Assembly (NCBI GenBank): GCA_020852755.1
Contig: JADZAF010000270.1
Coordinates: 1 to 64,000, forward strand
Reading direction: 5' to 3'
DNA: 64,000 nt
Source: Bryobacterales bacterium
GTDB taxonomy: Bacteria; Acidobacteriota; Terriglobia; Bryobacterales; Bryobacteraceae
The position numbers and the translations under genes were made by a program. Under the pieces are notes generated by a model that saw nothing but the letters and a program-made list of their open reading frames with translations, ran no database searches and was not told where the DNA came from. This document shows, piece by piece, positions 1 through 64,000 of this stretch (the first letter of the stretch is position 1; each line of letters begins with the position of its first letter).

Positions 1-1033
<1,033 letters not shown>

Positions 1034-1133
1034 ATTTCCCACCGGTCCCAGAGGCCTGGAACTGCGATAAACTAACGGCGCGAAAACAACATGGTCAACT
1101 TTCGGCGCGGGTGCAATGGGCGGGGGATAAAAT

Positions 1134-1163
1134 AATCCTAAGAGGAATCTAAATTCCAGGATT
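1134..1163 (+). promoter_or_regulatory. Nested palindrome covering the Shine-Dalgarno of the 1167 gene
   Basis: AATCCT (1134-1139) pairs with AGGATT (1158-1163), and inside it GGAAT (1144-1148) pairs with ATTCC (1153-1157). A -10-like TAAAAT lies at 1128-1133, and the likely SD (AGGA) is inside the right outer arm, 5 nt before the ATG at 1167. The structure could hide the SD in the mRNA or be an operator for the wHTH protein itself. Both roles are inferred from position only. Confidence 0.5.
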
Positions 1164-1166
1164 GGA

Positions 1167-3305
1167 ATGAAAACAAGGAGGATATACCGGTTCGGGGAAT
1201 TCTGTCTGGATGCCACCGCGAAGATCCTGCTGAGGGACGGCGAGCCCATTCGCGCTCCCCGGAAGGCAGTGGAAACCCTGCTCGCTCTGCTGGAAAACGC
1301 CGGGCAGGTGGTGACCAAAGAGGAGCTGATGGCAGGGCTCTGGCCGGACCGCGTGGTAGGCGAGGCCAACCTGGCGCAGAACATCGCGGTGGCGCGGCGA
1401 GTCACGAAAGTGCTGCCCGGCGCGCCGGGTTACATCGAGACGTTCTCCGGAACCGGATATCGCATCGTAGGGCCGGTCACGGTCACCGACGAAGCGGTGG
1501 AGGGGCCGCACCCCCAGCCGGCGAACGGGCTGCCGGCCGTGCCGGCGCCGCTCAAGGGACTGAGGCGGTACCGGCGGCCCCTGACCTGGGCTGCGGCGGC
1601 GGCCGGGCTTCTGCTGGCCGCCGCGGGGATCTGGCTCAGCCGGCGGCCATCCGGAGAGACTCAGGAAGCACGCCGCGTCCCGGTAGCCCGCCTGGCAGGC
1701 AAGGAGCAGCAACCGGCGATTTCCGCGGACGGCCGGAGGGTGGCGTTTGTCTGGGAACGCGACGAATCGGGCCAGGGCGGCATTTGGGTTCAGGAAGAGG
1801 GAGCCAGTTCGCCGCGCCGGATCTCGCCGGCCGACGGCGCCGGCTACAGCAGCCCGGCCTGGTCGCCCGATGGGCGGCGGCTGGCCTATCTGCGGTTCAA
1901 GCAAGGCCAGGGTTCCATCCTGGTGTCGCCGGTGGAAGGGGGACCGGCACGGAGCATCGCCCGGGTGTTTCCCTCCCGATACGGCCTCCACCACCGGCAC
2001 CTGGACTGGTCTCCGGACGGGCGGTTCCTGGCGGTGGACGACACCGAGTCGCCGCGGGAGGCGCTGGGCATCTTCCTGCTGTCCCTGGATAGCGGGGAGA
2101 AAAAACGGTTGACGAAACCGGATGATGTCTACATCGGAGATCTGGACCCGCGCTTCTCTCCGGACGGCAGGACGATCTCCTTCATCCGGGCCTTTCACCG
2201 CGCCAACCAGGAACTGTTCACTCTGCCCGCGGGCGGCGGACGGCCGGTGCAGTTGACCTCGGACGCCCGGCAGGTGAGCGGGCAGGACTGGCTGCCGGGC
2301 GGGGGTTTGGTCTTCGGGTCCAACCGCACGGGCGAGTTCCGGCTGTGGCGGATCCAACGGGAGGGCAAGGCCAGGCCGCGGGCCACCGGGATCTACGGCG
2401 ACTTCCCATTGCAGATTTCTCTTGCCCGGCGGGCCCCCGCGCTGGTGTACTCCGAACTCCAGCACGATTTGAACATCTGGCGGCTGGACCTGCGGGTTCC
2501 GGAAAAGGCGCCCGGACGATGGCAGCGCCTGATCGCTTCCTCAGGGCAGGACGCCTCGCCCCAGTACTCGCCGCGGGGCGACCTCATCTGCTTCCGTTCG
2601 GACCGCTCCGGCGAGGAGCAGATCTGGGTGGCGAACAGCGACGGCAGCAACCCGGTTCAGGTCACCCGGGGCTCGCTGCGGCCGTCGGTGGGCCACTGGT
2701 CGCCGGACGGCCGTTCCATCGTCTTCAACAACTCCGCGACCACCGAACTCTTCATCGCCCACCTGGGCTCCGGCGGCGACTGGAGCGTGCGTCCGGCCGG
2801 GCGGCAGGGCGTGCATCCGGTCTATTCCCCGGACGGCCGATGGATCTACGCGGGCACAATGAACTCGATCGTCCGGGCGCCGGCGGAGGGCGGAGCGCCT
2901 ACGCAACTGGTCCAGGGGATGGGCATCTCGCTGGGCACGTCGAACGACGGCAGGTACGTGTACTTTGTGCGGGAGCCCGCCGGGTCGGCGCTGTGGCGCG
3001 TGCCCGCCCGGGGCGGAGACGTGGAGAAGGTGCTGGAGGGCCTGGTTCCCTTCTGTTCCAGTTGCTGGGCGCTGAGTCCATCGGGGATCTACTTCCTGAG
3101 CGGCAAGCAGGGCTCGATGGACCGCCAGGCGCTCTATTTCCGCGACTTCGCCAGCGGCCACGAAAGGGAGCTGGGGGATTACCCGGAGACCCTGTCGCCG
3201 ATCGGCAGCGGACCCTTCTCCCTCTCGCCGGACGGCCGCTACCTGCTCTGCGTGCGAGTGGATCCGTCCAACAGCGACGTTTTCCGGGTCGAGCCGTTTC
3301 GCTAG
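1167..3305 (+). CDS. Winged-helix (CadC/OmpR-type) transmembrane regulator with TolB-like propeller
   Basis: The protein has 712 residues. Residues ~5-105 form an OmpR/PhoB-type winged helix (YRFGEFCLDA at the start; the wing ends in GTGYRIVGPV). One membrane segment lies at ~139-158 (LTWAAAAAGLLLAAAGIWL). From ~170 to the end are repeated PD40/WD40-like blades marked by SPDGR motifs (SPAWSPDGRRLAY, DLDPRFSPDGRTISF). The architecture is that of a membrane-bound one-component regulator: DNA binding inside the cell, sugar or peptide sensing by the propeller outside. Such genes are abundant in acidobacteria. The ATG is preceded by a nested palindrome. Targets are unknown; the neighbouring secreted hydrolases are the obvious candidates. 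Confidence 0.88.
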   Translation: MKTRRIYRFGEFCLDATAKILLRDGEPIRAPRKAVETLLALLENAGQVVTKEELMAGLWPDRVVGEANLAQNIAVARRVTKVLPGAPGYIETFSGTGYRIVGPVTVTDEAVEGPHPQPANGLPAVPAPLKGLRRYRRPLTWAAAAAGLLLAAAGIWLSRRPSGETQEARRVPVARLAGKEQQPAISADGRRVAFVWERDESGQGGIWVQEEGASSPRRISPADGAGYSSPAWSPDGRRLAYLRFKQGQGSILVSPVEGGPARSIARVFPSRYGLHHRHLDWSPDGRFLAVDDTESPREALGIFLLSLDSGEKKRLTKPDDVYIGDLDPRFSPDGRTISFIRAFHRANQELFTLPAGGGRPVQLTSDARQVSGQDWLPGGGLVFGSNRTGEFRLWRIQREGKARPRATGIYGDFPLQISLARRAPALVYSELQHDLNIWRLDLRVPEKAPGRWQRLIASSGQDASPQYSPRGDLICFRSDRSGEEQIWVANSDGSNPVQVTRGSLRPSVGHWSPDGRSIVFNNSATTELFIAHLGSGGDWSVRPAGRQGVHPVYSPDGRWIYAGTMNSIVRAPAEGGAPTQLVQGMGISLGTSNDGRYVYFVREPAGSALWRVPARGGDVEKVLEGLVPFCSSCWALSPSGIYFLSGKQGSMDRQALYFRDFASGHERELGDYPETLSPIGSGPFSLSPDGRYLLCVRVDPSNSDVFRVEPFR

Positions 3306-3313
3306 ACGGGCGC

Positions 3314-3319
3314 TACGAT
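3314..3319 (+). promoter_or_regulatory. -10 box for leaderless transcript of the 3327 gene
   Basis: TACGAT ends 7 nt before the ATG at 3327, in the 21-bp gap after the regulator gene. No Shine-Dalgarno fits in that space, so transcription would begin at or next to the start codon. Five other genes in the window show the same spacing. No clear -35 is seen. Confidence 0.4.
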
Positions 3320-3326
3320 AGTCGGA

Positions 3327-4799
3327 ATGCAGATGCCGAACACTCACCCCGGCGCGCTGACGCGCCGCCGGTTCCTTCAGACGGCGGCAATCACGGCGAG
3401 TACGCCGGCCGGGGAACAACGGAAGTACCTGCTGTTGGACAGCCGGGTGGTGGAGAGGACCAGCAACGCGGGTCTCGTGCTGGGAACGGTGCGGAAAGAC
3501 CCGGCGCACCCGTTGTTCGCCGAGGACAAGCCCTGGGAGCCGCGCTTCGACAACCTCTATGCCAACGTGATCCTCGACCGGGAGGAGGGCATCTACAAGT
3601 GCTGGTACAGCCCCTTCATCGTCGATCCCGCGACCACCAACACGCCGCGCGGCCGGCGCGCCGAGGTGAAGTACCGGGGGGATCCCCTGCGGGAGATGGG
3701 CATCTGCTACGCGACGTCGAAGGACGGAATCCGGTGGGAGAAGCCCTCGCTGGGCCGGGTGGAGTTTGAGGGCAGCAGGGACAATAACCTGCTGCTGCGC
3801 GCGAATTCCGAATACGGGGAACCGCACGGAGCGGGCATCGCCAAGGACCCGCGCGATCCCGACCCGGGCCGGCGCTACAAGATGTTCTTCAACCGCACCA
3901 GCCGGAAGCTTCCGCACGACCATCCGGGCTACCGCCACATGTGCGTGGGCTTCTCGGCCAACGGGCTCGATTGGGGCGGTTTTCATCCCTGCCCGGAGAT
4001 CGAGGCCCCGGGGGATACGCACAGCAACTGGTTCCGGGCGCCGGAACTGAACCGCTATGTCGGCATCACGCGATTGTTCGGAGAGGGCCAGCGGCTGGTG
4101 GCCCGCACCGAGAGCTCCGACTTTCTGCACTGGACAAAGGCGCAGGTGGTGCTGCGCGCCCTGCCGGAAGAGCCTAACCGGCAGACCTACGCGATGCCCG
4201 CATTTCCCTACGCAGGGGTGTACCTGGGCCTGGTGATGATGATCAACAAGAACGGCCGCATGGACACGGTGGATTGCGAACTGGCCTGGAGCCCGGACAG
4301 CCTGCACTGGGAGCGGGTCTGCGCGGGGACGCCGCTGATCCCGCGGGGACCGGAGGGCGCCCACGACAGCCAGTGCCTATACGGCGCCTTCCGGCCGGTC
4401 GTTCTGGAGAACGAGATCCGCCTTTACTACGGCGGGAACAACGGCGAGCATACCGACTACCGGGACGGCTTCTTTTGCCTGGCCCGGCTCCGTCCCGACG
4501 GTTTCGCCGCCATGGCGGCCCGCGGCAGGCAAGCCGGCGAGGTGGTTACGCGGCCAGTGCGGTGTGCTGGGAGACATCTGCGGGTGAGCGCCGACGCTGC
4601 CGGCGGCTCGCTCACGGCCTCGCTGCTGGATTCCGAGGGAGGGGTCCTGGCGGAATCGCAGCCGCTGCGTGCCGACGTTACCGGCGGCGGCCTGCGATGG
4701 ATGAAGCGTTCCGACCTCGCTTCGTTACGCGGGCGCGACCTGCGCATCCGGTTCCGGCTCGAGAACTGCCGCCTGTACGCATTTCAATTTGAAGGCTGA
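3327..4799 (+). CDS. Tat-exported five-bladed-propeller glycosidase-like protein
   Basis: The protein has 490 residues. It starts with a twin-arginine leader (LTRRRFLQTAA) with a short hydrophobic core. Residues ~30-410 contain propeller-type repeats with motifs seen in GH32/GH43/GH130-like proteins: YKCWYSP, YATSKDGIRWEKP, YKMFFNR, GFSANGLDW, WSPDSLHWERV and IRLYYGG. Residues ~410-490 look like a small beta-sandwich. Proteins of this kind bind or cleave glycans outside the cytoplasm. I cannot name a specific family or substrate. It follows the membrane regulator by 21 bp but has its own -10 box. Its stop codon overlaps the first copy of a 55-bp tandem repeat. A second ATG two codons in (3333) is possible. 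Confidence 0.7.
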   Translation: MQMPNTHPGALTRRRFLQTAAITASTPAGEQRKYLLLDSRVVERTSNAGLVLGTVRKDPAHPLFAEDKPWEPRFDNLYANVILDREEGIYKCWYSPFIVDPATTNTPRGRRAEVKYRGDPLREMGICYATSKDGIRWEKPSLGRVEFEGSRDNNLLLRANSEYGEPHGAGIAKDPRDPDPGRRYKMFFNRTSRKLPHDHPGYRHMCVGFSANGLDWGGFHPCPEIEAPGDTHSNWFRAPELNRYVGITRLFGEGQRLVARTESSDFLHWTKAQVVLRALPEEPNRQTYAMPAFPYAGVYLGLVMMINKNGRMDTVDCELAWSPDSLHWERVCAGTPLIPRGPEGAHDSQCLYGAFRPVVLENEIRLYYGGNNGEHTDYRDGFFCLARLRPDGFAAMAARGRQAGEVVTRPVRCAGRHLRVSADAAGGSLTASLLDSEGGVLAESQPLRADVTGGGLRWMKRSDLASLRGRDLRIRFRLENCRLYAFQFEG

Positions 4800-5011
4800 G
4801 CGAGACCGGGAACCGCTCCCTTTGGTCGCGGCTCGGAAGCGGAACGGGGGCTGAGCGAGACCGGGGACCGCTCCCTTTGGTCGCGGCTCGGAAGCGGAAC
4901 GGGGGCTGAGCGAGACCGGGGACCGCTCCGGTCGCGGCTCGGAAGCGGAACGGGGGCTGAGCGAGACCGGGGACCGCTCCCTTTGGTCGGGGCTCGGAAG
5001 CGGGACGCGGG
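4796..5011. repeat. Four tandem copies of a 55-bp intergenic repeat
   Basis: Copies lie at 4796-4850, 4851-4905, 4906-4956 (four bases, CTTT, missing) and 4957-5011. The array sits between two convergent genes, and its first copy contains the TGA of the upstream gene. Each unit holds a core that reads on the minus strand CCGCGACCAAAGGGAGCGG. This folds into a hairpin with outer CCGC/GCGG, a tandem G-A/A-G mismatch, an inner CC/GG and an AAA loop. In copy 3 the missing bases fall in the loop; copy 4 has one change in the stem. Related single cores occur at 11485-11503 and 34176-34193. I read this as a REP-like dispersed element that amplified here; it may also act as a bidirectional transcription stop. 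Confidence 0.85.
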
Positions 5012-5024
5012 GGCGGGGTGAATG

Positions 5025-6821
5025 CTACCGGGCGGGGCCCAGGAAGCGCTTCAGCCACTCGATCGAGCGCCACACGGCTTCGGGAGTGGGCGTGTGGCCG
5101 GCCCGGTGGTTGAAGAAGCCGATCTGGAGCGGCTTGCCGTAGAGCGCGTAGACGGGCCGGGCGGCGTTGATGTAGTGCCAACTCCGGTCGCCGTCGTACT
5201 CGTCGCCTCCGATCAGCAGGAAGGGGCGGGGAGCCGTCAGGGCGAGCAGTTCGTGCTGGTCGGCGGCTTTGTCGAGCTTGCCGAGCGAGCCGCCCAGATA
5301 CCAGAAGTCGTCGTAGTTGGAGAAGCTGAAGCCGATCCCGCCTTCGGAGAACACGGCCGCGGCGATGCGCTCGTCCATTGCGGCGGCATAGAGCGCCATC
5401 TTGGCGCCGAGCGAGTGGCCGATGATGCCGATGCGGGCGCGGTCCACCTCGGGCAGGGTGTAGAGGTAATCGATCAGCCGCCGGGCGTCCCACACCCACT
5501 TGCCCAGGCCGCTGCACTCCGGGTATTTCAGCTTGAGGTTGGCGACCGCTTCGTCGTAGCGCTCGCCGTAGCTTTCGCCGAACCAGCGGATGGCCACGGC
5601 CATGTAGCCCTGCTGCACGGCCAGGTAGGCGAAGGAGCGCACGCTGGCGGGCATAAAACTGCGGCCGCCCAGGTTCTTGCCCGCCGGCACGTCGACGTCG
5701 TAGTAGGGGACGATGACCACCGGCACGGGCCGCGGGCGCGCCTGAGGCGGAGTCATGAGGTAGATCTTCTCCCACCAGTCCGGTTCCACCTGGAGGTACA
5801 TCAGGCGCCCTGTGTAGTTCTGCTCGAAGACGGTTTCAGCGAGCCGCACGGCGGGCGGCGGCGGTGTAACGGAAGGCGCTCCGAGCAACCCGGCCCACTT
5901 GGCGCGAAGCGCCGGCTTTCTATTCTCCCAGCCGGCCGCGGTTTCTCCCTCGCTCAGCAGCGGCGCCAGGCCGCCGGTGGCATTCTCGAACCCGGCAGGG
6001 ACGCGGTTGTAGGGTTCAAACCAGGCCGGGTCATCCGCGGCAGCGGCGGGCCGGGCAGGCAGACTGCGGCACACGCGGAACCCGGTGAAACGGCTCTTGT
6101 ACCCGGGCTCCATGGAGGAGTGGTAGCCACGGCCCCAGCCGGAGAGCGTGCTGATGAACGACCCGCCGCGAATGATGCGCGCCAGGCCGCGGGCTGGTCC
6201 GGCCGGGTCGCGGGCGGGTTGTACGTTGCCCGCCGCCGGGTTGAACCAGTCCTGGCACCACTCCCAGACGTTGCCCAGCATGTCGTAGAGGCCAAACTCG
6301 TTGGGCGCGTGGCTGCCGGCGTCTCGAGTGCCCTTGGCGCGGATCGCTTCGAGCAGGAGAGCGGGATCCTTCGTGTCCCGGGTGCCGAGGTTGGCCATGG
6401 AGGCGGCGGCCTCGGGTTTGGGGGCGGAGAGCGCGCCGGCGGCCGTTTCCCACTCGGCGGCGGTCGGCAAGCGGTAGCCGTCTCGAGTGCGATCGCATTC
6501 CCCGGTGTTGAGGTCGTAGCACGGGCTGAGTCCTTCCTGAAGGCTCCGCAGGTTGCAGTACCGGATGGCCTCCCACCAGCTCACGTTCTCGACCGGGCGC
6601 CGCGGACCCGGGTAGAGGGACGGGTTGTAGCCCATCACGGCGGTGAACTCGGCCTGGGTGGTCTCGTAAGGCGCGATGAGGAACTCGCCGACTTCGACGG
6701 TTACGGGCACGCCGGTGAAGGTGTCGGTCACCTGCCGCGAAACGGCGGGGATGCGCACCAGGTCGGCAGCCGAAAGGTTCAGGGCAAGACAAACGAGCGC
6801 GCAGGCGTAGGGGTGTTTCAT
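5025..6821 (-). CDS. FGE/SUMF-like domain fused to an alpha/beta hydrolase, secreted
   Basis: The protein has 598 residues and a leader ending near residue 18 (CLALNLSA). Residues ~20-262 are an FGE-sulfatase/SUMF fold (GYNPSLYPG, PVENVSWWEAIRYCN, GYRLPTAAEWETAA, NVWEWCQDW, IRGGSFIS). Residues ~320-598 are a dienelactone-hydrolase/acetylesterase-like domain with nucleophile Ser in GHSLGAK (~469), an acid in GGDEYDGD (~540) and His in RAGHTP (~576). The two redox cysteines that true formylglycine-generating enzymes carry after RGGS are replaced here (ISTLSGWG). The domain is therefore unlikely to activate sulfatases and more likely binds something or has another role. It lies 43 bp downstream of the sulfatase gene on the same strand, which suggests a shared transcript acting on a sulfated or acetylated glycan. 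Confidence 0.82.
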   Translation of the reverse strand: MKHPYACALVCLALNLSAADLVRIPAVSRQVTDTFTGVPVTVEVGEFLIAPYETTQAEFTAVMGYNPSLYPGPRRPVENVSWWEAIRYCNLRSLQEGLSPCYDLNTGECDRTRDGYRLPTAAEWETAAGALSAPKPEAAASMANLGTRDTKDPALLLEAIRAKGTRDAGSHAPNEFGLYDMLGNVWEWCQDWFNPAAGNVQPARDPAGPARGLARIIRGGSFISTLSGWGRGYHSSMEPGYKSRFTGFRVCRSLPARPAAAADDPAWFEPYNRVPAGFENATGGLAPLLSEGETAAGWENRKPALRAKWAGLLGAPSVTPPPPAVRLAETVFEQNYTGRLMYLQVEPDWWEKIYLMTPPQARPRPVPVVIVPYYDVDVPAGKNLGGRSFMPASVRSFAYLAVQQGYMAVAIRWFGESYGERYDEAVANLKLKYPECSGLGKWVWDARRLIDYLYTLPEVDRARIGIIGHSLGAKMALYAAAMDERIAAAVFSEGGIGFSFSNYDDFWYLGGSLGKLDKAADQHELLALTAPRPFLLIGGDEYDGDRSWHYINAARPVYALYGKPLQIGFFNHRAGHTPTPEAVWRSIEWLKRFLGPAR

Positions 6822-6844
6822 GGGCAGGAGATCATTTTATCGGA

Positions 6845-6863
6845 AGCCGGTCTGAAACCGGCT
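6845..6863 (-). terminator. Stem-loop between sulfatase and FGE-hydrolase genes
   Basis: AGCCGG (6845-6850) and CCGGCT (6858-6863) form a 6-bp stem with a 7-nt loop, just after the sulfatase stop codon. The downstream minus-strand sequence is only mildly T-rich, so it may be a weak terminator or an RNA-processing hairpin instead. Confidence 0.4.
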
Positions 6864-6864
6864 G

Positions 6865-8226
6865 TCACCCGGCCTTGAACGCCCGCAGCCGCCAGGCGGC
6901 GACGTCGCGCTCCCAGGCAGCGAGCCTGGCTTTAAGCTCGCGCGCGGAGCCGGGCCGCGCAGCCAGCAGGTTGTTCTGCTCCCGCTCGTCGCGGGCGAGA
7001 TCGTGCAGCGCTTCGGTCCCCGAGTCGAAAACGTATTTCAGATCCCCTTCGCGAACCGCTTTACGCACCACCCGGCCCCGGCGGTAGCGCCAGAACAGGC
7101 GGCGGGGATAGGGGGCTCTTCCGCCGGTGAGCAGGGGCAGCAGGTTGACGCCGTCGAACCTGCGCCCCGCGGGGGTCCGGATTCCAGCGGCCGCGAGAAT
7201 GGTGGGCAGCAGGTCCATAGCGGCGCCTGCCTGGGTGATGGTCTTTCCTTCCGGAAGCACGCCGGGCCAGCGCATCATGCAAGGGACGCGAATACCGCCC
7301 TCCCAGACCGAACTCTTGCCGCCTCGCAAGGGCGTGTTGGAACCGTTGGCATCGCCTCCGTTGTCGCTCAGGAAGAGCACCAGCGTTCGCCCGGCCACGC
7401 CCATGGAGTCCAGTTGGTCCAGGACCGTTCCAACCCACCGGTCCATCCGCTCCACCATTCTTCCGAAAGTGGGCCGGTGGCCCTGGCGAACCGGCGCGGT
7501 TCCCGTCCCCGGGTCGAACCCGCCGGGATCCTGAATGGGCGTGTGAGGCGCGGTGAACGGCAGGTAAAGGAAGAAGGGCCTGCGCCGGGGTTGTTTCAGC
7601 CAGTCCAGGGCGGCGCCGGCGAACAGGTCCGTCAGGTAGCCCTGACGCTTGACCCTGGAGGAGTTGTGATACAGGTACGACCGGCCGGCTCCCTCGTTGA
7701 ACTCCTCGTGGGTGAAGTAGTCCGCGCCTCCGCCCAGGATGCCGAAGTACTCGTCGAAACCGTGGCGATTCGGCCGGAACGGTTCCGGGTATCCCAGGTG
7801 CCACTTGCCGAAGCAGGCGGTCTCGTATCCCGCACCCTTTAAGATGCGGGGCAGAGTGAGTTCGGACGCAGGCAGGCCGAGTTCGCCGCGTTTCTGGAGC
7901 CAGACGGCTTCGTCATAGCGGCCGTTGTCGCCCACGCCGATCGCGCACTCCAGGCCGCCTACGCGCTGCGGATAGCGCCCGGTCAGAAGGGAGCAGCGGG
8001 TGGGCGTGCATTCGGGCGTGGCGTAGTATTGCGTGAACCGGACACCCTGCCGGGCGATGGAATCGATGCGGGGAGTGCGGATGTCGGGGCAGCCGTAGCT
8101 GCTCAGGTCGCCGGAGCCGAGATCGTCGGCGAGGATCAGCAGGATGTTGGGCAGTATCGCGCCCGGCGCCGCGCCAGGAAAGGCGGCCGCGAAGCTGGCC
8201 AGGCACTGCCGCCGCGTGATGCCCAT
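6865..8226 (-). CDS. Tat-exported type I sulfatase (arylsulfatase A-like)
   Basis: The protein has 453 residues. The leader TRRQCLASFAAAF is a Tat-type signal. The metal-binding start of the fold, NILLILADDLGSGD, has the Asp pair at 34-35. The sulfatase signature CTPTRCSLLTGR begins at Cys73, the residue that must be converted to formylglycine. Further metal-site elements are GKWHLGY and FLSDNGGD. The C-terminus has the usual short C-terminal subdomain. It should hydrolyse sulfate esters, probably on a polysaccharide, in the periplasm. The Cys in CTPTR demands an FGE or an anaerobic maturase. The adjacent FGE-like fusion lacks the catalytic cysteines, so the true maturase is probably elsewhere in the genome. 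Confidence 0.92.
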   Translation of the reverse strand: MGITRRQCLASFAAAFPGAAPGAILPNILLILADDLGSGDLSSYGCPDIRTPRIDSIARQGVRFTQYYATPECTPTRCSLLTGRYPQRVGGLECAIGVGDNGRYDEAVWLQKRGELGLPASELTLPRILKGAGYETACFGKWHLGYPEPFRPNRHGFDEYFGILGGGADYFTHEEFNEGAGRSYLYHNSSRVKRQGYLTDLFAGAALDWLKQPRRRPFFLYLPFTAPHTPIQDPGGFDPGTGTAPVRQGHRPTFGRMVERMDRWVGTVLDQLDSMGVAGRTLVLFLSDNGGDANGSNTPLRGGKSSVWEGGIRVPCMMRWPGVLPEGKTITQAGAAMDLLPTILAAAGIRTPAGRRFDGVNLLPLLTGGRAPYPRRLFWRYRRGRVVRKAVREGDLKYVFDSGTEALHDLARDEREQNNLLAARPGSARELKARLAAWERDVAAWRLRAFKAG

Positions 8227-8236
8227 GCCGCGGGTC

Positions 8237-9238
8237 TCAGCGGCCGAGGTAGCGGTCCCTGCCGCGCACCAGGGCCTCGATCTTGCGGTCGGCCACCGAG
8301 CGTTTCAGCATCCAGAACCCGCAATCGGGGTGGACCCATCCGAGGCGGCCGGGACCGAGTTTCTTCTCGGCCGCGTCGATGCGCCGGGCGATCTCGTCGG
8401 CGGTCTCGATGTGGTTCACCTTTACGTCCACCACGCCCACGCCCAGGCGGACGGGCGGCCCGACGCGGGCGAGCGCGTCGAGGTCCTGGAGCGGCCGGTG
8501 AGCGAGTTCCAGCACCAGGTGATCGGCCTGGAGGCTGTTGAGGAAGTCCACCAGCGCCGCCCACTCGCCCGCCTGGATGGTCTGGCCGCCGTAGTTGCCG
8601 AAGCACAGGTGCACGGCCTTCTGGCCCGTGACGCCGGCCAGCACGCAGTTGATGGCGCGGGCCGCCAGGGGCGCGTCGGACGGGTTGCCGGGCAGGTTGG
8701 CTTCATCCACCTGCACGCAGGCGCAGGGAAGGCTCTCTACCTGTTTCGCAAGCACGCCGGCGATGGCCATGGTCAGAGCCTCGAAATCGTGGTAGTGCGC
8801 GTCGAGGAGAGTGCGCGCCAGCATGTAGGGGCTGGTGAGGGTGAACTTGAACGGGCCCCCGGCCACCGAGGCGGCGCGCGCGCAGTGCGCCAGCAGGTTC
8901 AGGCCCCCCTCGCCGAGCGGCCCGGTCACCACCGCGGCGGGCTTGCGGCGGAACGCCATGCTCTGCTTGCGCGCGAAGGCTTCGTAGTCGCTGCGGCCGA
9001 GCCGGGTCCGCACGCCCTCCAGGGGCGCGATGAAGTATTCGATCATGCCGTTGGTGTCGGGATGATTGACGTCGAAGCGGCACAGCTCGCCATCCGTGGG
9101 CAGGTCGATGCCTGCCTGGCGCTGGATATCGAAAACCACGCGAGTGGCGTCGATGAGGGCCTGCTCGCTGGGGAGCGCGGCGAGCCAGTCCGGAATGGGG
9201 TAGGACCCCACCGTCGTCGTAAGGATGGAAGGTTGCAT
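8237..9238 (-). CDS. MetE C-terminal-type cobalamin-independent methyltransferase
   Basis: The protein has 333 residues and matches only the catalytic barrel of MetE, the short form seen in archaea and some bacteria. It starts TTVGSYPIPDWL. The zinc ligands are recognisable as HLC (in VHLCFGNYGG), Glu in LVLELAHR and Cys in HPDCGF. It likely transfers a methyl group to homocysteine or another thiol; the methyl donor need not be folate. It is cytosolic. The ATG at 9238 was preferred because the reading frame upstream of it lacks the family's N-terminus and would overlap the divergent gene at 9273. It lies 10 bp upstream of the sulfatase on the same strand, but a functional link is not obvious. 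Confidence 0.85.
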   Translation of the reverse strand: MQPSILTTTVGSYPIPDWLAALPSEQALIDATRVVFDIQRQAGIDLPTDGELCRFDVNHPDTNGMIEYFIAPLEGVRTRLGRSDYEAFARKQSMAFRRKPAAVVTGPLGEGGLNLLAHCARAASVAGGPFKFTLTSPYMLARTLLDAHYHDFEALTMAIAGVLAKQVESLPCACVQVDEANLPGNPSDAPLAARAINCVLAGVTGQKAVHLCFGNYGGQTIQAGEWAALVDFLNSLQADHLVLELAHRPLQDLDALARVGPPVRLGVGVVDVKVNHIETADEIARRIDAAEKKLGPGRLGWVHPDCGFWMLKRSVADRKIEALVRGRDRYLGR

Positions 9239-9252
9239 CGGTTCTGTTCGAG

Positions 9253-9258
9253 TATACT
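9253..9258 (+). promoter_or_regulatory. -10 box TATACT in the 34-bp divergent gap
   Basis: TATACT lies 14 nt before the ATG at 9273. The divergent MetE-like gene starts at 9238, so the two promoters must overlap. No good -35 is seen. Confidence 0.35.
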
Positions 9259-9272
9259 TCTCGGGGACGACC

Positions 9273-10496
9273 ATGAAGCGGCGAGAGCTTTTCAAGACCC
9301 CTTTCCTCCTCGGCATGTCCGGGAGCGCGGCGGACGGACCCGCGGGACCGGACCTGGGCAACCTGCACGAGATCCTGGACTGGACCGCCGGGCAGAACCG
9401 GCCGGCGCTGTCGTTTTTGAATCCGAAGTGGAAATCGCCGGAGGAATGGAAGAAGACCGCCCGGCCGCTGTTCCGCCGCCTGCTGGCTTACCATCCGAAA
9501 GCGCTGCCGCTGGGGGCTGAAACGACCGGGCGCGAGGAGCGGGACGGGTTTTCGGTGGAGAGTGTCCGGATCCGGGCGACCGAGGCCTACGACATTCCGG
9601 GCTGGGTGCTCGTTCCGGAGAAACGCAGCGGGCCTCTGCCCGGCGTGGTGGCGATACACTGCCATGGCGGATGCTACGTCTGGGGCCACGAGAAGATACT
9701 CAGCAGCGCGAACGAGTCCGAGGACAGCGTTCGCTACCGGCAGCGCGCCTACGGACGGGCGTACACGGAGTTTCTGGCGCGGCGCGGTTTCGTGGTGCTG
9801 GTGATCGACGGTTTCTACTTCGGCAGCCGGCGCCTGGCGGTGGAGTCGCTGGACCGGCAGGCGGCTCCGGGCAACCTGCGCGAGCGCCTGGCCGCGGTGG
9901 CGGGCGCGGAGCGGGGAACCGCCGAATGGTACGCGGCAGTGAACCGGGCCTGCTCCGAGTACGAGCACCTGACCGCCAAGACAATCTTCAGCACGGGCGC
10001 GACCTGGCCGGGCATGCTGGTCTGGGACGACATGCGCAGCGTCGACTACCTGTGCAGCCGGCCGGAAGTGGACGCCTCCCGCATCGGCTGCCTGGGGCTG
10101 TCCATCGGCGGCCTGCGCACCGCGCACCTGATTGCGGCCGACGCCAGAATCAAGGCGGCCTGCGTAACGGGCTGGATGACTGTTTTCCGCAGCCAGCTGC
10201 GCAACCACCTGCGCAACCACACCTGGATGATCTACGTCCCCGGCCTGTATTCGGCCCTGGACCTGCCCGACGCCGCGGCCCTGATGGCGCCGGGCGCGCT
10301 GCTGGTGCAGCAGTGCGCTCGCGACCAGTTGTACCCCATGGAGGGGATGAAGGGCGCGGCGGCCAAGCTCGAGAAGATCTACGCCAAGGCGGGGGTGCGG
10401 GAGCGCTTCCGGGGCACGTTCTATGACGTGCCGCACTCCTTCACCCCGGAGATGCAGGAAGAGGCCTTCGGCTGGCTCGAGAAATGGCTCAAGTGA
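9273..10496 (+). CDS. Exported alpha/beta hydrolase (esterase, dienelactone-hydrolase-like)
   Basis: The protein has 407 residues. The start MKRRELFKTPFLLG resembles a weak Tat leader. Residues ~110-407 are an alpha/beta hydrolase: oxyanion-hole loop VVAIHCHGGCYVWGHEK, nucleophile Ser in GCLGLSIGGL (~274), and a His in YDVPHSFTPEM near the end. Proteins of this type in acidobacteria are often annotated as acetylxylan-esterase or dienelactone-hydrolase-like; deacylation of plant polymers would fit the neighbourhood. The ATG at 9273 was chosen over the longer frame because the twin-arginine leader begins there. It is convergent with the next gene and ends 13 bp from it. Confidence 0.78.
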   Translation: MKRRELFKTPFLLGMSGSAADGPAGPDLGNLHEILDWTAGQNRPALSFLNPKWKSPEEWKKTARPLFRRLLAYHPKALPLGAETTGREERDGFSVESVRIRATEAYDIPGWVLVPEKRSGPLPGVVAIHCHGGCYVWGHEKILSSANESEDSVRYRQRAYGRAYTEFLARRGFVVLVIDGFYFGSRRLAVESLDRQAAPGNLRERLAAVAGAERGTAEWYAAVNRACSEYEHLTAKTIFSTGATWPGMLVWDDMRSVDYLCSRPEVDASRIGCLGLSIGGLRTAHLIAADARIKAACVTGWMTVFRSQLRNHLRNHTWMIYVPGLYSALDLPDAAALMAPGALLVQQCARDQLYPMEGMKGAAAKLEKIYAKAGVRERFRGTFYDVPHSFTPEMQEEAFGWLEKWLK

Positions 10497-10509
10497 CCGC
10501 CGCCGGCAG

Positions 10510-11472
10510 TCAGAGCGAGCCGAGAAACTCCCGCAGGACCTTGACCGTGCGCTGCCTCTCGTCGTGATGCAGGTTGTGGCCCGCCCCGTCGATGTGGACT
10601 AGCCTGCCGTTTCTGAGCGCCCTGGCGGCTTCTTCATTCGCCCTGCGGACTTCGGGCGATGCATCGGCTTTGAGGATCAGGGCCGGTGCGGTGATGCGGG
10701 CCAGCGCTTCGGAGCGGTTCATCCCGCCGGGGCCGAAGCCGCGCCCGGCGGAGGTGTAGGAGCCGTGATAGATCCGCTTCGACACGGCCCAGTATTCGCA
10801 ATCCAGGACGTCCCACTTGGGCGTCTGTTTCCGGCACTGCGCCACCAGGCCGTCGTAGGCCCGGTTGTTCTGGGCCACCAGGGCCTCGGGCGTGCCGCCC
10901 ATGACGAGTGCGGGCGGCCTTCCGGCAGGGCCTGGTCCCGGGACCTGCGGGCGAGGGGCGGCAGCGCCGCGCGGGGCCGGCGGAGGCCCCAGTCCCGGAT
11001 CGAGCATGATCACGGCGCGCGGCAGGTCCGGGTAAGCCGCACCGATGCGCATCACCGTACCGGCGCCCATGGAGTGTCCCATCAGGATCGGCTTCTCGAG
11101 CTTCATGGCGCGGAGGAATCCAACCAGATCCTCGACGCCGGTATCCCCCTGAGCCTCAGCCGTGGGGGGATCGGTGTAGCCGTGGCCGCGCGCATCCACC
11201 ATGTAGATGTCGTAGTCGGACTCGAGTTCGCGGGTCAGGGTGGTCCAATTGAGCCCGTAGTCGGTGGCGCCGTGCGCCATCACCATGACCGGTTTACCGG
11301 GAGCGGGAACGGCGCGGTAGTAGTGGATCCGGATGCCGTTGGCATAGACGTAGCCGTCCGACCAGCCCTCCGGGATGACGGGCGGCATGGCCGCCATAGC
11401 GGCGGCCGCCGGCGCCAGCAGGAGAACCGCCGGCGCGAAGCGCGCGAGTTTCTTTTTCGTGATGATGTTCAT
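10510..11472 (-). CDS. Secreted alpha/beta hydrolase
   Basis: The protein has 320 residues with a classical signal peptide (APAVLLLAPAAAAMA) cut near residue 27. It has a complete alpha/beta hydrolase core: MVMAHGATDYGLNW (oxyanion loop), VDARGHGYTD, nucleophile Ser in MGHSMGAGT and the catalytic His in DGAGHNLHHD. An insert rich in Pro and Gly (LGPPPAPRGAAAPRP) sits where the cap domain usually begins. The reaction is probably hydrolysis of an ester or lactone in the periplasm; the substrate is unknown. It is divergent from the superoxide reductase gene. Confidence 0.8.
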   Translation of the reverse strand: MNIITKKKLARFAPAVLLLAPAAAAMAAMPPVIPEGWSDGYVYANGIRIHYYRAVPAPGKPVMVMAHGATDYGLNWTTLTRELESDYDIYMVDARGHGYTDPPTAEAQGDTGVEDLVGFLRAMKLEKPILMGHSMGAGTVMRIGAAYPDLPRAVIMLDPGLGPPPAPRGAAAPRPQVPGPGPAGRPPALVMGGTPEALVAQNNRAYDGLVAQCRKQTPKWDVLDCEYWAVSKRIYHGSYTSAGRGFGPGGMNRSEALARITAPALILKADASPEVRRANEEAARALRNGRLVHIDGAGHNLHHDERQRTVKVLREFLGSL

Positions 11473-11484
11473 GGTTTGACGGCA

Positions 11485-11503
11485 CCGCTCTCTGCGGTCG
11501 CGG
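11485..11503 (-). repeat. Single degenerate copy of the dispersed G-A hairpin repeat
   Basis: On the minus strand this 19-nt core keeps the outer CCGC/GCGG arms and the tandem G-A/A-G mismatch of the 4796 array, with changes only in and next to the loop. Similarity to the 55-bp unit extends to about 11517. It lies 12 bp upstream of the hydrolase start at 11472. The rest of the 11473-11677 gap holds only the promoter at 11606. Confidence 0.6.
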
Positions 11504-11605
11504 CCCCGGAAACGGAATTACCATGTGCACCGAGCCGCGACGCACGATGCGGTTGCGCTCCATTTCTCCGGCTAGCATAGTCCATTTCCGCCATTTTGCG
11601 CCGGC

Positions 11606-11634
11606 TTGCAAGGCGCCCGGACCTCTGCTATACC
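11606..11634 (+). promoter_or_regulatory. Sigma-70-type promoter for the superoxide reductase gene
   Basis: TTGCAA (11606-11611), a 17-bp spacer and TATACC (11629-11634) give the expected geometry. Transcription would start near 11641, about 37 nt before the ATG, leaving room for the AGGAG ahead of 11678. Confidence 0.6.
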
Positions 11635-11677
11635 TCCAGACAGTCGAGTTCGCACTCACTTGACTCAGGAGAATGGA

Positions 11678-12136
11678 ATGAAGACCTCAAGCTGGACAAT
11701 TGCGCTGGTTGCCCTCCTCGTCGCGTTCCTCGTCACGATTCCCACCGGTTGTTCCACGCAACAGGCGCCGGTGACCCAGGAACCCGCGGCACAGGCCGTG
11801 GAGCAGAAGGAGGAGCCGGTGTACACACGCACCGACCCGGGCGCCTGGGAAGGAAAGCAGTCGTCCCACATCCCGGTGATCGCCTATAAGAAGACGGGAT
11901 CCGGACTCCAGGTGACCGTCACCGTGAAACACGTGATGGACCCCAAAGCTCCTCACTTCATCGAGTGGATCAAGCTGACCGACGGCGACGGCAAGGCCCT
12001 TGGCGAAGCGTCGTTCGCGGCTACCGACAAGATAGCGGAGGCGACCTTCGAGCTCTCCTCGGCGCCGGCGAAACTGATCGCTATCGAGCGATGCAACATA
12101 CACGGCCGTTGGAAGGAGGAGGTGCCGGTCACATAG
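11678..12136 (+). CDS. Lipoprotein superoxide reductase (desulfoferrodoxin/neelaredoxin-type)
   Basis: The protein has 152 residues. A hydrophobic leader ends in PTGC, so Cys25 is the probable lipidated residue and the protein would sit at the outer face of a membrane. Residues ~60-150 are a superoxide-reductase-like domain with all iron-site ligands present: His64 (HIPVI), His85 (TVKH), His93 (PHFIEWI), Cys139 and His142 (CNIHGRW). The enzyme reduces superoxide to peroxide using an external electron donor. Most known members are cytosolic; an anchored one would guard the periplasm. The start was fixed by AGGAG 8 nt upstream. The N-terminal rubredoxin-like iron domain of class I enzymes is absent. 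Confidence 0.87.
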   Translation: MKTSSWTIALVALLVAFLVTIPTGCSTQQAPVTQEPAAQAVEQKEEPVYTRTDPGAWEGKQSSHIPVIAYKKTGSGLQVTVTVKHVMDPKAPHFIEWIKLTDGDGKALGEASFAATDKIAEATFELSSAPAKLIAIERCNIHGRWKEEVPVT

Positions 12137-12166
12137 GCTTCCTCTTCAAGGGCAAAGGAAATCGGA

Positions 12167-12206
12167 GGGCGGGCACGGCGCGCCCGGAGCGAAGCCGCGC
12201 CCGCCC
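12167..12206. terminator. Strong GC hairpin after the superoxide reductase gene
   Basis: GGGCGGGC (12167-12174) pairs with GCCCGCCC (12199-12206). After one mismatch, four more pairs continue the stem inward. It is in the 91-bp gap between the superoxide reductase stop and the metallohydrolase start. No T tract follows, so it may be a factor-dependent terminator or an mRNA-stabilising hairpin. Confidence 0.5.
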
Positions 12207-12227
12207 GGTGTGCAGGCAACGGGAGCT

Positions 12228-13265
12228 ATGGCAGTGAAGTTTTGTTTTCTTCTTTTTGCCCTGTTCGCGCCACTTGCTTTCGCCAGGACGCTCGATATCT
12301 ACGTGATCGACGTCGAGGGCGGAAAGGCCATGCTGGTGCGCGGCCCCTCCGGGGAATCGATGCTGATCGACGCGGGCTGGCCCGGGGAGACGGAGCGCGG
12401 CCGGGTGGTCAAGCCCCACGACCGGGACACGAAGCGCATCCTCCAGGCCTTGCGGGAAGCCGGCGTGCAGCAACTGGACTACATGGTGGTCACGCACTAT
12501 GACACGGACCACGTGGAGAACGTCGCCCAGTTGACGGCGCAGTTGCCGCGCCCGGTGCGTACCTTCGTGGACCACGGAGCCCCGTTCTTCCGGGGCAGGC
12601 CGCCGACCGAGCGCATGCAGGCCTACATGGCGGTTCGCGATAAGGGAGCCTACCGCGCGGTCAAGGCCGGAGACCGGATTCCGATGCAAGGCGTGGAGGT
12701 CCGTGTCGTCAGCTCGGCTCAGCAGATGCTGCCGGCGCCCGAGGGCAGTCCGGCGAACGCTCTTTGCGCGGGCTACACCCCTCCGGCTTCGTGGAACGAC
12801 GAGAACGCGGCTTCGCTCGGGCTGCTGTTCACCTACGGCCGCTTCCGGATGCTGGACCTGGGCGATCTGCTCAAGGCCGAGGAGTTCGACCTGATGTGTC
12901 CGGTCAACCGCGTTGGAACGGTGGATCTCTTCATGGCCGGCGCTCACGGCATGGACATCTCCAATTCTCCGGTCCTGGTTCATGCTCTGCGGCCCAGGGT
13001 TGCGATTACGAACAACGGCGCCCGGAAGGGGAACAGCCCGGCGGCATGGAAGGTGCTGGCTGGATCGCCGGGGATCGAAGACATCTGGCAGCTTCATTTC
13101 ACGGTGGCACAGAAGGAGAACAACCCGCCGGAGAACTTCGTCGCCAACCTGGAGGAGGTGAACTGCCGGGGGTATTGGATCAAAGTGGCGGCGCAGGCGG
13201 ACGGCAGCTTCGAAGTGACGAACGCCCGCAACGGCTTCCGCAAGAAGTATGCTGCCCGTCCGTGA
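12228..13265 (+). CDS. Secreted ComEC/Rec2-like metallo-beta-lactamase-fold hydrolase
   Basis: The protein has 345 residues with a signal peptide (FCFLLFALFAPLAFA). The MBL fold starts LDIYVIDVEGGKAMLV and has the metal motif VTHYDTDHVEN at about residues 87-97, then VDHGAPFF and a late metal site around GAHGMDISNS. Stand-alone proteins like this resemble the C-terminal hydrolase domain of the DNA-uptake protein ComEC, but here there is no membrane channel, so nuclease activity is only one possibility. ATG 12228 is very close to GGGAG. A GTG at 12234, in frame and 8 nt from GGGAG, is an equally good start. Confidence 0.78.
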   Translation: MAVKFCFLLFALFAPLAFARTLDIYVIDVEGGKAMLVRGPSGESMLIDAGWPGETERGRVVKPHDRDTKRILQALREAGVQQLDYMVVTHYDTDHVENVAQLTAQLPRPVRTFVDHGAPFFRGRPPTERMQAYMAVRDKGAYRAVKAGDRIPMQGVEVRVVSSAQQMLPAPEGSPANALCAGYTPPASWNDENAASLGLLFTYGRFRMLDLGDLLKAEEFDLMCPVNRVGTVDLFMAGAHGMDISNSPVLVHALRPRVAITNNGARKGNSPAAWKVLAGSPGIEDIWQLHFTVAQKENNPPENFVANLEEVNCRGYWIKVAAQADGSFEVTNARNGFRKKYAARP

Positions 13266-13288
13266 GGCACGTCGATGAAAGAGCCTGT

Positions 13289-14167
13289 ATGAGGGCACTT
13301 TTGGCCGGACTCGTGATGGCCGGCGTGGCGGCCGCGCAGGCCCCGCTCGAGAAGCGCATCGGGCGGTCGGACACCGCGAAGTATTTCCGGGTGGTTCACG
13401 GACACGGCGGCGCGGGCGAGCAGCGGCTGACGGACCTGATGGAGGGAGTCAACTTCCGGACCAACCTGCGCTGGCTGCACAAGGGCCTGATTCTGCCCAA
13501 GGGCGGCATCGGGCATCACTTCCATCACGGCCTGGAAGACATGTTCGTGATCTTCAACGGCGAAGCGGAGTACACGGTGGACGGCCGCACGGCGAAACTG
13601 CAAGCCCCCGCGGGAGCGCCTTGCCGCCTGACGCATTCCCACGCGATCTATAACCCGGGCGAGGAGCCGGTGGAATTCATGAACATCGTTGTCACCATGG
13701 TCAAGGGCAAAGTGGACGCCTTCGACCTGGGGGACGACCGCGCAGGCGCACCCATCGAACCGAAACCGGTGTTCATTCATGTCCGTTTCGACAAGGAGCG
13801 GCTGCGCCCGGTGACAAGTTTGAACGGCGGCAGGGGCACGGTGCGGTACCGCCGTCTGCTGGGTCCGGAGATCTTCACCACCAACTGGGCCTACGTGGAT
13901 CACCTGGTGCTGCCGCCCGGGACGACGGAAGGAAAGCACCGGCACAGCGGGGTGGAGGAGATCTACTACGTGATGAGCGGGGCGGGCACGGCACGGGTGA
14001 ATGACGAGGCCGCGGCCATCAGGCGGGGGGACGCGGCGCCGGTTCTGCTCAGCGACCGCGGCGGCGAGGCGCACTCGTTCGAGAACGCGGGGACGGAGGA
14101 CCTGGAGTTCATGGTGATCGGAGTGGCGCTGGAGAAAGGCAAGCTGGATGTCGAGGACGTCCGGTAA
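13289..14167 (+). CDS. Secreted bicupin protein
   Basis: The protein has 292 residues with a signal peptide (LLAGLVMAGVAAA). There are two cupin barrels. The first, at ~60-150, has the metal-ligand cluster GHHFHHGLEDMFVIF and a later THSHAIYNPG. The second, at ~205-290, has GKHRHSGVEEIYYVMSG and EAHSFENAG. Such His/Glu sets bind one metal per barrel; roles range from dioxygenase and isomerase to sugar binding, and I cannot choose. The start overlaps a six-codon frame (ATG at 13274) whose TGA shares bases with this ATG, suggesting coupled translation. It sits 23 bp after the MBL gene and 11 bp before the next gene, so it is probably part of one transcription unit. Confidence 0.8.
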   Translation: MRALLAGLVMAGVAAAQAPLEKRIGRSDTAKYFRVVHGHGGAGEQRLTDLMEGVNFRTNLRWLHKGLILPKGGIGHHFHHGLEDMFVIFNGEAEYTVDGRTAKLQAPAGAPCRLTHSHAIYNPGEEPVEFMNIVVTMVKGKVDAFDLGDDRAGAPIEPKPVFIHVRFDKERLRPVTSLNGGRGTVRYRRLLGPEIFTTNWAYVDHLVLPPGTTEGKHRHSGVEEIYYVMSGAGTARVNDEAAAIRRGDAAPVLLSDRGGEAHSFENAGTEDLEFMVIGVALEKGKLDVEDVR

Positions 14168-14170
14168 TAT
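14165..14170 (+). promoter_or_regulatory. -10 box for leaderless transcript of the 14179 gene
   Basis: TAATAT overlaps the stop codon of the bicupin gene and ends 8 nt before the ATG at 14179. The gap has no clear SD. It may supplement read-through from upstream. Confidence 0.35.
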
Positions 14171-14178
14171 GGTCGGAC

Positions 14179-14916
14179 ATGAAAAGGAGAACGGTCCCGG
14201 CGGGCCTGCTCGCAGTTGTCTTCGTGGCGGCGGCCCAACCGCTCGCACACTACGAGATTTACCGGGCGGATTCGCCCCTGGCGATCGACGCGCGGCTGGA
14301 TGAACCCGCCTGGCGGCAGGCCCCGCCGGTGGGCGATTTCCATTTCAACAACTGGAAGTCCGGCGAGAAGGAGCCCACGGTCGCGCGGATGCTTTGGGAC
14401 GACGAGAACCTCTACGTCGGCTACCTGTGCCACGACCGCCACATCTCGGCGAGCGTCACCCAGCGGCACGGGCCGGTTTCGCGGGACGACTGCGTGGAAA
14501 TCTTCATCAGCCCCAACCCGGAGAAGGTCACCAATTACTACACCTTCGAGATCAACGCCATCGGGACGATGCTGAACCGCTGCCGGACCGACTGGTGGAC
14601 CGGGCCGCCCACCTGGGAGCCGGAGGGCGTGCGCTACCGGACCACGTTTCACGGGCTGGAGCGCAAGGAGGAATCGCCGGACGACAGCCAGTGGATTGTC
14701 GAACTGGCGATCCCCTTGCGCAACTTTGCCCGCGACGCCGCCCGCATGCCGCCAGGCGACGGCGACCGCTGGCGGTTGAACCTGAATCGCACGGGCGGCA
14801 TCACCAACCGGCAGAACAGCACGTGGTCGCCGCTGGCGCCGCCCGTCGCCTCGTTTCACACCCCCCAAGCCTTCGGCTGGGTGCGGTTCGTGAGGCGCCG
14901 GCCGCCGGGGCTGTAG
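14179..14916 (+). CDS. Secreted CBM9-like carbohydrate-binding protein
   Basis: The protein has 245 residues with a signal peptide (LLAVVFVAAAQP). Nearly the whole mature chain is one family-9-like carbohydrate-binding module: IDARLDEPAWRQA at the start, then RMLWDDENLYVGYLCHD, SRDDCVEIFISP, YTFEINAIGT and WIVELAIPLRNF, ending WSPLAPP. These motifs are typical of DOMON/CBM9-like sandwiches that bind the ends of xylan or cellulose chains. No catalytic domain is attached, so it probably binds glycan or a cofactor in the periplasm. It precedes the Gfo/Idh/MocA gene by 58 bp. Confidence 0.82.
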   Translation: MKRRTVPAGLLAVVFVAAAQPLAHYEIYRADSPLAIDARLDEPAWRQAPPVGDFHFNNWKSGEKEPTVARMLWDDENLYVGYLCHDRHISASVTQRHGPVSRDDCVEIFISPNPEKVTNYYTFEINAIGTMLNRCRTDWWTGPPTWEPEGVRYRTTFHGLERKEESPDDSQWIVELAIPLRNFARDAARMPPGDGDRWRLNLNRTGGITNRQNSTWSPLAPPVASFHTPQAFGWVRFVRRRPPGL

Positions 14917-14974
14917 GAGGTCCGGAGTGCAAACGGCACGGGAGCGCGATTCGCATAAGCTTGAGAGGAAAGCT

Positions 14975-16300
14975 ATGAGCAATCTGACCCGACGCACTTT
15001 CGCCGGAGCCGGCGTCACGGCTCTTAGCTACTCCCGCATTCTTGGGGCGGCCGACCGGGTCCGCATGGGCTACATCGGGCTCGGCAACCGGGGCGACCAG
15101 GTGCATTCCGGTTTTCTCGAATGGAGTGACAGCCAGACGGTGGCCATCTGCGACCTGCGTGACGATTACCTGGACCTGGCCGCCCGGAAATCGCGCGGCA
15201 CTCCAGCCCGGTACAAGGATTACCGGGCGCTGCTCGACAACAAGGAGGTCGATGCGGTGGTCATCGCCACACCCGACCACTGGCATGCCCTGATGTTCGT
15301 GGATGCCTGCAACGCGGGCAAGGACGTGTACGTGGAGAAGCCGCTCTCGCTCACCGTGGTGGAAGGGCGCAAGATGGTGGAGACCGCGGAGCGGACGAAG
15401 CGTGTCACGCAGGTCGGCACGCAGCGGCGCTCGGCGAAGATCATCCAGGAAGCCGTCGACTATGTCCGTTCCGGAGAACTGGGCCAGGTGACCGTGGCGC
15501 GCGGCTACGAGATCAGCAGCGAGTGGCCGGCCGGCATCGGCGATCCGCCCAACCAGGCGCCGCCCAGCGAGGAAGAGTGGGACCGCTGGCTGGGACCGGC
15601 GCCGAAGGTGCCCTACAATCCCAACCGCGCCTACTACCTTTTCCGCTACTTCTACAACTATTCGGGCGGGCAGATGACCAATATCGGCGTGCACCTGCTG
15701 GACACCATGCGCTGGTGCCTGAACCTGGAGTCTCCGAGGAAGGTCACGGCCATGGGAGGGCGCTACGTGATCAAGGATAACCGCGAGATTCCGGACACCA
15801 TGGAGGCGCTGTGGGAGTACGACGGCCCCACCATGATCGGCTTCATGCAGTTGAACGGCAACGGCTCGCCGGGCAACCTGCGCGGCTCGGAGATGGAGCT
15901 GCGCGGGACCAGAGGCACCATGTTCATCAGTCCCGGCGGATGGGAGGTCGTGCCGGAGCAGATCAACGAACTGCCGAGGGGGGTGAACAATCCCATCGAC
16001 CGCGGCGTGCAGCGGCGCCGCAGCGCGCGGAAGACCGTGATCGAGCCCCGGGTGGCCAAGGGCAGCGTGTGGGCCGACGCGCCGCATGCGCGCAATTTCC
16101 TGGACTGTGTGAAGAGCCGCGCCAAGTGCAACGCGGATGTGCTGACCGGCCACATCTCGACGTCCGCGACGCTGATCGGCAATATTGCGCTGCGCACCGA
16201 GAGCCTGCTGAAGTGGGACGCGCGGGCCGAACGCTTTACGAACCACCCGGAGGCGAACCGGTACTTGCACTACGAGTACCGCGCCCCGTACAAGCTGTAG
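14975..16300 (+). CDS. Tat-exported Gfo/Idh/MocA-family oxidoreductase
   Basis: The protein has 441 residues. The leader LTRRTFAGAGVTAL is twin-arginine. The Rossmann fold opens at RMGYIGLGNRGDQ, followed by ATPDHWHALM and the family signature VEKPLSLTVVEG with the usual catalytic-region Lys. The C-terminal half has SGGQMTNIGVHLLDTMRW, giving the His of the substrate site. Family members oxidise, reduce or epimerise sugars with tightly bound NAD(P). Export by Tat would carry the cofactor already bound. The start was set at 14975 behind GAGAGGAAAG; a longer frame upstream has no leader. A 65-bp inverted repeat follows the stop at once. Confidence 0.9.
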   Translation: MSNLTRRTFAGAGVTALSYSRILGAADRVRMGYIGLGNRGDQVHSGFLEWSDSQTVAICDLRDDYLDLAARKSRGTPARYKDYRALLDNKEVDAVVIATPDHWHALMFVDACNAGKDVYVEKPLSLTVVEGRKMVETAERTKRVTQVGTQRRSAKIIQEAVDYVRSGELGQVTVARGYEISSEWPAGIGDPPNQAPPSEEEWDRWLGPAPKVPYNPNRAYYLFRYFYNYSGGQMTNIGVHLLDTMRWCLNLESPRKVTAMGGRYVIKDNREIPDTMEALWEYDGPTMIGFMQLNGNGSPGNLRGSEMELRGTRGTMFISPGGWEVVPEQINELPRGVNNPIDRGVQRRRSARKTVIEPRVAKGSVWADAPHARNFLDCVKSRAKCNADVLTGHISTSATLIGNIALRTESLLKWDARAERFTNHPEANRYLHYEYRAPYKL

Positions 16301-16301
16301 G

Positions 16302-16366
16302 GTTTCGGTGACAGGCTACCCCCCTCGCGGCCTGAGTTTGGGGGTTATGTAGCCTGTCACCGAAAC
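16302..16366. repeat. Long perfect inverted repeat (18-bp arms) between two ORFs
   Basis: Arms at 16302-16319 and 16349-16366 are exact reverse complements (outer end GTTTCGGTGACAGG). Inside, CCCCC (16320-16324) pairs with GGGGG (16340-16344), with a 4-nt bulge on the right side. The element begins 2 bp after one stop codon and ends 6 bp before the AAGGAGGAG of the next gene. It looks like a MITE/REP-type insertion or a processing hairpin. No target-site duplication is visible. Confidence 0.85.
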
Positions 16367-16386
16367 TCGCGAAGGAGGAGTCTGCC

Positions 16387-17802
16387 GTGAATCGACGTGA
16401 TTTCGGGCGGGCCTTTGGCGGCGCCGCTCTCGCTTCCCCCTTTCTCCAGGCGGCCAGGCCGGCCCGGATCGCCGCCCGCGGGCCGTCCAGCCCGGTCGGA
16501 TACGTCAAAGCCGTCTTCACCTATCCGCCGACTTCGCGGCTTCGCGAAGAGAGCTACTACAGCTGGCCGGGCAGCACCTTCGACGCCGAAGGCCGGCAGA
16601 AGGAATACTCGGCGGCCCTGCAGCGGGCCGCCGGGGAGCTGAACCTGCGTCTCGAGATCGAGCCGCGCCCCATCGACACGAAGGAGGACGCCGAGCGCTT
16701 CATCGGGGCGGTCAAAGGCGCCCGTCCCGACGGCCTGCTGCTGATCCCCTTCAAGAAGAGCCACGCCGACAACCTCTTCCCGATCGTCGATCAGACGGGC
16801 CTGCCGTCAGTTGTTTTCACGACCCTGGGAGTCCTGCTGAACGTCCATATACGCGACTTCAATTCCCGCTCCAGGGTTCATGTGGTCAACTCGCTGGAGA
16901 ACATCGGCGCCGTCACGCAGGGGCTGAAGCTGATCCAGGCGCGGCGGCGCATGGCGGAAAGCACCATCGTGAATATCGCGGGCGAGTCGCGGGCGGAGTC
17001 CCGCGTTCCGCACCTCGGCACCCGCGTTCAGCGCGTGCCTTTAGAGGATTTTTATACCCTGTATGCCCAAACCGGCCGTACGGAAGAAGTGAATGCCCGC
17101 GCGGCCCGGTATCTGCGCGAGGCCGTGCGGGTAGTCGAGCCGGACGAGAAGGACGTATACGAATCGGCCAAGTGCTATTCGGTGCTCAAGACGATCGTCG
17201 AGCGCGAGAAGGCGGACGCGATGATGATGACCTGCCTGCCCGGCCTGCGGACGCCGCGCAAGCACGTCCCGCCCTGCATGGGCTTCATGGACCTGCGCGA
17301 CGAAGGCATCCCTGCCGGCTGCGAGTCGGACCTGGACGCCACCCTGACCATGATGCTGCTGCAGTACCTGTTCGACAAGCCGGCCTTCCAGCACAATCCG
17401 TCGGCGGATACGGACAGGAAGGTCTACTTTGGCGCGCATTGCACCAGCGCGACGCGCATGCAGGGGCCGGACGGGCCGCGCGAGCCGTTCGCTCTGCGCA
17501 GCCACGCGGAAGCCGGCTGGGGTTGCGTACCGCAAGTGCTGTTTCCGAAGGACCGGAAGGTCACGTTCGGGAAGTACCACAGCCAGGCGCAGCCGGTCGA
17601 GATGGTGATTTACAGCGGTACCGTCACCGGATGCCCCGCCAATCCCCCGGCGGGCGGCTGCCGCAGCAACGTGGAGATCGCGCTCGACGAACTGGCCGAC
17701 CCGGCGCAGGTGAAAAGCCACCATCTGTGCCTGTGCTACGGGGAACACGCCGCGCAATTGCGAGCCTTCTGCCGGATGCACGGCATCGCAGCCACCGCGT
17801 AG
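16387..17802 (+). CDS. Tat-exported L-fucose/L-arabinose-isomerase-like protein
   Basis: The protein has 471 residues and starts with GTG 6 nt after AAGGAGGAG. The leader MNRRDFGRAFGG is twin-arginine. The body resembles the sugar-isomerase fold of the FucI/AraA group: an N-terminal half with Rossmann-like units (GLLLIPFKK, PSVVFTTLG) and a C-terminal half with GCESDLDATLTMMLLQYLF, YFGAHCTSAT, ALRSHAEAGWG and a final segment rich in Cys and His. A paralogue with the same key motifs is at 55037. The family usually interconverts aldoses and ketoses with Mn2+, but a secreted form is unexpected. Catalysis is inferred; sugar binding is the alternative. It ends 73 bp before the DegT-like gene. Confidence 0.6.
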   Translation: MNRRDFGRAFGGAALASPFLQAARPARIAARGPSSPVGYVKAVFTYPPTSRLREESYYSWPGSTFDAEGRQKEYSAALQRAAGELNLRLEIEPRPIDTKEDAERFIGAVKGARPDGLLLIPFKKSHADNLFPIVDQTGLPSVVFTTLGVLLNVHIRDFNSRSRVHVVNSLENIGAVTQGLKLIQARRRMAESTIVNIAGESRAESRVPHLGTRVQRVPLEDFYTLYAQTGRTEEVNARAARYLREAVRVVEPDEKDVYESAKCYSVLKTIVEREKADAMMMTCLPGLRTPRKHVPPCMGFMDLRDEGIPAGCESDLDATLTMMLLQYLFDKPAFQHNPSADTDRKVYFGAHCTSATRMQGPDGPREPFALRSHAEAGWGCVPQVLFPKDRKVTFGKYHSQAQPVEMVIYSGTVTGCPANPPAGGCRSNVEIALDELADPAQVKSHHLCLCYGEHAAQLRAFCRMHGIAATA

Positions 17803-17835
17803 AGCCGGTCTGCGCCAGGGCGCGCGGATCAATCG

Positions 17836-17841
17836 TATACT
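17836..17841 (+). promoter_or_regulatory. -10 box for the DegT-like gene
   Basis: TATACT lies 34 nt before the ATG at 17876, with a good CAGGAGGAG in between. No convincing -35 is seen, so this gene may also be read from upstream. Confidence 0.4.
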
Positions 17842-17875
17842 GATGGACGTACGAGGCCTATCAGGAGGAGCAAGC

Positions 17876-19198
17876 ATGGCAGACGTTCACGGCACTGAGA
17901 CACGGCGCTCGTTTGTAAGCAAAGGCGCCGGGCTGGTGGGATTGGGGGCGGCGGCCCCGGCGGCCGCGGCGCGCCGCCGCACATCCCTGGCTCTCAATGG
18001 CGGCCCGAAGACCGTCACCTTCCCGGCCGCGAAACAGACGGCGCTGGCGAAGTGGCCGCGCTACGGAGCGGCGGAGAAGCAGGCCCTGCACGAGATGATC
18101 GACAGCGGCAAGTTCTACGAGGAGCTGCCGCTGTTCGAGAAGGAGTGGCAGGAGTACACCAGGTCGCCCTTCGTGAAGGCGCACATGAACGGCACCAGCG
18201 CGCTCACCAGCATGTATTTCGCGCTGGACCTGGAGCCCGGCAGCGAGATCCTGGTGCCGTCCTACACGTTTTTCTCGGCCTGCCTGGCCATGCGCTTTTT
18301 CGGCTACGTCCCGGTCTTCGTCGATATCGATCCGAAGACCGCGTGTCTCGACCTGGACGACGCCAGGCGGAAACTGACGAAACGCACGCGCGCGATCGAG
18401 GCGATGCACTCCTGGGGCCTGCCCTGCGAGATGGACAGGATCTGCGGCTGGGCCAGGGAGAAGGGGTTGATCGTCCTGGAGGACGCCGCGCACGCGCAGG
18501 GCGCCGAGATGCAGGGCCGCAAGATGGGTACCTGGGGCGCCATGGGCATCTACAGCTTCCAGGCGAGCAAGGTGCTTCCGGCGGTGGAAGGCGGCATGGG
18601 CATGTACCAGACGCGCGAGTACTTCGAGCGCGCCGCCGCCTTCGGGCATTATGAGGACCCGGTGAAGTTCCCCGCCGGCAGCCCGGTGCGGGCCTATGAG
18701 GGTACGGGCTTCGGGCAGAAGTACCGCATGCATCCCTTCGCAGCCGCCGTGGTCCGGCGGCAGTTCCGGGGACTGGACGAGCGCAACGCGGTGGTCGAGG
18801 CCAACGTGCGCAGGTTGAACGACCGGCTGGTGCAGCTGCCCGGGCTGAGCGAGCCGCGCTGCCGCAAGGACCAGAAGCGCGTCTACTATTACGCCAACAT
18901 GCTCCTGCTGGACGAGAAGAAGGCCGGTTTCACGCGGGACAGGCTTGTAGAGGCGCTGCAGGCCGAAGGCGTCCGCGCCACCAAGTGGATTTATCCGGAG
19001 CAGCACACCCTGAAGATCTATTCGGAAGCCAAGTGGTGGCACCATCCTCCGGTGATCCCGGCGACACTACCCGGCACCACCCAGGTCAACAGGACGCACC
19101 TGTTCCTGCCCAACATTCACGGCGAGGCGCCGGAACTATTGGACCAGTGGGTGGCGGCTTTCGAGAAGGTCTGGGCGAACCGCGGGCAACTGGCGTAA
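17876..19198 (+). CDS. Tat-exported DegT/DnrJ/EryC1/StrS-family aminotransferase-like protein
   Basis: The protein has 440 residues. The leader ETRRSFVSKGAGLVGLG is twin-arginine. The PLP fold type I domain starts ALNGGPKTV and has FVKAHMNGTSALTSMYFALD, ILVPSYTFFSAC, VFVDIDPKTACLD and IVLEDAAHAQGAE (cofactor Asp). The lysine that should hold PLP is in YSFQASKVLPAVEGG. Relatives aminate keto-sugars for glycans or antibiotics, or are PLP-dependent dehydratases; they are normally cytosolic. Start ATG 17876 has an ideal SD (CAGGAGGAG). An exported sugar aminotransferase lacks an obvious amino donor, so the real reaction may differ. Confidence 0.88.
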   Translation: MADVHGTETRRSFVSKGAGLVGLGAAAPAAAARRRTSLALNGGPKTVTFPAAKQTALAKWPRYGAAEKQALHEMIDSGKFYEELPLFEKEWQEYTRSPFVKAHMNGTSALTSMYFALDLEPGSEILVPSYTFFSACLAMRFFGYVPVFVDIDPKTACLDLDDARRKLTKRTRAIEAMHSWGLPCEMDRICGWAREKGLIVLEDAAHAQGAEMQGRKMGTWGAMGIYSFQASKVLPAVEGGMGMYQTREYFERAAAFGHYEDPVKFPAGSPVRAYEGTGFGQKYRMHPFAAAVVRRQFRGLDERNAVVEANVRRLNDRLVQLPGLSEPRCRKDQKRVYYYANMLLLDEKKAGFTRDRLVEALQAEGVRATKWIYPEQHTLKIYSEAKWWHHPPVIPATLPGTTQVNRTHLFLPNIHGEAPELLDQWVAAFEKVWANRGQLA

Positions 19199-19213
19199 GC
19201 GGCAGCAGGCTGC

Positions 19214-20389
19214 TTAGAGCTTGATGAAGATCCGCCGGCGGTAAAGGACCCCCATCACTCCCAGCCAGAAGAGGACGTAGAGAACGGCGAAAACGAACGG
19301 GCCGCCGTAGTCACCCAGGCGGCGTGAGAACATCTCGCCGCTTGCTCTCCACAGGTTCGATGCCGTGCCATCCGCCGCGGCCGCCGGGATCGCCAGGAGC
19401 GTCTTCATGCCCATCTGCGAGAAGACCCAGACGGCGATGGAGTTCACGCCGAAGATCAGGAACGGCAGCGTCCACCAGGTGATCTTCCGGACATCCACGA
19501 TGTAGTAGCAGGTGGCCAGGCCGGCCAGCGCCACGCCCCCCATGAACAGAACCAGCGAGCTGGTCCAGAGATGCTGGTTGATGGGGAACCAGGGGCTCCA
19601 GACGATCCCCGCGGCCATCGACAGCGAGCCGTAGAAGTAAAGGTTCGTCAGCTTTTCGAAGGCCGGCCGGGCGCTCCGCAGGTAGATTCCGGCCAGCAGG
19701 CCCATCAGCATCGTCACCAGTGCCGGAACGCAGCCGAGCAGGCTTTTGCTCTCCCAGGTTCCGTGTCCCAGGCGGTTGGGCATGACGAGCCGGTCGATAT
19801 AGTTCCCCCAATTGCCCACCGGCTCCAGCACTCCGGCGCCGTAGCCGGGCACCGGGACGAACTTCATCAGGACGAAATACAGCACCAGGATGGAGCCGCA
19901 GAGCCAGACCATCGTTCTGGCCGTGACGCGCAGATGAACGTACAGGATCGACGCGAAGAAATAACAGATGGCGATGCGCTGCAGCACGTTCATGACCCGC
20001 AGGGTGGCAAAGTCGAAGCGAGGATATCCGTTGAGGAGAAAGCCCACGACAAACAGCAGCACCGAGCGGCGCAGCACCCGCAGGAACAGTGTCCCGCGGC
20101 CGCCGCCGCTCTCCAGCCGGCTGGAAAACGAGTAGGGCATGGCCACTCCCACGATGAAGACGAAGAACGGGAAGATGAGATCGGCGAAGCCCCACCCGTT
20201 CCAGCTCGCGTGGCCCAGACCGGGAAAAATCCTGCCCGGATGGCTGTTGACGAGCACCATGCCCAGGAGAGTGAAGCCGCGGAAGACGTCGAGAGAGAGC
20301 AGCCGCTCCTTCTTGGGCGGGGCCGACAGGACGGGCGACGTCTCGGCCTCAAGGGTAGTTGTGGAGGGCGCCTGGCTCCGTTTGTCCAT
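19214..20389 (-). CDS. NagX/HGSNAT-type multi-pass membrane acyltransferase (DUF5009-like)
   Basis: The protein has 391 residues. After a ~35-residue polar head comes RLLSLDVFRGFTLLGMVLVN, the hallmark of heparan-alpha-glucosaminide N-acetyltransferase-like proteins, then GFADLIFPFFVFIVGVAMP. About ten membrane segments follow, ending near residue 385. Eukaryotic HGSNAT moves acetyl groups across the membrane onto terminal glucosamine; the bacterial relatives are tied to amino-sugar or glycan acetylation. The ATG at 20389 sits 1 bp after the stop of the amidohydrolase gene upstream, behind AAGGAG, so the genes are translationally linked. It is the last gene of a three-gene operon. Confidence 0.83.
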   Translation of the reverse strand: MDKRSQAPSTTTLEAETSPVLSAPPKKERLLSLDVFRGFTLLGMVLVNSHPGRIFPGLGHASWNGWGFADLIFPFFVFIVGVAMPYSFSSRLESGGGRGTLFLRVLRRSVLLFVVGFLLNGYPRFDFATLRVMNVLQRIAICYFFASILYVHLRVTARTMVWLCGSILVLYFVLMKFVPVPGYGAGVLEPVGNWGNYIDRLVMPNRLGHGTWESKSLLGCVPALVTMLMGLLAGIYLRSARPAFEKLTNLYFYGSLSMAAGIVWSPWFPINQHLWTSSLVLFMGGVALAGLATCYYIVDVRKITWWTLPFLIFGVNSIAVWVFSQMGMKTLLAIPAAAADGTASNLWRASGEMFSRRLGDYGGPFVFAVLYVLFWLGVMGVLYRRRIFIKL

Positions 20390-20390
20390 G

Positions 20391-21185
20391 TCACTCCTTT
20401 CCGCCGGTCCGCCGGTTGGGCGGCAGCAGTTCCCGGGCGTTGGCGTGCCGGATCCGGCCGGCCGCCGGCTCGGGCAGCCCCGCCTCGTCCAGCTTGAGCA
20501 GGGCCGATTCGAAATAGTAGAACGGGGCGTGAGAACCGAACAGGACACGGTCCGCGGAGACGGCCTCCGCGGCCCGGGCGACTGCGCCGACGCCTTCCAG
20601 CATGGCGATTTCGAAACGCACGGAGGGCGCCGATGAAAGGGTCTTCACGGCGGCCGCGCTCAGCGAGCGAAATCCGTTCAGCAGCATCAGGCGCAGCCTG
20701 GGATGCCTGCGGGCGAGTTCAGGCAGCGGGGCCAGGTCCACCGGCGGGATCTTCATCAGCGGATGCTGCATGCGGTCGTCCTCCATCTGCACGACGAGCT
20801 GGACCAGCAGCCCGGCATCGGAGGCCGCGCGCAGGAGTTCATCGCATTCGGGCCCGGCGAGCGCGTAGCCGTGGTAGTTGGGATATGCCCGGATCCCCGG
20901 CATGCGGTGCACCTCGCGGCAGCGGCGCAGGTCTTCCCGCCAGTCCGGCAGCATGGGATTGACGGCGCCGAAGGGAACCAGCAGTCCGGGGCCGTGCGCG
21001 GCGCAATCCCCGGCCAGGCGGGCGTTCGCGGCACGCACGTCCTTGTGGAAGATGCCGTCGAAGCTTCCCCCCCAGGCTTCCACCACTCCGTGCCGGCGCA
21101 GACGGGCGGCCAGCGCCGCCGGCTCGTCGTCCGGAAGCCGGCGAAAAGGCCAGCGGGAGAGATGGACGTTGGTATCGACGATCAT
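20391..21185 (-). CDS. Amidohydrolase-2-family metal-dependent hydrolase-like protein
   Basis: The protein has 264 residues and no leader, so it is probably cytosolic. It starts MIVDTNVHLSRWPFRRLP, the strand-1 position of amidohydrolase-2 (TIM-barrel) proteins. The usual His-x-His metal pair there is Asn-x-His in this protein. Other strand ends match loosely: VEAWGGSFDGIFHKDV, AYPNYHGYAL, LMLLNGFRS and VLFGSHAPFYY (normally GSD or GTD). Relatives open lactones or decarboxylate. The altered metal site leaves catalysis uncertain. Its ATG overlaps the stop of the preceding gene (ATGA). Confidence 0.72.
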   Translation of the reverse strand: MIVDTNVHLSRWPFRRLPDDEPAALAARLRRHGVVEAWGGSFDGIFHKDVRAANARLAGDCAAHGPGLLVPFGAVNPMLPDWREDLRRCREVHRMPGIRAYPNYHGYALAGPECDELLRAASDAGLLVQLVVQMEDDRMQHPLMKIPPVDLAPLPELARRHPRLRLMLLNGFRSLSAAAVKTLSSAPSVRFEIAMLEGVGAVARAAEAVSADRVLFGSHAPFYYFESALLKLDEAGLPEPAAGRIRHANARELLPPNRRTGGKE

Positions 21186-22027
21186 TGCCGCATCCCCTTG
21201 GCCTGCATTACCGGCGCGAGCAGGCGGCGCAGGTTGCCGCCCAGGATCCCGCTTTTTGCCTGTTCGGGGATGGCGGCGCCCAGCACCTTGGCGAGCTGCG
21301 AGGCGAAACTGCGCCCGCCCGCGTCGCTGCCGTAGAGTACGCGCTCCGCGCCGAGCTCGCGCACCGCCATCTCCGTGAAGCCGGCGGTGGGATCGGAGCC
21401 GGCCAGGTCCACGGTGACGTGCTTCAGGTCCCGGACGGAACGGATGCCGCGCTCCCAATCCGCGCCGGTATGGCCGAGGATGAGCCTGGCGTTGGGGTGC
21501 CGGCGAGCCAGTTCCGCGAGGTCCGCGGGGGTGGATTCTCCCGGAAGGTTGCCCTGGTTCTTGAGGTAGGTGTGCTGGAAGACGATGGCCTGGTGCCGGG
21601 TGGCGCGCTCGACGATGGGATCCAGTTCCGGCGCGCTGCAGTGTTTCGCGATCCAGAGCTTGACGCCGATCATAGGCCCGTCGCGCACGCAGCGGTCGAA
21701 TTCCCTCAGGCTGGCCTCCAGGTGGTTGGGGTTGAGGTAAACCAGGCCGAGGGTGCGGCCGGGCGAGTGTGCGATTGCGCGCAGGACGGCATCGTTGGCC
21801 GCACGGAACTGCTCCGGGGTGGGATCGGCGTGGAGCGGGTTGGAGAGGATCCAGCGCTCCACCTGCATGCGGTCCGCGAAACGGATCAGCGAGTCGGTCT
21901 GCTGCTCGGGGGAGCCGCCGGGGAATCCGGAGAAATGGCAGTGCAGATCCCAGATGCGGTAGCCGCGTCCGGGCCGGGCGGCCAGAGGGGCCGCCAGGCA
22001 GCTGTTCAGAAATACCCTACGGCGCAT
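21182..22027 (-). CDS. Exported amidohydrolase-2-family hydrolase
   Basis: The protein has 281 residues. It starts MRRRVFLNSCLAAPLAA, a short twin-arginine-like leader. The barrel has an intact first metal pair, WDLHCHFSGFPGG, then GVKLWIAKH, IVFQHTYLK, ILGHTGADWERG and YGSDAGGRSFAS. This set fits amidohydrolase-2 enzymes such as lactonases (for example L-rhamnono- or galactarolactonases) and decarboxylases. It is the first gene of an operon with the second amidohydrolase-like gene (4-bp overlap) and the NagX-like gene. AAGGAGCC precedes the ATG and TATACT lies upstream. Confidence 0.8.
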   Translation of the reverse strand: MRRRVFLNSCLAAPLAARPGRGYRIWDLHCHFSGFPGGSPEQQTDSLIRFADRMQVERWILSNPLHADPTPEQFRAANDAVLRAIAHSPGRTLGLVYLNPNHLEASLREFDRCVRDGPMIGVKLWIAKHCSAPELDPIVERATRHQAIVFQHTYLKNQGNLPGESTPADLAELARRHPNARLILGHTGADWERGIRSVRDLKHVTVDLAGSDPTAGFTEMAVRELGAERVLYGSDAGGRSFASQLAKVLGAAIPEQAKSGILGGNLRRLLAPVMQAKGMRQ

Positions 22028-22053
22028 TCACGGCTCCTTCCCGGCTTGGCGCC

Positions 22054-22059
22054 AGTATA
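22054..22059 (-). promoter_or_regulatory. -10 box of the amidohydrolase/NagX operon
   Basis: TATACT on the minus strand lies 26 nt before the ATG at 22027, with AAGGAGCC at 22032-22039 between them. No matching -35 is evident. Confidence 0.45.
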
Positions 22060-22114
22060 CAAGATCGACAGCGCGCGAGCCCGCGAGCCGGCGGCGCGGA
22101 ACCGGGTCCGCTTT

Positions 22115-24160
22115 TCACGACAGGAGGTGGATGCTCCAGGGCGCGAGACTGAGCAGGCGCACCCGCACGCGCCCCGGTCCGGCTGCTTCGGCGGTGACGG
22201 TGCGCCGTCCGCCGTCCATGGCCAGATGCGTGAACCGCGAACGGCCGGCCTGCAGGGACAACACCAGCTCGGGCAGCGGGTCGAGAGAGGCATTGAGGAT
22301 CACCACGCCGGCGCCCCTGGCCCACAGGACGACTTTGGCGTAGGACTCCGAAACGGCCGGCAGGGCGCCGCCGCTAAGCCAGCCGCACACCGCTTTCATC
22401 TGGGTGGATTTCGACAGGCTGTGCAACTGGCTCCAGGGATAGTAGCCGGCGACCACCACGCGACCTCCGAGTTCGTTGGTGAAGGCCGTCATGGCGGCGC
22501 CGAGGTCGCGTTCGCCGTAGTCGGTGAGACGGGCGAGCACTTCGGCCTTGGGGTGATGGGTAAGCCGCCAGGCGCGTTCCCACCAGAACGACTGGCGGCA
22601 GTCGCGCGACCATCCGGCGAAGCGCCCGTTCAAGGTGTGTTTGGCCAGCACCTCGATGGCATCCGCGTCGATGCCCTGGCGATCCTCGACGCCGGTCCAG
22701 CGCGCCAGGCCCAACCGCTCCAGGACGTCCCAGGCCTCCGTATCCATGAGCACCCCTCCGGAGAAGATGGCGCGCAGCTCCTCTTCGGAAAACGCGAGCG
22801 GCGCCGTGCCGCACAGGGCCGTAGCCGCGCGCGCCGCGCCGTCGTAGCAAAGCGGAATTCCGATTTCCGCCAGCACGTAGGGATCGGCCAGCGGCATGCG
22901 GCCGGGGCCAAGCCACGATCCGTCCGGGTTCGCGGCGGCGTATGTGTCGCGGCTCCAGGCCGGCCACAGGCCGCGCGCGGACGAGCGGCCCATGGCTTCC
23001 TCCACCGCCTCGAAGAACGGGCGCGATTGCGCGATGCGGCGGTAGAGGGGCAGGTACTCGTCCATGGGATCGCGATACATCGTCAGGACATTGAAGGCCG
23101 TTCCCGTCGTTCCGGCAGCCATGTGGGCCGCTGCTTCCACCACCGTGGTCGCGGCGGCCTTGCGCAGGCGCTGATAGGGAAAATTCTCCAGCTCGGACTG
23201 GATCAGCCGGACCTCCGGGGGAAGTGCCGCCACCTGCCGGCCCATGGCGTGCGCCTTGTCCACCAGGCCGAGCGGCGTTTCATCGGAATAGAACCCACCG
23301 CCGGGACGCCAGCGCACCGGAGCCTTGTTCCTGCCGGCGAGCGTCCGGGCCCAGCGGGCAAAATCGTAGCCCTCGTAGAAGCGGTCGCCGGTCATGAACC
23401 CCAGCGGCAGCCCCGGCTTCACCTCGTGCACGGCCTCCTCGATGTTGCGGAACAACTCATCGATGGTCCGGCGGTTGTGCTCCAGCCAGAGGCGGCGGAA
23501 ACGCATCCTGCGCTGGAGAGGACCGGAGTCGAAGGCGGCGACCAGCGACTGGCGGGTGAACGCTTCTCCGGCCAGGGAGGAAAACCGCTGCAGGCACAAG
23601 TCGCAGAAACAGGTATGGTTCAAGGGCTTGTGCCCGGCCAGGCGAACGTCGTCGTCAATCCAGATGAAGTCGGGACCGGCCTGGGCCATCATGACGTAGA
23701 TGCGGCGTGCATAATCCAGCAACTCGGGCTGGATGGGGCAAAAGGATCCCAGGCACTCACGGCCCGAAGGATCCCGCAGCCTCTGCCAGGGCGCCTGCAG
23801 GGAGTTCGGCAGGTTCTCCTCGTGGTGGCCCATGGTCGCCAGAATGTTGATGCCCGCGCCCATTCCGGCGCGGCGCACCCGGGGCATGATTTCCGCCAGC
23901 CTCAGCGCGCGGCGCTCCATCTCGTCAAGCGGCAGCGGCGGGTGCGTGGCAGAAGTAAAGAAGGCCAGTTCGTCCGCGGCGCCGGGCTGTCGCGCGAAGA
24001 AGGCGAGCGTGGCGCGGAAGTTGTCCTCCGCCAGCCAGAGCGGCACGCCGATACGGAAGGCGATCAGCTTGCGGCCGGGTGGGGCGGCGGCTGGAGGGAG
24101 GGGCGCGCCGGCCGCCGCGGCGCTGCCGAGAAACTGCCTGCGGCTGAAGGGTTCGGCCAT
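22115..24160 (-). CDS. Tat-exported TIM-barrel glycosidase-like protein, family unassigned
   Basis: The protein has 681 residues. The leader FSRRQFLGSAAAAG is twin-arginine. The N-terminal ~380 residues read like a glycosidase barrel: PDFIWIDDDVRLAGH, CFCDLCLQRFSSL (a Cys pair seen in several glycosidase-like barrels), PLGFMTGDRFYEG, RLIQSELENFPYQRL with a possible catalytic Glu, then a Rossmann-like segment (LAEIGIPL). A beta-galactosidase-trimerisation-like region occupies about 430-600, and the end is a beta-sandwich. It is not clearly a listed GH family. ATG 24160 was taken because the Tat motif begins right after it. It lies 60 bp from the osmoprotectant transporter genes on the same strand. 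Confidence 0.62.
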   Translation of the reverse strand: MAEPFSRRQFLGSAAAAGAPLPPAAAPPGRKLIAFRIGVPLWLAEDNFRATLAFFARQPGAADELAFFTSATHPPLPLDEMERRALRLAEIMPRVRRAGMGAGINILATMGHHEENLPNSLQAPWQRLRDPSGRECLGSFCPIQPELLDYARRIYVMMAQAGPDFIWIDDDVRLAGHKPLNHTCFCDLCLQRFSSLAGEAFTRQSLVAAFDSGPLQRRMRFRRLWLEHNRRTIDELFRNIEEAVHEVKPGLPLGFMTGDRFYEGYDFARWARTLAGRNKAPVRWRPGGGFYSDETPLGLVDKAHAMGRQVAALPPEVRLIQSELENFPYQRLRKAAATTVVEAAAHMAAGTTGTAFNVLTMYRDPMDEYLPLYRRIAQSRPFFEAVEEAMGRSSARGLWPAWSRDTYAAANPDGSWLGPGRMPLADPYVLAEIGIPLCYDGAARAATALCGTAPLAFSEEELRAIFSGGVLMDTEAWDVLERLGLARWTGVEDRQGIDADAIEVLAKHTLNGRFAGWSRDCRQSFWWERAWRLTHHPKAEVLARLTDYGERDLGAAMTAFTNELGGRVVVAGYYPWSQLHSLSKSTQMKAVCGWLSGGALPAVSESYAKVVLWARGAGVVILNASLDPLPELVLSLQAGRSRFTHLAMDGGRRTVTAEAAGPGRVRVRLLSLAPWSIHLLS

Positions 24161-24220
24161 GTCGAAGGAGTGTGGACTACGGCGCCGTGCGGTGTCAAGC
24201 AAGAACGGTCCCGGCGAGGG

Positions 24221-25084
24221 TTACTTCCAGGCGTTCAGAAACTCGCGCGCGACTTCCGGGAGCGGCCGGTGCTCGACGTCCACGGCAGCGTTCAGGCGGC
24301 GCATTTCGAAATCCGAGATGCGGCCGGAGAGTTCCTCCAGGGCGGCTTGCAGACCGGGATGCCGGTCCAAGGTGTCGCGGCGAACCACGATGGCGCACTG
24401 GTAGGGCGGGAAATAGCGCCGGTCGTCTTCCAGGACCAGGAATTCGGGACGCGCCAGCATTCCGTCGGTGGCATTCGCCGCGGCCATCTCGATGTTCCTC
24501 GCCTGCAGGGCGGGGTAGAGCAGCCCCAGATCCATCGCTACCGGTTCTCCCTTCAGCCGCAAGCCGTAAGTACGGACCAGCCCGTTGAGGCCGTCCGGGC
24601 GCTGGGCGAACTCGTAACCGGCGCCCAGGCGCCAGGGGTCGGGGCGCCGGGCGGCATCGCTGAGGGTGCGCAGGCCCTGCGGGCGCGCGCTGCCGGCGAG
24701 CACCACCATGGCGAAGCTGTTGTTGAATCCCAAAGGAGCGAGCCATTCCAGACGCCACTGCCGGTAGCCCTCGCGGACGCGCTCCAGCGCCGCCCCGGGA
24801 TCCTTGACGACAGCCTGTTTCAGCACGGCGGTGAGGGCGGTCCCTGTGTACTCGGGATAGAGATCGATGGAGCCGCTCTTGAGCGCTTCGTGCGCCAGGA
24901 GGGTGCCGCCGAGATTGAGCCTTCGGTCCACCTCGATTCCGAGGCGCCGCTCGATGTGGCCGGCCACGATCTCGCCGAGCAGCACCTGTTCGGTGAAATT
25001 CTTGGAGCCGACGACGACGCGCGGCCGCGAGGAGCAGCCGGCCGCCAGGGCGGCTACCAGGAGGAGAAACGCCGCTCGATCCAT
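24221..25084 (-). CDS. Glycine betaine/choline-type ABC transporter substrate-binding lipoprotein (OpuCC-like)
   Basis: The protein has 287 residues. The lipobox ALAAGCSS puts the lipidated Cys at 17. The start of the mature domain, VVVGSKNFTEQVLLGEIVA, is the signature of the quaternary-ammonium binding family, followed by DLYPEYTGTAL and PLGFNNSFAMVV. It should capture betaine-like osmolytes and pass them to the permease gene just upstream. Its ATG lies inside the permease gene (31-bp overlap), so the two are translationally coupled. Other members of the family bind aliphatic amines, so the ligand is not certain. Confidence 0.9.
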   Translation of the reverse strand: MDRAAFLLLVAALAAGCSSRPRVVVGSKNFTEQVLLGEIVAGHIERRLGIEVDRRLNLGGTLLAHEALKSGSIDLYPEYTGTALTAVLKQAVVKDPGAALERVREGYRQWRLEWLAPLGFNNSFAMVVLAGSARPQGLRTLSDAARRPDPWRLGAGYEFAQRPDGLNGLVRTYGLRLKGEPVAMDLGLLYPALQARNIEMAAANATDGMLARPEFLVLEDDRRYFPPYQCAIVVRRDTLDRHPGLQAALEELSGRISDFEMRRLNAAVDVEHRPLPEVAREFLNAWK

Positions 25085-25662
25085 CCGAGTGCCTCGTCCG
25101 CCGCAATGGCCATAAGAGCGGCCGGCACGGCGCCGGCCAGGATCGTCCGCGCATCGGCCATTGCGATGCCGCGGAACACAAAAGTACCCAGACCTCCCCC
25201 TCCAATGGCGGCCGCGATGGTGGCCGTTCCGATGGTGGTCACGGTGGCAATGCGGATCCCGGCCAGGATGGTGGGAAAGGCGAGCGGCAGCTCCACCTGC
25301 CGTAGGATCTGGGCCCCGGTCATGCCCATGGCGACGGCCGATTCGCGCACCGCCGGGTCGACGCTGAGAATTCCGACCACCGTGTTTCGCAGGATCGGGA
25401 GGAGGGCGTAGAGGGTCAGGGCGACAATCGCCGTGGGCTTGCCGACGCCGCCGAGGAACGGCAGCGGCAACAGGAAACCGAACATGGCCAGGCTGGGGAT
25501 GGTCTGCACCACGTTGATGGCGCCCAGCGACCAGCGGCGCAGGCGCGGACGGCGGGTGAGCAGGACCGCCGAAGGACCGGCGATGACCAGGGCGGCCAGC
25601 ACCGCCACGGCGACCAGCCACAGATGTTCGGCCGAGTAGGTGACGATCTCATCCGGCTGCAT
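25054..25662 (-). CDS. Osmoprotectant ABC transporter permease (OpuCB/ProW-like)
   Basis: The protein has 202 residues with about five to six membrane segments (LWLVAVAVLAALVIAG near the start). The EAA-type loop that contacts the ATPase is clear: GMTGAQILRQVELPLAFP. NVVQTIPSLAMFGF and LPILRNTVVGI are also typical of the family. Classical OpuC systems use two permeases; only this one is encoded here, so a homodimer is likely. It overlaps the ATPase gene by 14 bp and the binding-protein gene by 31 bp. The ATG at 25662 was preferred to a longer frame without membrane character. Confidence 0.9.
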   Translation of the reverse strand: MQPDEIVTYSAEHLWLVAVAVLAALVIAGPSAVLLTRRPRLRRWSLGAINVVQTIPSLAMFGFLLPLPFLGGVGKPTAIVALTLYALLPILRNTVVGILSVDPAVRESAVAMGMTGAQILRQVELPLAFPTILAGIRIATVTTIGTATIAAAIGGGGLGTFVFRGIAMADARTILAGAVPAALMAIAADEALGWIERRFSSW

Positions 25663-26404
25663 AGTCTTGCCTGTCAGGGCCCAGGGTGGCGAGGAACGTC
25701 CTTGCCTCCGGGGAGCGGGCTCGCAGAAACTCGCCCGGCCGCGCCACCACCTCCAGCCGGCCTTCATTGAGCAGCGCGATACGGTCTCCCAGCATGAGCG
25801 CCTCGCGCAGGTCGTGCGTCACGAAGAGCGCGGTTCTGCCGAGGGCCCTTCGCAAGTTCGCGAAGTGCCGCTGCATCTCGTAGCGGGTCACGGGGTCGAG
25901 CGCGGCGAAAGGCTCGTCCAGCAACAGCATCGGCGGATCGGCCGCTAGCGCACGGGCGATGCCCACGCGCTGCTTTTCGCCTCCCGAGAGCTGCCTGGGG
26001 TAGCGGGATCCGTAATCTGACGGAGACAGGCCCACGGCGTCGAGCAACTCCGCGGCGCGCGTCCGGATTCGTTCCTCCGGCCAGCCTTCCAGTTTGGGCA
26101 CCAGCCCGACGTTCTGGGCCACGGTGGCGTGGGGGAACAAACCGCCTTCCTGAATCACGTAGCCGGCGCGCCGGCGGAGGCGCACGGGATCCCAACTGCT
26201 GACGGGCCTGTCTTCGAAGCGAACTTCCCCTCCGTCCGGCTCGACCAGCCGGTTTACCATCTTGAGCAACGTGGTTTTGCCCGATCCGCTGCGCCCCAGC
26301 AGGACCACCGTTTCGCCCTCTTCGACGGAAAGGTCGATTCCGCGCAGGACGGCACGCCCTCCGATGGTGAAGGTGACACCGCGGAATTCGACGAGCACGG
26401 CCAT
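25649..26404 (-). CDS. Osmoprotectant ABC transporter ATPase (OpuCA/ProV-like)
   Basis: The protein has 251 residues. It has Walker A (GRSGSGKTTLLK), Q-loop (YVIQEGGLFPHATV), signature (LSGGEKQRVGIARAL), Walker B (LLLDEPFAALD) and H-loop (VTHDLREAL). The C-terminal CBS pair that senses osmolarity in OpuCA/OpuAA is missing, so gating must work differently. It is the first gene of a three-gene operon and appears to be transcribed without a leader from TAATAT at 26411-26416. Confidence 0.92.
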   Translation of the reverse strand: MAVLVEFRGVTFTIGGRAVLRGIDLSVEEGETVVLLGRSGSGKTTLLKMVNRLVEPDGGEVRFEDRPVSSWDPVRLRRRAGYVIQEGGLFPHATVAQNVGLVPKLEGWPEERIRTRAAELLDAVGLSPSDYGSRYPRQLSGGEKQRVGIARALAADPPMLLLDEPFAALDPVTRYEMQRHFANLRRALGRTALFVTHDLREALMLGDRIALLNEGRLEVVARPGEFLRARSPEARTFLATLGPDRQDYAAG

Positions 26405-26410
26405 CCGTCT

Positions 26411-26416
26411 ATATTA
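26411..26416 (-). promoter_or_regulatory. -10 box for leaderless transcript of the OpuC-type operon
   Basis: On the minus strand TAATAT ends 6 nt before the ATG at 26404, and no SD precedes that ATG. The gene on the other strand starts at 26461. Confidence 0.45.
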
Positions 26417-26460
26417 TCCGGCCGATGGTGAACCGGCCGTCTGTGGGAGACTGAGGCATT

Positions 26461-27759
26461 ATGAGACGACTGTTGGCAGCATTCATCTGCGCGGCCGCGC
26501 TGGCCGGCGCCGACGTGCAGGTAGGACGCATCGAGGTGCTGGTGGCGCCGGATCATCGCGACTGGAAGTATGCGCCCGGCGAGAAGGTCACCTTTCTCGT
26601 CCGGGCCGTGCGCAACGGCAGCGACGTTACGGGCGCGGAAGTGACTTACTCGGTGGGCCCCGAGATGATGCCTCCGGCCTCCACGCGGACCGCGGCGCTG
26701 CCGCGAGGCGGCCTGCGCATTGACGGCGGCACGATGCCGGGCCCGGGATTCCTGCGCTGCATCGCCAGGGTGACGGAGGGCGAGTATACGTACCAGGGAA
26801 TCGCGACCGCCGCTTTCGCACCCGAGAAGATCCAGCCGGTGGCGCGCGATCCGGAGGACTTCGATTCGTTCTGGACGGCAGGAAAAGAGGAACTTGCCAA
26901 AGTGCCGATGGACGCGCGGCGGACTCTGATCCCCGAGCTTTCCACTGCCACGGTGGACGTGTACCATGTCAGCATGGCGAACACCGGGCGGTCGCGCGTG
27001 TTCGGCATGCTGGCGATGCCCCGGGCGCCGGGGAAGTACCCGGCCGTGCTGAGCGTGCCGGGCGCGGGCGTCCACAAGATCGGGCCGCTGACCGGCCTGG
27101 CGGAAAAGGGGGCCATCACGCTGGCCATCGGCATCCACGGCATCCCGCTGACGCTCGATCCGGCCGTCTACGCGGCTTTGGGCAGCGGCGCGTTGAACGG
27201 ATACTGGGCCTACAACCTGGATTCGCGCGAGCGCTACTACTACCGCCGCGTCTACCTTGGCTGCCTGCGCGCCAACGACTACCTGACCTCGCTGCCGGAA
27301 TGGAACGGACGCGATCTGGCGGTGACGGGCGGAAGCCAGGGGGGCGCGCTGTCGATCATCACCGCCGGCCTGGATCCACGGGTGAAGGCGCTGGCAGCGT
27401 CCTATCCGGCGCTCTCCGACATGGCCGGGTATACCGCGGACCGCGCCGGAGGGTGGCCGCACGTCTTCCGGGCCGCGGGCGAGGGCTCGCACCGCACGCC
27501 GGAGAAACTGGCCACGGCTGCGTATTACGACGTGGTGAATTTCGCGCGGCGCGTAAAGGCAGCCGGCCTGTACACGTGGGGCTACAACGACCAGACCTGC
27601 CCGCCCACTTCGATGTACGCGGCCTACAACGTGATCGGGGCGCCCAAGCGCCTGGTGCTGGCCCTGGAGACGGGCCACAACCGGGTGCCCGAGCAGACCG
27701 ACACCGTCAACCGCTGGCTCGAGCAGTACGTGACGACCGGACAGGCGCCTCTGCCATAG
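26461..27759 (+). CDS. Secreted acetylxylan-esterase-family (AXE1-like) hydrolase
   Basis: The protein has 432 residues with a signal peptide (LLAAFICAAALAGA). Residues ~20-120 are a small beta domain (KVTFLVRAV, YSVGPEMMPP). Residues ~135-432 match acetylxylan esterase/cephalosporin-C deacetylase proteins: DFDSFWTAGKEEL, LAIGIHGIP, nucleophile Ser in VTGGSQGGAL (~295), Asp in WGYNDQTCPP and His in LETGHNR. It should remove acetyl groups from plant polysaccharides in the periplasm. It is convergent with the glycosidase-like gene that ends 5 bp away. It may share the divergent region with the transporter. Confidence 0.86.
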   Translation: MRRLLAAFICAAALAGADVQVGRIEVLVAPDHRDWKYAPGEKVTFLVRAVRNGSDVTGAEVTYSVGPEMMPPASTRTAALPRGGLRIDGGTMPGPGFLRCIARVTEGEYTYQGIATAAFAPEKIQPVARDPEDFDSFWTAGKEELAKVPMDARRTLIPELSTATVDVYHVSMANTGRSRVFGMLAMPRAPGKYPAVLSVPGAGVHKIGPLTGLAEKGAITLAIGIHGIPLTLDPAVYAALGSGALNGYWAYNLDSRERYYYRRVYLGCLRANDYLTSLPEWNGRDLAVTGGSQGGALSIITAGLDPRVKALAASYPALSDMAGYTADRAGGWPHVFRAAGEGSHRTPEKLATAAYYDVVNFARRVKAAGLYTWGYNDQTCPPTSMYAAYNVIGAPKRLVLALETGHNRVPEQTDTVNRWLEQYVTTGQAPLP

Positions 27760-27763
27760 GACT

Positions 27764-29884
27764 TCAGAAACGCACCTCGCGCTCGACCGCGCTGCCGTCT
27801 TTGAACTCGAAGTCGCAGCGTACGACGAGCGTGCCGCTGGCGGCGTCCTTCGCGATCCAGAGGCCTCCGGGCTCCGCCACCGGCAGGTCCTTCGGCACGG
27901 TGATGTAGACGCTGCCCCGGTTGCCGGGCGGGCGCCGCGCCCGGATGGCCAGGGCCTTCTTCGCTGCGTCCCATCGGCACGATTCGATTTCGGCCTGCCC
28001 CTGCCGGATGTGCATGTCGGTGGAGAGCAGCCAGGGGTGCGGCCGCCGGCGCGAGATGCGCCACAGCCCGGCCGACTGGGGCGCCACCGTCGCTCTAAAG
28101 CCGGGCCGGCTGGCGCCGAGCAGCTTCGTGTTCCAGAAATCCCAGACCAGGTAGGTCTGCGCGGGGTCGAGTCCCAGGCGTGTGAAATCGATGGTCCGGG
28201 TGAGCGGCTCCTGGCTGTAATTGAAGACCGCCACCAGATCCCACTCGTCCCACTCGCGCCGCACGCGAAGGTGAAAGACCTTAGGGTAATCCGGGTCGGG
28301 CGCCTCGAACAGGTCGAGCGGCCGGGCACTCTCCGGCAGGCGCGGGAAGACGAGCTTGATCAACTCGAGCCGTGCCGGATCGATGCGCGCGATGTCGTCG
28401 CCCAGCATCACCGGTCCGCCGTTCAGCCCGAAGATCGCCGTCGAGATCCGGGCGTCCGGCAGCGGCACGGGCTTGTCCACCGTCAGGACGTTGCCCGAGT
28501 CGGCCAGGAAAAGACGGCGGTGGGTGAAGAAATGCGAGGCCCAGGCGTCGGTGGCGCGCCGGTGCGAGGTCCAGTAGGACGGGTTGTTGATGGTGAAGGT
28601 GGCGGGGTAGAAGCCCTTGCCGGGTCCGTCCATGGGCCGCCCTTCGCCGTAGTCGTTCCCGACGCGGGCCGCGTTCACCAGGCCGGTGCCCTGCAAGGTC
28701 GGCCCCGTGCTGGAGAGCAGATAGGTGTCGGGACCGGCAGCCTGCCGGATGGTCTTCAACCCTTCCCGAAAGGTCTGCGGGCCGGGAATCAGGCTGCGGT
28801 CGTGAAAGCGGTCCGGCCGGAAGGTTCCGGGTATGGATCCGCCGATCGCGTTGAGGAAGTCGATCATGTAGTAGCGGATACCCCACTTCCGGTAGGTTTC
28901 GAATACGCGGGCCAGGTGTTCCTTCGTTTTGGGATGGGTGGGGTCGAGCACATAGGAATCGCCCCATTGGGAGCTCGGCACGGTGATCGGCCTGCCGCCG
29001 CTCAACAGGAAGGCATCGCGGAGCCTGGCGATATCGTCGGTCAGGTGCGAGTTCAGCCAGTAGGCTCCGGCCCACAGCCCCAGTTTGAAGTCGAGGCCGG
29101 CCAGGTCGCGGACCAGCGCTTCGGGGCCGCTGGGAAAGAGCGTGCGGTTCCACCGCAGCCAGGCTCCGGGGCGGCGGCCCTCCAGGTTTCCGAGACTGAC
29201 CCAGATATATTCGATATCGAAGCCGGCCAGTTTCCGGCGGATGGCGCGGGCGTTGCGGCGGACGACGTCTTCGTAGCGCTCGACGTTGAACCCGTCCACC
29301 CACGACCAGCCCACCCATCCGGCCGGCGTCTTCGGCCACAACGGGGGCCGATAGTGAGCCGCCGCCGCATCGGCCCAGCGCTCCAGGCCGGCGTAGGGGT
29401 CGGGGCCCGCCTCGATGCGCAGTGTTTCGGCAGCCACGCGGGAGCCCGGCGGGAGAGGGTAGTTCTCGAAGTCGCAGTAGGAGGACACCACCACGGCCTG
29501 GCGATCCTCGTCCCAGCGAACCTCGTGTTCCGTGCTCACCCGGTCGAAGGTTACGAAGCCCGCGTGCCAGGCCTGGCTGCCGTCAAAAAGCTGGACCAGG
29601 GTCTTGCTGATCAGCGGTCCGGCTCCGCGAATCTTCCGGACTCCCGACGGCCCCTGCCAGCCGGACATCACCAGGGCGACCGCATCAGCGCTCAGGTTCA
29701 GGTGTTCTTCCGCCAGCTTGAAGCGCCCCAGGGGCGCGGGCGCCGTTCCGGTGTTGATGGCAGTAGCCGTGATGAGCCTTGCGCCGTCGGCTTCGCGGGT
29801 GGAGACTTCCCAGCGCACTTCGGCGGCGAGGGGGCCTGCCGGCGCCAGCAGCGCCAGCCCGATCAGCAATCGCAGGCCGGTCAT
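27764..29884 (-). CDS. Secreted GH36/GH27-like alpha-galactosidase-type glycosidase
   Basis: The protein has 706 residues with a signal peptide (LIGLALLAPAGPLAA). An N-terminal beta domain runs to about 180, then a clan-D-like barrel: GWVGWSWVDGFNV, IEYIWVSLGNLEG, FKLGLWAGAYWLN, YYMIDFLNAIGG (Asp at the position of the nucleophile), DTYLLSSTGPTLQG and FGLNGGPVMLGDD. A beta-sandwich closes the chain. It should remove alpha-galactose or a related sugar, but the acid/base residue is not obvious. ATG 29884 lies 4 nt after the stop of the DUF1080 gene; a GTG at 29902 is the alternative start. Confidence 0.72.
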   Translation of the reverse strand: MTGLRLLIGLALLAPAGPLAAEVRWEVSTREADGARLITATAINTGTAPAPLGRFKLAEEHLNLSADAVALVMSGWQGPSGVRKIRGAGPLISKTLVQLFDGSQAWHAGFVTFDRVSTEHEVRWDEDRQAVVVSSYCDFENYPLPPGSRVAAETLRIEAGPDPYAGLERWADAAAAHYRPPLWPKTPAGWVGWSWVDGFNVERYEDVVRRNARAIRRKLAGFDIEYIWVSLGNLEGRRPGAWLRWNRTLFPSGPEALVRDLAGLDFKLGLWAGAYWLNSHLTDDIARLRDAFLLSGGRPITVPSSQWGDSYVLDPTHPKTKEHLARVFETYRKWGIRYYMIDFLNAIGGSIPGTFRPDRFHDRSLIPGPQTFREGLKTIRQAAGPDTYLLSSTGPTLQGTGLVNAARVGNDYGEGRPMDGPGKGFYPATFTINNPSYWTSHRRATDAWASHFFTHRRLFLADSGNVLTVDKPVPLPDARISTAIFGLNGGPVMLGDDIARIDPARLELIKLVFPRLPESARPLDLFEAPDPDYPKVFHLRVRREWDEWDLVAVFNYSQEPLTRTIDFTRLGLDPAQTYLVWDFWNTKLLGASRPGFRATVAPQSAGLWRISRRRPHPWLLSTDMHIRQGQAEIESCRWDAAKKALAIRARRPPGNRGSVYITVPKDLPVAEPGGLWIAKDAASGTLVVRCDFEFKDGSAVEREVRF

Positions 29885-29888
29885 GGAT

Positions 29889-30593
29889 TCAGCGGATCTC
29901 ACGGATGCGGATGTTGCGGAACATCGCGAAGGTGAACTGGTCGTGGAGTTGCAGACCGATGGGGCCTGTCTTCGACCGCGCCGGATCGCCCGGACCCTCC
30001 GCGGCCAGCCGGCCGTTCACCCGCACCAGGATCCGCTCATTGCGCGATTCGATGTCCAGGCTGTTCCACCGGCCGGAGCGCTGCAGGCCGGCTACGGCCG
30101 GCACCAGGCTGTAGATGCTTCCTGAAGGATACTTTTCGTCGGTGTCGGTGATCTGGATCTCGTAGCCGATGTGGGCCGGGGTGGTTTTCGGAAAAGCGGC
30201 CAGCTCCGGACGGGCCGTGTCCGGCTCGCCGATAGCATGGTGCGCGCGGGAGCGGTCGCGTATGGAGACGCCGCCATTGCCGCGGGGCGGAATCCAATAC
30301 TCGATGTGCAGGTCGTACTCGCCGTATTCGCCCGTCGTGTACAGCCAGGCCTGGCGGTACAGCCAGGATCGGTACGCCTTCGCATCGATGGGCCAGGGCG
30401 AGGGGAACGGGCTGGCTACGTTCGTATGCGCGCGCTGGCCGAGGAGAACGCCGTCTTCCATCACCGTCCAGAGGCACTCTCCCCGGACCTCCCATCCATC
30501 CAGGTTCCGGCCGTTAAAGAGCGGCTTCCAGCCGGGACCGGCCGCCGGGCAGCACAGAGTGAAGAAGAAGACCCCGCAAATCGCGATTCTCAT
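29889..30593 (-). CDS. Secreted DUF1080 (3-keto-glycoside hydrolase-like) protein
   Basis: The protein has 234 residues with a signal peptide (IAICGVFFFTLCCPA). It is a single DUF1080 jelly-roll: WKPLFNGRNLDGWEV, VMEDGVLLGQRA, EYDLHIEYWIPPRGNGGVSIRDR, IGYEIQITD and GPIGLQLHDQ. Family members have been linked to breakdown of 3-keto-disaccharides, acting after a Gfo/Idh/MocA-type or similar oxidation of glycosides. That makes the exported Gfo/Idh/MocA protein at 14975 a possible partner. The ATG at 30593 follows AAGGGA; a TATGAT sits about 20 nt upstream. Confidence 0.87.
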   Translation of the reverse strand: MRIAICGVFFFTLCCPAAGPGWKPLFNGRNLDGWEVRGECLWTVMEDGVLLGQRAHTNVASPFPSPWPIDAKAYRSWLYRQAWLYTTGEYGEYDLHIEYWIPPRGNGGVSIRDRSRAHHAIGEPDTARPELAAFPKTTPAHIGYEIQITDTDEKYPSGSIYSLVPAVAGLQRSGRWNSLDIESRNERILVRVNGRLAAEGPGDPARSKTGPIGLQLHDQFTFAMFRNIRIREIR

Positions 30594-30670
30594 AAAGAAA
30601 CTTTCCCTTAAGATCATACGCGGAGAAGTCAGGGGGTTGGGCGAGGCGGCAATCGCCGGCAAGGATGACG

Positions 30671-30937
30671 CTACCGCAAAGGAGAGGTGCGGCCGGCGGC
30701 GCGGCTGCGTTCCAGCAGTGCGGCCAGACGCTTGATCCTTTCCGGTTCGCGCCCGGTATCTCCGTAGCCGAGGTCGTCCGCCAGGATCAGGACGATATTC
30801 GGCCGCACCGCCGGTGCGGCCAGGACGCTCGCCATCCCTCCCAGAAACCGGCGCCTGCCGATCGTTTCGTCCAGGGCTTCCTTCAGAAGCGCGGCGGCAG
30901 GAGTGCCGTCACGGCACGTTGAGAACGTGCGCCGCAA
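30671..30937 (-). pseudogene. Sulfatase remnant with in-frame internal deletion
   Basis: The frame encodes 88 residues. It contains RRRFLGGMASVLAAPA, a Tat-like leader, then the sulfatase metal motif NIVLILADDLGYGDTG. It jumps straight to EPERIKRLAALLERSR, which resembles the last helix of many sulfatases. The active-site CxPxR and the whole barrel are missing, so about 350-400 codons have been lost without breaking the frame. The 5' end has also been changed: no normal start precedes the RRRF motif, and the upstream part overlaps a dispersed hairpin repeat. It sits between the beta-helix and DUF1080 genes of a glycan operon. Confidence 0.75.
30894..30937 (+). repeat. 44-nt dispersed hairpin repeat, copy 1
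   Basis: The copy matches 54931-54974 at 38 of 44 positions in the same orientation. Two alternative hairpins share bases: TGCCG-TCA-CGGCA and GCACGTT-GAG-AACGTGC (30914-30930). Most of the differences from copy 2 keep pairing through G-T pairs. The copy overlaps the broken start of the sulfatase remnant. Confidence 0.75.
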
Positions 30938-30944
30938 GCATTGC

Positions 30945-32861
30945 TCACCAGACCCGCAGCCTGACTTCGCCGCTGCCTGGACTGGCGAAGGGACCGGCGG
31001 CGCGGCGCGTGGCGCCGAGAGGCTTTCCGAAATAATCGGTGTCGATCACCAGCGGGGCTCCGTCGTGCTCGTCGTAGCCGGCTTCGGCCACCACGGTTCT
31101 GCCCAGGAGTTCGGTTGTGACCGGCACCGTGCCGGCCTGAGCCAAGGCGGGATCGAGGACCAGGTGAAGGTAGACACTCTCGCCTTCATCGTCCACGCGG
31201 GGCTTCGGATCGGCCTCCTTGAGAACCAGCGGGCCCGGCTCCCTGGAATAGGGGCGTGCGCCGTGGAGATAAACGTTGCCGCCCATTCGCGATGGAAACT
31301 TGCGGATGTCGTAGACCCACGTGCCGTACCCGTTGAAGGCGGTGTTCCGCGAGGCTTCCGAAGCCGGGGACGCTTCCACGCCGCCGTTGAAGATGTTGTT
31401 GTAGAAACGGTTGTCGCCGCCGTTGGTGAGAGTCACGCCGGCCAGCGCGGTCGAGTGCGGGCGGTGGTAGGGCGTCCAGCGGTTCAACTCCGTCCGGCTC
31501 ACCACCCTGCCGCCCATGAAATTGTGGACGTAGGCTCCGCCCTCGGACCAGTCCTGCAGGCTGATGGGCGACAGGAAGATGTTGTTGTCCACCAGGAACG
31601 GGCCGTGGTTCACCTCCACGAAAAGATCGTCGGTCGTGTTGTCGTAAAGCAGGTTCGAAGTGATGCGGGCGCCCTGCGCCATCCAGTCCATCCACAAACC
31701 CCGCCCGGCGTTGTGTATGCGGTTGTTCTTGATCAGCACATCGATGGCGCCGTGCAGCTTGATGCCGCCCATCTCGGCGCCGGTGAATTGCCGCCGGTGC
31801 CAGACGTTGTAGATGTGGTTGCCGGTGATCCTGCTGAAGACGGCTCCCATGCTTCCGGCGATGCCGGCCTGCTCGCAATTGTAGATGGTGTTGTTGCGGA
31901 CGATATGCGAGCCGATATTCTCCCGCGACCACCCGATCTCCAGCGCCCGCAGGATCACTTCGTTGTAGTGGGTCGCCCCATCCTTGGCGGGATTGCGCGT
32001 CCAGACGTTGTGGCCGGTGGCGCGCTCCTTGCCCAGCGTTACGCAGGAGCAGCGCGAATCGCTGATCACGTTGTTCTCGATGATCCAGCCCTTGCTCCAA
32101 TGAGTGCCGATCAGCCCGATCTGCTCGGCCGTCGGCGCGGCCCATTGGGTGGCGGCATGCCGGAGGCGGAAGCCGCGGACGGTGATGAAGTTCCGCCCCG
32201 GCGCGGCGGGGTAGAAACAACTGTCGCGGACATTGATTTCCACCAGCTCCTCGTTGGGATTCCTGCCGTGGAAGTTGGCGTAGATGTGGGTGTTTTCCGC
32301 GTCGCTCTCGGTGTACCAGGTCCACAGCGAAGCCTCGCGGTCGCGGGCGTCGGCGTACGGCTGGGGGTTCAGCACTCCTTCCAACTGTTGGGCCTCGAGC
32401 AGCGGCTTGCCGTTGAAGTAGACCTCGCCGGTGTGATGCGGCCTGCCCTTGCCGGTGAACCAATCGCCCTCAATCAGGTCCTTATATGGGTTATAGGCGC
32501 CGAAGAAGGAATTGGGCAGGGTCAGCTTCCAGACGTCGCCGCGGTAGGGTTTCCAGTCGCGCGCCACTTCCGACCCCTTGATTTCCACCACTTCTCCCGG
32601 CGCGGCCTGATAGGTGATCCGCCGGCTGTCGGATTCGCCGCCCCGCGGAGGCGTGATCCGCTCGCGGTAGACGCCCGCGTGGACAGTGATAACGTCGCCG
32701 GGCTGCGCCGCGCGCGCCGCGGCGGAAATGGTGCGCAACGGTTTCGCCTCGGAGCCGTCATTCGCGTCGCTGCCCTGCATGGAGACGTGCAACTCCACCC
32801 CCAGGAGGGCGCGCGCGCACAGGGCGGCCAGCAGCAGCCCGGTGAACCGATTCCAACTCAT
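30945..32861 (-). CDS. Secreted right-handed parallel beta-helix protein (GH141/pectate-lyase-like)
   Basis: The protein has 638 residues with a signal peptide (FTGLLLAALCARALLG). The start of the mature chain, LHVSMQGSDANDGSEAKPLR, is the DUF1565-type opening of beta-helix enzymes, with ISAAARAAQPGDVITVHAGV. Coils run from about 200 to 500 with repeated Asn-ladder turns (WIIENNVISDS, HIVRNNTIYN, ITGNHIYN, VLIKNNRIHN, ITSNLLYDN, FLVDNNIF). Relatives include GH141 and polysaccharide lyases; a catalytic set is not clear. It is read together with the enolase-superfamily gene 25 bp upstream. Confidence 0.85.
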   Translation of the reverse strand: MSWNRFTGLLLAALCARALLGVELHVSMQGSDANDGSEAKPLRTISAAARAAQPGDVITVHAGVYRERITPPRGGESDSRRITYQAAPGEVVEIKGSEVARDWKPYRGDVWKLTLPNSFFGAYNPYKDLIEGDWFTGKGRPHHTGEVYFNGKPLLEAQQLEGVLNPQPYADARDREASLWTWYTESDAENTHIYANFHGRNPNEELVEINVRDSCFYPAAPGRNFITVRGFRLRHAATQWAAPTAEQIGLIGTHWSKGWIIENNVISDSRCSCVTLGKERATGHNVWTRNPAKDGATHYNEVILRALEIGWSRENIGSHIVRNNTIYNCEQAGIAGSMGAVFSRITGNHIYNVWHRRQFTGAEMGGIKLHGAIDVLIKNNRIHNAGRGLWMDWMAQGARITSNLLYDNTTDDLFVEVNHGPFLVDNNIFLSPISLQDWSEGGAYVHNFMGGRVVSRTELNRWTPYHRPHSTALAGVTLTNGGDNRFYNNIFNGGVEASPASEASRNTAFNGYGTWVYDIRKFPSRMGGNVYLHGARPYSREPGPLVLKEADPKPRVDDEGESVYLHLVLDPALAQAGTVPVTTELLGRTVVAEAGYDEHDGAPLVIDTDYFGKPLGATRRAAGPFASPGSGEVRLRVW

Positions 32862-32886
32862 GATTCCATCTCTCCCGATAAGACTC

Positions 32887-34062
32887 TCAGCTTACCCGAT
32901 ACTTCTTCACGATTTCCGGATCCGGATCGATGCCCAGTCCCGGCTTTTTCGGAACCTCTATATACCCGTTCTTCACTGGAAACAGAGGCAGGGCCAGGTT
33001 GTGCCGGCTCTCCACCGCGGGATAGGTCTCCATGATCAGCGCGTTGGGCAGCGAAGCGAGAAGATGAACGGCCATGTGCGGGCTGCCGTGCGGCGAGACC
33101 GGGACGTGATGCGCCGAGGCCAGGCCGGCGATCTTGCGCCCCTCGGAGATGCCGCCCGCGAGAACCGTGTCGCACTGCAGGATATCCACGGCGCCGGCCT
33201 GGATGAGGTCGCGGGCGCCCCAGCGCGTGAATTCGTTCTCGCCGGAAGCGATGGGGATGGAGAGTGCCCGGCGCACTTGCGCGGAGCCCTCGAAGTCGTC
33301 CGCCTCCACGGGCTCTTCGAACCAGTAGGGGTCGTACTTTTCGACCATGCGGCCGAAGCGGACTGCCTCGAATCCGGTCCAGCGATTGTTGGCGTCGATC
33401 ATCAGGTCGATCTTCGCGCCGATCGCCTCCCGGACGGCCCGGACGCGCTCGGCATCCACGTCCATCGGCTCGCCTCCGACCTTCATCGTCACCGCGCGGA
33501 AGCCTTCGCCGACGTAGCTCTCCATCTCCTTCACCAACTCGGGGATGCCTTTGCCCTCTTCGTAGTAGCCGCCCGCTGCGTACACGCGGACTTTTTCGGC
33601 AAACAGACCCAGAACGGCGCACACCGGGGCGTCGAGGGCCTTGCCGATAATGTCCCACAGGGCGATGTCCACCGAACCCATGGCCGATATGTACAACCCC
33701 TTGGCCACCGGCTTGCGGTTGTGGCGGTACATGCGGTCCCACAGGGCCTCGATGTGGAACGGGTTCATCCCCAGGATGCGCGGCAGCAACTGGCCGGTGA
33801 TGATCTCGCTGCCTCCCGCCGGGATGCTGCGCCCGGTGATGCCCGCGTCGGTGTGGATCTCGAGTTGGGTCATGCCGGGGGGGCCGCCCCCGCTTTCAAT
33901 GGTGGCGTTGCGGCGGCGAGGCGTCCGTCCGGGGAAGCGGAGGCGCAGGAAGCTCATCCCCGTGATCCTGAGGGGCGGGGGATTGAGCGGGAGCGCGCGC
34001 CTGGGCAGCGCCAGGGAGGCCGAAGCCCCGGCCGCGCAGCGCAGGAAATCACGGCGGTTCAT
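32887..34062 (-). CDS. Tat-exported enolase-superfamily (MR/MLE) sugar-acid dehydratase-like protein
   Basis: The protein has 391 residues. The leader MNRRDFLRCAAGASAS is twin-arginine. Metal ligands lie at barrel strand ends: LMIDANNRW (Asp), WFEEPV (Glu) and ASGENEFTRW (Glu). ILQCDTVLAGG and VPVSPHGSPH supply the His/Asp catalytic side typical of sugar-acid dehydratases. The KxK base motif has only one Lys (AVTMKVGG). The reaction is probably removal of water from an aldonate such as rhamnonate or galactonate. It is the first gene of a minus-strand unit running through the beta-helix and DUF1080 genes to the GH36-like gene. A RhaT-like gene is divergent from it. Confidence 0.85.
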   Translation of the reverse strand: MNRRDFLRCAAGASASLALPRRALPLNPPPLRITGMSFLRLRFPGRTPRRRNATIESGGGPPGMTQLEIHTDAGITGRSIPAGGSEIITGQLLPRILGMNPFHIEALWDRMYRHNRKPVAKGLYISAMGSVDIALWDIIGKALDAPVCAVLGLFAEKVRVYAAGGYYEEGKGIPELVKEMESYVGEGFRAVTMKVGGEPMDVDAERVRAVREAIGAKIDLMIDANNRWTGFEAVRFGRMVEKYDPYWFEEPVEADDFEGSAQVRRALSIPIASGENEFTRWGARDLIQAGAVDILQCDTVLAGGISEGRKIAGLASAHHVPVSPHGSPHMAVHLLASLPNALIMETYPAVESRHNLALPLFPVKNGYIEVPKKPGLGIDPDPEIVKKYRVS

Positions 34063-34095
34063 GGGATGTTCCTTTCCGGCAAAACGCGACCAGAC

Positions 34096-34101
34096 AGTAT
34101 A
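34096..34101 (-). promoter_or_regulatory. -10 box of the enolase-superfamily/beta-helix operon
   Basis: TATACT on the minus strand lies 33 nt before the ATG at 34062, with an AAAGGAA SD-like stretch between. Confidence 0.4.
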
Positions 34102-34175
34102 TCCGGGGTGCGCACAAAAGTAGAGGGCCCGAATTGTCCAATATCGTTAACCTCCGGTACCGGTGCGCCACCGGG

Positions 34176-34194
34176 CCGCGACGGGGGGAGCGGT
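34176..34194 (+). repeat. Single copy of the dispersed G-A hairpin repeat
   Basis: CCGCGACGGGGGGAGCGGT keeps the outer CCGC/GCGG stem and the tandem G-A/A-G pair of the 4796 array, in the opposite orientation. It lies in the 256-bp divergent gap 34063-34318, which otherwise holds only the two promoter regions and the palindrome at 34264. Confidence 0.5.
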
Positions 34195-34263
34195 CGCAAT
34201 CGGGCCGATCCATGCCCAAGGTCTCGGGGCAAGACTGCGTTCTTCCCCTGATGACCATTTCCT

Positions 34264-34284
34264 GTGGTAGAGTGCTCTCACCAC
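34264..34284 (+). promoter_or_regulatory. Palindrome ahead of the RhaT-like gene
   Basis: GTGGTAGAG (34264-34272) pairs with CTCT and ACCAC (34275-34284), broken by one extra C. A nine-pair palindrome 35-55 bp before a sugar-permease start could be an operator. It overlaps TAGAGT, the best -10 candidate here. A ten-codon frame (ATG 34290) ends inside the ATG of the permease gene. Confidence 0.45.
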
Positions 34285-34318
34285 CGGGGATGGAACAGCC
34301 GGCGGCGGTGCGACCCGC

Positions 34319-35359
34319 ATGAACACGATTGTCGGAAGCCTGATGGTAGCCCTGGCCGGGCTGAGCATGGGATCCGGAGCCTGGACGCTCAAAGCGCTTC
34401 GGAAGTACGGTTTCGAGCACTGGCTTTTTGTTGGCATGCTGATCGGGGTAGGCCTCCTTCCCTGGGCGGTTACCCTGCTTTTCTGTCCGGGGGCGTGGGC
34501 GGCGCTGTCCTCGGTGCCGCTTTCCGCGCTGCTGAAAGCCAACCTCTTCGCTCTGGGGTGGGGCGTCGCCAACGTTCTATGCACGCTCTGTTTCGTACGC
34601 ATCGGCGTGGCGCTCACCGGCGGTATCCTGGGCGGCCTGGGATTGTCGCTGGGGGTCACCGTACCCATGCTGTTCAAGGGCTCCGGGCTGTTCGCCCAGG
34701 CGCCGGATCTGACCTCTCCGGCCGGCCTGGTGGTGCTGGCGGGAGTGTCGGTGATGCTCGCCGGCGTGGTGCTGATCTCGCTGGCCGGCTTCGGGCGGGA
34801 CCGCGCGCTCCGGCACTCGCAGCCCACCTCGGGCAATTTCGCCACCGGCCTGATCATGGTGATCGTGGCAGGCATCCTGTCGACCGGGCCCAATTTCGCT
34901 TTCGCCTATAGCCAGGGCCCGATCGTCAGCGCCATGCGGGAGCGCGGCGCCGGCGAGGCGGCCTCGACCTTCGCCGTGTGGGCGGTGGGCATGCTGGGCG
35001 GCGTGCTGGTCAATCTCGCGTTTTCCGGTTACCTGCTGACCCGCAACCGGAGCTGGAAGCTGCTGGTGCGGGTCCCCCGGGAGATGATCTTTCCGGCGAT
35101 CATGGGCGTGCAGTTCTGCGCCGCCATCGCGCTGCTCGGCAACGGCAACCTCGTGCTCGGCGCCCTGGGTGCTTCGGTTGGCTGGGGCATCTACCAGGCC
35201 CTTCAGATTCTGGGCAACCAGGCGGTGGGATTTCTGAGCGGGGAGTGGAAGGGCGTACCGGCGGGGCCGCGCCGGCAGATGTACTCGGGCATCGCCCTGC
35301 TGCTGCTGGCCGCGCTGCTCATGGCCTACGGCAACTCGCGGGCAGTTTCTCTTTCCTGA
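34319..35359 (+). CDS. L-rhamnose/proton symporter-like permease (RhaT family)
   Basis: The protein has 346 residues, the usual length for RhaT (about 344), with ten predicted membrane segments. The start MNTIVGSLMVALAGLSMGSG, then LFALGWGVANVLCTLCFVRIG, VALTGGILGGLGLSLGV, GPNFAFAYSQGP and the C-terminal GWGIYQALQILGNQAVGFL follow the RhaT pattern within the drug/metabolite transporter superfamily. It should import L-rhamnose with a proton; other deoxyhexoses are possible. A palindrome and a short coupled frame lie upstream. Convergent with the GH36 gene, whose stop is 10 bp away. Confidence 0.84.
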   Translation: MNTIVGSLMVALAGLSMGSGAWTLKALRKYGFEHWLFVGMLIGVGLLPWAVTLLFCPGAWAALSSVPLSALLKANLFALGWGVANVLCTLCFVRIGVALTGGILGGLGLSLGVTVPMLFKGSGLFAQAPDLTSPAGLVVLAGVSVMLAGVVLISLAGFGRDRALRHSQPTSGNFATGLIMVIVAGILSTGPNFAFAYSQGPIVSAMRERGAGEAASTFAVWAVGMLGGVLVNLAFSGYLLTRNRSWKLLVRVPREMIFPAIMGVQFCAAIALLGNGNLVLGALGASVGWGIYQALQILGNQAVGFLSGEWKGVPAGPRRQMYSGIALLLLAALLMAYGNSRAVSLS

Positions 35360-35368
35360 AGCGCCGGC

Positions 35369-37429
35369 CTAGGCGAGCCGGCGGTAACGGATCAGCGCCG
35401 AAGCGGGTTTCTCCTCCAGCCGCAGCTCGAAACCGCGCTGCATCAGCTCGGCGCCGGTGGCGCGGGTGGATTCGCCGCTATCCAGGTTCAGCAGCTCATA
35501 GCGCGCGTCCCCGGCGAGGGCGCGCAGCGGAAACGACGCCGCAAGGAGGGGGCTCAGGGGCCGCTTGAGCACCACGAGCAAGCCCTCCCGGCGTTCAGGC
35601 AGATCGAGCTGATAGGCCATCCAGGCGTCCTCCGCCTGCGAGTATTCGGTCAGCGGGTAGTAGTCGCCGTAGAAGTACTTCTGGATCGAGCGGTATTGCT
35701 CCAGGGTCCGCCGGACCTCGTCAAACGGGAATTCGCTCAGGGCGGCGGCCTGTTGCGGGGCATCGCCGCGGCCGAACAGTCCGAAATTCATTCCGCTGGA
35801 CATGCTGCTGCGCACGGGATACCGGCTGTTGCGGGACAGATTCCCCGCTCCGGTGGCGTTGAGCGGCACCCAGTGGAGCAGGCCATGGGTGTGGCATTGC
35901 TTGGCGGTCGGATGAGCGGGGAAATCGGTGCGCCAGAGCGGCAGGGTCCGGCTGAGCGATTCCAGGTCCATGCGCCGCCCGCCGCTGGCGCAGTTGTCGA
36001 TGATCAGGCTGGGGTGGCGGCGCAGGAGTTCGTCCCAGAAGGAGTACAAGCCTTCCACCCAGCGGATCTCGCGTATGCCCTGCCGGTCCGGAACGTCGGC
36101 CGCGCGCCAGAATTCCAGCGGAGCGATGTTGGCGTCGTGGCGGAAGCAGTCCAGCCCGAACTCTTCGATCCGGGACGAGACGAAATCGGTGAGATACCGG
36201 CGGGCGTCCGGATTGCCCAGATCGAAAAGGCGGTCGTTCTCGCGGATCTGGTTGCGATAGCTCTCGTTCACCACCCATGCGGGATCGGCCTGCGAGGCTC
36301 CCCAGTTGTAGACCCGCTTCGCCTTGGGCACTTCCAGCAGCCACGCGCGATGCTCGCGGTCCCACGCGGTGCCCTCGCAGACCCGTTCCGGCTCGAACCA
36401 CAACAGCAGCTTGAGCCCGGCCCGGCGGGCGGCCTCGCTGATGGGCTTGAAGCCGTCCGGATACAGCGCTTTCTTGACGGTCCAGTTGCCGGGGTTCACG
36501 TGCCAGGGGCCTTTGCCGAACCACTCGGCGTCGATCCAGTAGTAGTCCATGGGCAGGCGGTGGTCCGCGATACGCCGGATGTTCTCCAGGTGGTCGGCCG
36601 CGCTGGTGCCGCCCCAGTTGCCGTTGCACAACGGCATATCCACCGGCTTTCCGGCCGCCGAGGGCCGGTGGTACTTGAGGATGAAGCGGCGCAGCAAGTT
36701 GTGGCCGCGCAGGCGGTCGCCACCCTCCCAGAACAGGACGAGCATCAGGGGAGTGCGGATCTGCTCTCCGGGGCGCAGCCTCACGTGGGTGCGGTCCATT
36801 CCGGCCCGCACCCTGAACTCGGGCCCGGCCTGGCGGGTGAATGCGGCCGCCCACTCGCCCGACCAGCCGATGCCGATCATGACGCCGTTTCCGTCGCGGG
36901 TCTCCAGGTTGAAGAAGGGCAGGTAGTCGCTCGATGAGCGCCCGCCCCCGGCCCGCAGCCGCAGATGACCGCCTTGGTTCAGTGCCCGCCGCAAGGGCAT
37001 GAAGTCGTCCATGGAGCAGACGGCCCCCTTGGCGTAGTGAATCAGCGGATCGCCGCCCGGCGCGCGCAGCGTGCGATCCAGCGCCTGTATATCCGCCAGA
37101 GCGGGCGTGTCGGTCCTGCCGGTGTTGGTGAAATGAAGGACCCATTCCAGGGCAGGGAAATCCCTGTAAAGGGTGACCACCGCGCGCGCTTCCAGGCCAG
37201 TGGCGGGATCCGTGTAGGCGACCTCCCGCCGCGTTCGCGCGGAGTCGACTGGTGAAGTCCGGACCTCGGCTTTCCACCGCGGCAGCAGAGCCGCGGAAGG
37301 GCGGCCGCCATAGACGAAGGAGAACGGCGGCCGGGCGGGGAAGGACTCGCTCCAGCGAGCCGCCGTATCATCCTCCCGCGCCGCGAAGGACGCCGCCGTC
37401 AAAGCGCTGACAAACTCCCTGCGGTTCAT
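35369..37429 (-). CDS. Tat-exported GH36 alpha-galactosidase
   Basis: The protein has 686 residues. The leader MNRREFVSALTAASFA is twin-arginine. An N-terminal beta-sandwich (to ~280) precedes the barrel: DYYWIDAEWFGKGPW, LKLLLWFEPERVCEGT, the nucleophile region FGLDCFRHDANIAPL (Asp) and the acid/base region IDNCASGGRRMDLESL (Asp), both GH36 hallmarks. A C-terminal beta domain follows. It should release alpha-1,6-galactose from galactomannan or raffinose-type sugars. The frame stays open upstream to 38494, but that part is the shadow of the divergent E1-alpha gene. ATG 37429 has GGAGG 6-10 nt before it. Confidence 0.9.
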   Translation of the reverse strand: MNRREFVSALTAASFAAREDDTAARWSESFPARPPFSFVYGGRPSAALLPRWKAEVRTSPVDSARTRREVAYTDPATGLEARAVVTLYRDFPALEWVLHFTNTGRTDTPALADIQALDRTLRAPGGDPLIHYAKGAVCSMDDFMPLRRALNQGGHLRLRAGGGRSSSDYLPFFNLETRDGNGVMIGIGWSGEWAAAFTRQAGPEFRVRAGMDRTHVRLRPGEQIRTPLMLVLFWEGGDRLRGHNLLRRFILKYHRPSAAGKPVDMPLCNGNWGGTSAADHLENIRRIADHRLPMDYYWIDAEWFGKGPWHVNPGNWTVKKALYPDGFKPISEAARRAGLKLLLWFEPERVCEGTAWDREHRAWLLEVPKAKRVYNWGASQADPAWVVNESYRNQIRENDRLFDLGNPDARRYLTDFVSSRIEEFGLDCFRHDANIAPLEFWRAADVPDRQGIREIRWVEGLYSFWDELLRRHPSLIIDNCASGGRRMDLESLSRTLPLWRTDFPAHPTAKQCHTHGLLHWVPLNATGAGNLSRNSRYPVRSSMSSGMNFGLFGRGDAPQQAAALSEFPFDEVRRTLEQYRSIQKYFYGDYYPLTEYSQAEDAWMAYQLDLPERREGLLVVLKRPLSPLLAASFPLRALAGDARYELLNLDSGESTRATGAELMQRGFELRLEEKPASALIRYRRLA

Positions 37430-37482
37430 CCGGTCGCCTCCGGGGATAGCATAGCGCCAGGCTTGGGCGCACGGGTGCGGGT

Positions 37483-37512
37483 TTGACTTCCGCCAAACCG
37501 GGTCGCTAATCT
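37483..37512 (+). promoter_or_regulatory. Sigma-70-type promoter of the 2-oxoacid dehydrogenase operon
   Basis: TTGACT (37483-37488), an 18-bp spacer and TAATCT (37507-37512). Transcription would begin near 37519, just before GGAG at 37521 and the TTG start at 37535. It is the best -35/-10 pair in the window. Confidence 0.65.
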
Positions 37513-37534
37513 GAAGCCTCCGGAGACGGATCAT

Positions 37535-38542
37535 TTGGCTACCCCCACAACCCAGCCAGGCCTCTTCCTGGAGGCCTACCGGCGTATGCTGCTGCTGCGC
37601 CGCTTCGAATTGAAAGCCCAGGAACTGTACCGCCGCGGAGAGATGCCGGGATTCATCCATCTGTATGTGGGTGAGGAGGCCGTGGCGGTAGGCGTCTGCC
37701 TGCATCTCAGCCGCGAAGACTACGTGACCAGCACGCACCGCGGCCACGGGCACGCCCTGGCGAAAGGCATCTCCGCCCGTGAGGTGATGGCCGAACTGTT
37801 CGGCAAGGCCACCGGCTGCTCCGGCGGGCGCGGTGGAAGCATGCACCTGTACGCGCCGGACGTAGGGTTTCTCGGCACCAATGGACTGGTCGGCGCGGGG
37901 ATTCCGGTGGCCGCGGGCGCCGGGCTGGCCGCGCAACTGCGGCGGTCCGGGCAGGTGGCGGTAGCCTTTTTCGGGGACGGCGCGGCGAATCACGGGGCCT
38001 TCCATGAAGGCCTCAACCTGGCGGGCGTCTGGAACCTGCCCGTGGTGTTCGTCTGCGAGAACAACCTGTACGCTACCCAGACTCCCTTGCGGATGGCCAC
38101 GAAGAATCAGGACATCTCCAGCCGCGCAGCCGCTTACGGCATGCCGGGAGCGGCCGTGGACGGCAACGACGTGGAGGCCGTGTCGGCGGCCGCAGCCGAG
38201 GCCCTGGCGCGGGCGCGGTCCGGCGGCGGCCCCAGCCTGCTCGAATGCCGCACCTACCGCTTTCTCGGCCATCACGAGGGCGATCCCGGCACGGGGTATC
38301 GCAGCCGCGAGGAAGTGGAGGCCTGGAAGAAGCGCTGCCCGATTGCGCTGGAGCGGGCGCGCCTGATCGAGCGCGCCGAGGCTGCGGAAACGGCGCTCCA
38401 GGACATCGAACGGGAAGTAGAGGAAATGATTGCCGGCGCGGTCGAGTTCGCCCTGGCGAGCCCGCTGCCGGATGCGGCCGAGGCGCTGCGCCACGTCTTT
38501 CCCGAAGCGGCCGGAAGCGCGGAGGCGGTATGGGCGCGCTAG
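37535..38542 (+). CDS. Pyruvate/acetoin-type 2-oxoacid dehydrogenase E1 component, alpha subunit
   Basis: The protein has 335 residues and a TTG start with GGAG 10 nt upstream; an ATG 17 codons in (37586) is the alternative. FIHLYVGEEAVAVGVCLHL and GHGHALAKG are typical of the alpha chain. The TPP motif AFFGDGAANHGAFHEGLNLA ends with NN of VFVCENN. LGHHEGDPGTGYR is close to acetoin dehydrogenase AcoA. It decarboxylates pyruvate or acetoin with thiamine diphosphate in the cytoplasm. Its stop overlaps the beta-subunit start by 13 bp. Confidence 0.92.
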   Translation: MATPTTQPGLFLEAYRRMLLLRRFELKAQELYRRGEMPGFIHLYVGEEAVAVGVCLHLSREDYVTSTHRGHGHALAKGISAREVMAELFGKATGCSGGRGGSMHLYAPDVGFLGTNGLVGAGIPVAAGAGLAAQLRRSGQVAVAFFGDGAANHGAFHEGLNLAGVWNLPVVFVCENNLYATQTPLRMATKNQDISSRAAAYGMPGAAVDGNDVEAVSAAAAEALARARSGGGPSLLECRTYRFLGHHEGDPGTGYRSREEVEAWKKRCPIALERARLIERAEAAETALQDIEREVEEMIAGAVEFALASPLPDAAEALRHVFPEAAGSAEAVWAR

Positions 38543-39552
38543 CGGGGCGGGCGGCGGCCCGCGAGATCACGTTCGTCGAAGCCACCGTGGAGGCCCTGCG
38601 CGAGGAGATGCGCCGCGACCCGGCCATCTTCTACATGGGCGAGGGCATCGGGGCTCGGGGCGGGAATTTCACCCAGACCAAGGGCCTGTACGACGAGTTC
38701 GGGCCGGAGCGCGTGCGTGACACGCCGATCTCCGAACTCGGTTTCACCGCCGCGGGGGTGGGTGCAGCCATGGCGGGCATGCACCCCGTGGCGGATCTCA
38801 TGTTTGCCGACTTCATCGCCGAAGCCATGAGCCAGGTGGTCCACCAGGCGGCCAAGGTGCACTACATCTCCGGAGGGCGAATCGAGGTGCCGCTGATTGT
38901 CCGGGCGGCCTTCGGCGTGGTCCGTTCGGCCGGGGCGCATCACTCGGGCAGCTTGTACCCCTGGTTCATGCACGTGCCGGGCTTGAAGGTGGCGGTGCCT
39001 TCCAGCCCGGCTGACGCCAAGGGATTGTGGAAGACCGCGCTGCGAGAGCGCTGCCCGGTAATGATCTTCGAGCACAAGGGACTGTATAACCAGAAGGGCC
39101 CGGTTCCCGAAGGAGAGTACCTGACGCCCTTCGGGCAGGCCGCTATCGCGCGCGCCGGCCGCGACGCCACCATAGCCGCAACCGCGCTGATGGTGCATAA
39201 GTCCCTGCAGGCCGCATCCATCCTGGAAGGGGAAGGCATATCGGTTGAGGTGCTGGACCTGCGCACGCTGGTCCCGCTGGACGAAGAGTCGATCCTCAAG
39301 TCGGTGGCCAGGACCGGCCGGCTGGTAATCGCCGACGAGGCTCACGAGACCTGCGGCGTGGGAGCCGAGATCGCGGCGCGGGTGGCGGCCAGAGGGTTCG
39401 ATTTCCTGGATGCCCCGATTGCGCGCGTGTCGATGCTGCAGGCGCCCCATCCTTTCAGTCCTCCCCTGGAGGCGGCGCTGCTGCCGTCTCCGGAGAAGAT
39501 CGCGGCGGCCGTGCGGGCCGCGGTGAGGGGCGAGGAGGCGCATGCCGGTTGA
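38530..39552 (+). CDS. Pyruvate/acetoin-type 2-oxoacid dehydrogenase E1 component, beta subunit
   Basis: The protein has 340 residues. It contains the cofactor-site Glu region (FYMGEGIGARGG), DTPISELGFTAAGVGAAMAG, LMFADFIAEAMSQVVHQAAK and the C-terminal IADEAHETCGVGAEIAA, all typical of E1-beta/AcoB. It pairs with the alpha subunit to form the E1 active site. ATG 38530 lies inside the end of the alpha gene, and its own stop overlaps the E2 start by 11 bp, so the three are translated as a unit. Confidence 0.92.
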   Translation: MGALAGRAAAREITFVEATVEALREEMRRDPAIFYMGEGIGARGGNFTQTKGLYDEFGPERVRDTPISELGFTAAGVGAAMAGMHPVADLMFADFIAEAMSQVVHQAAKVHYISGGRIEVPLIVRAAFGVVRSAGAHHSGSLYPWFMHVPGLKVAVPSSPADAKGLWKTALRERCPVMIFEHKGLYNQKGPVPEGEYLTPFGQAAIARAGRDATIAATALMVHKSLQAASILEGEGISVEVLDLRTLVPLDEESILKSVARTGRLVIADEAHETCGVGAEIAARVAARGFDFLDAPIARVSMLQAPHPFSPPLEAALLPSPEKIAAAVRAAVRGEEAHAG

Positions 39553-40693
39553 CCTGGTGATGCCGCAACTCGGTCTCACCATGACCGAGGGCAAGCTGCT
39601 GCGATGGTGCAAGCAGGTGGGGCAGACATTCGAGGCCGGCGAACCCCTGTTCGAGGTGGAGACCGACAAATCCAACATGGAGGTCGAAGCCAGCGAGGCC
39701 GGAACGCTGATTGAGGCCATGCCGCCGGCGGACGACCCGCTGCCCGTGGCTCACGTGATCGGCCGCTATCTGCGGCGAGGCGAGAGCCTGGAGACCGCTG
39801 CCGGCGCCCTGGAGAGCCCGGCGCGGGTACGGCGGCCGGCATCGCCGCGCGCGCGGGCGGCCGCCCGCAGGCTGGGCGTCGATCTGGCGGCAATTTCCGC
39901 AGCAGGCGGGCGGATCGTGGAAGCCGATGTCCTGCGGGCCGCGGAGGCGCAGGCTCCGGCGGTGGAACTCCCGGCGCCCGCCGGGCGGACGGCGCCGGTT
40001 CCCAAGCTGCGCCGCGTCATCGCCGAGCGCATGACCGCGAGTTTCCGGACCGCGCCCCACTTCTACGTTACGCGCGAAGTGGATGCGGGAGAACTTCTGG
40101 CCGTCAAGCGCACCTATCAGGCGGCTTTGGAAAAGCGCGGCCTGCCGGCCTTGAGTCTGACCGACCTGCTATTGAAAGCGGTGGCGCTGGCCGTCCGGGA
40201 TCACCCGGCGGTCAATGCCGGCTGGGTGGACGGGGAGATTCGCCCGCATCGCGGGGTGAACATCGGCCTGGCCGTCGCCCTGGAGGACGGGCTGACCGTT
40301 CCCGTTCTGCGCGAGGTCGATCGATCGGAGATCACTGAACTGGCCCGCCGGCGGCAGTCGCTGGTGGAGCGGGCCCGTGCTTCGCGGCTGCGGCCGGACG
40401 ACATGGGCGACGCCGGCGCCACTCTTTCCAACCTCGGCATGTACGGGGTGGACCAGTTCCAGGCCATTCTGAATCCGCCGGAAAGCGTTCTGGTGGCCGC
40501 CGGCCGCGTGCGCGAGCGGGTGGTCGCGGTGAAGGGCGCGGCGGCGGTCCGGCCGACTTTGTTCGTGACGGTGACCGCCGACCACCGGGTGATCGATGGC
40601 GTGCAGGCCGCCCGCTTCCTGGCGAGTGTGGCGGAGGCGCTGGAAAACCCGGGCCTGCTGCTGCTGCCCCCGGAGAGTCAAGCGAAATCTTGA
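39542..40693 (+). CDS. Dihydrolipoamide acyltransferase (E2) of a 2-oxoacid dehydrogenase complex
   Basis: The protein has 383 residues. The single lipoyl domain (residues 1-78) has the modified lysine in VETDKSNMEVEASEAG. A short E3/E1-binding domain follows at about 100-135 (ASPRARAAARRLGVDL). The acyltransferase core (~150-380) ends with the catalytic TVTADHRVIDGVQAA. It moves the acyl group to CoA. No E3 (dihydrolipoyl dehydrogenase) gene is in the window, so the complex must share one. The gene is convergent with the SDR gene, 7 bp apart. Confidence 0.92.
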   Translation: MPVDLVMPQLGLTMTEGKLLRWCKQVGQTFEAGEPLFEVETDKSNMEVEASEAGTLIEAMPPADDPLPVAHVIGRYLRRGESLETAAGALESPARVRRPASPRARAAARRLGVDLAAISAAGGRIVEADVLRAAEAQAPAVELPAPAGRTAPVPKLRRVIAERMTASFRTAPHFYVTREVDAGELLAVKRTYQAALEKRGLPALSLTDLLLKAVALAVRDHPAVNAGWVDGEIRPHRGVNIGLAVALEDGLTVPVLREVDRSEITELARRRQSLVERARASRLRPDDMGDAGATLSNLGMYGVDQFQAILNPPESVLVAAGRVRERVVAVKGAAAVRPTLFVTVTADHRVIDGVQAARFLASVAEALENPGLLLLPPESQAKS

Positions 40694-40700
40694 GCGGACT

Positions 40701-41516
40701 TCACCAGTCGCGGGCGAAACCGGCCGTCCAGCCGCCGTCCACGACCATGACGGCGCCGGTCATGTAGGAAGACGCATCCGATGCCAGGAACAGCGCGGCG
40801 GAAGCGATTTCCTCGGGAGCGCCCGGCCGGCCGAGCGGGATGTGGCTCAACAGGTCCGCCGCCAAAGCCTGTTTCTCCGGATTGTAGAACAAAGCCGTGG
40901 TGCCGCGGGTGAGGATGGAGCCGGGCGCGATGGCATTCGCGCGGATGCCGAGGGGCGCCAGCTCGAGCGCGATGGAGCGCGTGAAATGGAGCACGGCGGC
41001 CTTGGCGGCCGCGAAAGCCGATTGGAGGCGGATGGGCACCACGCCCATGATCGAGGCGATGTTGATGATGACGCCCGCCCTGCGCGCCGCCATACCGGGA
41101 GCCACCACGCGGCAGCCATGAAACACGCCGTCCAGATCCACCGAAAGGATGCGCCGCCATTCGCACTCGTCGTATTCGTGGATGGGCCGCCTTTGTTCGC
41201 CGGGCGTGTTCACACCGGCGTTGTTCACCAGGATATCGATGCGGCCGAAGCGCTCTTCGGCGGCCGCGGCGAGGTGTTCCACCTCCTCGCGCCGGCTGAC
41301 GTCCGCGGGGATGAACTCGGCTTCCGCGCCGAGCTGCCGGGCCTCCTCGACGGTCGACCCGCCGCGGCCTTCCAGGTCGTTGACGGCGAGCGAGGCTCCG
41401 TTGGCCGCATAGGCCAGCGCGATGGCACGGCCGATACCGTCGCCGGCGCCGGTCACAAGAGCGGCCTTGCCCCGCAGATCGACGCGCAGGCCATGGTTGG
41501 GCGGAGTAATGGGCAT
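40701..41516 (-). CDS. Short-chain dehydrogenase/reductase with Tyr-to-Phe change at the active site
   Basis: The protein has 271 residues. The cofactor motif VTGAGDGIGRAIAL and NNAG (ILVNNAGVN) are normal, and the catalytic Ser is present in NIASIMGVV. At the YxxxK position the protein reads SAFAAAKAAV, so the catalytic Tyr is Phe (codon TTC), while the Lys is kept. The C-terminus (GAVMVVDGGWTAGF) is standard. A normal dehydrogenase would be badly weakened by this change, so it may have another reaction or a binding role. It has no leader. The SDR on the opposite strand starts 90 bp away. Confidence 0.88.
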   Translation of the reverse strand: MPITPPNHGLRVDLRGKAALVTGAGDGIGRAIALAYAANGASLAVNDLEGRGGSTVEEARQLGAEAEFIPADVSRREEVEHLAAAAEERFGRIDILVNNAGVNTPGEQRRPIHEYDECEWRRILSVDLDGVFHGCRVVAPGMAARRAGVIINIASIMGVVPIRLQSAFAAAKAAVLHFTRSIALELAPLGIRANAIAPGSILTRGTTALFYNPEKQALAADLLSHIPLGRPGAPEEIASAALFLASDASSYMTGAVMVVDGGWTAGFARDW

Positions 41517-41605
41517 CTCCTTCGATTAGCACTCGCCCCCGGCGCTGTCAATGTCCCGGCAGTGACGGAGGCTAACGGTCATTTGATCCATAGAACGGAG
41601 CCGAC

Positions 41606-42442
41606 ATGAATACGCGATTCCTCGGAAAGAAAGTGATTGTCACCGGATCGGGCACGGGTATCGGGCGCGAGATCGCCCTCGAATTCGGCCGCCAGGGCGC
41701 CGACGTGGCGCTGCACTACGCCCACAGCGGCGCGGGCGCGGACAGCGCCGCCGGGGAGATACGCGCCATGGGAAGAAGAGCCGAGGCCTTCGGCGCCGAC
41801 CTCGCCGGCCTGGAGAATGTATTCCAATTCGCCGGCCGCGCCCTGGATTTCCTGGGGGGCGTGGACTGCCTGATCAACAACTCCGGCATCACCATGAACA
41901 AGCCGCTGCTGAAGGTGACGCCCGAGCAGTATGACGTGATCTACAACGTCAATGTCCGGGCGCAGTTCTTCCTGATGCAGCGGGCGGCTGCCTACATGGT
42001 GGAACACGGCGGCGGGGCGATCGTGAATCTCACCTCGGTCCACGGCCTGGCGGGCGCCCCGGAGCATTCCGTGTACGCGGGCACCAAAGGCGCCATCATC
42101 GCGCAAACCCGCGTGCTGGGAATCGAACTGGCGCACAAGGGCGTGCGTGTCAATGCCATCGCGCCCGGCTGGGTGGTAGTGGAGAACCATAGCAGGGCGG
42201 TGCCGGGGAGCACCGTGGAATCGGCCATGGAAGGCGCCAGGGATGCCGTGCCGTTGGGCCGCCCGGGGTTCCCGGTGGAGATCGCCAAGCTCGCCACGTT
42301 CCTTTGCTCGGACGATGCCCAGTTCATTGTCGGCCAGACCATCGTGGCAGACGGCGGCACCACCGCGCTGATGTCCCTGATCCGCGACTTTCGGAGCGAA
42401 TCCAGCGCCCGCTTCGGGACCGGATATGTCCCGGGGGTGTGA
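41606..42442 (+). CDS. Short-chain dehydrogenase/reductase (sugar dehydrogenase-like)
   Basis: The protein has 278 residues. VTGSGTGIGREIALEFGRQG binds NAD(P). The active site is complete: NLTSVHGLAG (Ser) and SVYAGTKGAI (YxxxK). The ending GQTIVADGGTTAL fits the FabG/glucose-dehydrogenase group, with a ~25-residue C-terminal extension. It probably oxidises a sugar or sugar-acid hydroxyl in the cytoplasm. It heads a plus-strand operon with the mutarotase-like gene (12 bp away) and the UlaG-like gene, which suggests aldose to lactone oxidation, although this is inferred. Confidence 0.87.
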   Translation: MNTRFLGKKVIVTGSGTGIGREIALEFGRQGADVALHYAHSGAGADSAAGEIRAMGRRAEAFGADLAGLENVFQFAGRALDFLGGVDCLINNSGITMNKPLLKVTPEQYDVIYNVNVRAQFFLMQRAAAYMVEHGGGAIVNLTSVHGLAGAPEHSVYAGTKGAIIAQTRVLGIELAHKGVRVNAIAPGWVVVENHSRAVPGSTVESAMEGARDAVPLGRPGFPVEIAKLATFLCSDDAQFIVGQTIVADGGTTALMSLIRDFRSESSARFGTGYVPGV

Positions 42443-42454
42443 AAGGAGGCGGCC

Positions 42455-43525
42455 TTGAACTACAGGGACCTGACTGCGTCGCTGGAGGGGGCGGGCAAAC
42501 CCACCCGGGCGATCCTGGCCGCGGATGGAGGACGGATTCTCCTGCTGCCGCACGGCGGGCGCGTGATCGGCCTGTTTGCCGCGGGAGACGACGAGAACTT
42601 CTACTGGACCCACCCGGCGCTCGAATCGGCCGCCGCGGCGCGGAACTTCTATGCCGGCGGCGAATGGGAGAATTCGGGCGGAGACCGCACCTGGATCGCG
42701 CCCGAGCTGGATATCTTCTTTCCGCGTTACCCCGACCTGGATCCTTCCGGCTACTTCCAGCCGCGGCAACTCGACCCCGGCTGCTACCGGGTGGAGGAAT
42801 GTGACGGCGCACCGGAATTGGTGAGCCGGCTCTCCCTGGACCTGTACCGTTCGAAGGGCAGGGTGGATCTGGAGGTGCGGAAACGGGTCACGCCGGCGGC
42901 CAACCCGCTGCGGCATGAAACGGATCCGGCTGACGCCGGCCGGGTCCGGTATGCGGGCTACAGCCAGCGGACGTCGCTGGCGATCACGGGCGGCCAGGGG
43001 CGCGTGGGACTCTGGAGCCTGCTGCAGATGCCGCACGGCGGCAAGATGATCATCCCCACCTATTCCCGAAGCGAGCCGCGCCTGTACTTCGGCTCGATTC
43101 CCGCCGCGGACCTCGAGGTGTCGGGCCGGGCGGTGCGCTGGCGGATGCACGCGCGCGGCGCGCACAAGATCGGGGTCCGCGCCGTCGCGGCGGCCGGCCG
43201 GGCCGGCTACTGCTGTGGCTCGGGCGAACGGGCCAGCCTGGTCATCCGGAACTTCAAGGTGGACCCTTCCGGGGAGTACGCCGATGCGCCGGCGGAACAA
43301 CCGCATGAGCCGGGCGACGCCGTTCAGGCGTGCAGCGTGGACAATGCGATGGGGAGCTTCAGCGAGCTGGAATACCACGTCCCGGCGATCGGCGGCGGCA
43401 CGGGGCGCCTTCACTGCGAGGACGTGAGCGAGGTATGGGCGTTCCGCGGTCCCCGCGCCGCCCTGGATCGCATCCGGGAGAAGCTTCTGGGAGACTACGA
43501 CGAGACGTTGAGGCAACGACTATGA
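42455..43525 (+). CDS. Galactose-mutarotase-like beta-sandwich protein (DUF6786-like), function unknown
   Basis: The protein has 356 residues and a TTG start 6 nt after AAGGAGG. The sequence is rich in beta strands and reads like an aldose-epimerase-type sandwich: GRILLLPHGGRVIGLFAAGD, NFYWTHPALES, GGDRTWIAPELDIFFP and LLQMPHGGKMIIPTY. There is no leader, so it is probably cytosolic. Similar sequences are usually annotated DUF6786; that name is a tentative recall. Its place between a dehydrogenase and a lactonase suggests handling of sugar anomers. Its stop overlaps the next start (ATGA). Confidence 0.6.
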   Translation: MNYRDLTASLEGAGKPTRAILAADGGRILLLPHGGRVIGLFAAGDDENFYWTHPALESAAAARNFYAGGEWENSGGDRTWIAPELDIFFPRYPDLDPSGYFQPRQLDPGCYRVEECDGAPELVSRLSLDLYRSKGRVDLEVRKRVTPAANPLRHETDPADAGRVRYAGYSQRTSLAITGGQGRVGLWSLLQMPHGGKMIIPTYSRSEPRLYFGSIPAADLEVSGRAVRWRMHARGAHKIGVRAVAAAGRAGYCCGSGERASLVIRNFKVDPSGEYADAPAEQPHEPGDAVQACSVDNAMGSFSELEYHVPAIGGGTGRLHCEDVSEVWAFRGPRAALDRIREKLLGDYDETLRQRL

Positions 43526-44295
43526 CGGCCCTGGCATCCGACATCCGGCAAACCTCCGTGGAGCCCGGCACGCTGGCCATCTTCTGGCTCGGGCAGGCGG
43601 GTTTCGCGTTCAAGAACAGCGCGGGAAAAGTGGTCTATGTGGATCCGTACCTTTCCGACGCGGTGGAGCGGGTCTACGGCTTCAAGCGCATGATGGCCTG
43701 CCCGATCGCGGCAGACGAGGTGGAGGCCGACCTGGTGGTGTGTACCCACGAGCATCTCGACCATACGGACACCGACGCCATTCCGGTCATCGCGCGCCGC
43801 ACGGCGGCGCGCTTCGCCGGCCCGTCCGAATGCACTACGCTTTTCCGCCAGATGGGTCTGACCGCCGACCGCTGCCTCCTGCTGGAAGAAGGAAAGCGGG
43901 CGGAGGCGGCCGGCGTCGGCGTCACGGGAGTGTACGCCGACCACGGCACGCTGGCGCCCGGCGCGCTGGGGGTGGTTCTGGATTTCGGCGGCATCCGCGT
44001 CTACCACTCCGGCGACACCGCCTACCGTCCGGACCGGTTTCAGTACGCCGCCTCGCTCCGCCCGGACGTGTTGATTCCGTGCATCAACGGCGCCTACGGC
44101 AACATGGATGCCCGCGAGGCGGCTCTGATGGTGCGCGACATCAATCCCGGTCTCGCCATCGCTTCGCACTTCTGGATGTTCGTCGAACACGGCGGCGACC
44201 CGGCCCGGTTCCTGGAAAGCTGCGCCGCGGAGGCGCCCGGCGTCAAAGCGATCGTCATGAAGCCGGGAGAGCGCTGCCTCGTGACCGGACCGTAA
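43522..44295 (+). CDS. UlaG-like metallo-beta-lactamase-fold lactonase
   Basis: The protein has 257 residues and no leader. IFWLGQAGFAFKNSAGKVVYVDPYLSD is the start of the UlaG-type MBL fold, and the metal motif is CTHEHLDHTDTD (HxHxDH). YADHGTLAPGALGVVL, YHSGDTAYRPDRF (metal Asp) and ASHFWMFVEHGG (late His) complete the site. The best-known relative, UlaG, opens L-ascorbate-6-phosphate lactone; this one has its own substrate, probably a sugar lactone made by the SDR of the same operon. It is translationally coupled to the gene before it. Confidence 0.85.
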   Translation: MTALASDIRQTSVEPGTLAIFWLGQAGFAFKNSAGKVVYVDPYLSDAVERVYGFKRMMACPIAADEVEADLVVCTHEHLDHTDTDAIPVIARRTAARFAGPSECTTLFRQMGLTADRCLLLEEGKRAEAAGVGVTGVYADHGTLAPGALGVVLDFGGIRVYHSGDTAYRPDRFQYAASLRPDVLIPCINGAYGNMDAREAALMVRDINPGLAIASHFWMFVEHGGDPARFLESCAAEAPGVKAIVMKPGERCLVTGP

Positions 44296-44346
44296 GGGCC
44301 GAAGCCGGCCGGCGGCCGGTACGGAACCCGCTCCCAGCCCGGCGCT

Positions 44347-45348
44347 CTAGGAGGCCGCCGCGCGCGCGGCTGCCACGCCGTTGACCACGTTGACCGGGGC
44401 TCCACCCTCGAGAACCCGCCGCACGATCGAGGCGGCGCCCGATCGCATGTCGACGACCGATTCCACCGAATAGAAGGCGGCGTGCGGCGTGAGGAGGCAG
44501 TTGGAGTGAGCCAGGAGTTCGGGCGCAAATGCGGGTTCGTTTTCCACCACGTCCAGGGCCGCGCCGCCCAGCGCGCCGCGCCCGAGCGCGGCCGCCAGCG
44601 CCCGTTCCTGCACCAGCGGGCCGCGCGCGGTATTCACCAGAAGCGCGCCCGGTTTCATGCGAGCCAGCTCCGGCTCTCCGATCATGCCGCGCGTTTCCGC
44701 AGTGAGCGGTGCATGCAGCGTCACCACGTCCGCGGCGGCCAGCAGTTCGGCCAGCGAGCCGGCCCGCTCCACGCCCAAGGCCTTTTCGTACCCGCTGGCC
44801 AGGTACGGGTCGTAGAAAACCACGCGGAAGCCGAAGGCCTTGGCCCGCAGCGCGGCGGCGCTGCCGATTCTCCCGCATCCCACCACGCCGAAGCACTGCC
44901 CGCGAATGCGATGCGTGGGAAGGGCCGCCTGCCAGGACCACTGGCCCGACGCCGCGCTGCCGGCGCAGGCCTTCAGGCGCCGCTCCAGCGCCAGGGTGAG
45001 CATCAGGGCGTGGTCGGCTACTTCCTCGGTGCCGTAGTCCGGCACGTTGCAGACCGGGATGCCCAGCGAGGCGGCAGCCTCCGTGTCCACGTTGTCGTAG
45101 CCCACACCGGCCCGCACGACCACGCGCAGGCGGCCCGAATCCTCCCTCAGCGCGCGGGAGATCTTCGGAAGCGGCGAGAAAACGATGAAGGCCGCGGCGC
45201 TGCGCAGCAGTTCCCGGTCCTGCCGAGGATCGTCCACCAGGGCAGGCCGGATGTCTGCGGCTTCACCCAGAACGCCGCGCTCCAGTTCGAGGCTCCCGAT
45301 AGGGGGCGACAGGGCGCTGTCGATCAGGCAGACCAGCGGTTTAGACAT
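44347..45348 (-). CDS. D-isomer-specific 2-hydroxyacid dehydrogenase
   Basis: The protein has 333 residues. The Rossmann motif is VVGCGRIGSAAALRAKAFGF. The catalytic Arg is in VVVRAGVGYDNVD, and further on are NTARGPLV, Glu in DVVENEPAF and His in LTPHAAFYS. This matches the phosphoglycerate-dehydrogenase/C-terminal-binding-protein group. It has no leader, so it is cytosolic. It may reduce the 2-keto product of the upstream aldolase-like step or handle glyoxylate. It is the last gene of the four-gene operon, 39 bp after the DHDPS-like gene. Confidence 0.9.
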   Translation of the reverse strand: MSKPLVCLIDSALSPPIGSLELERGVLGEAADIRPALVDDPRQDRELLRSAAAFIVFSPLPKISRALREDSGRLRVVVRAGVGYDNVDTEAAASLGIPVCNVPDYGTEEVADHALMLTLALERRLKACAGSAASGQWSWQAALPTHRIRGQCFGVVGCGRIGSAAALRAKAFGFRVVFYDPYLASGYEKALGVERAGSLAELLAAADVVTLHAPLTAETRGMIGEPELARMKPGALLVNTARGPLVQERALAAALGRGALGGAALDVVENEPAFAPELLAHSNCLLTPHAAFYSVESVVDMRSGAASIVRRVLEGGAPVNVVNGVAAARAAAS

Positions 45349-45387
45349 GTCGGCATGGTTCCTTTCATTGGCCGGCGGCGCCGCCGG

Positions 45388-46389
45388 TCATTTCTTCCAG
45401 GTCATCAGGGGCGCAAGGTCCTTGAGGATCTCGTCGAGGTAGCGGGAAGCTGTCTCATCCATGGGCATGGGCCCGTTGCGTTTCAGCGGACAGTCGATAA
45501 CACCCCGGCGATAGAGCACTTCCTTGTAACAGCCGCTCAGCGGGGATTCGAAAAAGAACAGGGGCGCCATCTCCTTATAGATGTGCATGGCGCGCGCCCT
45601 GTCACCTTTCTCGAGCGCGTTCCAGAGGGCCACCACCACGTCGGTGACATGGCAGCCGGGCATCTGGCCGGCGCAGCCGCGGCGATGCTCTTCGATCAGG
45701 TAGCGCCCGCCGGCGCCGCCGAACACGCCTTTGCAGAGCCCGGCCCCTCGCTTGAGGATGGCGGTCGTCCGGAAAGTGCTGGGCGAGGTCTCCTCCTTGA
45801 TGTACCTGACGTATTCAATCTCACGGCACATCCGCAGCATGAATTCCACGGACAGGGGGGTGCCGACCGGAGGGTCGTGATCCTGCAGGAACACCGGCAA
45901 GCGGCCGGCTTCGGCGATTCGCCGGTAGAAATTGAAGATCACTTCCTCGCTCTGCACGCCGCGGGGAGGCATGGCGATCACGGCGTCGGCGCCGATTTCG
46001 CGGGCGTGCGCGGCAAACCGCCCGGCATGCTCCTGGGTGGACGCGTTCACGCCGATCACCACCGGCACGCGGCCGGCATTCCGTTCCACCAAAACCTGGT
46101 CCAGCCGGAGGCGCTCGTCGTCGCTCAAGGCCGACCACTCGCTGGCGTTCACGGGAAACACCAGGCCGTGCGCCCCGCAGGCGACACAGAAGTCGACCAC
46201 CCGGCGGAAGCCGGGGATGTCAAGATCGCCGTTCGGCCGGAAAGGCGTCGAGGGAATGGTGTATACGCCGCGGAAGGGTTCTTTCGCGGAGGCGGCGGGC
46301 AGGCTTGCGGAGAGCACGGCCGCGCCCGCGGCCGTTTTGAGGAAATCGCGCCGGCGCGGCCGCGCCATCTCGCTCGCGTTGGGGTTCAT
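45388..46389 (-). CDS. Tat-exported DHDPS/NAL-family lyase-like protein
   Basis: The protein has 333 residues. The leader PRRRDFLKTAAGAAVL is twin-arginine. The barrel of the dihydrodipicolinate-synthase/N-acetylneuraminate-lyase family follows: GVYTIPSTPFRPNGDLD, FPVNASEWSALSDDER, VPVVIGVNA and the Schiff-base Lys in RYIKEETSPST. The Tyr of the usual YNxP motif is absent (LQDHDPPVG), and GTTGE is replaced by NASEW. It may form or cleave a bond next to a keto acid (such as 2-keto-3-deoxy sugar acids) by a modified mechanism. The start is ATG 46389; ATG 46368 is the alternative. The upstream dehydratase gene is 19 bp away. Confidence 0.82.
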   Translation of the reverse strand: MNPNASEMARPRRRDFLKTAAGAAVLSASLPAASAKEPFRGVYTIPSTPFRPNGDLDIPGFRRVVDFCVACGAHGLVFPVNASEWSALSDDERLRLDQVLVERNAGRVPVVIGVNASTQEHAGRFAAHAREIGADAVIAMPPRGVQSEEVIFNFYRRIAEAGRLPVFLQDHDPPVGTPLSVEFMLRMCREIEYVRYIKEETSPSTFRTTAILKRGAGLCKGVFGGAGGRYLIEEHRRGCAGQMPGCHVTDVVVALWNALEKGDRARAMHIYKEMAPLFFFESPLSGCYKEVLYRRGVIDCPLKRNGPMPMDETASRYLDEILKDLAPLMTWKK

Positions 46390-46408
46390 CGTGGGATGCC
46401 TCTCGCTC

Positions 46409-47680
46409 TTACTTTCGCACGCCGCCGGTGCGCTTCTCCCAGCCGTCCTCGAAGAGGCGCAGGAAGTTGTTGGAACCGTAGGGGTGCTTCGCCATCTCTT
46501 TCTCGTCAAACTCGACGCCCAGGCCGGGGGCATCGGGCGGCTCCAGGTACCCGTTCCTGACCCGGGGCACGCCGCGCATCAGGTCGCGCGCCCAGGGCTC
46601 CAGAAAGTCGTCGAAGCACTCCTGGATCAGGAAATTGGGAATGGTGGCGTTGATGTGCGCGTTGATGGCGGTGTTGTACGGGCTCTGCGCCTGGTGAAGT
46701 GCGACGAACGCCTCGGCGGCTTCGGCCACGGCGGCCGCCTTGCGGGCTCCGCCGATGCCTCCGACTTTCAACGTCTCCGGCTGCACGATGTCCACCGCGC
46801 GGCCGGCCAGCAGCTCCTCGAATTCACGCAGGCGGCTGAAACGCTCCCCGGTGGCCACCGGAACCTTGATGGCGCGGGCCACCTCCAGCGTGGCCGCGAT
46901 GTCGTTGGACATGACCGGGGTCTCGAACCACATGGGGCGATACTCTTCCAGTTGCCGCCCCACGCGGATGGCTGTCGAGACGCTGAAGCGGTCGTGCCCT
47001 TCGACCAGAATGTCCATGTCGTCTCCGACGGCCCTGCGGACCGCCGCGACGATGGCCAGCGATTTCTTCTCTTCGCCGGAATCGAAGAACCGGTAAGCGC
47101 TCCCGAAGGGGTCGAACTTCAGGGCGGTGTAGCCCATCGACTTGACCTCCGAGGCCCGTTCGGCGAAAGCGCCCGGCTCTCTGGGCCCTTTGTACCAGCC
47201 GTTGGCGTAGACCCGCAGGGAGGGCGACAGCTTGCCGCCCAGCAGCTTCCACACGGGCGCGTTCAAGCTCTTGCCGAGGATGTCCCAGCAGGCGATGGCG
47301 ATGCCGCTCATGGCCACATTCGTGCCGAGGAACAGGCCCTTGTACATCCTCTGCCACAGGCGCTCCGGGTACAGCGGGTTCTCGCCGATCACGAACCGGC
47401 TGAGTTCGTGCACCTGCGCCTCGGGGGCCTTGGTTTCGAGGCCGCTGGTTGCCTCCCCCCAGCCGAAAAGGCCGGAGTCGGTTTCCACCTTGATGAAGAG
47501 CCAGTTCTTCCACGGGTTGCCCACCACGAAGGTCTTCATGCCCGTGATCTTCATGTTGGGCTGAGCCGCGGAGAGAGCCTGGCGCGAGGCCAGCAAGCCG
47601 GAGACCCCCGCCATGGCGCGCATCATCTCCCGCCGTGTGACGCGGGTCCCTTCAGAACGGCGGGAGAGACTGGAAATCAC
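46409..47680 (-). CDS. Tat-exported enolase-superfamily sugar-acid dehydratase-like protein
   Basis: The protein has 423 residues. The GTG at 47680 was chosen because AAGGAG lies 8 nt upstream; an ATG at 47722 lacks this and gives an unlikely N-terminus. The leader VTRREMMRAMAGVSGLL is twin-arginine. The fold shows VETDSGLFGWGEATSG, a strand-2 KFDPFG, DILVEGHDRFS (metal Glu), WFETPV, VATGERF, IVQPETLKVGG and FVALHQAQSPYN (His). That pattern fits D-galactonate/gluconate-type dehydratases. It should make 2-keto-3-deoxy acids, which the DHDPS-like protein could then use. It is the second gene of the operon. Confidence 0.88.
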   Translation of the reverse strand: MISSLSRRSEGTRVTRREMMRAMAGVSGLLASRQALSAAQPNMKITGMKTFVVGNPWKNWLFIKVETDSGLFGWGEATSGLETKAPEAQVHELSRFVIGENPLYPERLWQRMYKGLFLGTNVAMSGIAIACWDILGKSLNAPVWKLLGGKLSPSLRVYANGWYKGPREPGAFAERASEVKSMGYTALKFDPFGSAYRFFDSGEEKKSLAIVAAVRRAVGDDMDILVEGHDRFSVSTAIRVGRQLEEYRPMWFETPVMSNDIAATLEVARAIKVPVATGERFSRLREFEELLAGRAVDIVQPETLKVGGIGGARKAAAVAEAAEAFVALHQAQSPYNTAINAHINATIPNFLIQECFDDFLEPWARDLMRGVPRVRNGYLEPPDAPGLGVEFDEKEMAKHPYGSNNFLRLFEDGWEKRTGGVRK

Positions 47681-47718
47681 AACCCAAATCTCCTTTTCAA
47701 GTTCTTCAAACGAACCAA

Positions 47719-49314
47719 TCATACACCGGAGCGCCGGCCTCCCGAGACGGCGTAGCGGTGGCGCTCGGCGGTCCAGCGGGCCTTGCCGTATTCGCCCAGG
47801 TCCACGGTCCCGCTCATGCGATCGTTCTCGACCCGGCCGCGGAAAACGTAGCTGAGCCGCGTCCCTTCATGACGGTGGGAACTGCTGAAGTGAACTTCGC
47901 TCCCCGCGACGCCGCCGCGGAGATCTCCGGAGAGGACGCCGCCCCGGTGCGTGCCGCTCAGGCTTCCGCCGTCCTGTTCCAGGAACAGAGAATGGCCGGC
48001 CGAACCGAGCACGAACTCCAGCCGGACGTCCCACTGCCCCGCGATCGATGCGGGCTGCCCTGGCTCAGGCGCCGGCTTTGGGATCCGCGGCGGCCGGGAG
48101 AGGACCGCGCGCAGCCGTTCGGCCACCACTTTCTCGTCTCCGGTGACCATCATCTGAGGGAAGATGACGACCGAACTCTCGCCCGGCGGGCGGCGCTCCG
48201 GCCAGAAGACGATGCGGGGATCCGTCTCGAAGAGCAGCTTTCTGACCTCTTCGCCCGTGATTCCCACCCGCGCCGCGTCCCAGGCGATCAGCAGCCTGGG
48301 CGTGCGGTTGGACAGCCCCGGCGGCTGCAGTACCTCGGTCCGGACGGTGGGCGCCTGGCTGACCTCCCTGGCGATATAGGCCAGCCACGCCTCGAACCTC
48401 TTCCACTCGGCGTCGTGGTCGCGTTTCACCCACTCCTCCACCGCCGCCAGCATCCCCATGATCTCCTCCTTGCCGACCTTCATGGAGCGGCCGAAGGCGT
48501 GGTGGGGCGCGCTGTTCAGCCAGGCGGCCTGAAGCAGATCCTTCCGCCCCAACAGCAGCCCGGCGCACTGCGGGCCGCGGATGCACTTGCCTCCGCTGTA
48601 GGCCACCATTGCGGCGCCCCGGCGCAGGTGAATGTTGGGAACGGTGAGATGCTCGGCGGCGGCATCCACGATGAGCGGAACGCCCATTGGCCCGGCCAGC
48701 CGGGAGACCGCTTCGGTTCCCAGGGGCCCCTCGTCGCCGGGTCCGGCCAGGATCATGATCATGGCCGTTCGCGGGTTCAACGCGGCCGTCAGCTCTCCGG
48801 GCGTATCTACTTCCACGATCCTCACACCCAGCATGCGGATGGCGTGGTCGTACACGTTGCGCGAATAGCGGGGGATGACGACCTCGTTCTTCAGCCCCGC
48901 CAGGTCGGGGAGCCGCTGCATCTTCTCGGGGTCCGCCCCGGCGATGCAGGCTGCCGTCGCGTGCGTCAGGGCTGCCGCGCAGCCGGCGGTCACGATGCCC
49001 CATTCGGCGCCGGTCAGTTCCGCCAGCCGCTTTCCCACGGCGTCCATCAATTCGTCCATGTGGACGTAATGGCGCGAGGCTGCGTCCATCGCTCTCTTTA
49101 CCCGCGGCAGGGTCTGGGAACCGCTGACGATCGTGTAGGCCCCGGTGCAGTTGATCAGGGGACGGACGCCGATGGAACGGTAGATGCCGGGACCGGCGGC
49201 TGCCGGCGCCGCCGCCGCCCGCCTGCCCGGAAGCAGGTTGAGCGAGGCGAGCCATCCGCCGGCGCGGAACAGGTCCCGGCGGGTGAAAGCGGTGAACCTC
49301 TGTCGCCAGGTCAA
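47719..49314 (-). CDS. Tat-exported SelA-like PLP enzyme with C-terminal beta domain
   Basis: The protein has 531 residues from TTG 49314, which has GGAGGA 7 nt before it; a GTG at 49329 is possible. The leader FTRRDLFRAGGWLAS is twin-arginine. Residues ~45-420 are a SelA/D-glucosaminate-6-phosphate-ammonia-lyase-type fold: NCTGAYTIVSGSQTLP, WGIVTAGCAAALTHATAA, LIVDAAAEHLT and the PLP lysine in VAYSGGKCIRGPQ. Residues ~435-531 form an extra strand-rich domain (FLEQDGGSLSGTHRGGVLSG). Relatives remove ammonia from amino-sugar acids. It is the first gene of the operon with dehydratase, lyase and dehydrogenase genes. Confidence 0.86.
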   Translation of the reverse strand: MTWRQRFTAFTRRDLFRAGGWLASLNLLPGRRAAAAPAAAGPGIYRSIGVRPLINCTGAYTIVSGSQTLPRVKRAMDAASRHYVHMDELMDAVGKRLAELTGAEWGIVTAGCAAALTHATAACIAGADPEKMQRLPDLAGLKNEVVIPRYSRNVYDHAIRMLGVRIVEVDTPGELTAALNPRTAMIMILAGPGDEGPLGTEAVSRLAGPMGVPLIVDAAAEHLTVPNIHLRRGAAMVAYSGGKCIRGPQCAGLLLGRKDLLQAAWLNSAPHHAFGRSMKVGKEEIMGMLAAVEEWVKRDHDAEWKRFEAWLAYIAREVSQAPTVRTEVLQPPGLSNRTPRLLIAWDAARVGITGEEVRKLLFETDPRIVFWPERRPPGESSVVIFPQMMVTGDEKVVAERLRAVLSRPPRIPKPAPEPGQPASIAGQWDVRLEFVLGSAGHSLFLEQDGGSLSGTHRGGVLSGDLRGGVAGSEVHFSSSHRHEGTRLSYVFRGRVENDRMSGTVDLGEYGKARWTAERHRYAVSGGRRSGV

Positions 49315-49361
49315 GGCAGTTTCCTCCACGATCGGAATCCGTAACCCGGTCCGAGTTGTTG

Positions 49362-49367
49362 ATTGTA
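49362..49367 (-). promoter_or_regulatory. -10 box of the SelA-like/dehydratase/lyase operon
   Basis: TACAAT on the minus strand, 47 nt before the TTG at 49314. It lies in a divergent region with the TATAAT of the gene at 49426. Confidence 0.4.
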
Positions 49368-49412
49368 CATCCGGGACGGCAGCCTCGCGCCGGTTCCGCT
49401 TTCATCGGGGAG

Positions 49413-49418
49413 TATAAT
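49413..49418 (+). promoter_or_regulatory. Consensus -10 box for leaderless transcript of the 49426 gene
   Basis: A perfect TATAAT ends 7 nt before the ATG at 49426, so transcription should begin at the start codon. No SD precedes it and no good -35 is present. Confidence 0.5.
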
Positions 49419-49425
49419 CGCGGCG

Positions 49426-51360
49426 ATGGTGCGACGGGTGATGGCCTGGCTCCTGCTGTTCGGCTGCGGCGCCGGGGGCGCGGAGATGCCGTTGATCGTG
49501 GCGCAGGAGACGGCGCCGCCGCCGGAATGGGCCTTGTTGGAGCGCCGCCTGATCCGGACGATGAACCGCGCGGCGGAGGAGTTCGTTCGCAAGTATGCCG
49601 GCCCCGGCGGCGAAATGCCGGCGATCGGCAAGCCGGACGATATGTACGAAGTCTTTGCCAACTGGCCGCTGTTTTACGCTCTCGGCGGCGACCGCGGCAT
49701 TCTCGAGCACAGCCTGCGGCAATGGAGAGCGATCACCCGCCAGCTTGAAGCCCTGGGACGCGCCCGGCGCGAGTTCGTGACCGGCTACGACTGGTTCCAT
49801 CACTCGGAGGGATACAAGTACTTCTACTATCTCGGACTGACGGGAGCGGCGGTTCCCGAGAACGCCCAGCGGGCCCGGCGCTTCGCCGCCATGTACATTG
49901 GAGACGACCCGCAGGCGCCCAACTACGATCGCCGGCACAGGATGATGCGCTCGCCGCTCACCGGCGCTTCCGGTCCCGTGTTCGAGCAGGACGCAGTGTA
50001 CCTGCTGAACCACGGCCACGCCAGCTTGTACCCGCTGATGAAGAGCGAACCCGAGCCGGGCTGGGAGAAAGATCCGGCCCGGCGCCGGGAGATCCAGCGG
50101 CTGTACAACCGCGTCGTGGTACAAGGCGATACGCCCATCTCACTCAGCGCCACGGCGCTGGTGGCCACGGCCTACCTGTATGCCGGTGAAGAGAAGTACA
50201 AGCGGTGGATTGCGGAGTATGCCGGCGCCTGGATGGAACGGATTCGAAGAAACGGCGGCACGGTTCCGGATACCATCGCGCCCGCAGGAGAGATCGGGGG
50301 ATCGCGCGGCGGTCAGTGGTGGGGCGGGCTGTTCGGCTGGAACGCCCGGTACTCGCTGCACATGATACTCGGCGCCCTGACCACCGCTTCGGAAACGGCG
50401 TACCTGGTGACCCGGGATCCGGCTTACCTCGACTTAGTCCGGTCGCAACTCGAGATGCTCCTGAGAAACGCGAAGACCGTGGAAGGCAACGTGGTGGTGC
50501 CGTACCGGTACGGCCCGCGGGGCTGGTTCGACTACCGTCCCCTGGAGATCCGCGAGCTGAGTCACCTGTGGAACGCGTCGATGGACGCCGGCGATTGGAA
50601 GCGGATTGAGACGGTCCTGGCCGGCTACCGCTGTGGGCCCCGGCCCTACGACGGCTACAACGACTATGCCATGCCGGTCAGCGGCCACAAGACGTACGCC
50701 TGGCGGCCCAATCATGTGGCGATGGATTGGAAGGCGGTGGTGAGCAACGGCGACATCGGTGACAAGATGCAGGAACAGGAGGAGTTGAACGAGGCGCCGC
50801 GCATCCTGTACCTGGCCGGGCGGAACCCGGGCTTTCCAGAGAGGGTCCTCAAGGCCAATGACCAGGAGGTGCTCCGGCGGCTGCGCGTGAGCCGGGCGGT
50901 GCAGGATATCCGCAAGGTCCCCGATCTGCACAGCGAGTACCTGGCCGGCATCAATCCGGTGGTCACCCAGGGCCTGGTTTACCTGACGCTGGGCGGGCCT
51001 CAGGCCATCTACAACGGCGGGCTGCTCCAGGTACGCCTGCGCTATTTCGACCCCCAGGAGAAGAGGCCGGGCCTGCCAGAGGACGTGGCCGCGCTGGTCG
51101 AAACAATGGACGGCGCCCGAACGGTGGTGCGCCTCGTGAACGTGAACAGCCTCGAAACCCGCACCGTCATTCTGCAGGCCGGCGCCTTCGGCGAGCACGA
51201 ATTCGGCCGGGTCCGCTACCGCAGCCTTGCGGGCGCCTGGCAGGACACGCGAGTGTCCGGCAGGCACGTTTCGGTACGGCTTCTGCCGTCCGCTTCCATC
51301 CGGCTGGAGATCGGCATGCGGCGGTATGTCAACGATCCGGGCTTTGCGTCCCCCTGGTAA
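49426..51360 (+). CDS. Large secreted protein, probable alpha/alpha-barrel glycan-active enzyme
   Basis: The protein has 644 residues with a leader (VMAWLLLFGCGAGGA). The first ~450 residues are helical with Trp and Tyr-rich loops (YDWFHHSEGYKYFYYLGL, GGSRGGQWWGGLFGWNARY, LSHLWNASMD), resembling (alpha/alpha)6 toroids of some glycosidases and lyases. A beta-rich tail follows. I do not recognise a specific family. The start was set by the consensus TATAAT just upstream and the leader. A hairpin at 51393-51424 follows the gene. Confidence 0.6.
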   Translation: MVRRVMAWLLLFGCGAGGAEMPLIVAQETAPPPEWALLERRLIRTMNRAAEEFVRKYAGPGGEMPAIGKPDDMYEVFANWPLFYALGGDRGILEHSLRQWRAITRQLEALGRARREFVTGYDWFHHSEGYKYFYYLGLTGAAVPENAQRARRFAAMYIGDDPQAPNYDRRHRMMRSPLTGASGPVFEQDAVYLLNHGHASLYPLMKSEPEPGWEKDPARRREIQRLYNRVVVQGDTPISLSATALVATAYLYAGEEKYKRWIAEYAGAWMERIRRNGGTVPDTIAPAGEIGGSRGGQWWGGLFGWNARYSLHMILGALTTASETAYLVTRDPAYLDLVRSQLEMLLRNAKTVEGNVVVPYRYGPRGWFDYRPLEIRELSHLWNASMDAGDWKRIETVLAGYRCGPRPYDGYNDYAMPVSGHKTYAWRPNHVAMDWKAVVSNGDIGDKMQEQEELNEAPRILYLAGRNPGFPERVLKANDQEVLRRLRVSRAVQDIRKVPDLHSEYLAGINPVVTQGLVYLTLGGPQAIYNGGLLQVRLRYFDPQEKRPGLPEDVAALVETMDGARTVVRLVNVNSLETRTVILQAGAFGEHEFGRVRYRSLAGAWQDTRVSGRHVSVRLLPSASIRLEIGMRRYVNDPGFASPW

Positions 51361-51392
51361 TGCTCCGGCAGCCGCCACCCTTCCGCCGATCC

Positions 51393-51424
51393 GGCGCGCG
51401 GGCCGTCTGCGGCCGGTCCGCGCC
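51393..51424. terminator. GC-rich hairpin downstream of the 49426 gene
   Basis: GGCGCG (51393-51398) pairs with CGCGCC (51419-51424) and, inside, GGCCG with CGGCC around a TCTG loop. It lies 33 bp after the stop, with no T tract. It is probably the end of the transcript. Confidence 0.45.
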
Positions 51425-51569
51425 GACTGGAGGACGGCCAATTCCAGGTTTTAGAGCCTGTTTGTATCGTAACTTACGAACGGCAATCGCATTCTTCTGT
51501 TGCAGGGTGGTATGTTGCCCTTAGAAAGGCCTTTCGGTTACCCGGCCGGCCATCCTGGCGAATCTGTTC

Positions 51570-51618
51570 AGTAACTCGGCTTACACCAATCCGCCTTTCT
51601 CTACCTGAGAGAGTTACT
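51570..51618 (+). promoter_or_regulatory. Attenuator-like stem-loop leader before a small ORF
   Basis: AGTAACTC (51570-51577) pairs with GAGTTACT (51611-51618) and is followed by a short T run (ACTTTTC). Inside lies a second hairpin, TCTC-TACCT-GAGA. The surrounding leader (51441-51641) is clearly less GC-rich than the rest of the window. An upstream 11-bp palindrome, CGTAACTTACG, adds to the unusual character. A promoter can be guessed from TTGCAG/TAGAAA at about 51503-51531, but this is weak. Confidence 0.45.
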
Positions 51619-51641
51619 TTTCTGTTGAAAGGGCGACGGCA

Positions 51642-51869
51642 ATGGAGGAGAGGTTCTGTCCGGCTGAGGGCGGGCCTGGAGCGTGGGCGCCCGTCCTGCT
51701 GCGGATCATTGGAGGCGAGGCAACGCTCAGTGTGAAGGAGCGTCTGGAGAAGGTGGCCTGCTTTCTCAGTCTCGTGGAGCGGGTACGGGAAGAAAGAGGC
51801 CTGCCCGGCCTGGGCGCGAACATCGAGCGGATCATCCTGGACCGCGAGTTACAGGATCTGGACCTGTAA
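51642..51869 (+). CDS. Small hypothetical protein (75 aa)
   Basis: The 75-residue frame starts at ATG 51642 behind AAAGGG and ends 52 bp before the S9-type peptidase gene. It has Arg- and Glu-rich helices (VKERLEKVACFLSLVERVREERG) ending in acidic residues, and no leader or membrane segment. I do not recognise it. The AT-richer leader with hairpins supports a real, regulated gene, but a non-coding alternative remains. Confidence 0.4.
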   Translation: MEERFCPAEGGPGAWAPVLLRIIGGEATLSVKERLEKVACFLSLVERVREERGLPGLGANIERIILDRELQDLDL

Positions 51870-51907
51870 GCGCAGCCGCTGCATTCCCGCGGCATCGCCG
51901 CCGGCGG

Positions 51908-51913
51908 TAGACT
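51908..51913 (+). promoter_or_regulatory. -10 box for leaderless transcript of the S9-type peptidase gene
   Basis: TAGACT ends 7 nt before the ATG at 51921. No SD lies between them. Confidence 0.35.
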
Positions 51914-51920
51914 GGTGGCC

Positions 51921-53882
51921 ATGCGATGCCTGACCCTGCTTGTCGTGTGCGCGCTCTGGGCGCCCGCCCAGACGGCGCTGGTCTGGACTCCCGAACTCTC
52001 CATGCGGATGCAGAACGTCGGGTCGGTGGTTCCCTCGCCGGACGGCCGGATGGCGGTGTGGACCCAGTCGACAGCCGTGATGGAGGGCGAGAAGAGCGAG
52101 TGGGTCTCCCAGGTTTGGCTGGGAACAACCGACGGCTCCCGCCGGTTCCAGCTGACGCGCGGTGAGAAGAGCGCCGGCGCGCCTTCTTTCTCGCCCGACG
52201 GGCGGTTCGTCTACTTTAGTTCCGGCCGCTCCGGCAAGCCCAACCTCTATCGCATCGCGGTCGACGGCGGCGAAGCGGAGATGATCACGGACTGGAAAGG
52301 CAGCCTGGGCAGCTACCGGGTTTCGCCCGACGGGAAGTGGGTGGCCTTCACGGCCATCGATGAGGACAAGGACGAGGAGAAGGCCAGGAAGGAGAAGCGC
52401 GACTTCAGGGTGATCGACGACAAGCCCAGGAACCACGCGCTCTGGCTGATCCCGGCGGAGGCCGGCAGCGAAGGGAAGCGGGCTCCCAGGCGGCTGACGC
52501 GGGAACCCTACCACGTGACGCAGTTCGACTGGTCGCCGGACTCGCGCTCGATCGCGTACTCGCACGTGCCGGCGCCGGAAGCCGACCACTGGGGGAAGGC
52601 CGACCTGGCGGAGGTGGCGGTGGAAAGCGGCGCCGGCAGGGCGCTGGCGAACACCGCCGCGGCGGAGAGCGACCCGCACTATTCGCCCGACGGCCGGTTC
52701 GTGGCGTTCGTGCAAACCACGGCGCCTCCGCGCTGGCCGGGTGAGGAACGCATCGCGATCGTGACGCGCGCCGGCGGCGAGGTCCGGACCCTGTCTCTGA
52801 CCCGCGACGAGCGGCCGAACCTCGCCGGCTGGTCGCCCGATTCGGCGCGCGTCCTGTTCGTGGAATCCAACGGCACTCGCAACGGGCTGTACGCGCTCCC
52901 GCTGGACGGCCCGCCCCTGGCGGTTTACGAGACCCGGCGGGGAGTCCTTCAGGGCTTGACCCTCAACGCCAAGGGCACGCACGCCGGCGCGGTGTTCGAG
53001 TCTCCGGAGGAGGCGCCCGAGGCCTTCGTGCTTGCACTGCCCGGGGGCAAGATGACGCGCGTCAGCGAAGCCAACACCGGCCTGCCCAAACCGCCTACCG
53101 GAGAAACCCGGCTGGTGCGCTGGAAATCGAAGGACGGGCTCGAGATCGAAGGCCTTCTGACGCTGCCGGTGGGCTACCAGGAGGGAAAGCGCTACCCCCT
53201 GATCCTGAACATTCACGGCGGGCCCGCCGGGGTGTTCAACGAGTCCTTCACCGGCCGTCCCGGCATCTACCCGCTGGCCTCCCTGGCCGCCAAGGGTTAC
53301 GCCGTGCTGCGGCCCAACCCGCGGGGCTCGGGCGGATACGGCAAGAAGTTCCGTTTCGCCAACCTCCACGATTGGGGCGGCGCCGACTACCTTGACCTGA
53401 TGACGGGCGTCGACCACCTCGTTGCGACGGGCGTGGCGGATCCCGACCGGCTGGCGGTGATGGGCTGGAGTTACGGCGGCTTCATGACCAGTTGGGTGGT
53501 CACCCAGACCAAGCGCTTCAAAGCCGCCGTGATCGGCGCGGCGGTGACGAATCTCTGGAGCTTCACGGGAACCACGGACATCTCCGGGTTCCTGCCGGAC
53601 TACTTCCGCGGGGAGCCTTGGGAAAACTTCGCCGGCTACCAGAAGCACTCGCCGATGTCGCACGTGAAGGGAGTGACCACCCCGTCGCTCATCCTGCACG
53701 GCGAAGCCGACCTGCGCGTCCCGGTTTCGCAGGGCTACGAGTTCTACAACGCGCTCAAGCGCCAGGGCGTGACTGCCAGGATGGTGGTCTACCCGCGCAT
53801 GCCGCACGGACCCGGGGAGCCGAAGTTCCAACTGGACATCATGCAGCGCCACATCGATTGGGTCGAGAAGTATGTGAAGTAA
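51921..53882 (+). CDS. Secreted S9-family prolyl oligopeptidase-like peptidase
   Basis: The protein has 653 residues with a signal peptide (LTLLVVCALWAPAQT). An N-terminal propeller of SPDGR-type blades (~30-390) caps the alpha/beta hydrolase domain (~400-653). That domain has ILNIHGGPAGVF, RPNPRGSGGYGKKFRF, nucleophile Ser in MGWSYGGFMTSW, Asp in HGEADLRVPV and His in YPRMPHGPGEP. It is a dipeptidyl- or acylaminoacyl-peptidase type enzyme that would cut peptides in the periplasm. The ATG at 51921 was preferred to a GTG two codons earlier. Confidence 0.92.
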   Translation: MRCLTLLVVCALWAPAQTALVWTPELSMRMQNVGSVVPSPDGRMAVWTQSTAVMEGEKSEWVSQVWLGTTDGSRRFQLTRGEKSAGAPSFSPDGRFVYFSSGRSGKPNLYRIAVDGGEAEMITDWKGSLGSYRVSPDGKWVAFTAIDEDKDEEKARKEKRDFRVIDDKPRNHALWLIPAEAGSEGKRAPRRLTREPYHVTQFDWSPDSRSIAYSHVPAPEADHWGKADLAEVAVESGAGRALANTAAAESDPHYSPDGRFVAFVQTTAPPRWPGEERIAIVTRAGGEVRTLSLTRDERPNLAGWSPDSARVLFVESNGTRNGLYALPLDGPPLAVYETRRGVLQGLTLNAKGTHAGAVFESPEEAPEAFVLALPGGKMTRVSEANTGLPKPPTGETRLVRWKSKDGLEIEGLLTLPVGYQEGKRYPLILNIHGGPAGVFNESFTGRPGIYPLASLAAKGYAVLRPNPRGSGGYGKKFRFANLHDWGGADYLDLMTGVDHLVATGVADPDRLAVMGWSYGGFMTSWVVTQTKRFKAAVIGAAVTNLWSFTGTTDISGFLPDYFRGEPWENFAGYQKHSPMSHVKGVTTPSLILHGEADLRVPVSQGYEFYNALKRQGVTARMVVYPRMPHGPGEPKFQLDIMQRHIDWVEKYVK

Positions 53883-53918
53883 CTCCCCGGCGCCTGCGCC
53901 GGCCGCTCGCGGACCGCA

Positions 53919-53924
53919 TATAAT
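53919..53924 (+). promoter_or_regulatory. -10 box within a palindrome, leaderless start of the PIG-L gene
   Basis: TATAAT ends 6 nt before the ATG at 53931 and is centred in the palindrome CCGCAT-ATA-ATGCGG. An operator overlapping the -10 is possible. No SD and no clear -35. Confidence 0.45.
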
Positions 53925-53930
53925 GCGGCC

Positions 53931-54896
53931 ATGTTGCGACGCCAGTTTTTGAACAGCATGATCGGGGGCGCGGGCGCCGCGGGCCTCGCACTATCCCAGA
54001 CTTCCCCATCTCCCGGGGTGACTCTGGAGCGCCCGGCGGCCGGAACGCCGCACAAGGGCAAGGTGCTGCTGGCCGTGCAGGCGCACTCCGACGACATTCC
54101 GCTTTCGGCCGCGGGCACCGTGGCCAAACTCGTTCAGGAAGGCTACACGGGCTACCTGCTGCGGACCTCGAACGACGACATGGGCGACGCCCCGGGGCTG
54201 GGGACGCCGGGCACCATCGGCGAGAACGTTCTGGGCAACGAGCGGGACAATGCCAGGCTCGTGTCCATACTCGGCCTGAAGGGCCACTTCGACTTCAACT
54301 ACAACAACCACTACATGGGCGGCGTGGCCTTCAACGAACTGCTGTGCCGGATCATCTTCCTGATCCGGTTTCTGAAGGTGGATACCGTGGTCTGCTGGGA
54401 CCCCTGGGCCCACGACGAGGAGAATCCGGATCACTACGTGACGGCTCGCGCGGTGGAGGCGGCCTGCTGGATCGCCGGCCGCCGCCACGACTACCCGGAG
54501 CAGGTGGCCGCCGGCTTCGCGCCGCACGCGGTGACGGATAAGTATTACTTCGCGCGCCGGCCGGAGATCACCCGGGTGGTTGACATCAGCGAGGTAATCG
54601 ACAAGAAGGTGGAGGCCAACCGCGCCAACGTGGCGAAGGGGCCGGCGGGCACGAACGGATCCCGCCTGCGGGCCGAACTGGCCCGGCGCAACCTGCGCCT
54701 CCCGCTGCTGGGCGAGGATGACGCCACGGCCGACCGGAACTACATCAAGGAATTCGTGCTGGCGCGCAACCGCGAACTGGGCAAGCGCCACGGCGTGGCC
54801 TACGCGGAAGCCTTCCATTACATTGGACCGGGGGCGGGCGGCCGGGATTCCCGGATCGAGGAATACATCAGGAAGCACGCGGTGCCGCTGCGATAG
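53931..54896 (+). CDS. Tat-exported PIG-L/LmbE-family deacetylase
   Basis: The protein has 321 residues. The leader MLRRQFLNSMIGGAGAAG is twin-arginine. The metal motif of the family, LAVQAHSDDIPLSAAGTVAK (AHxDD), lies at residues ~45-62, then LRTSNDDMGDAPG, DPWAHDEENPDHYVTAR with the later His and Asp. It removes N-acetyl groups from sugars, such as GlcNAc conjugates. The AHSDD in place of AHPDD is a known variant. It is transcribed without a leader from TATAAT overlapping a palindrome. The gap of 140 bp to the next gene holds the second copy of the 44-nt repeat. Confidence 0.88.
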   Translation: MLRRQFLNSMIGGAGAAGLALSQTSPSPGVTLERPAAGTPHKGKVLLAVQAHSDDIPLSAAGTVAKLVQEGYTGYLLRTSNDDMGDAPGLGTPGTIGENVLGNERDNARLVSILGLKGHFDFNYNNHYMGGVAFNELLCRIIFLIRFLKVDTVVCWDPWAHDEENPDHYVTARAVEAACWIAGRRHDYPEQVAAGFAPHAVTDKYYFARRPEITRVVDISEVIDKKVEANRANVAKGPAGTNGSRLRAELARRNLRLPLLGEDDATADRNYIKEFVLARNRELGKRHGVAYAEAFHYIGPGAGGRDSRIEEYIRKHAVPLR

Positions 54897-54930
54897 GGGA
54901 CGGGGCGGGTTGTGATCGCCGGGCGCCGCG

Positions 54931-54974
54931 GCGGCAGCAGTGCCGCCGCGGCGCGCTGAGAACGTGCGCCACAA
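54931..54974 (+). repeat. 44-nt dispersed hairpin repeat, copy 2
   Basis: The copy matches 30894-30937 at 38 of 44 positions, same orientation. TGCCG-CCG-CGGCG and GCGCGCT-GAG-AACGTGC are the two hairpins; four of the differences are transitions that keep G-T or G-C pairing. It sits in the 140-bp gap between the PIG-L and isomerase-like genes. Confidence 0.75.
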
Positions 54975-55036
54975 TTTGCGCACTCCGTGTGATATCGTGT
55001 GCAGCTTGGAATTTTCCCGAGGAAGGAGAACCCGCT

Positions 55037-56536
55037 GTGCAAAACGATTCCCGATCTCATAGATGCTCCTGTTGCCGCATCTCGCGCCGCTGTTTTCTCG
55101 GCCTCGCGGGTATGATCCCCGCGGCAGCCCTGTCCGGCTCCGCGCGTGCCCAGGACCCGAAGCCCCTGAGCGACCCCGTCGACCTGGCCGGCTTCCGGCC
55201 CAAACCCAAGACGCGCATCCTGACGGTTGCCGCCCGGCAGAAGACGCCCTACTGGCTGGGCTGGCCCGGCACGTCCTACGATCTGGAAGGCAAACAGAGA
55301 GAATTCTCGCAGGCCTTCGCCCAATCGGCCGCCCGGGTGGGGGTGACGCTGGACCGGCACCCTGCTCCCATTGATCCCGCTGGCGGGCTCGAGGAGGTAG
55401 TCCGGAAGATCCAGTCCCAGCCGCCCGACGCCGTGCTGATCCACCTCGAGCACATCCGCTGCTGGGACATGGCGGACAAGATCATCAGCGGCGGCGGAGT
55501 TCCTTCCATCGTCTTCGCACCTGTTGGAATGGCCTTCACCGGGCACGTCAAGAACATCTCCCGGCGGCGGGGAGTGCAGGTGATCTCCAGCATGGAAACC
55601 GGAGCGGTGGAGCAGGCCATGCGGATGGTGCGCGCCAAACGGCAGTTCGCCGAGTCGCGACTCCTCGTGCTCGCGGGAAAGGAGCGCAAGGAGAGCACCC
55701 TGGAAACGCTCGGTACCAAGGTGCGCTACATCCCGCGCTCCTCGCTGAGCGAGTTGTTCCAGAAGATGCCGGAGACCGAAGAGGCACGCGAGATCGCGGG
55801 CAGGATGAGGCGCGGCGCGCGGAAGACGGTCGAGCCCACCGAGCAGGACACGCTCAATGCCGCGCGCTCCTTCGTCACGGCCAAGCGGCTGCTGCGGGAC
55901 GAGGAATCGAACGCCGTCACCTCGGACTGTCTGGGTATGGTGCAAAGCAAGGCGGTGCCCACCCCGCCGTGCATGGCGGCCAGCCTGTTCCAGGATGCCG
56001 GCGTGACCTATGGCTGCGAAGCCGATGTTTTCGGCGCCATCTCCCTGATGTTCTCCAGCTATCTTTTTGACAAGCCGGGATTCATGAACGACCCGGTGCC
56101 GGAGACGGTGAAGAACCTGCTGATCGCCGCGCACTGCGTCAGCCCGACGCTGCTCCACGGCTTTGACAAGCCCGCCGAGCCGTACATCCTGCGCTCGCAC
56201 TCGGAATCGAACATCGGGGTGTCGCTCCAGGTGCTCTGGAAGGAAGGCCAGCCGGTCACCCTGGTGAGGTTCCAGAACCCGAACGAGCTGATCGTGGATA
56301 CGGGCAAGGTGGTAGCCAACGTGGACACGCCCCCGGCGGGCGGATGCCGCACCAGCTTCGAAATCGTGATGGACAGGGTCGAGGACGCGCGCGACGTGCT
56401 GGGCTTCCACCAGGTCGTGTTCTACGGAGACCACCGCCGCGACATCGAAGCCTTCTGCCAGATGTACGGCATCAAAGCGATTCATTCTCCGCAGCAATCG
56501 CCCGAGCCGGTTGAGGCGGAGAAGAAGACCGCGTGA
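55037..56536 (+). CDS. Tat-exported L-fucose/L-arabinose-isomerase-like protein, paralogue of the 16387 gene
   Basis: The protein has 499 residues, with GTG 55037 behind AAGGAG (8 nt); a longer frame from 54989 has no SD. The leader ISRRCFLGLAGMIP is twin-arginine and is preceded by a Cys-rich stretch (CSCCR). As in the 16387 protein, GCEADVFGAISLMFSSYLF, AAHCVSPTLLHGF and ILRSHSESNIGVS mark the isomerase-like C-terminal half, ending DIEAFCQMYGI. Two copies with Tat leaders suggest an exported subfamily that acts on, or binds, related sugars. The acidic/His residues are kept between them. Confidence 0.6.
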   Translation: MQNDSRSHRCSCCRISRRCFLGLAGMIPAAALSGSARAQDPKPLSDPVDLAGFRPKPKTRILTVAARQKTPYWLGWPGTSYDLEGKQREFSQAFAQSAARVGVTLDRHPAPIDPAGGLEEVVRKIQSQPPDAVLIHLEHIRCWDMADKIISGGGVPSIVFAPVGMAFTGHVKNISRRRGVQVISSMETGAVEQAMRMVRAKRQFAESRLLVLAGKERKESTLETLGTKVRYIPRSSLSELFQKMPETEEAREIAGRMRRGARKTVEPTEQDTLNAARSFVTAKRLLRDEESNAVTSDCLGMVQSKAVPTPPCMAASLFQDAGVTYGCEADVFGAISLMFSSYLFDKPGFMNDPVPETVKNLLIAAHCVSPTLLHGFDKPAEPYILRSHSESNIGVSLQVLWKEGQPVTLVRFQNPNELIVDTGKVVANVDTPPAGGCRTSFEIVMDRVEDARDVLGFHQVVFYGDHRRDIEAFCQMYGIKAIHSPQQSPEPVEAEKKTA

Positions 56537-56554
56537 TGCGTCCCGGCTGCTGAA

Positions 56555-59299
56555 ATGAAGCCAGGCAGGCTCAGCAGGCGCGATCTGGCGCGGCGGCTTC
56601 TGTCGGCCGCGCCGCTGCTTCCCGCGCTCGACGTGCGGGAAGTGCTTCTGAAGAACGAGACGCTGGAAGTGGTGCTGCCGGTCGAAGGCGGGAGGCTTGC
56701 TTCGCGCCGCCTGAAGAGCCGGCTCACCAGCGAAACCGTGGTCCTGCCCGCCCCGGAATTCACCCTGGAGTTTGACGGAGGCTACCGCGTCGGTTCCTCC
56801 GACATGAAAGTGGAAGTGATCCGGGCCGGCGCCTCCGAAGCCGAACTCCTGTTCACCGGCGAGCGCGTGCAGGTGAGCGTGCGGCGCCTGCTGCCGCCGG
56901 GCAAGGCCTACGTTCGCAAGGAAACGAGGGTGCGCCGGACGGGCGCGTCGCCTTTGCGGCTGGTGCGTGCCGAACTCGAAGACTGGCGCGGCGTCCGCCG
57001 TGACTGGAAGTCGATGACGGCCGACCGCATGAAGTACGGCAGCCACCCCATCTTCTGCGAGACCTGGTGGGCGGGCGTCGAGTTCGTGGCCGCCTTTAAC
57101 GAATACGGGCCGGACGGATTCCTTTTGTGCAGCCGGCCCGGAGGGCGGGAGATCGGCACCGGCTGGTTCGAACTTCGCCCGACGGTCACCGGCGCCTGTA
57201 CGAAAGGCGGCGCGCGCGACGCGTTTCTCACGTACCTGGAAGACGTCCGGCTGGCGCCGGCCCGGCTGTCGGCCTGCTACAACTCCTGGTGGACTCTGCC
57301 CAAGGTGGTGGTGCAGAAAGACAACCTCGCGCTCATCCGGGAGTTGAAAGCCGCGCTGTACGACCGGCACGGCGCATTCTTCGACGTCATCACCACGGAC
57401 ATGGGCTGGAGCAATCCGCGCAGCATCTGGGAGTTGGACCGCTCCATCCTGCCGGCGGGCTTCGACGACATCGGGGCCATCATCGCTCCGGCCGGGGGAC
57501 GGCTGGGCATCTGGATGTCGCCCAGCGAGCAGTACCCGCCGGTCTGCGACTACGACTGGGCCGAAAGGAACGGCTACGTGGTGCTGCGCCCCAAGCCCGG
57601 CCTGACGGGCCGGCCTGCCATCTCGCTGGGCGATCCCCGCTATCGCGAACAGACCAAGAGGGCGCTCAGAAAGCTGATCCGGGAGAACCGCCTGGCTCAC
57701 ATCAAGTACGACGGCTTCACGGCCTTCGAGGACCAGCCCCACCACGGCCTGCGGCCCGGAGTCGATTCGGTGGAGCCACTGGCGGAATACTGCCTGGAGT
57801 TGCTCCAAGCCTCCAAGCAGGAGAACCCGGATCTGGTGACCGAGCCCACCTGCATGAACTCCTGGGCCAACTACATCAGCCCCTGGATTCTGAAATACTC
57901 CGACACGATCTGGGGCAACGCCGGCGGAGACTGCCCGCTCGGCATTGGGCCGGCGCCGGATTACCGCGAGTCGCACACCAACGCCCGGGACGCCTACACC
58001 TTTTCTTCGCTCAACGAAGTCTGGGCGCCGCAGAACGCGCTTCATTACTTCGACATCGTGCACGTCGACGGCAAGGAAGGCTTCCCCAATCACGCGGCGA
58101 TGGCCTTCGGACGGGGCCGCTTCTTCGTTTCCACCTACCTGAACCCCAAGGTGATGGATCAGGAGGACTGGCGAATCTGCGCGGGGCTGCTCAAGTGGGC
58201 GCGGGCGAACACGGAGATCCTGCGGAACACCCGCGTCCTGCCCTCGAACATCGGGGAAGGCGAGCCGTACGTGTACGCCCACTGGTTGGGCAGGCGCGGC
58301 ATCCTGGCGGTGCGCAACCCGTCGAATGAGAGCAGGGTTTTTCCGGTCGATCTCAGCCGCACCGGCGCGCCCGCCGGCCTGACCGGCGGCATCGCCTGCA
58401 CGCAGTATCCGTGCCGCCGCGGCATCGCTTCGGGGCTGACCGGCCGCTCGACGCTTCAACTGAGGCTTGCGCCCTGGGAGTTGACGTTCGTCGAGATCGT
58501 TCCGAAAGCGGCGCTGGAAGAAGCGGTGGTGATGGGAGGACGCTGGACTCGCGCCCGGGACGGCACGGCGTCCGTGGTTCCCGACCCGGGAGTCACCAGG
58601 GTCCGGCTGCTCGAACCGGGCGGCCGCAGCCGCGCCTTCAGCGTTCCGCCGCGCCGTTTTGCCATGCCGGGCGGGGAGATGATTTCCGAATCGCTGCGCC
58701 CCGTCGCGGAGAGCGAATGGCTCACGGGCCGCGAACGGCGCTATCCGGTCTTTCCGTTCCACTACCCGGCGGAGTTCGGCTCCGAGGAGATCCGGAGGCT
58801 GGACCGCTCAACCGCCAGGGAGAGGAAATTCCGGACCGTGGCCTTCGACCTGGAGTGCTCCGTCTCGATACCCGAGGGAGCCGACCGGGGCCAGGTGCTC
58901 CTCCTGGTACAGTTTCCGGGCCGCGAGTACTGCCCGAGCGAGTGCGCCGCCACCGCGGGCGGCTCTCCCGCCAGGCTGGAGCAGCGCCCTTCAAGCGAGC
59001 GCATCGGCTACTTCGTGGCCTCGAAGGACAATTACTGGAAAGACCTGCTGGCGTACGAGTGCCAGTGGTGCTGGTACATCCTGGAAGCGCCCCCAGGCCG
59101 GCATCGCGTCCGGTTCCGCGGCCGGGCCGGACATGCCGGCCCGCGCTTCGGTATCTGGGCCTGGGTGGAACGCGACTTGGCCGGCAAGGGCATTCCGTCG
59201 CCCCTGCGCTGCGGGGAGCCGGCAATGCCGCAGTACCGCGCGGAGGTGGAGCGCGAGGGCGCACTGATCCGCGCCTGCCGCGAGGTCGTCAGTTCATAG
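56555..59299 (+). CDS. Exported GH36/GH27-like glycosidase with long C-terminal region
   Basis: The protein has 914 residues. The leader MKPGRLSRRDLARRLLSAAP is twin-arginine, with a weak hydrophobic part. A beta-domain to ~230 precedes the barrel: SACYNSWWTLPKV, DVITTDMGWSNPRSIWELD, RLGIWMSPSEQYPPV, IKYDGFTAFEDQPHHG (Asp as likely nucleophile), LVTEPTCMNSWANYIS and WGNAGGDCPLGIGPAP. Residues ~640-914 are two further beta domains, the last with many Cys and Trp. It fits the alpha-galactosidase clan; the exact sugar is open. It starts 18 bp after the isomerase-like gene. Confidence 0.76.
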   Translation: MKPGRLSRRDLARRLLSAAPLLPALDVREVLLKNETLEVVLPVEGGRLASRRLKSRLTSETVVLPAPEFTLEFDGGYRVGSSDMKVEVIRAGASEAELLFTGERVQVSVRRLLPPGKAYVRKETRVRRTGASPLRLVRAELEDWRGVRRDWKSMTADRMKYGSHPIFCETWWAGVEFVAAFNEYGPDGFLLCSRPGGREIGTGWFELRPTVTGACTKGGARDAFLTYLEDVRLAPARLSACYNSWWTLPKVVVQKDNLALIRELKAALYDRHGAFFDVITTDMGWSNPRSIWELDRSILPAGFDDIGAIIAPAGGRLGIWMSPSEQYPPVCDYDWAERNGYVVLRPKPGLTGRPAISLGDPRYREQTKRALRKLIRENRLAHIKYDGFTAFEDQPHHGLRPGVDSVEPLAEYCLELLQASKQENPDLVTEPTCMNSWANYISPWILKYSDTIWGNAGGDCPLGIGPAPDYRESHTNARDAYTFSSLNEVWAPQNALHYFDIVHVDGKEGFPNHAAMAFGRGRFFVSTYLNPKVMDQEDWRICAGLLKWARANTEILRNTRVLPSNIGEGEPYVYAHWLGRRGILAVRNPSNESRVFPVDLSRTGAPAGLTGGIACTQYPCRRGIASGLTGRSTLQLRLAPWELTFVEIVPKAALEEAVVMGGRWTRARDGTASVVPDPGVTRVRLLEPGGRSRAFSVPPRRFAMPGGEMISESLRPVAESEWLTGRERRYPVFPFHYPAEFGSEEIRRLDRSTARERKFRTVAFDLECSVSIPEGADRGQVLLLVQFPGREYCPSECAATAGGSPARLEQRPSSERIGYFVASKDNYWKDLLAYECQWCWYILEAPPGRHRVRFRGRAGHAGPRFGIWAWVERDLAGKGIPSPLRCGEPAMPQYRAEVEREGALIRACREVVSS

Positions 59300-59308
59300 C
59301 GCGGACTT

Positions 59309-61108
59309 TCAGCGCCGGGCGTTGTCGAGGGCCCGCTTCACCGCCGGCGCCGGGTTCGTGATTTCGGCCGCCGAGCGGATCGTGATGGTGGGCAGCGCTC
59401 CGTTCGATTCATGCACCCGGGCGCGCAATTCCTCATCGGCGTTGCGGCCGCCCAGGCCGGTATATCCGAAGGAGCGGCAGAGCCTGCCGAACAGGAAGTG
59501 GTTGAGCGGGCAGCCGCCCGTGCGGTCCAGTCCCTCCATGGCGGAGCGCGGGTTCCGGAACAGGTGCACCTGGGCGAAGTGCAGTCCCTGGAAGAACGTC
59601 TCGTTCAGCCCTTCCCCACCCACCGAAAGACCGAGGCCGGCGATCTCGTGGACCAGGCGGTTGACGCCTTCGCTCGAAGTCATGTTCTCGACCAGGCAGT
59701 TGTGCAGGTTGAAGGTGTTGAGGGCCACGTCCACGAAAACATCTTTGAGCGCGTACTGGCGCGCCGCCTCCTGGATGCGCGAGCACAGGATCGAGCGCCA
59801 GCGGGCCAGGCCCGGATGGATCTTGACCATGACTTTCTCGCGCCGGTGATCGAGGCGGCTGGCGTTCGACTCCGGCACTCCGATGGCGCGGGCCTTCACC
59901 CAGCTCCAGCCGTAGAGCTTCTTGGTCTCGATGTGCCGGTACTGGAAGTCGCGCACCTGGGAGTAGACCGCGTGATTCGGGTCCACCTCCATGATGTTGA
60001 AGTGCGGCATCACGTGGAAGCCCAGCTGGTGAGCCCGCGCCAGGAAAGCGATGGCGCCGTCGCTGGCGGTGTAGGTGGGATAGTTCTCGTCGTAAGCGTC
60101 GGTCCGCCAGCTCGAGAAATGGATGAGAATCTTGCGCGGATCCGCTTGTTTTGAAAGAGCTTCCAGAATAGCAATATCTCCCGGGCACCACGAGATGGCC
60201 ATGCCGAGAGCCTGTAGCCAGGGTTCGCGGCGCTGCTCTTCCTTCGCCAGCGAATGGGCCTCCCAGAGCCATTTCCGGTAGCGCTCCGCCGGAACTTTCC
60301 AGTCGCCCTGGTGAACGTTGATTCTCCAGGCCAGTCCTCCGGCGGAAAGGTTGCCGTCGATCGGCCCGTAGGCTTCGGTGTCGAATCCCAACATGTAGGG
60401 GTCGTCGCTGCTGCCCACGTGCAGCGCTTTGTAGCGGTAGCGGTTGTCCTGCATGTGGACGGAAAACCCGCCGGAGGAGGCCTGGAGGATGGCCAGTCCC
60501 GCCTCCCAGCGATGCGGCCACTCCCAGTGGGAGGAGCGTATGAGGGAATCGTCGAGGCTGAGCGACACGCCCTGGAAGAACGGCGCCACCAGTTTCAGGT
60601 CGCGCCGCAGTCCTTTCAGGCGCCAGCGGCAGGCGCGCACGCCCGGGCGGGAGGAGTATGCGGAAGGCTCGATGACGAGATCGCCCGAGTCCGGGTCCAC
60701 CGACACCGTAATGACGCCGTCGCCGTCCCAGTTTTGGAAGAGGATCTCCGCGCGGTGTTCGGCAACCTTGCGCGTTTCCACCCGGCCGAATTTCTGTTCC
60801 CCGACATCCACCGTCTCGCCCTGCGGGTAAACCAGTTGCAGGGCATCGAACTTTGCAGTGTCGAAGGGCGCCAGGTACTCCTCGGAGGACGCCTTGCTCC
60901 TGAGCGAGGTGAGGAAGCCCTTCTCGATGCGCGCCGTGAGGGTAGGGGTCTCGGCCTGGATGACTCCCTCTCCGGTCACGGTGATGGAAGTTCTGCCCTG
61001 AGGCTGGTAGGACGAGCCGGACGCGGAGGACGGCCGGGCGAGCGCGGCGGGGACAACGCCCGCGGCCCGCACGAAGCTGCGCCGGGAGAACTCAAGCTTG
61101 GGTTTCAT
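59309..61108 (-). CDS. Tat-exported DUF6259-like glycosidase
   Basis: The protein has 599 residues. The leader FSRRSFVRAAGVVPAALA is twin-arginine. A beta-sandwich (to ~240) is followed by a barrel with LIHFSSWRTDAYDENYPTYT, FHVMPHFNIMEVDPNH, KDVFVDVALNTFNLHNCLV and VGGEGLNETFFQGL. These fit DUF6259 proteins, distant relatives of endo-alpha-N-acetylgalactosaminidase-like enzymes; an Asp and a Glu on strand ends are candidate catalytic residues. The start is ATG 61108; an earlier ATG three codons upstream is the alternative. Convergent with the 56555 gene, 10 bp apart. Confidence 0.68.
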   Translation of the reverse strand: MKPKLEFSRRSFVRAAGVVPAALARPSSASGSSYQPQGRTSITVTGEGVIQAETPTLTARIEKGFLTSLRSKASSEEYLAPFDTAKFDALQLVYPQGETVDVGEQKFGRVETRKVAEHRAEILFQNWDGDGVITVSVDPDSGDLVIEPSAYSSRPGVRACRWRLKGLRRDLKLVAPFFQGVSLSLDDSLIRSSHWEWPHRWEAGLAILQASSGGFSVHMQDNRYRYKALHVGSSDDPYMLGFDTEAYGPIDGNLSAGGLAWRINVHQGDWKVPAERYRKWLWEAHSLAKEEQRREPWLQALGMAISWCPGDIAILEALSKQADPRKILIHFSSWRTDAYDENYPTYTASDGAIAFLARAHQLGFHVMPHFNIMEVDPNHAVYSQVRDFQYRHIETKKLYGWSWVKARAIGVPESNASRLDHRREKVMVKIHPGLARWRSILCSRIQEAARQYALKDVFVDVALNTFNLHNCLVENMTSSEGVNRLVHEIAGLGLSVGGEGLNETFFQGLHFAQVHLFRNPRSAMEGLDRTGGCPLNHFLFGRLCRSFGYTGLGGRNADEELRARVHESNGALPTITIRSAAEITNPAPAVKRALDNARR

Positions 61109-61149
61109 AACCACCAAGAGTAACCCAGGCCGCGGAGCTGTCGCTGTGT

Positions 61150-61299
61150 GGCGGCTCGCCGCCTCCGAAGTTCATCAAAGCGCGCGTGAAGCCGGGCCTT
61201 TCCGGCCTGCCGCCGGGCTTTCGCCCGCGCGCCGCACGCAAGTGCGGCCGCGGCCCGGAAGGGCTGCCCCACATGACCGGCAATTGTGCCTCTGATGAA
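61150..61299. ncRNA. Candidate structured element: chain of six short hairpins
   Basis: In the 206-bp gap 61109-61314, six local hairpins follow one another: 61150-61163, 61195-61207, 61214-61227, 61231-61248 (GCCGCAC-GCAA-GTGCGGC), 61253-61264 and 61279-61290. Two have GNRA-type loops on one strand (GCAA, GGAA), and the third has GAAA on the minus strand. TTCATCA (61171-61177) pairs with TGATGAA (61293-61299) around the last five. It may be a non-coding RNA, a REP-type mosaic element or the end of the transcript from the 61315 gene. The function is unknown. Confidence 0.4.
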
Positions 61300-61314
61300 T
61301 GCGCGCCCGCGGGG

Positions 61315-64000
61315 TCAGGCGCGGTTCACAAGGTAGCGCAGGACGAGCCTGCCCCCTTCCAGCGCGCCGTGGCTCCGTAGCGACATCACCAGGGCGGCCT
61401 CCGGCGAGGACAGGGATGCGCGCCCGGCCAGGGTTGCGGCGTCGATCGCCCGGTTCTCGAAGGCGACCTGCGGCCCGGACAGCGTCAGACTGGAGCCGCC
61501 GGTTTCCACCGTCAGCGATGACGAGCCATCGGCTGCAACGGAGAGCTTCACCGGCGCCGGCGCGACCCGCCGCAGCAGCCGGGTCCCAGCGTTCTCCCGC
61601 GGCGCCAGAATGCCCGTCCATTCGCCGGCCAGTTCCGCCGCCGCGCCCGCTTCGGGCATGCCGAAGATCCGCTCATGATCGTCAACCGACAGGCGCTCCA
61701 GCGGATAGTTGTGCCGGGACATGACGAAGGCGGCGAACTCCAGGCCGTTGGGAAACTCACCCAGGTGCATGACGCCGATGGCGTTGTTCTCGTCCACCAG
61801 CTTGATGGTGTCGTAAACGATCCGGTACGGCTGGTTGCGATAGGTCAGCAGCAGAATCCGGTCGCCCTTTCGGAAATAGCGCCGGTTGTTGTCGGGATAC
61901 TCGACCTCGCGCACCTCGGGGTCGCCGGGAAGGAACTCGAGGTCGTAGTTCACCACGTGACCTGTGGCGCGGCCGGCCTCCACCTTGTCGAACCGTTTCC
62001 AGAAGCTGCCGCCCGCGAAGATCGCGGCGGTTTCAACGGCGCTTGCGGGTCCCTGGTTCCGGATGCGCTCCTCCCATCCGAGCAGTGAGTCGGCGGCGAA
62101 GGAGCCCTTCCAGAAAACGTCGCGAAAGATGCGCCGCTGGGCCAGATCGATGCGGACCGCGCCGGTGTTGAGCAGCCGTTCGAGCGGCAGTCCCGGCGCG
62201 TCGCGCAGAACCGCGTGCAGATCCGGCGTGGGGCGCGTGCTGAAGTAGTCGGGTGTGTCGGCCCCGCGGCGCACCTCGGCCTGAACATCCAGGTCCAGCC
62301 GGCCGGTATCGGGTGACAGCGGATCGTACTCGCTCTGCACGAACTGGGCGGTGAAGGCCAGGAAGCGCATGCGAGCCTGCAATTGCAGGAGGGGTTCCGC
62401 CGTTCCGGTGACGCGAAAGGAACTGAGGAAACCGGCCAGGTTGCCCGCCGCGGCGAAGTCTTCGAAGGTGCGGAACTTCAGGTACGCCAGACCCGATTCC
62501 TGCCAGGCGCCGGCACTGTCCAACCGGGAGAGGCGGCAGAACAGGGTGGTGTAGTCGTAGAGCAGCTCGCGGACGGCATCCGCGCCGCCGCGGCCGGTTC
62601 GCTCCATGTACTTGCGGCCGTCGAGGGAATACCGGGTTCCGCCTTCGTCCTGAAACTCGAGGCGGTAGCGCATCTCGGCCTCGCCGGTAGTCCGGTTGAC
62701 CACAAGATAATTTAAGGAGCTCGAGTTCGGGTCGACTGCGCAGGTGACGTTACTCCTGCCGTGGAAACGGGCGAAACGGATGGTCCCGCTGATGCCCGCC
62801 TCGTGCGCCAGGCCGTCGATGAATTCGTTCACGTCCCGCACCGTCATCCGGACCTGGAAGCTGCACTCCACCCCGCCTTCGGGGGCGCCGGAGGGCGGGA
62901 TCCTACCGGCGATCCGAAGATCGCCCTGCTTGCCCGGCTCCGGTGCGGATGCGCCTTCGAAATACCAGCCGGTCATGGTTTCGTCGAAGGTCAGGCCGAT
63001 GCCGTCCGGCAGCCGTGCATCCAGGAACGGAGCCAGTAAGGGGCTGGCGCCGAGCGCTTTCTCCCCGGTCCGGGAGAGCGTGTAGTAGAGTCCGAAGCTG
63101 TTGGAATCGGGAACCGCGTGCAGCAGGCCCAGGTCAGGCCCGTGGAGAATCGTGGAGAGACCGGACAGCCCGCCCGTGATGTAGCGCCCCACGAACAGGT
63201 CGCGGGTGACCTTGCGGATCTCGTCGCGGAAAGGCGTGAAATCATTCAGCTGAAAATGGTCCTGGGCGAAGGTGGGAATCACCAGGCCCTCCATCAGTCC
63301 CAGGAGCCGGTAGCGCGCTTCCAGCCTGCCGTCGGGCTTCAGGTCAAACGCCAGGCTGGCCGCGCGTCCGAGATGATTGTTATTGGACACCAGGTCCATC
63401 TGCCACACGCCGTCCAGTTCTTCCTTCGACGGCACCGTGCCGGCTTCGTAGAGGGCCAGGTGATCGGCAACCGTCATCTGGGTAAAGCGGTATCTGCGCG
63501 ACATCGCGAAGGTGAACTGCCGGATGCCGTTGGGATATTCGCCGAGGTAGACGCGTCCGATCACCAGATCTTCGCTGACCGGCTTCAGAATGTCGTAGAA
63601 GGCAGCCCATTGGGGATCGAGGTACTTGAGCAGAACATACCGGCCCGGCTCCAGCGTGCCGGTCTGGCGCGTGACCGTCACTTCCTCGAGAGCGTTGTGA
63701 GCGGTGATGCGGCCGTCGGTGTCGCTGGTGATGCCCACGTACTGGCTGCCCTCCTTGCGGAACGTCTTCCTGAAGCCGGTGAAGATGGCCGAGGAGAGGG
63801 CGTTGAGAATGTGCCCCTTGGGAAAGAAGCCTTTCCAGGTGGTGTCATTCCGGATGACCTGCTTCGCGGTATCGACCTCGACCGCGCCCTTGTTGACCAG
63901 CGTCTCAATCCCCAGTGAGGGGCAGCGCCGGAAGAGCCTTTCGAGTCCTGCTTCGCTGCTTTCGATTACTTCCAGCGGGTCGAGCTGCGAAACGGCCACC
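61315..64000 (-). CDS. Unrecognised protein with an internal duplication, 5' end beyond window
   Basis: About 894 residues are visible; the frame stays open at the edge, so the start is outside or at the GTG near 63999. Two copies of a ~180-residue unit lie at ~20-187 and ~606-784. They share the order LERL.., ..TGAV or KGAV.., WKG(F/S)F.., RY(V/I)LL or DRILLL.., YLGEYPNGIRQFTFAMS / HLGEFPNGLEFAAFVMS and ..DH. Each is followed by a strand-rich segment (DGVWQMDL / AGEWTGIL). Residues ~200-600 are unlike these and also look beta-rich. There is no leader in view and no catalytic motif that I recognise. It may be the C-terminal part of a larger enzyme such as an oxidoreductase. Confidence 0.55.
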   Translation of the reverse strand, partial: VAVSQLDPLEVIESSEAGLERLFRRCPSLGIETLVNKGAVEVDTAKQVIRNDTTWKGFFPKGHILNALSSAIFTGFRKTFRKEGSQYVGITSDTDGRITAHNALEEVTVTRQTGTLEPGRYVLLKYLDPQWAAFYDILKPVSEDLVIGRVYLGEYPNGIRQFTFAMSRRYRFTQMTVADHLALYEAGTVPSKEELDGVWQMDLVSNNNHLGRAASLAFDLKPDGRLEARYRLLGLMEGLVIPTFAQDHFQLNDFTPFRDEIRKVTRDLFVGRYITGGLSGLSTILHGPDLGLLHAVPDSNSFGLYYTLSRTGEKALGASPLLAPFLDARLPDGIGLTFDETMTGWYFEGASAPEPGKQGDLRIAGRIPPSGAPEGGVECSFQVRMTVRDVNEFIDGLAHEAGISGTIRFARFHGRSNVTCAVDPNSSSLNYLVVNRTTGEAEMRYRLEFQDEGGTRYSLDGRKYMERTGRGGADAVRELLYDYTTLFCRLSRLDSAGAWQESGLAYLKFRTFEDFAAAGNLAGFLSSFRVTGTAEPLLQLQARMRFLAFTAQFVQSEYDPLSPDTGRLDLDVQAEVRRGADTPDYFSTRPTPDLHAVLRDAPGLPLERLLNTGAVRIDLAQRRIFRDVFWKGSFAADSLLGWEERIRNQGPASAVETAAIFAGGSFWKRFDKVEAGRATGHVVNYDLEFLPGDPEVREVEYPDNNRRYFRKGDRILLLTYRNQPYRIVYDTIKLVDENNAIGVMHLGEFPNGLEFAAFVMSRHNYPLERLSVDDHERIFGMPEAGAAAELAGEWTGILAPRENAGTRLLRRVAPAPVKLSVAADGSSSLTVETGGSSLTLSGPQVAFENRAIDAATLAGRASLSSPEAALVMSLRSHGALEGGRLVLRYLVNRA

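Follow-up and report, generated by a model that had tools for sequence, protein, structure and literature searches.

A Bryobacterales operon of Tat-tagged sugar-acid-type enzymes as a possible version of an extracytoplasmic, nicotinamide-free module

Introduction

Which reactions could be served by an operon in which three enzymes of sugar-acid-type families begin with twin-arginine (Tat) leaders, whereas the fourth, an NAD-dependent dehydrogenase, has none? We analyzed such a locus computationally within a 64,000-nucleotide stretch of DNA from a soil-type acidobacterium of the Bryobacterales, referred to here as the window; the genome that it comes from is the sole representative of its genus.

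Results

Four closely spaced genes on the minus strand

Four minus-strand open reading frames were confirmed, encoding a SelA-like protein (P0001), an enolase-superfamily protein (P0002), a DHDPS-family protein (P0003), and a 2-hydroxyacid dehydrogenase (P0004). They were separated, in that order, by 38, 19, and 39 bp, which recovered the arrangement of four genes 19 to 39 bp apart described in a preceding sequence-only reading. Pfam matches above gathering were obtained for the enolase (PF13378 and PF02746), DHDPS (PF00701), and dehydrogenase (PF02826 and PF00389) proteins, and the SelA match of P0001 was weak, at 19.4 bits against a cut-off of 22.8. The start of P0001 was placed at TTG 49314, preceded by GGAGGAA, with GTG 49329 as the alternative from which its residues are numbered here; that of P0002 was placed at GTG 47680, preceded by the ribosome-binding site AAAAGGAGA, with ATG 47722 as the alternative used for its residue numbering. 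P0004 was CtBP/PGDH-like by sequence, in which the NAD-binding GCGRIG motif and the catalytic R (NTARG), E (ENEP), and H (TPHAAF) could be read. A promoter and terminator scan detected no promoter, and terminators occurred at chance level. The adjoining plus-strand genes encoded an SDR, a DUF6786 protein, and a UlaG-like metal-dependent hydrolase, all leaderless, a set that is compatible with a sugar-acid setting.

Table 1. Genes and predicted leaders of the operon
Feature	Position	Strand	Evidence
SelA/DgaE-like fold-type I PLP enzyme, P0001	47719..49314	-	TIGR01437 5e-45
Enolase-superfamily acid-sugar dehydratase, P0002	46409..47680	-	PF13378 2e-61; NF040790 1e-96, below cut-off
DHDPS-family Schiff-base enzyme, P0003	45388..46389	-	3fkk 1e-39; Gln169/Lys198/Glu200
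D-2-hydroxyacid dehydrogenase, leaderless, P0004	44347..45348	-	PF02826 1e-54
Predicted Tat leader of P0001, FTRRDLFRAGGWLASLNLLPG...	49195..49314	-	Sequence; homologues 46/70 Tat-like
Predicted Tat leader of P0002	47555..47680	-	AAAAGGAGA before GTG 47680; in-frame coding score
Predicted Tat leader of P0003, RRRDFLKTAAGAAVLSASLPAASA	46282..46389	-	Sequence; clade 69/97 Tat-like

Enolase and SelA-like genes adjoin the DHDPS clade in other genomes

Querying GTDB with the DHDPS clade of P0003 recovered 80 loci, 74 of them with a called gene, which formed 25 clusters at 65% identity; genes outside the window were called by a simple script. An enolase gene lay within one gene of the clade member in 7 of the 25 clusters, compared with 2 of 358 background genes (p 7e-8). 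For SelA-like genes, the corresponding figures were 3 of the 25 and none of the 358 (p 2e-4); both p values are approximate, because the background genes were drawn from the same loci and the clusters are not fully independent. All three types occurred together, each with an RR leader, in two further lineages, L196 in the order SelA-enolase-DHDPS as seen here and L100 in a different order. The clade-linked enolases, including those of L196 and L100, fell into different subgroups. This result argues against a single shared substrate and for a recurring combination of enzyme types rather than an orthologous operon. The complete four-gene block, whose conservation had been suggested as a check, occurred in none of the other genomes examined, class searches with each protein and the DHDPS-queried GTDB scan returning it nowhere else. 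In Acidobacteriota, a looser, putatively co-exported core recurs in place of a conserved four-gene set.

These counts bear on the unlikely, though not negligible, alternative that the pathway consists of the enolase and the DHDPS-family protein alone, with the SelA-like gene and the dehydrogenase being unrelated and merely sharing the transcript. Long SelA genes are indeed usually solitary; 40 loci, viewed over about 8 kb on each side, yielded neither an enolase nor a clade DHDPS gene, and the long SelA gene was rejected as a module marker. Linkage of the dehydrogenase was likewise rejected: in the GTDB scan, none of the 25 clusters had its gene within three genes of the DHDPS clade member, and the closest relatives of P0004 (L226 to L228 and others) sit elsewhere without the SelA/enolase/DHDPS trio. 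Operon membership is thus its one tie to the other three, with which it could cooperate by reducing an imported product. For the SelA-like gene, however, adjacency to the DHDPS clade far over background and the joint occurrence of all three types in L196 and L100 speak against such a two-enzyme pathway.

P0003 carries dehydratase-like residues

The closest solved relative of P0003 by sequence was L-2-keto-3-deoxyarabonate dehydratase (3fkk), and the nine best PDB structural matches of its model (pLDDT 91) were all this enzyme. Gln143/Lys171/Glu173 in 3fkk numbering corresponded to P0003 Q169/K198/E200, and the aldolase catalytic tyrosine was absent, Gln standing at that position. For this L-KDA dehydratase (LPDHT), it is reported that Gln143 substitutes for the tyrosine of the aldolases and that Glu173, which other DHDPS/NAL enzymes do not conserve, is a proposed base along with Glu200 (PMC9795676). 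The Q/K/E signature was invariant in 38 of 38 aligned sequences, and the Gln was shared by 96 of the 98 clade members that had both the Lys and the Glu. LPDHT Glu200, the proposed C5 base, is replaced by Gly227 in P0003; therefore, the substrate or the chemistry must differ from that of LPDHT, and P0003 was filed as LPDHT-like, not as LPDHT.

Since the tyrosine is absent and the Gln/Lys/Glu signature is present, a second dehydratase is a likelier identity for P0003 than an aldolase, and its chemistry is likely Schiff-base dehydration rather than aldol cleavage. The sequence-only reading had made it a lyase cleaving 2-keto-3-deoxy acids, a role that these residues do not support. An aldolase giving pyruvate and an aldehyde after exported deamination and dehydration would share the DHDPS-family fold and the Schiff-base lysine, and relatives of P0002 in L103 and L104 are found near tyrosine-type DHDPS proteins; with the base tyrosine missing and the dehydratase Gln/Glu pair in its stead, however, we consider this improbable, and the aldolase was set aside as a candidate on its residues.

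P0002 and P0001 differ from their nearest family models

In P0002, the metal ligands E241/E267/E293, together with H243 (Glu-x-His) and H343, were all present, corresponding to the three acidic ligands, Glu/Asp-x-His, and second His that we take to be expected of a GalD-like dehydratase. The nearest family models were gluconate/galactonate dehydratases, all below the equivalog cut-offs (NF040790, 323.9 bits against 750; PRK14017, 256 bits against 311).

For P0001, TIGR01437 (the DgaE family) matched residues 49 to 409 with 153.9 bits, far under the NCBIfam cut-off of 385.3 bits, and the best matches by both sequence and fold were 7lc0 and Cap15 (8t7j). The PLP lysine is K248; an extra C-terminal eight-stranded domain, present in long forms only, occupies residues 431 to 523 in a structure model of pLDDT 79. 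His162 and His163 of D-glucosaminate-6-phosphate ammonia-lyase (DGL) are missing, with Pro and a gap there, and the DGL phosphate arginines correspond to R345/E378/Q392, one kept and two lost, in a pairwise alignment that may be shifted near 378 to 380. The loss of two arginines fits a non-phosphorylated substrate. As neither His163 nor the full set of phosphate arginines, both defining features of DGL, is present, P0001 was rejected as DGL itself; its proposed kinship with the DGL group thus held for the DgaE relationship and not for the DGL residues.

A further alternative is that P0001 is an O2-using Cap15-type or other PLP enzyme rather than an ammonia-lyase, in which case the module would not act on amino-sugar acids. 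Cap15 is nearly as close to P0001 as DGL is, in sequence and in fold, and the DGL proton donor is gone. His163 is the stereospecific proton donor of DGL, but the H163A mutant stays active (PMC9529869); therefore, its loss alone is no bar to lyase activity of P0001. As NCBIfam also places P0001 nearest the DgaE family, we give the Cap15-type alternative only a small chance of being right.

Tat leaders accompany linkage to the DHDPS clade

The twin-arginine leaders that had been claimed for the first three proteins could be seen in their sequences (Table 1; VTRREMMRAMAGVSGLLASRQALSA in P0002), as could the lack of one in the dehydrogenase, which starts with MSKPLVCLID; export itself is predicted. 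In P0001 to P0003, the RR motif was followed by a hydrophobic stretch, and the genome contained one TatC gene, with a strong match. Using a script based on motif and hydrophobicity rather than a trained predictor, we scored 182 of 1587 unlabelled neighbouring genes as having Tat-like N-termini; a single leader is therefore weak evidence, because such leaders are common in these genomes. The rates were above this background for the DHDPS clade (69/97), the large and mostly Tat-tagged clade of P0003, as well as for the SelA-like (46/70) and enolase (24/45) homologues. Enolases adjoining the DHDPS clade were Tat-like in 20 of 23 cases, compared with 6 of 19 unlinked ones, and two of the three linked enolases scored leaderless hold RR motifs below the script threshold. 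Many of the linked enolases came from one syntenic group, and several separate enolase lineages showed the same pattern.

The leader segment of P0002 had an in-frame coding score far above those of the other two frames. The closest relatives of this enolase (46 to 50% identity) have no leader, their sequences starting at the MKIT core; in the tree, P0002 stood beside leaderless relatives (support 99/95), with more leaderless proteins outside. Most simply, then, P0002 would stem from a leaderless enolase subfamily and would have gained its leader in its own lineage. This apparent gain and the leaders of the linked enolases are the best evidence that the proteins share a compartment, and the first three enzymes are probably exported by Tat. 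It is improbable that the RR stretches are non-functional and the enzymes cytoplasmic, as might be argued from the many Tat-like N-termini among neighbours and the short hydrophobic stretch of P0002, because the leaders occur in divergent homologues, track linkage, and coexist with TatC.

Discussion

Our leading interpretation, which we hold tentatively, is that the operon is one form of a nicotinamide-free module that handles sugar acids, possibly also amino-sugar acids, outside the cytoplasm. In the scheme that we infer, the enzymes would take up Mg2+ or PLP while folding in the cytoplasm, and Tat would then export them. Outside, the enolase-type dehydratase would convert an aldonate to a 2-keto-3-deoxy acid, and the SelA-like PLP enzyme would convert a 2-amino acid to the same type of 2-keto acid with loss of ammonia, so that hydroxy acids and amino acids would converge on 2-keto-3-deoxy acids. 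P0003 would form a Schiff base with the 2-keto acid and, having its own Glu200 as the base and no tyrosine, would remove a second water and leave the chain uncut. The product would then be imported and reduced by the cytosolic NAD-dependent P0004. The proposed outside reactions need no diffusible NAD, and P0004, the sole NAD enzyme, is also the sole leaderless one. From the sugar-acid pathway suggested earlier, the sugar-acid-type enzymes, the probable Tat export of the first three, and the non-random linkage of enolase or SelA-like genes to the DHDPS clade of P0003 are retained, whereas the aldolase role and the link to the dehydrogenase are not.

A wider generalization is more doubtful: a deoxygenation route outside the cytoplasm might be widespread across Acidobacteriota, in which Tat-exported enolase-type dehydratases and SelA-type ammonia-lyases make 2-keto-3-deoxy acids from diverse sugar and amino-sugar acids. 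A Tat-exported clade of Schiff-base dehydratases would take a second water from these acids ahead of their uptake, and dehydratases of the cytosol would have been recruited by leader gain. Searches of the open-access literature for an account of an exported sugar-acid pathway in Acidobacteria turned up nothing relevant, an absence that is weak evidence. If the generalization is true, some sugar-acid metabolism, usually cytoplasmic, would run outside the cytoplasm in abundant soil bacteria, with PLP, metal, and Schiff-base chemistry alone serving the outside steps. It would also help explain why enzyme families that are normally cytosolic have so many members with Tat leaders in these genomes, and about 100 L-KDA-dehydratase-like proteins, mostly with leaders, would constitute a testable family with a clear mutational signature.

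Comparison with known systems

A counterpart to the enolases here is found in SAR202 bacteria, in which enolase paralogues resembling D-galactonate dehydratase are expanded to many copies, with a proposed role on recalcitrant organic matter (PMC6946804); the terms signal peptide, periplasm, and dihydrodipicolinate are absent from the main text of that paper. P0002 shares the three ligand positions, the Glu-x-His acid, and the second His with the D-gluconate/D-galactonate dehydratases (NF040790, PRK14017), and differs from them in its sub-cut-off scores and added leader. Cap15, an antibiotic biosynthesis enzyme, is a PLP-dependent monooxygenase-decarboxylase (PMC7497351); P0001 has about 27% identity to it and the same fold. 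Compared with DGL, P0001 keeps the PLP lysine and one substrate arginine, is without His162/His163 and two phosphate arginines, and adds the C-terminal domain and the Tat leader. LPDHT, which forms ketoglutarate semialdehyde from L-KDA, belongs to a Weimberg-type L-arabinose pathway (7c0c, 3fkk); no aldehyde dehydrogenase was found near P0003, as neither the operon nor the scanned proteins of the window included one. P0003 further differs from LPDHT in its Tat leader, in Gly for Glu200, and in an identity of about 31 to 32% over the structural match, but the two have in common the fold, the Schiff-base lysine, a Gln where aldolases have their tyrosine, and the Glu two residues past the lysine.

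Neighborhood of the SelA-like operon

Features in and around the operon
Feature	Position	Strand	Remark
Gfo/Idh oxidoreductase	14975-16300	+	Tat-tagged (predicted)
DegT-type aminotransferase	17876-19198	+	Tat-tagged (predicted)
3-keto-disaccharide hydrolase	29889-30593	-	export signal (predicted)
Second enolase-superfamily protein	32887-34062	-	Tat leader (predicted), MNRRDFLRCAAG...
E1-alpha and E1-beta (2-oxoacid dehydrogenase type), lipoyl E2-like protein	37586-40693	+	consecutive
SDR, DUF6786 protein, UlaG-like metallo-hydrolase	41606-44295	+	closely packed
Eight-stranded C-terminal domain of SelA-like protein	47750-48030	-	
644-aa protein	49426-51360	+	divergent from operon
PIG-L/LmbE-type deacetylase	54018-54896		

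Long SelA-like forms from across the family, and from another family within its class, carried the eight-stranded domain; short forms lacked it.

The SDR/DUF6786/UlaG-like set, convergent with the operon, could comprise a sugar dehydrogenase and a lactonase. The 644-aa protein had no Pfam match, and its longer form, starting at TTG 49363, had no NCBIfam match. No E3 gene adjoined the E1/E2-like row.

The first three enzymes of the table belong to further usually cytosolic families, here carrying predicted export signals in the same island as the operon. The second enolase-superfamily gene lay close to a gene for a GH120-insertion/beta-helix protein and to one for a RhaT-like transporter.

PIG-L/LmbE-type deacetylases, like that of the window, were repeatedly found near SelA-like genes in related genomes (loci L146, 4885-8567; L133; and L229), and this recurrence hints at N-acetyl-sugar substrates.
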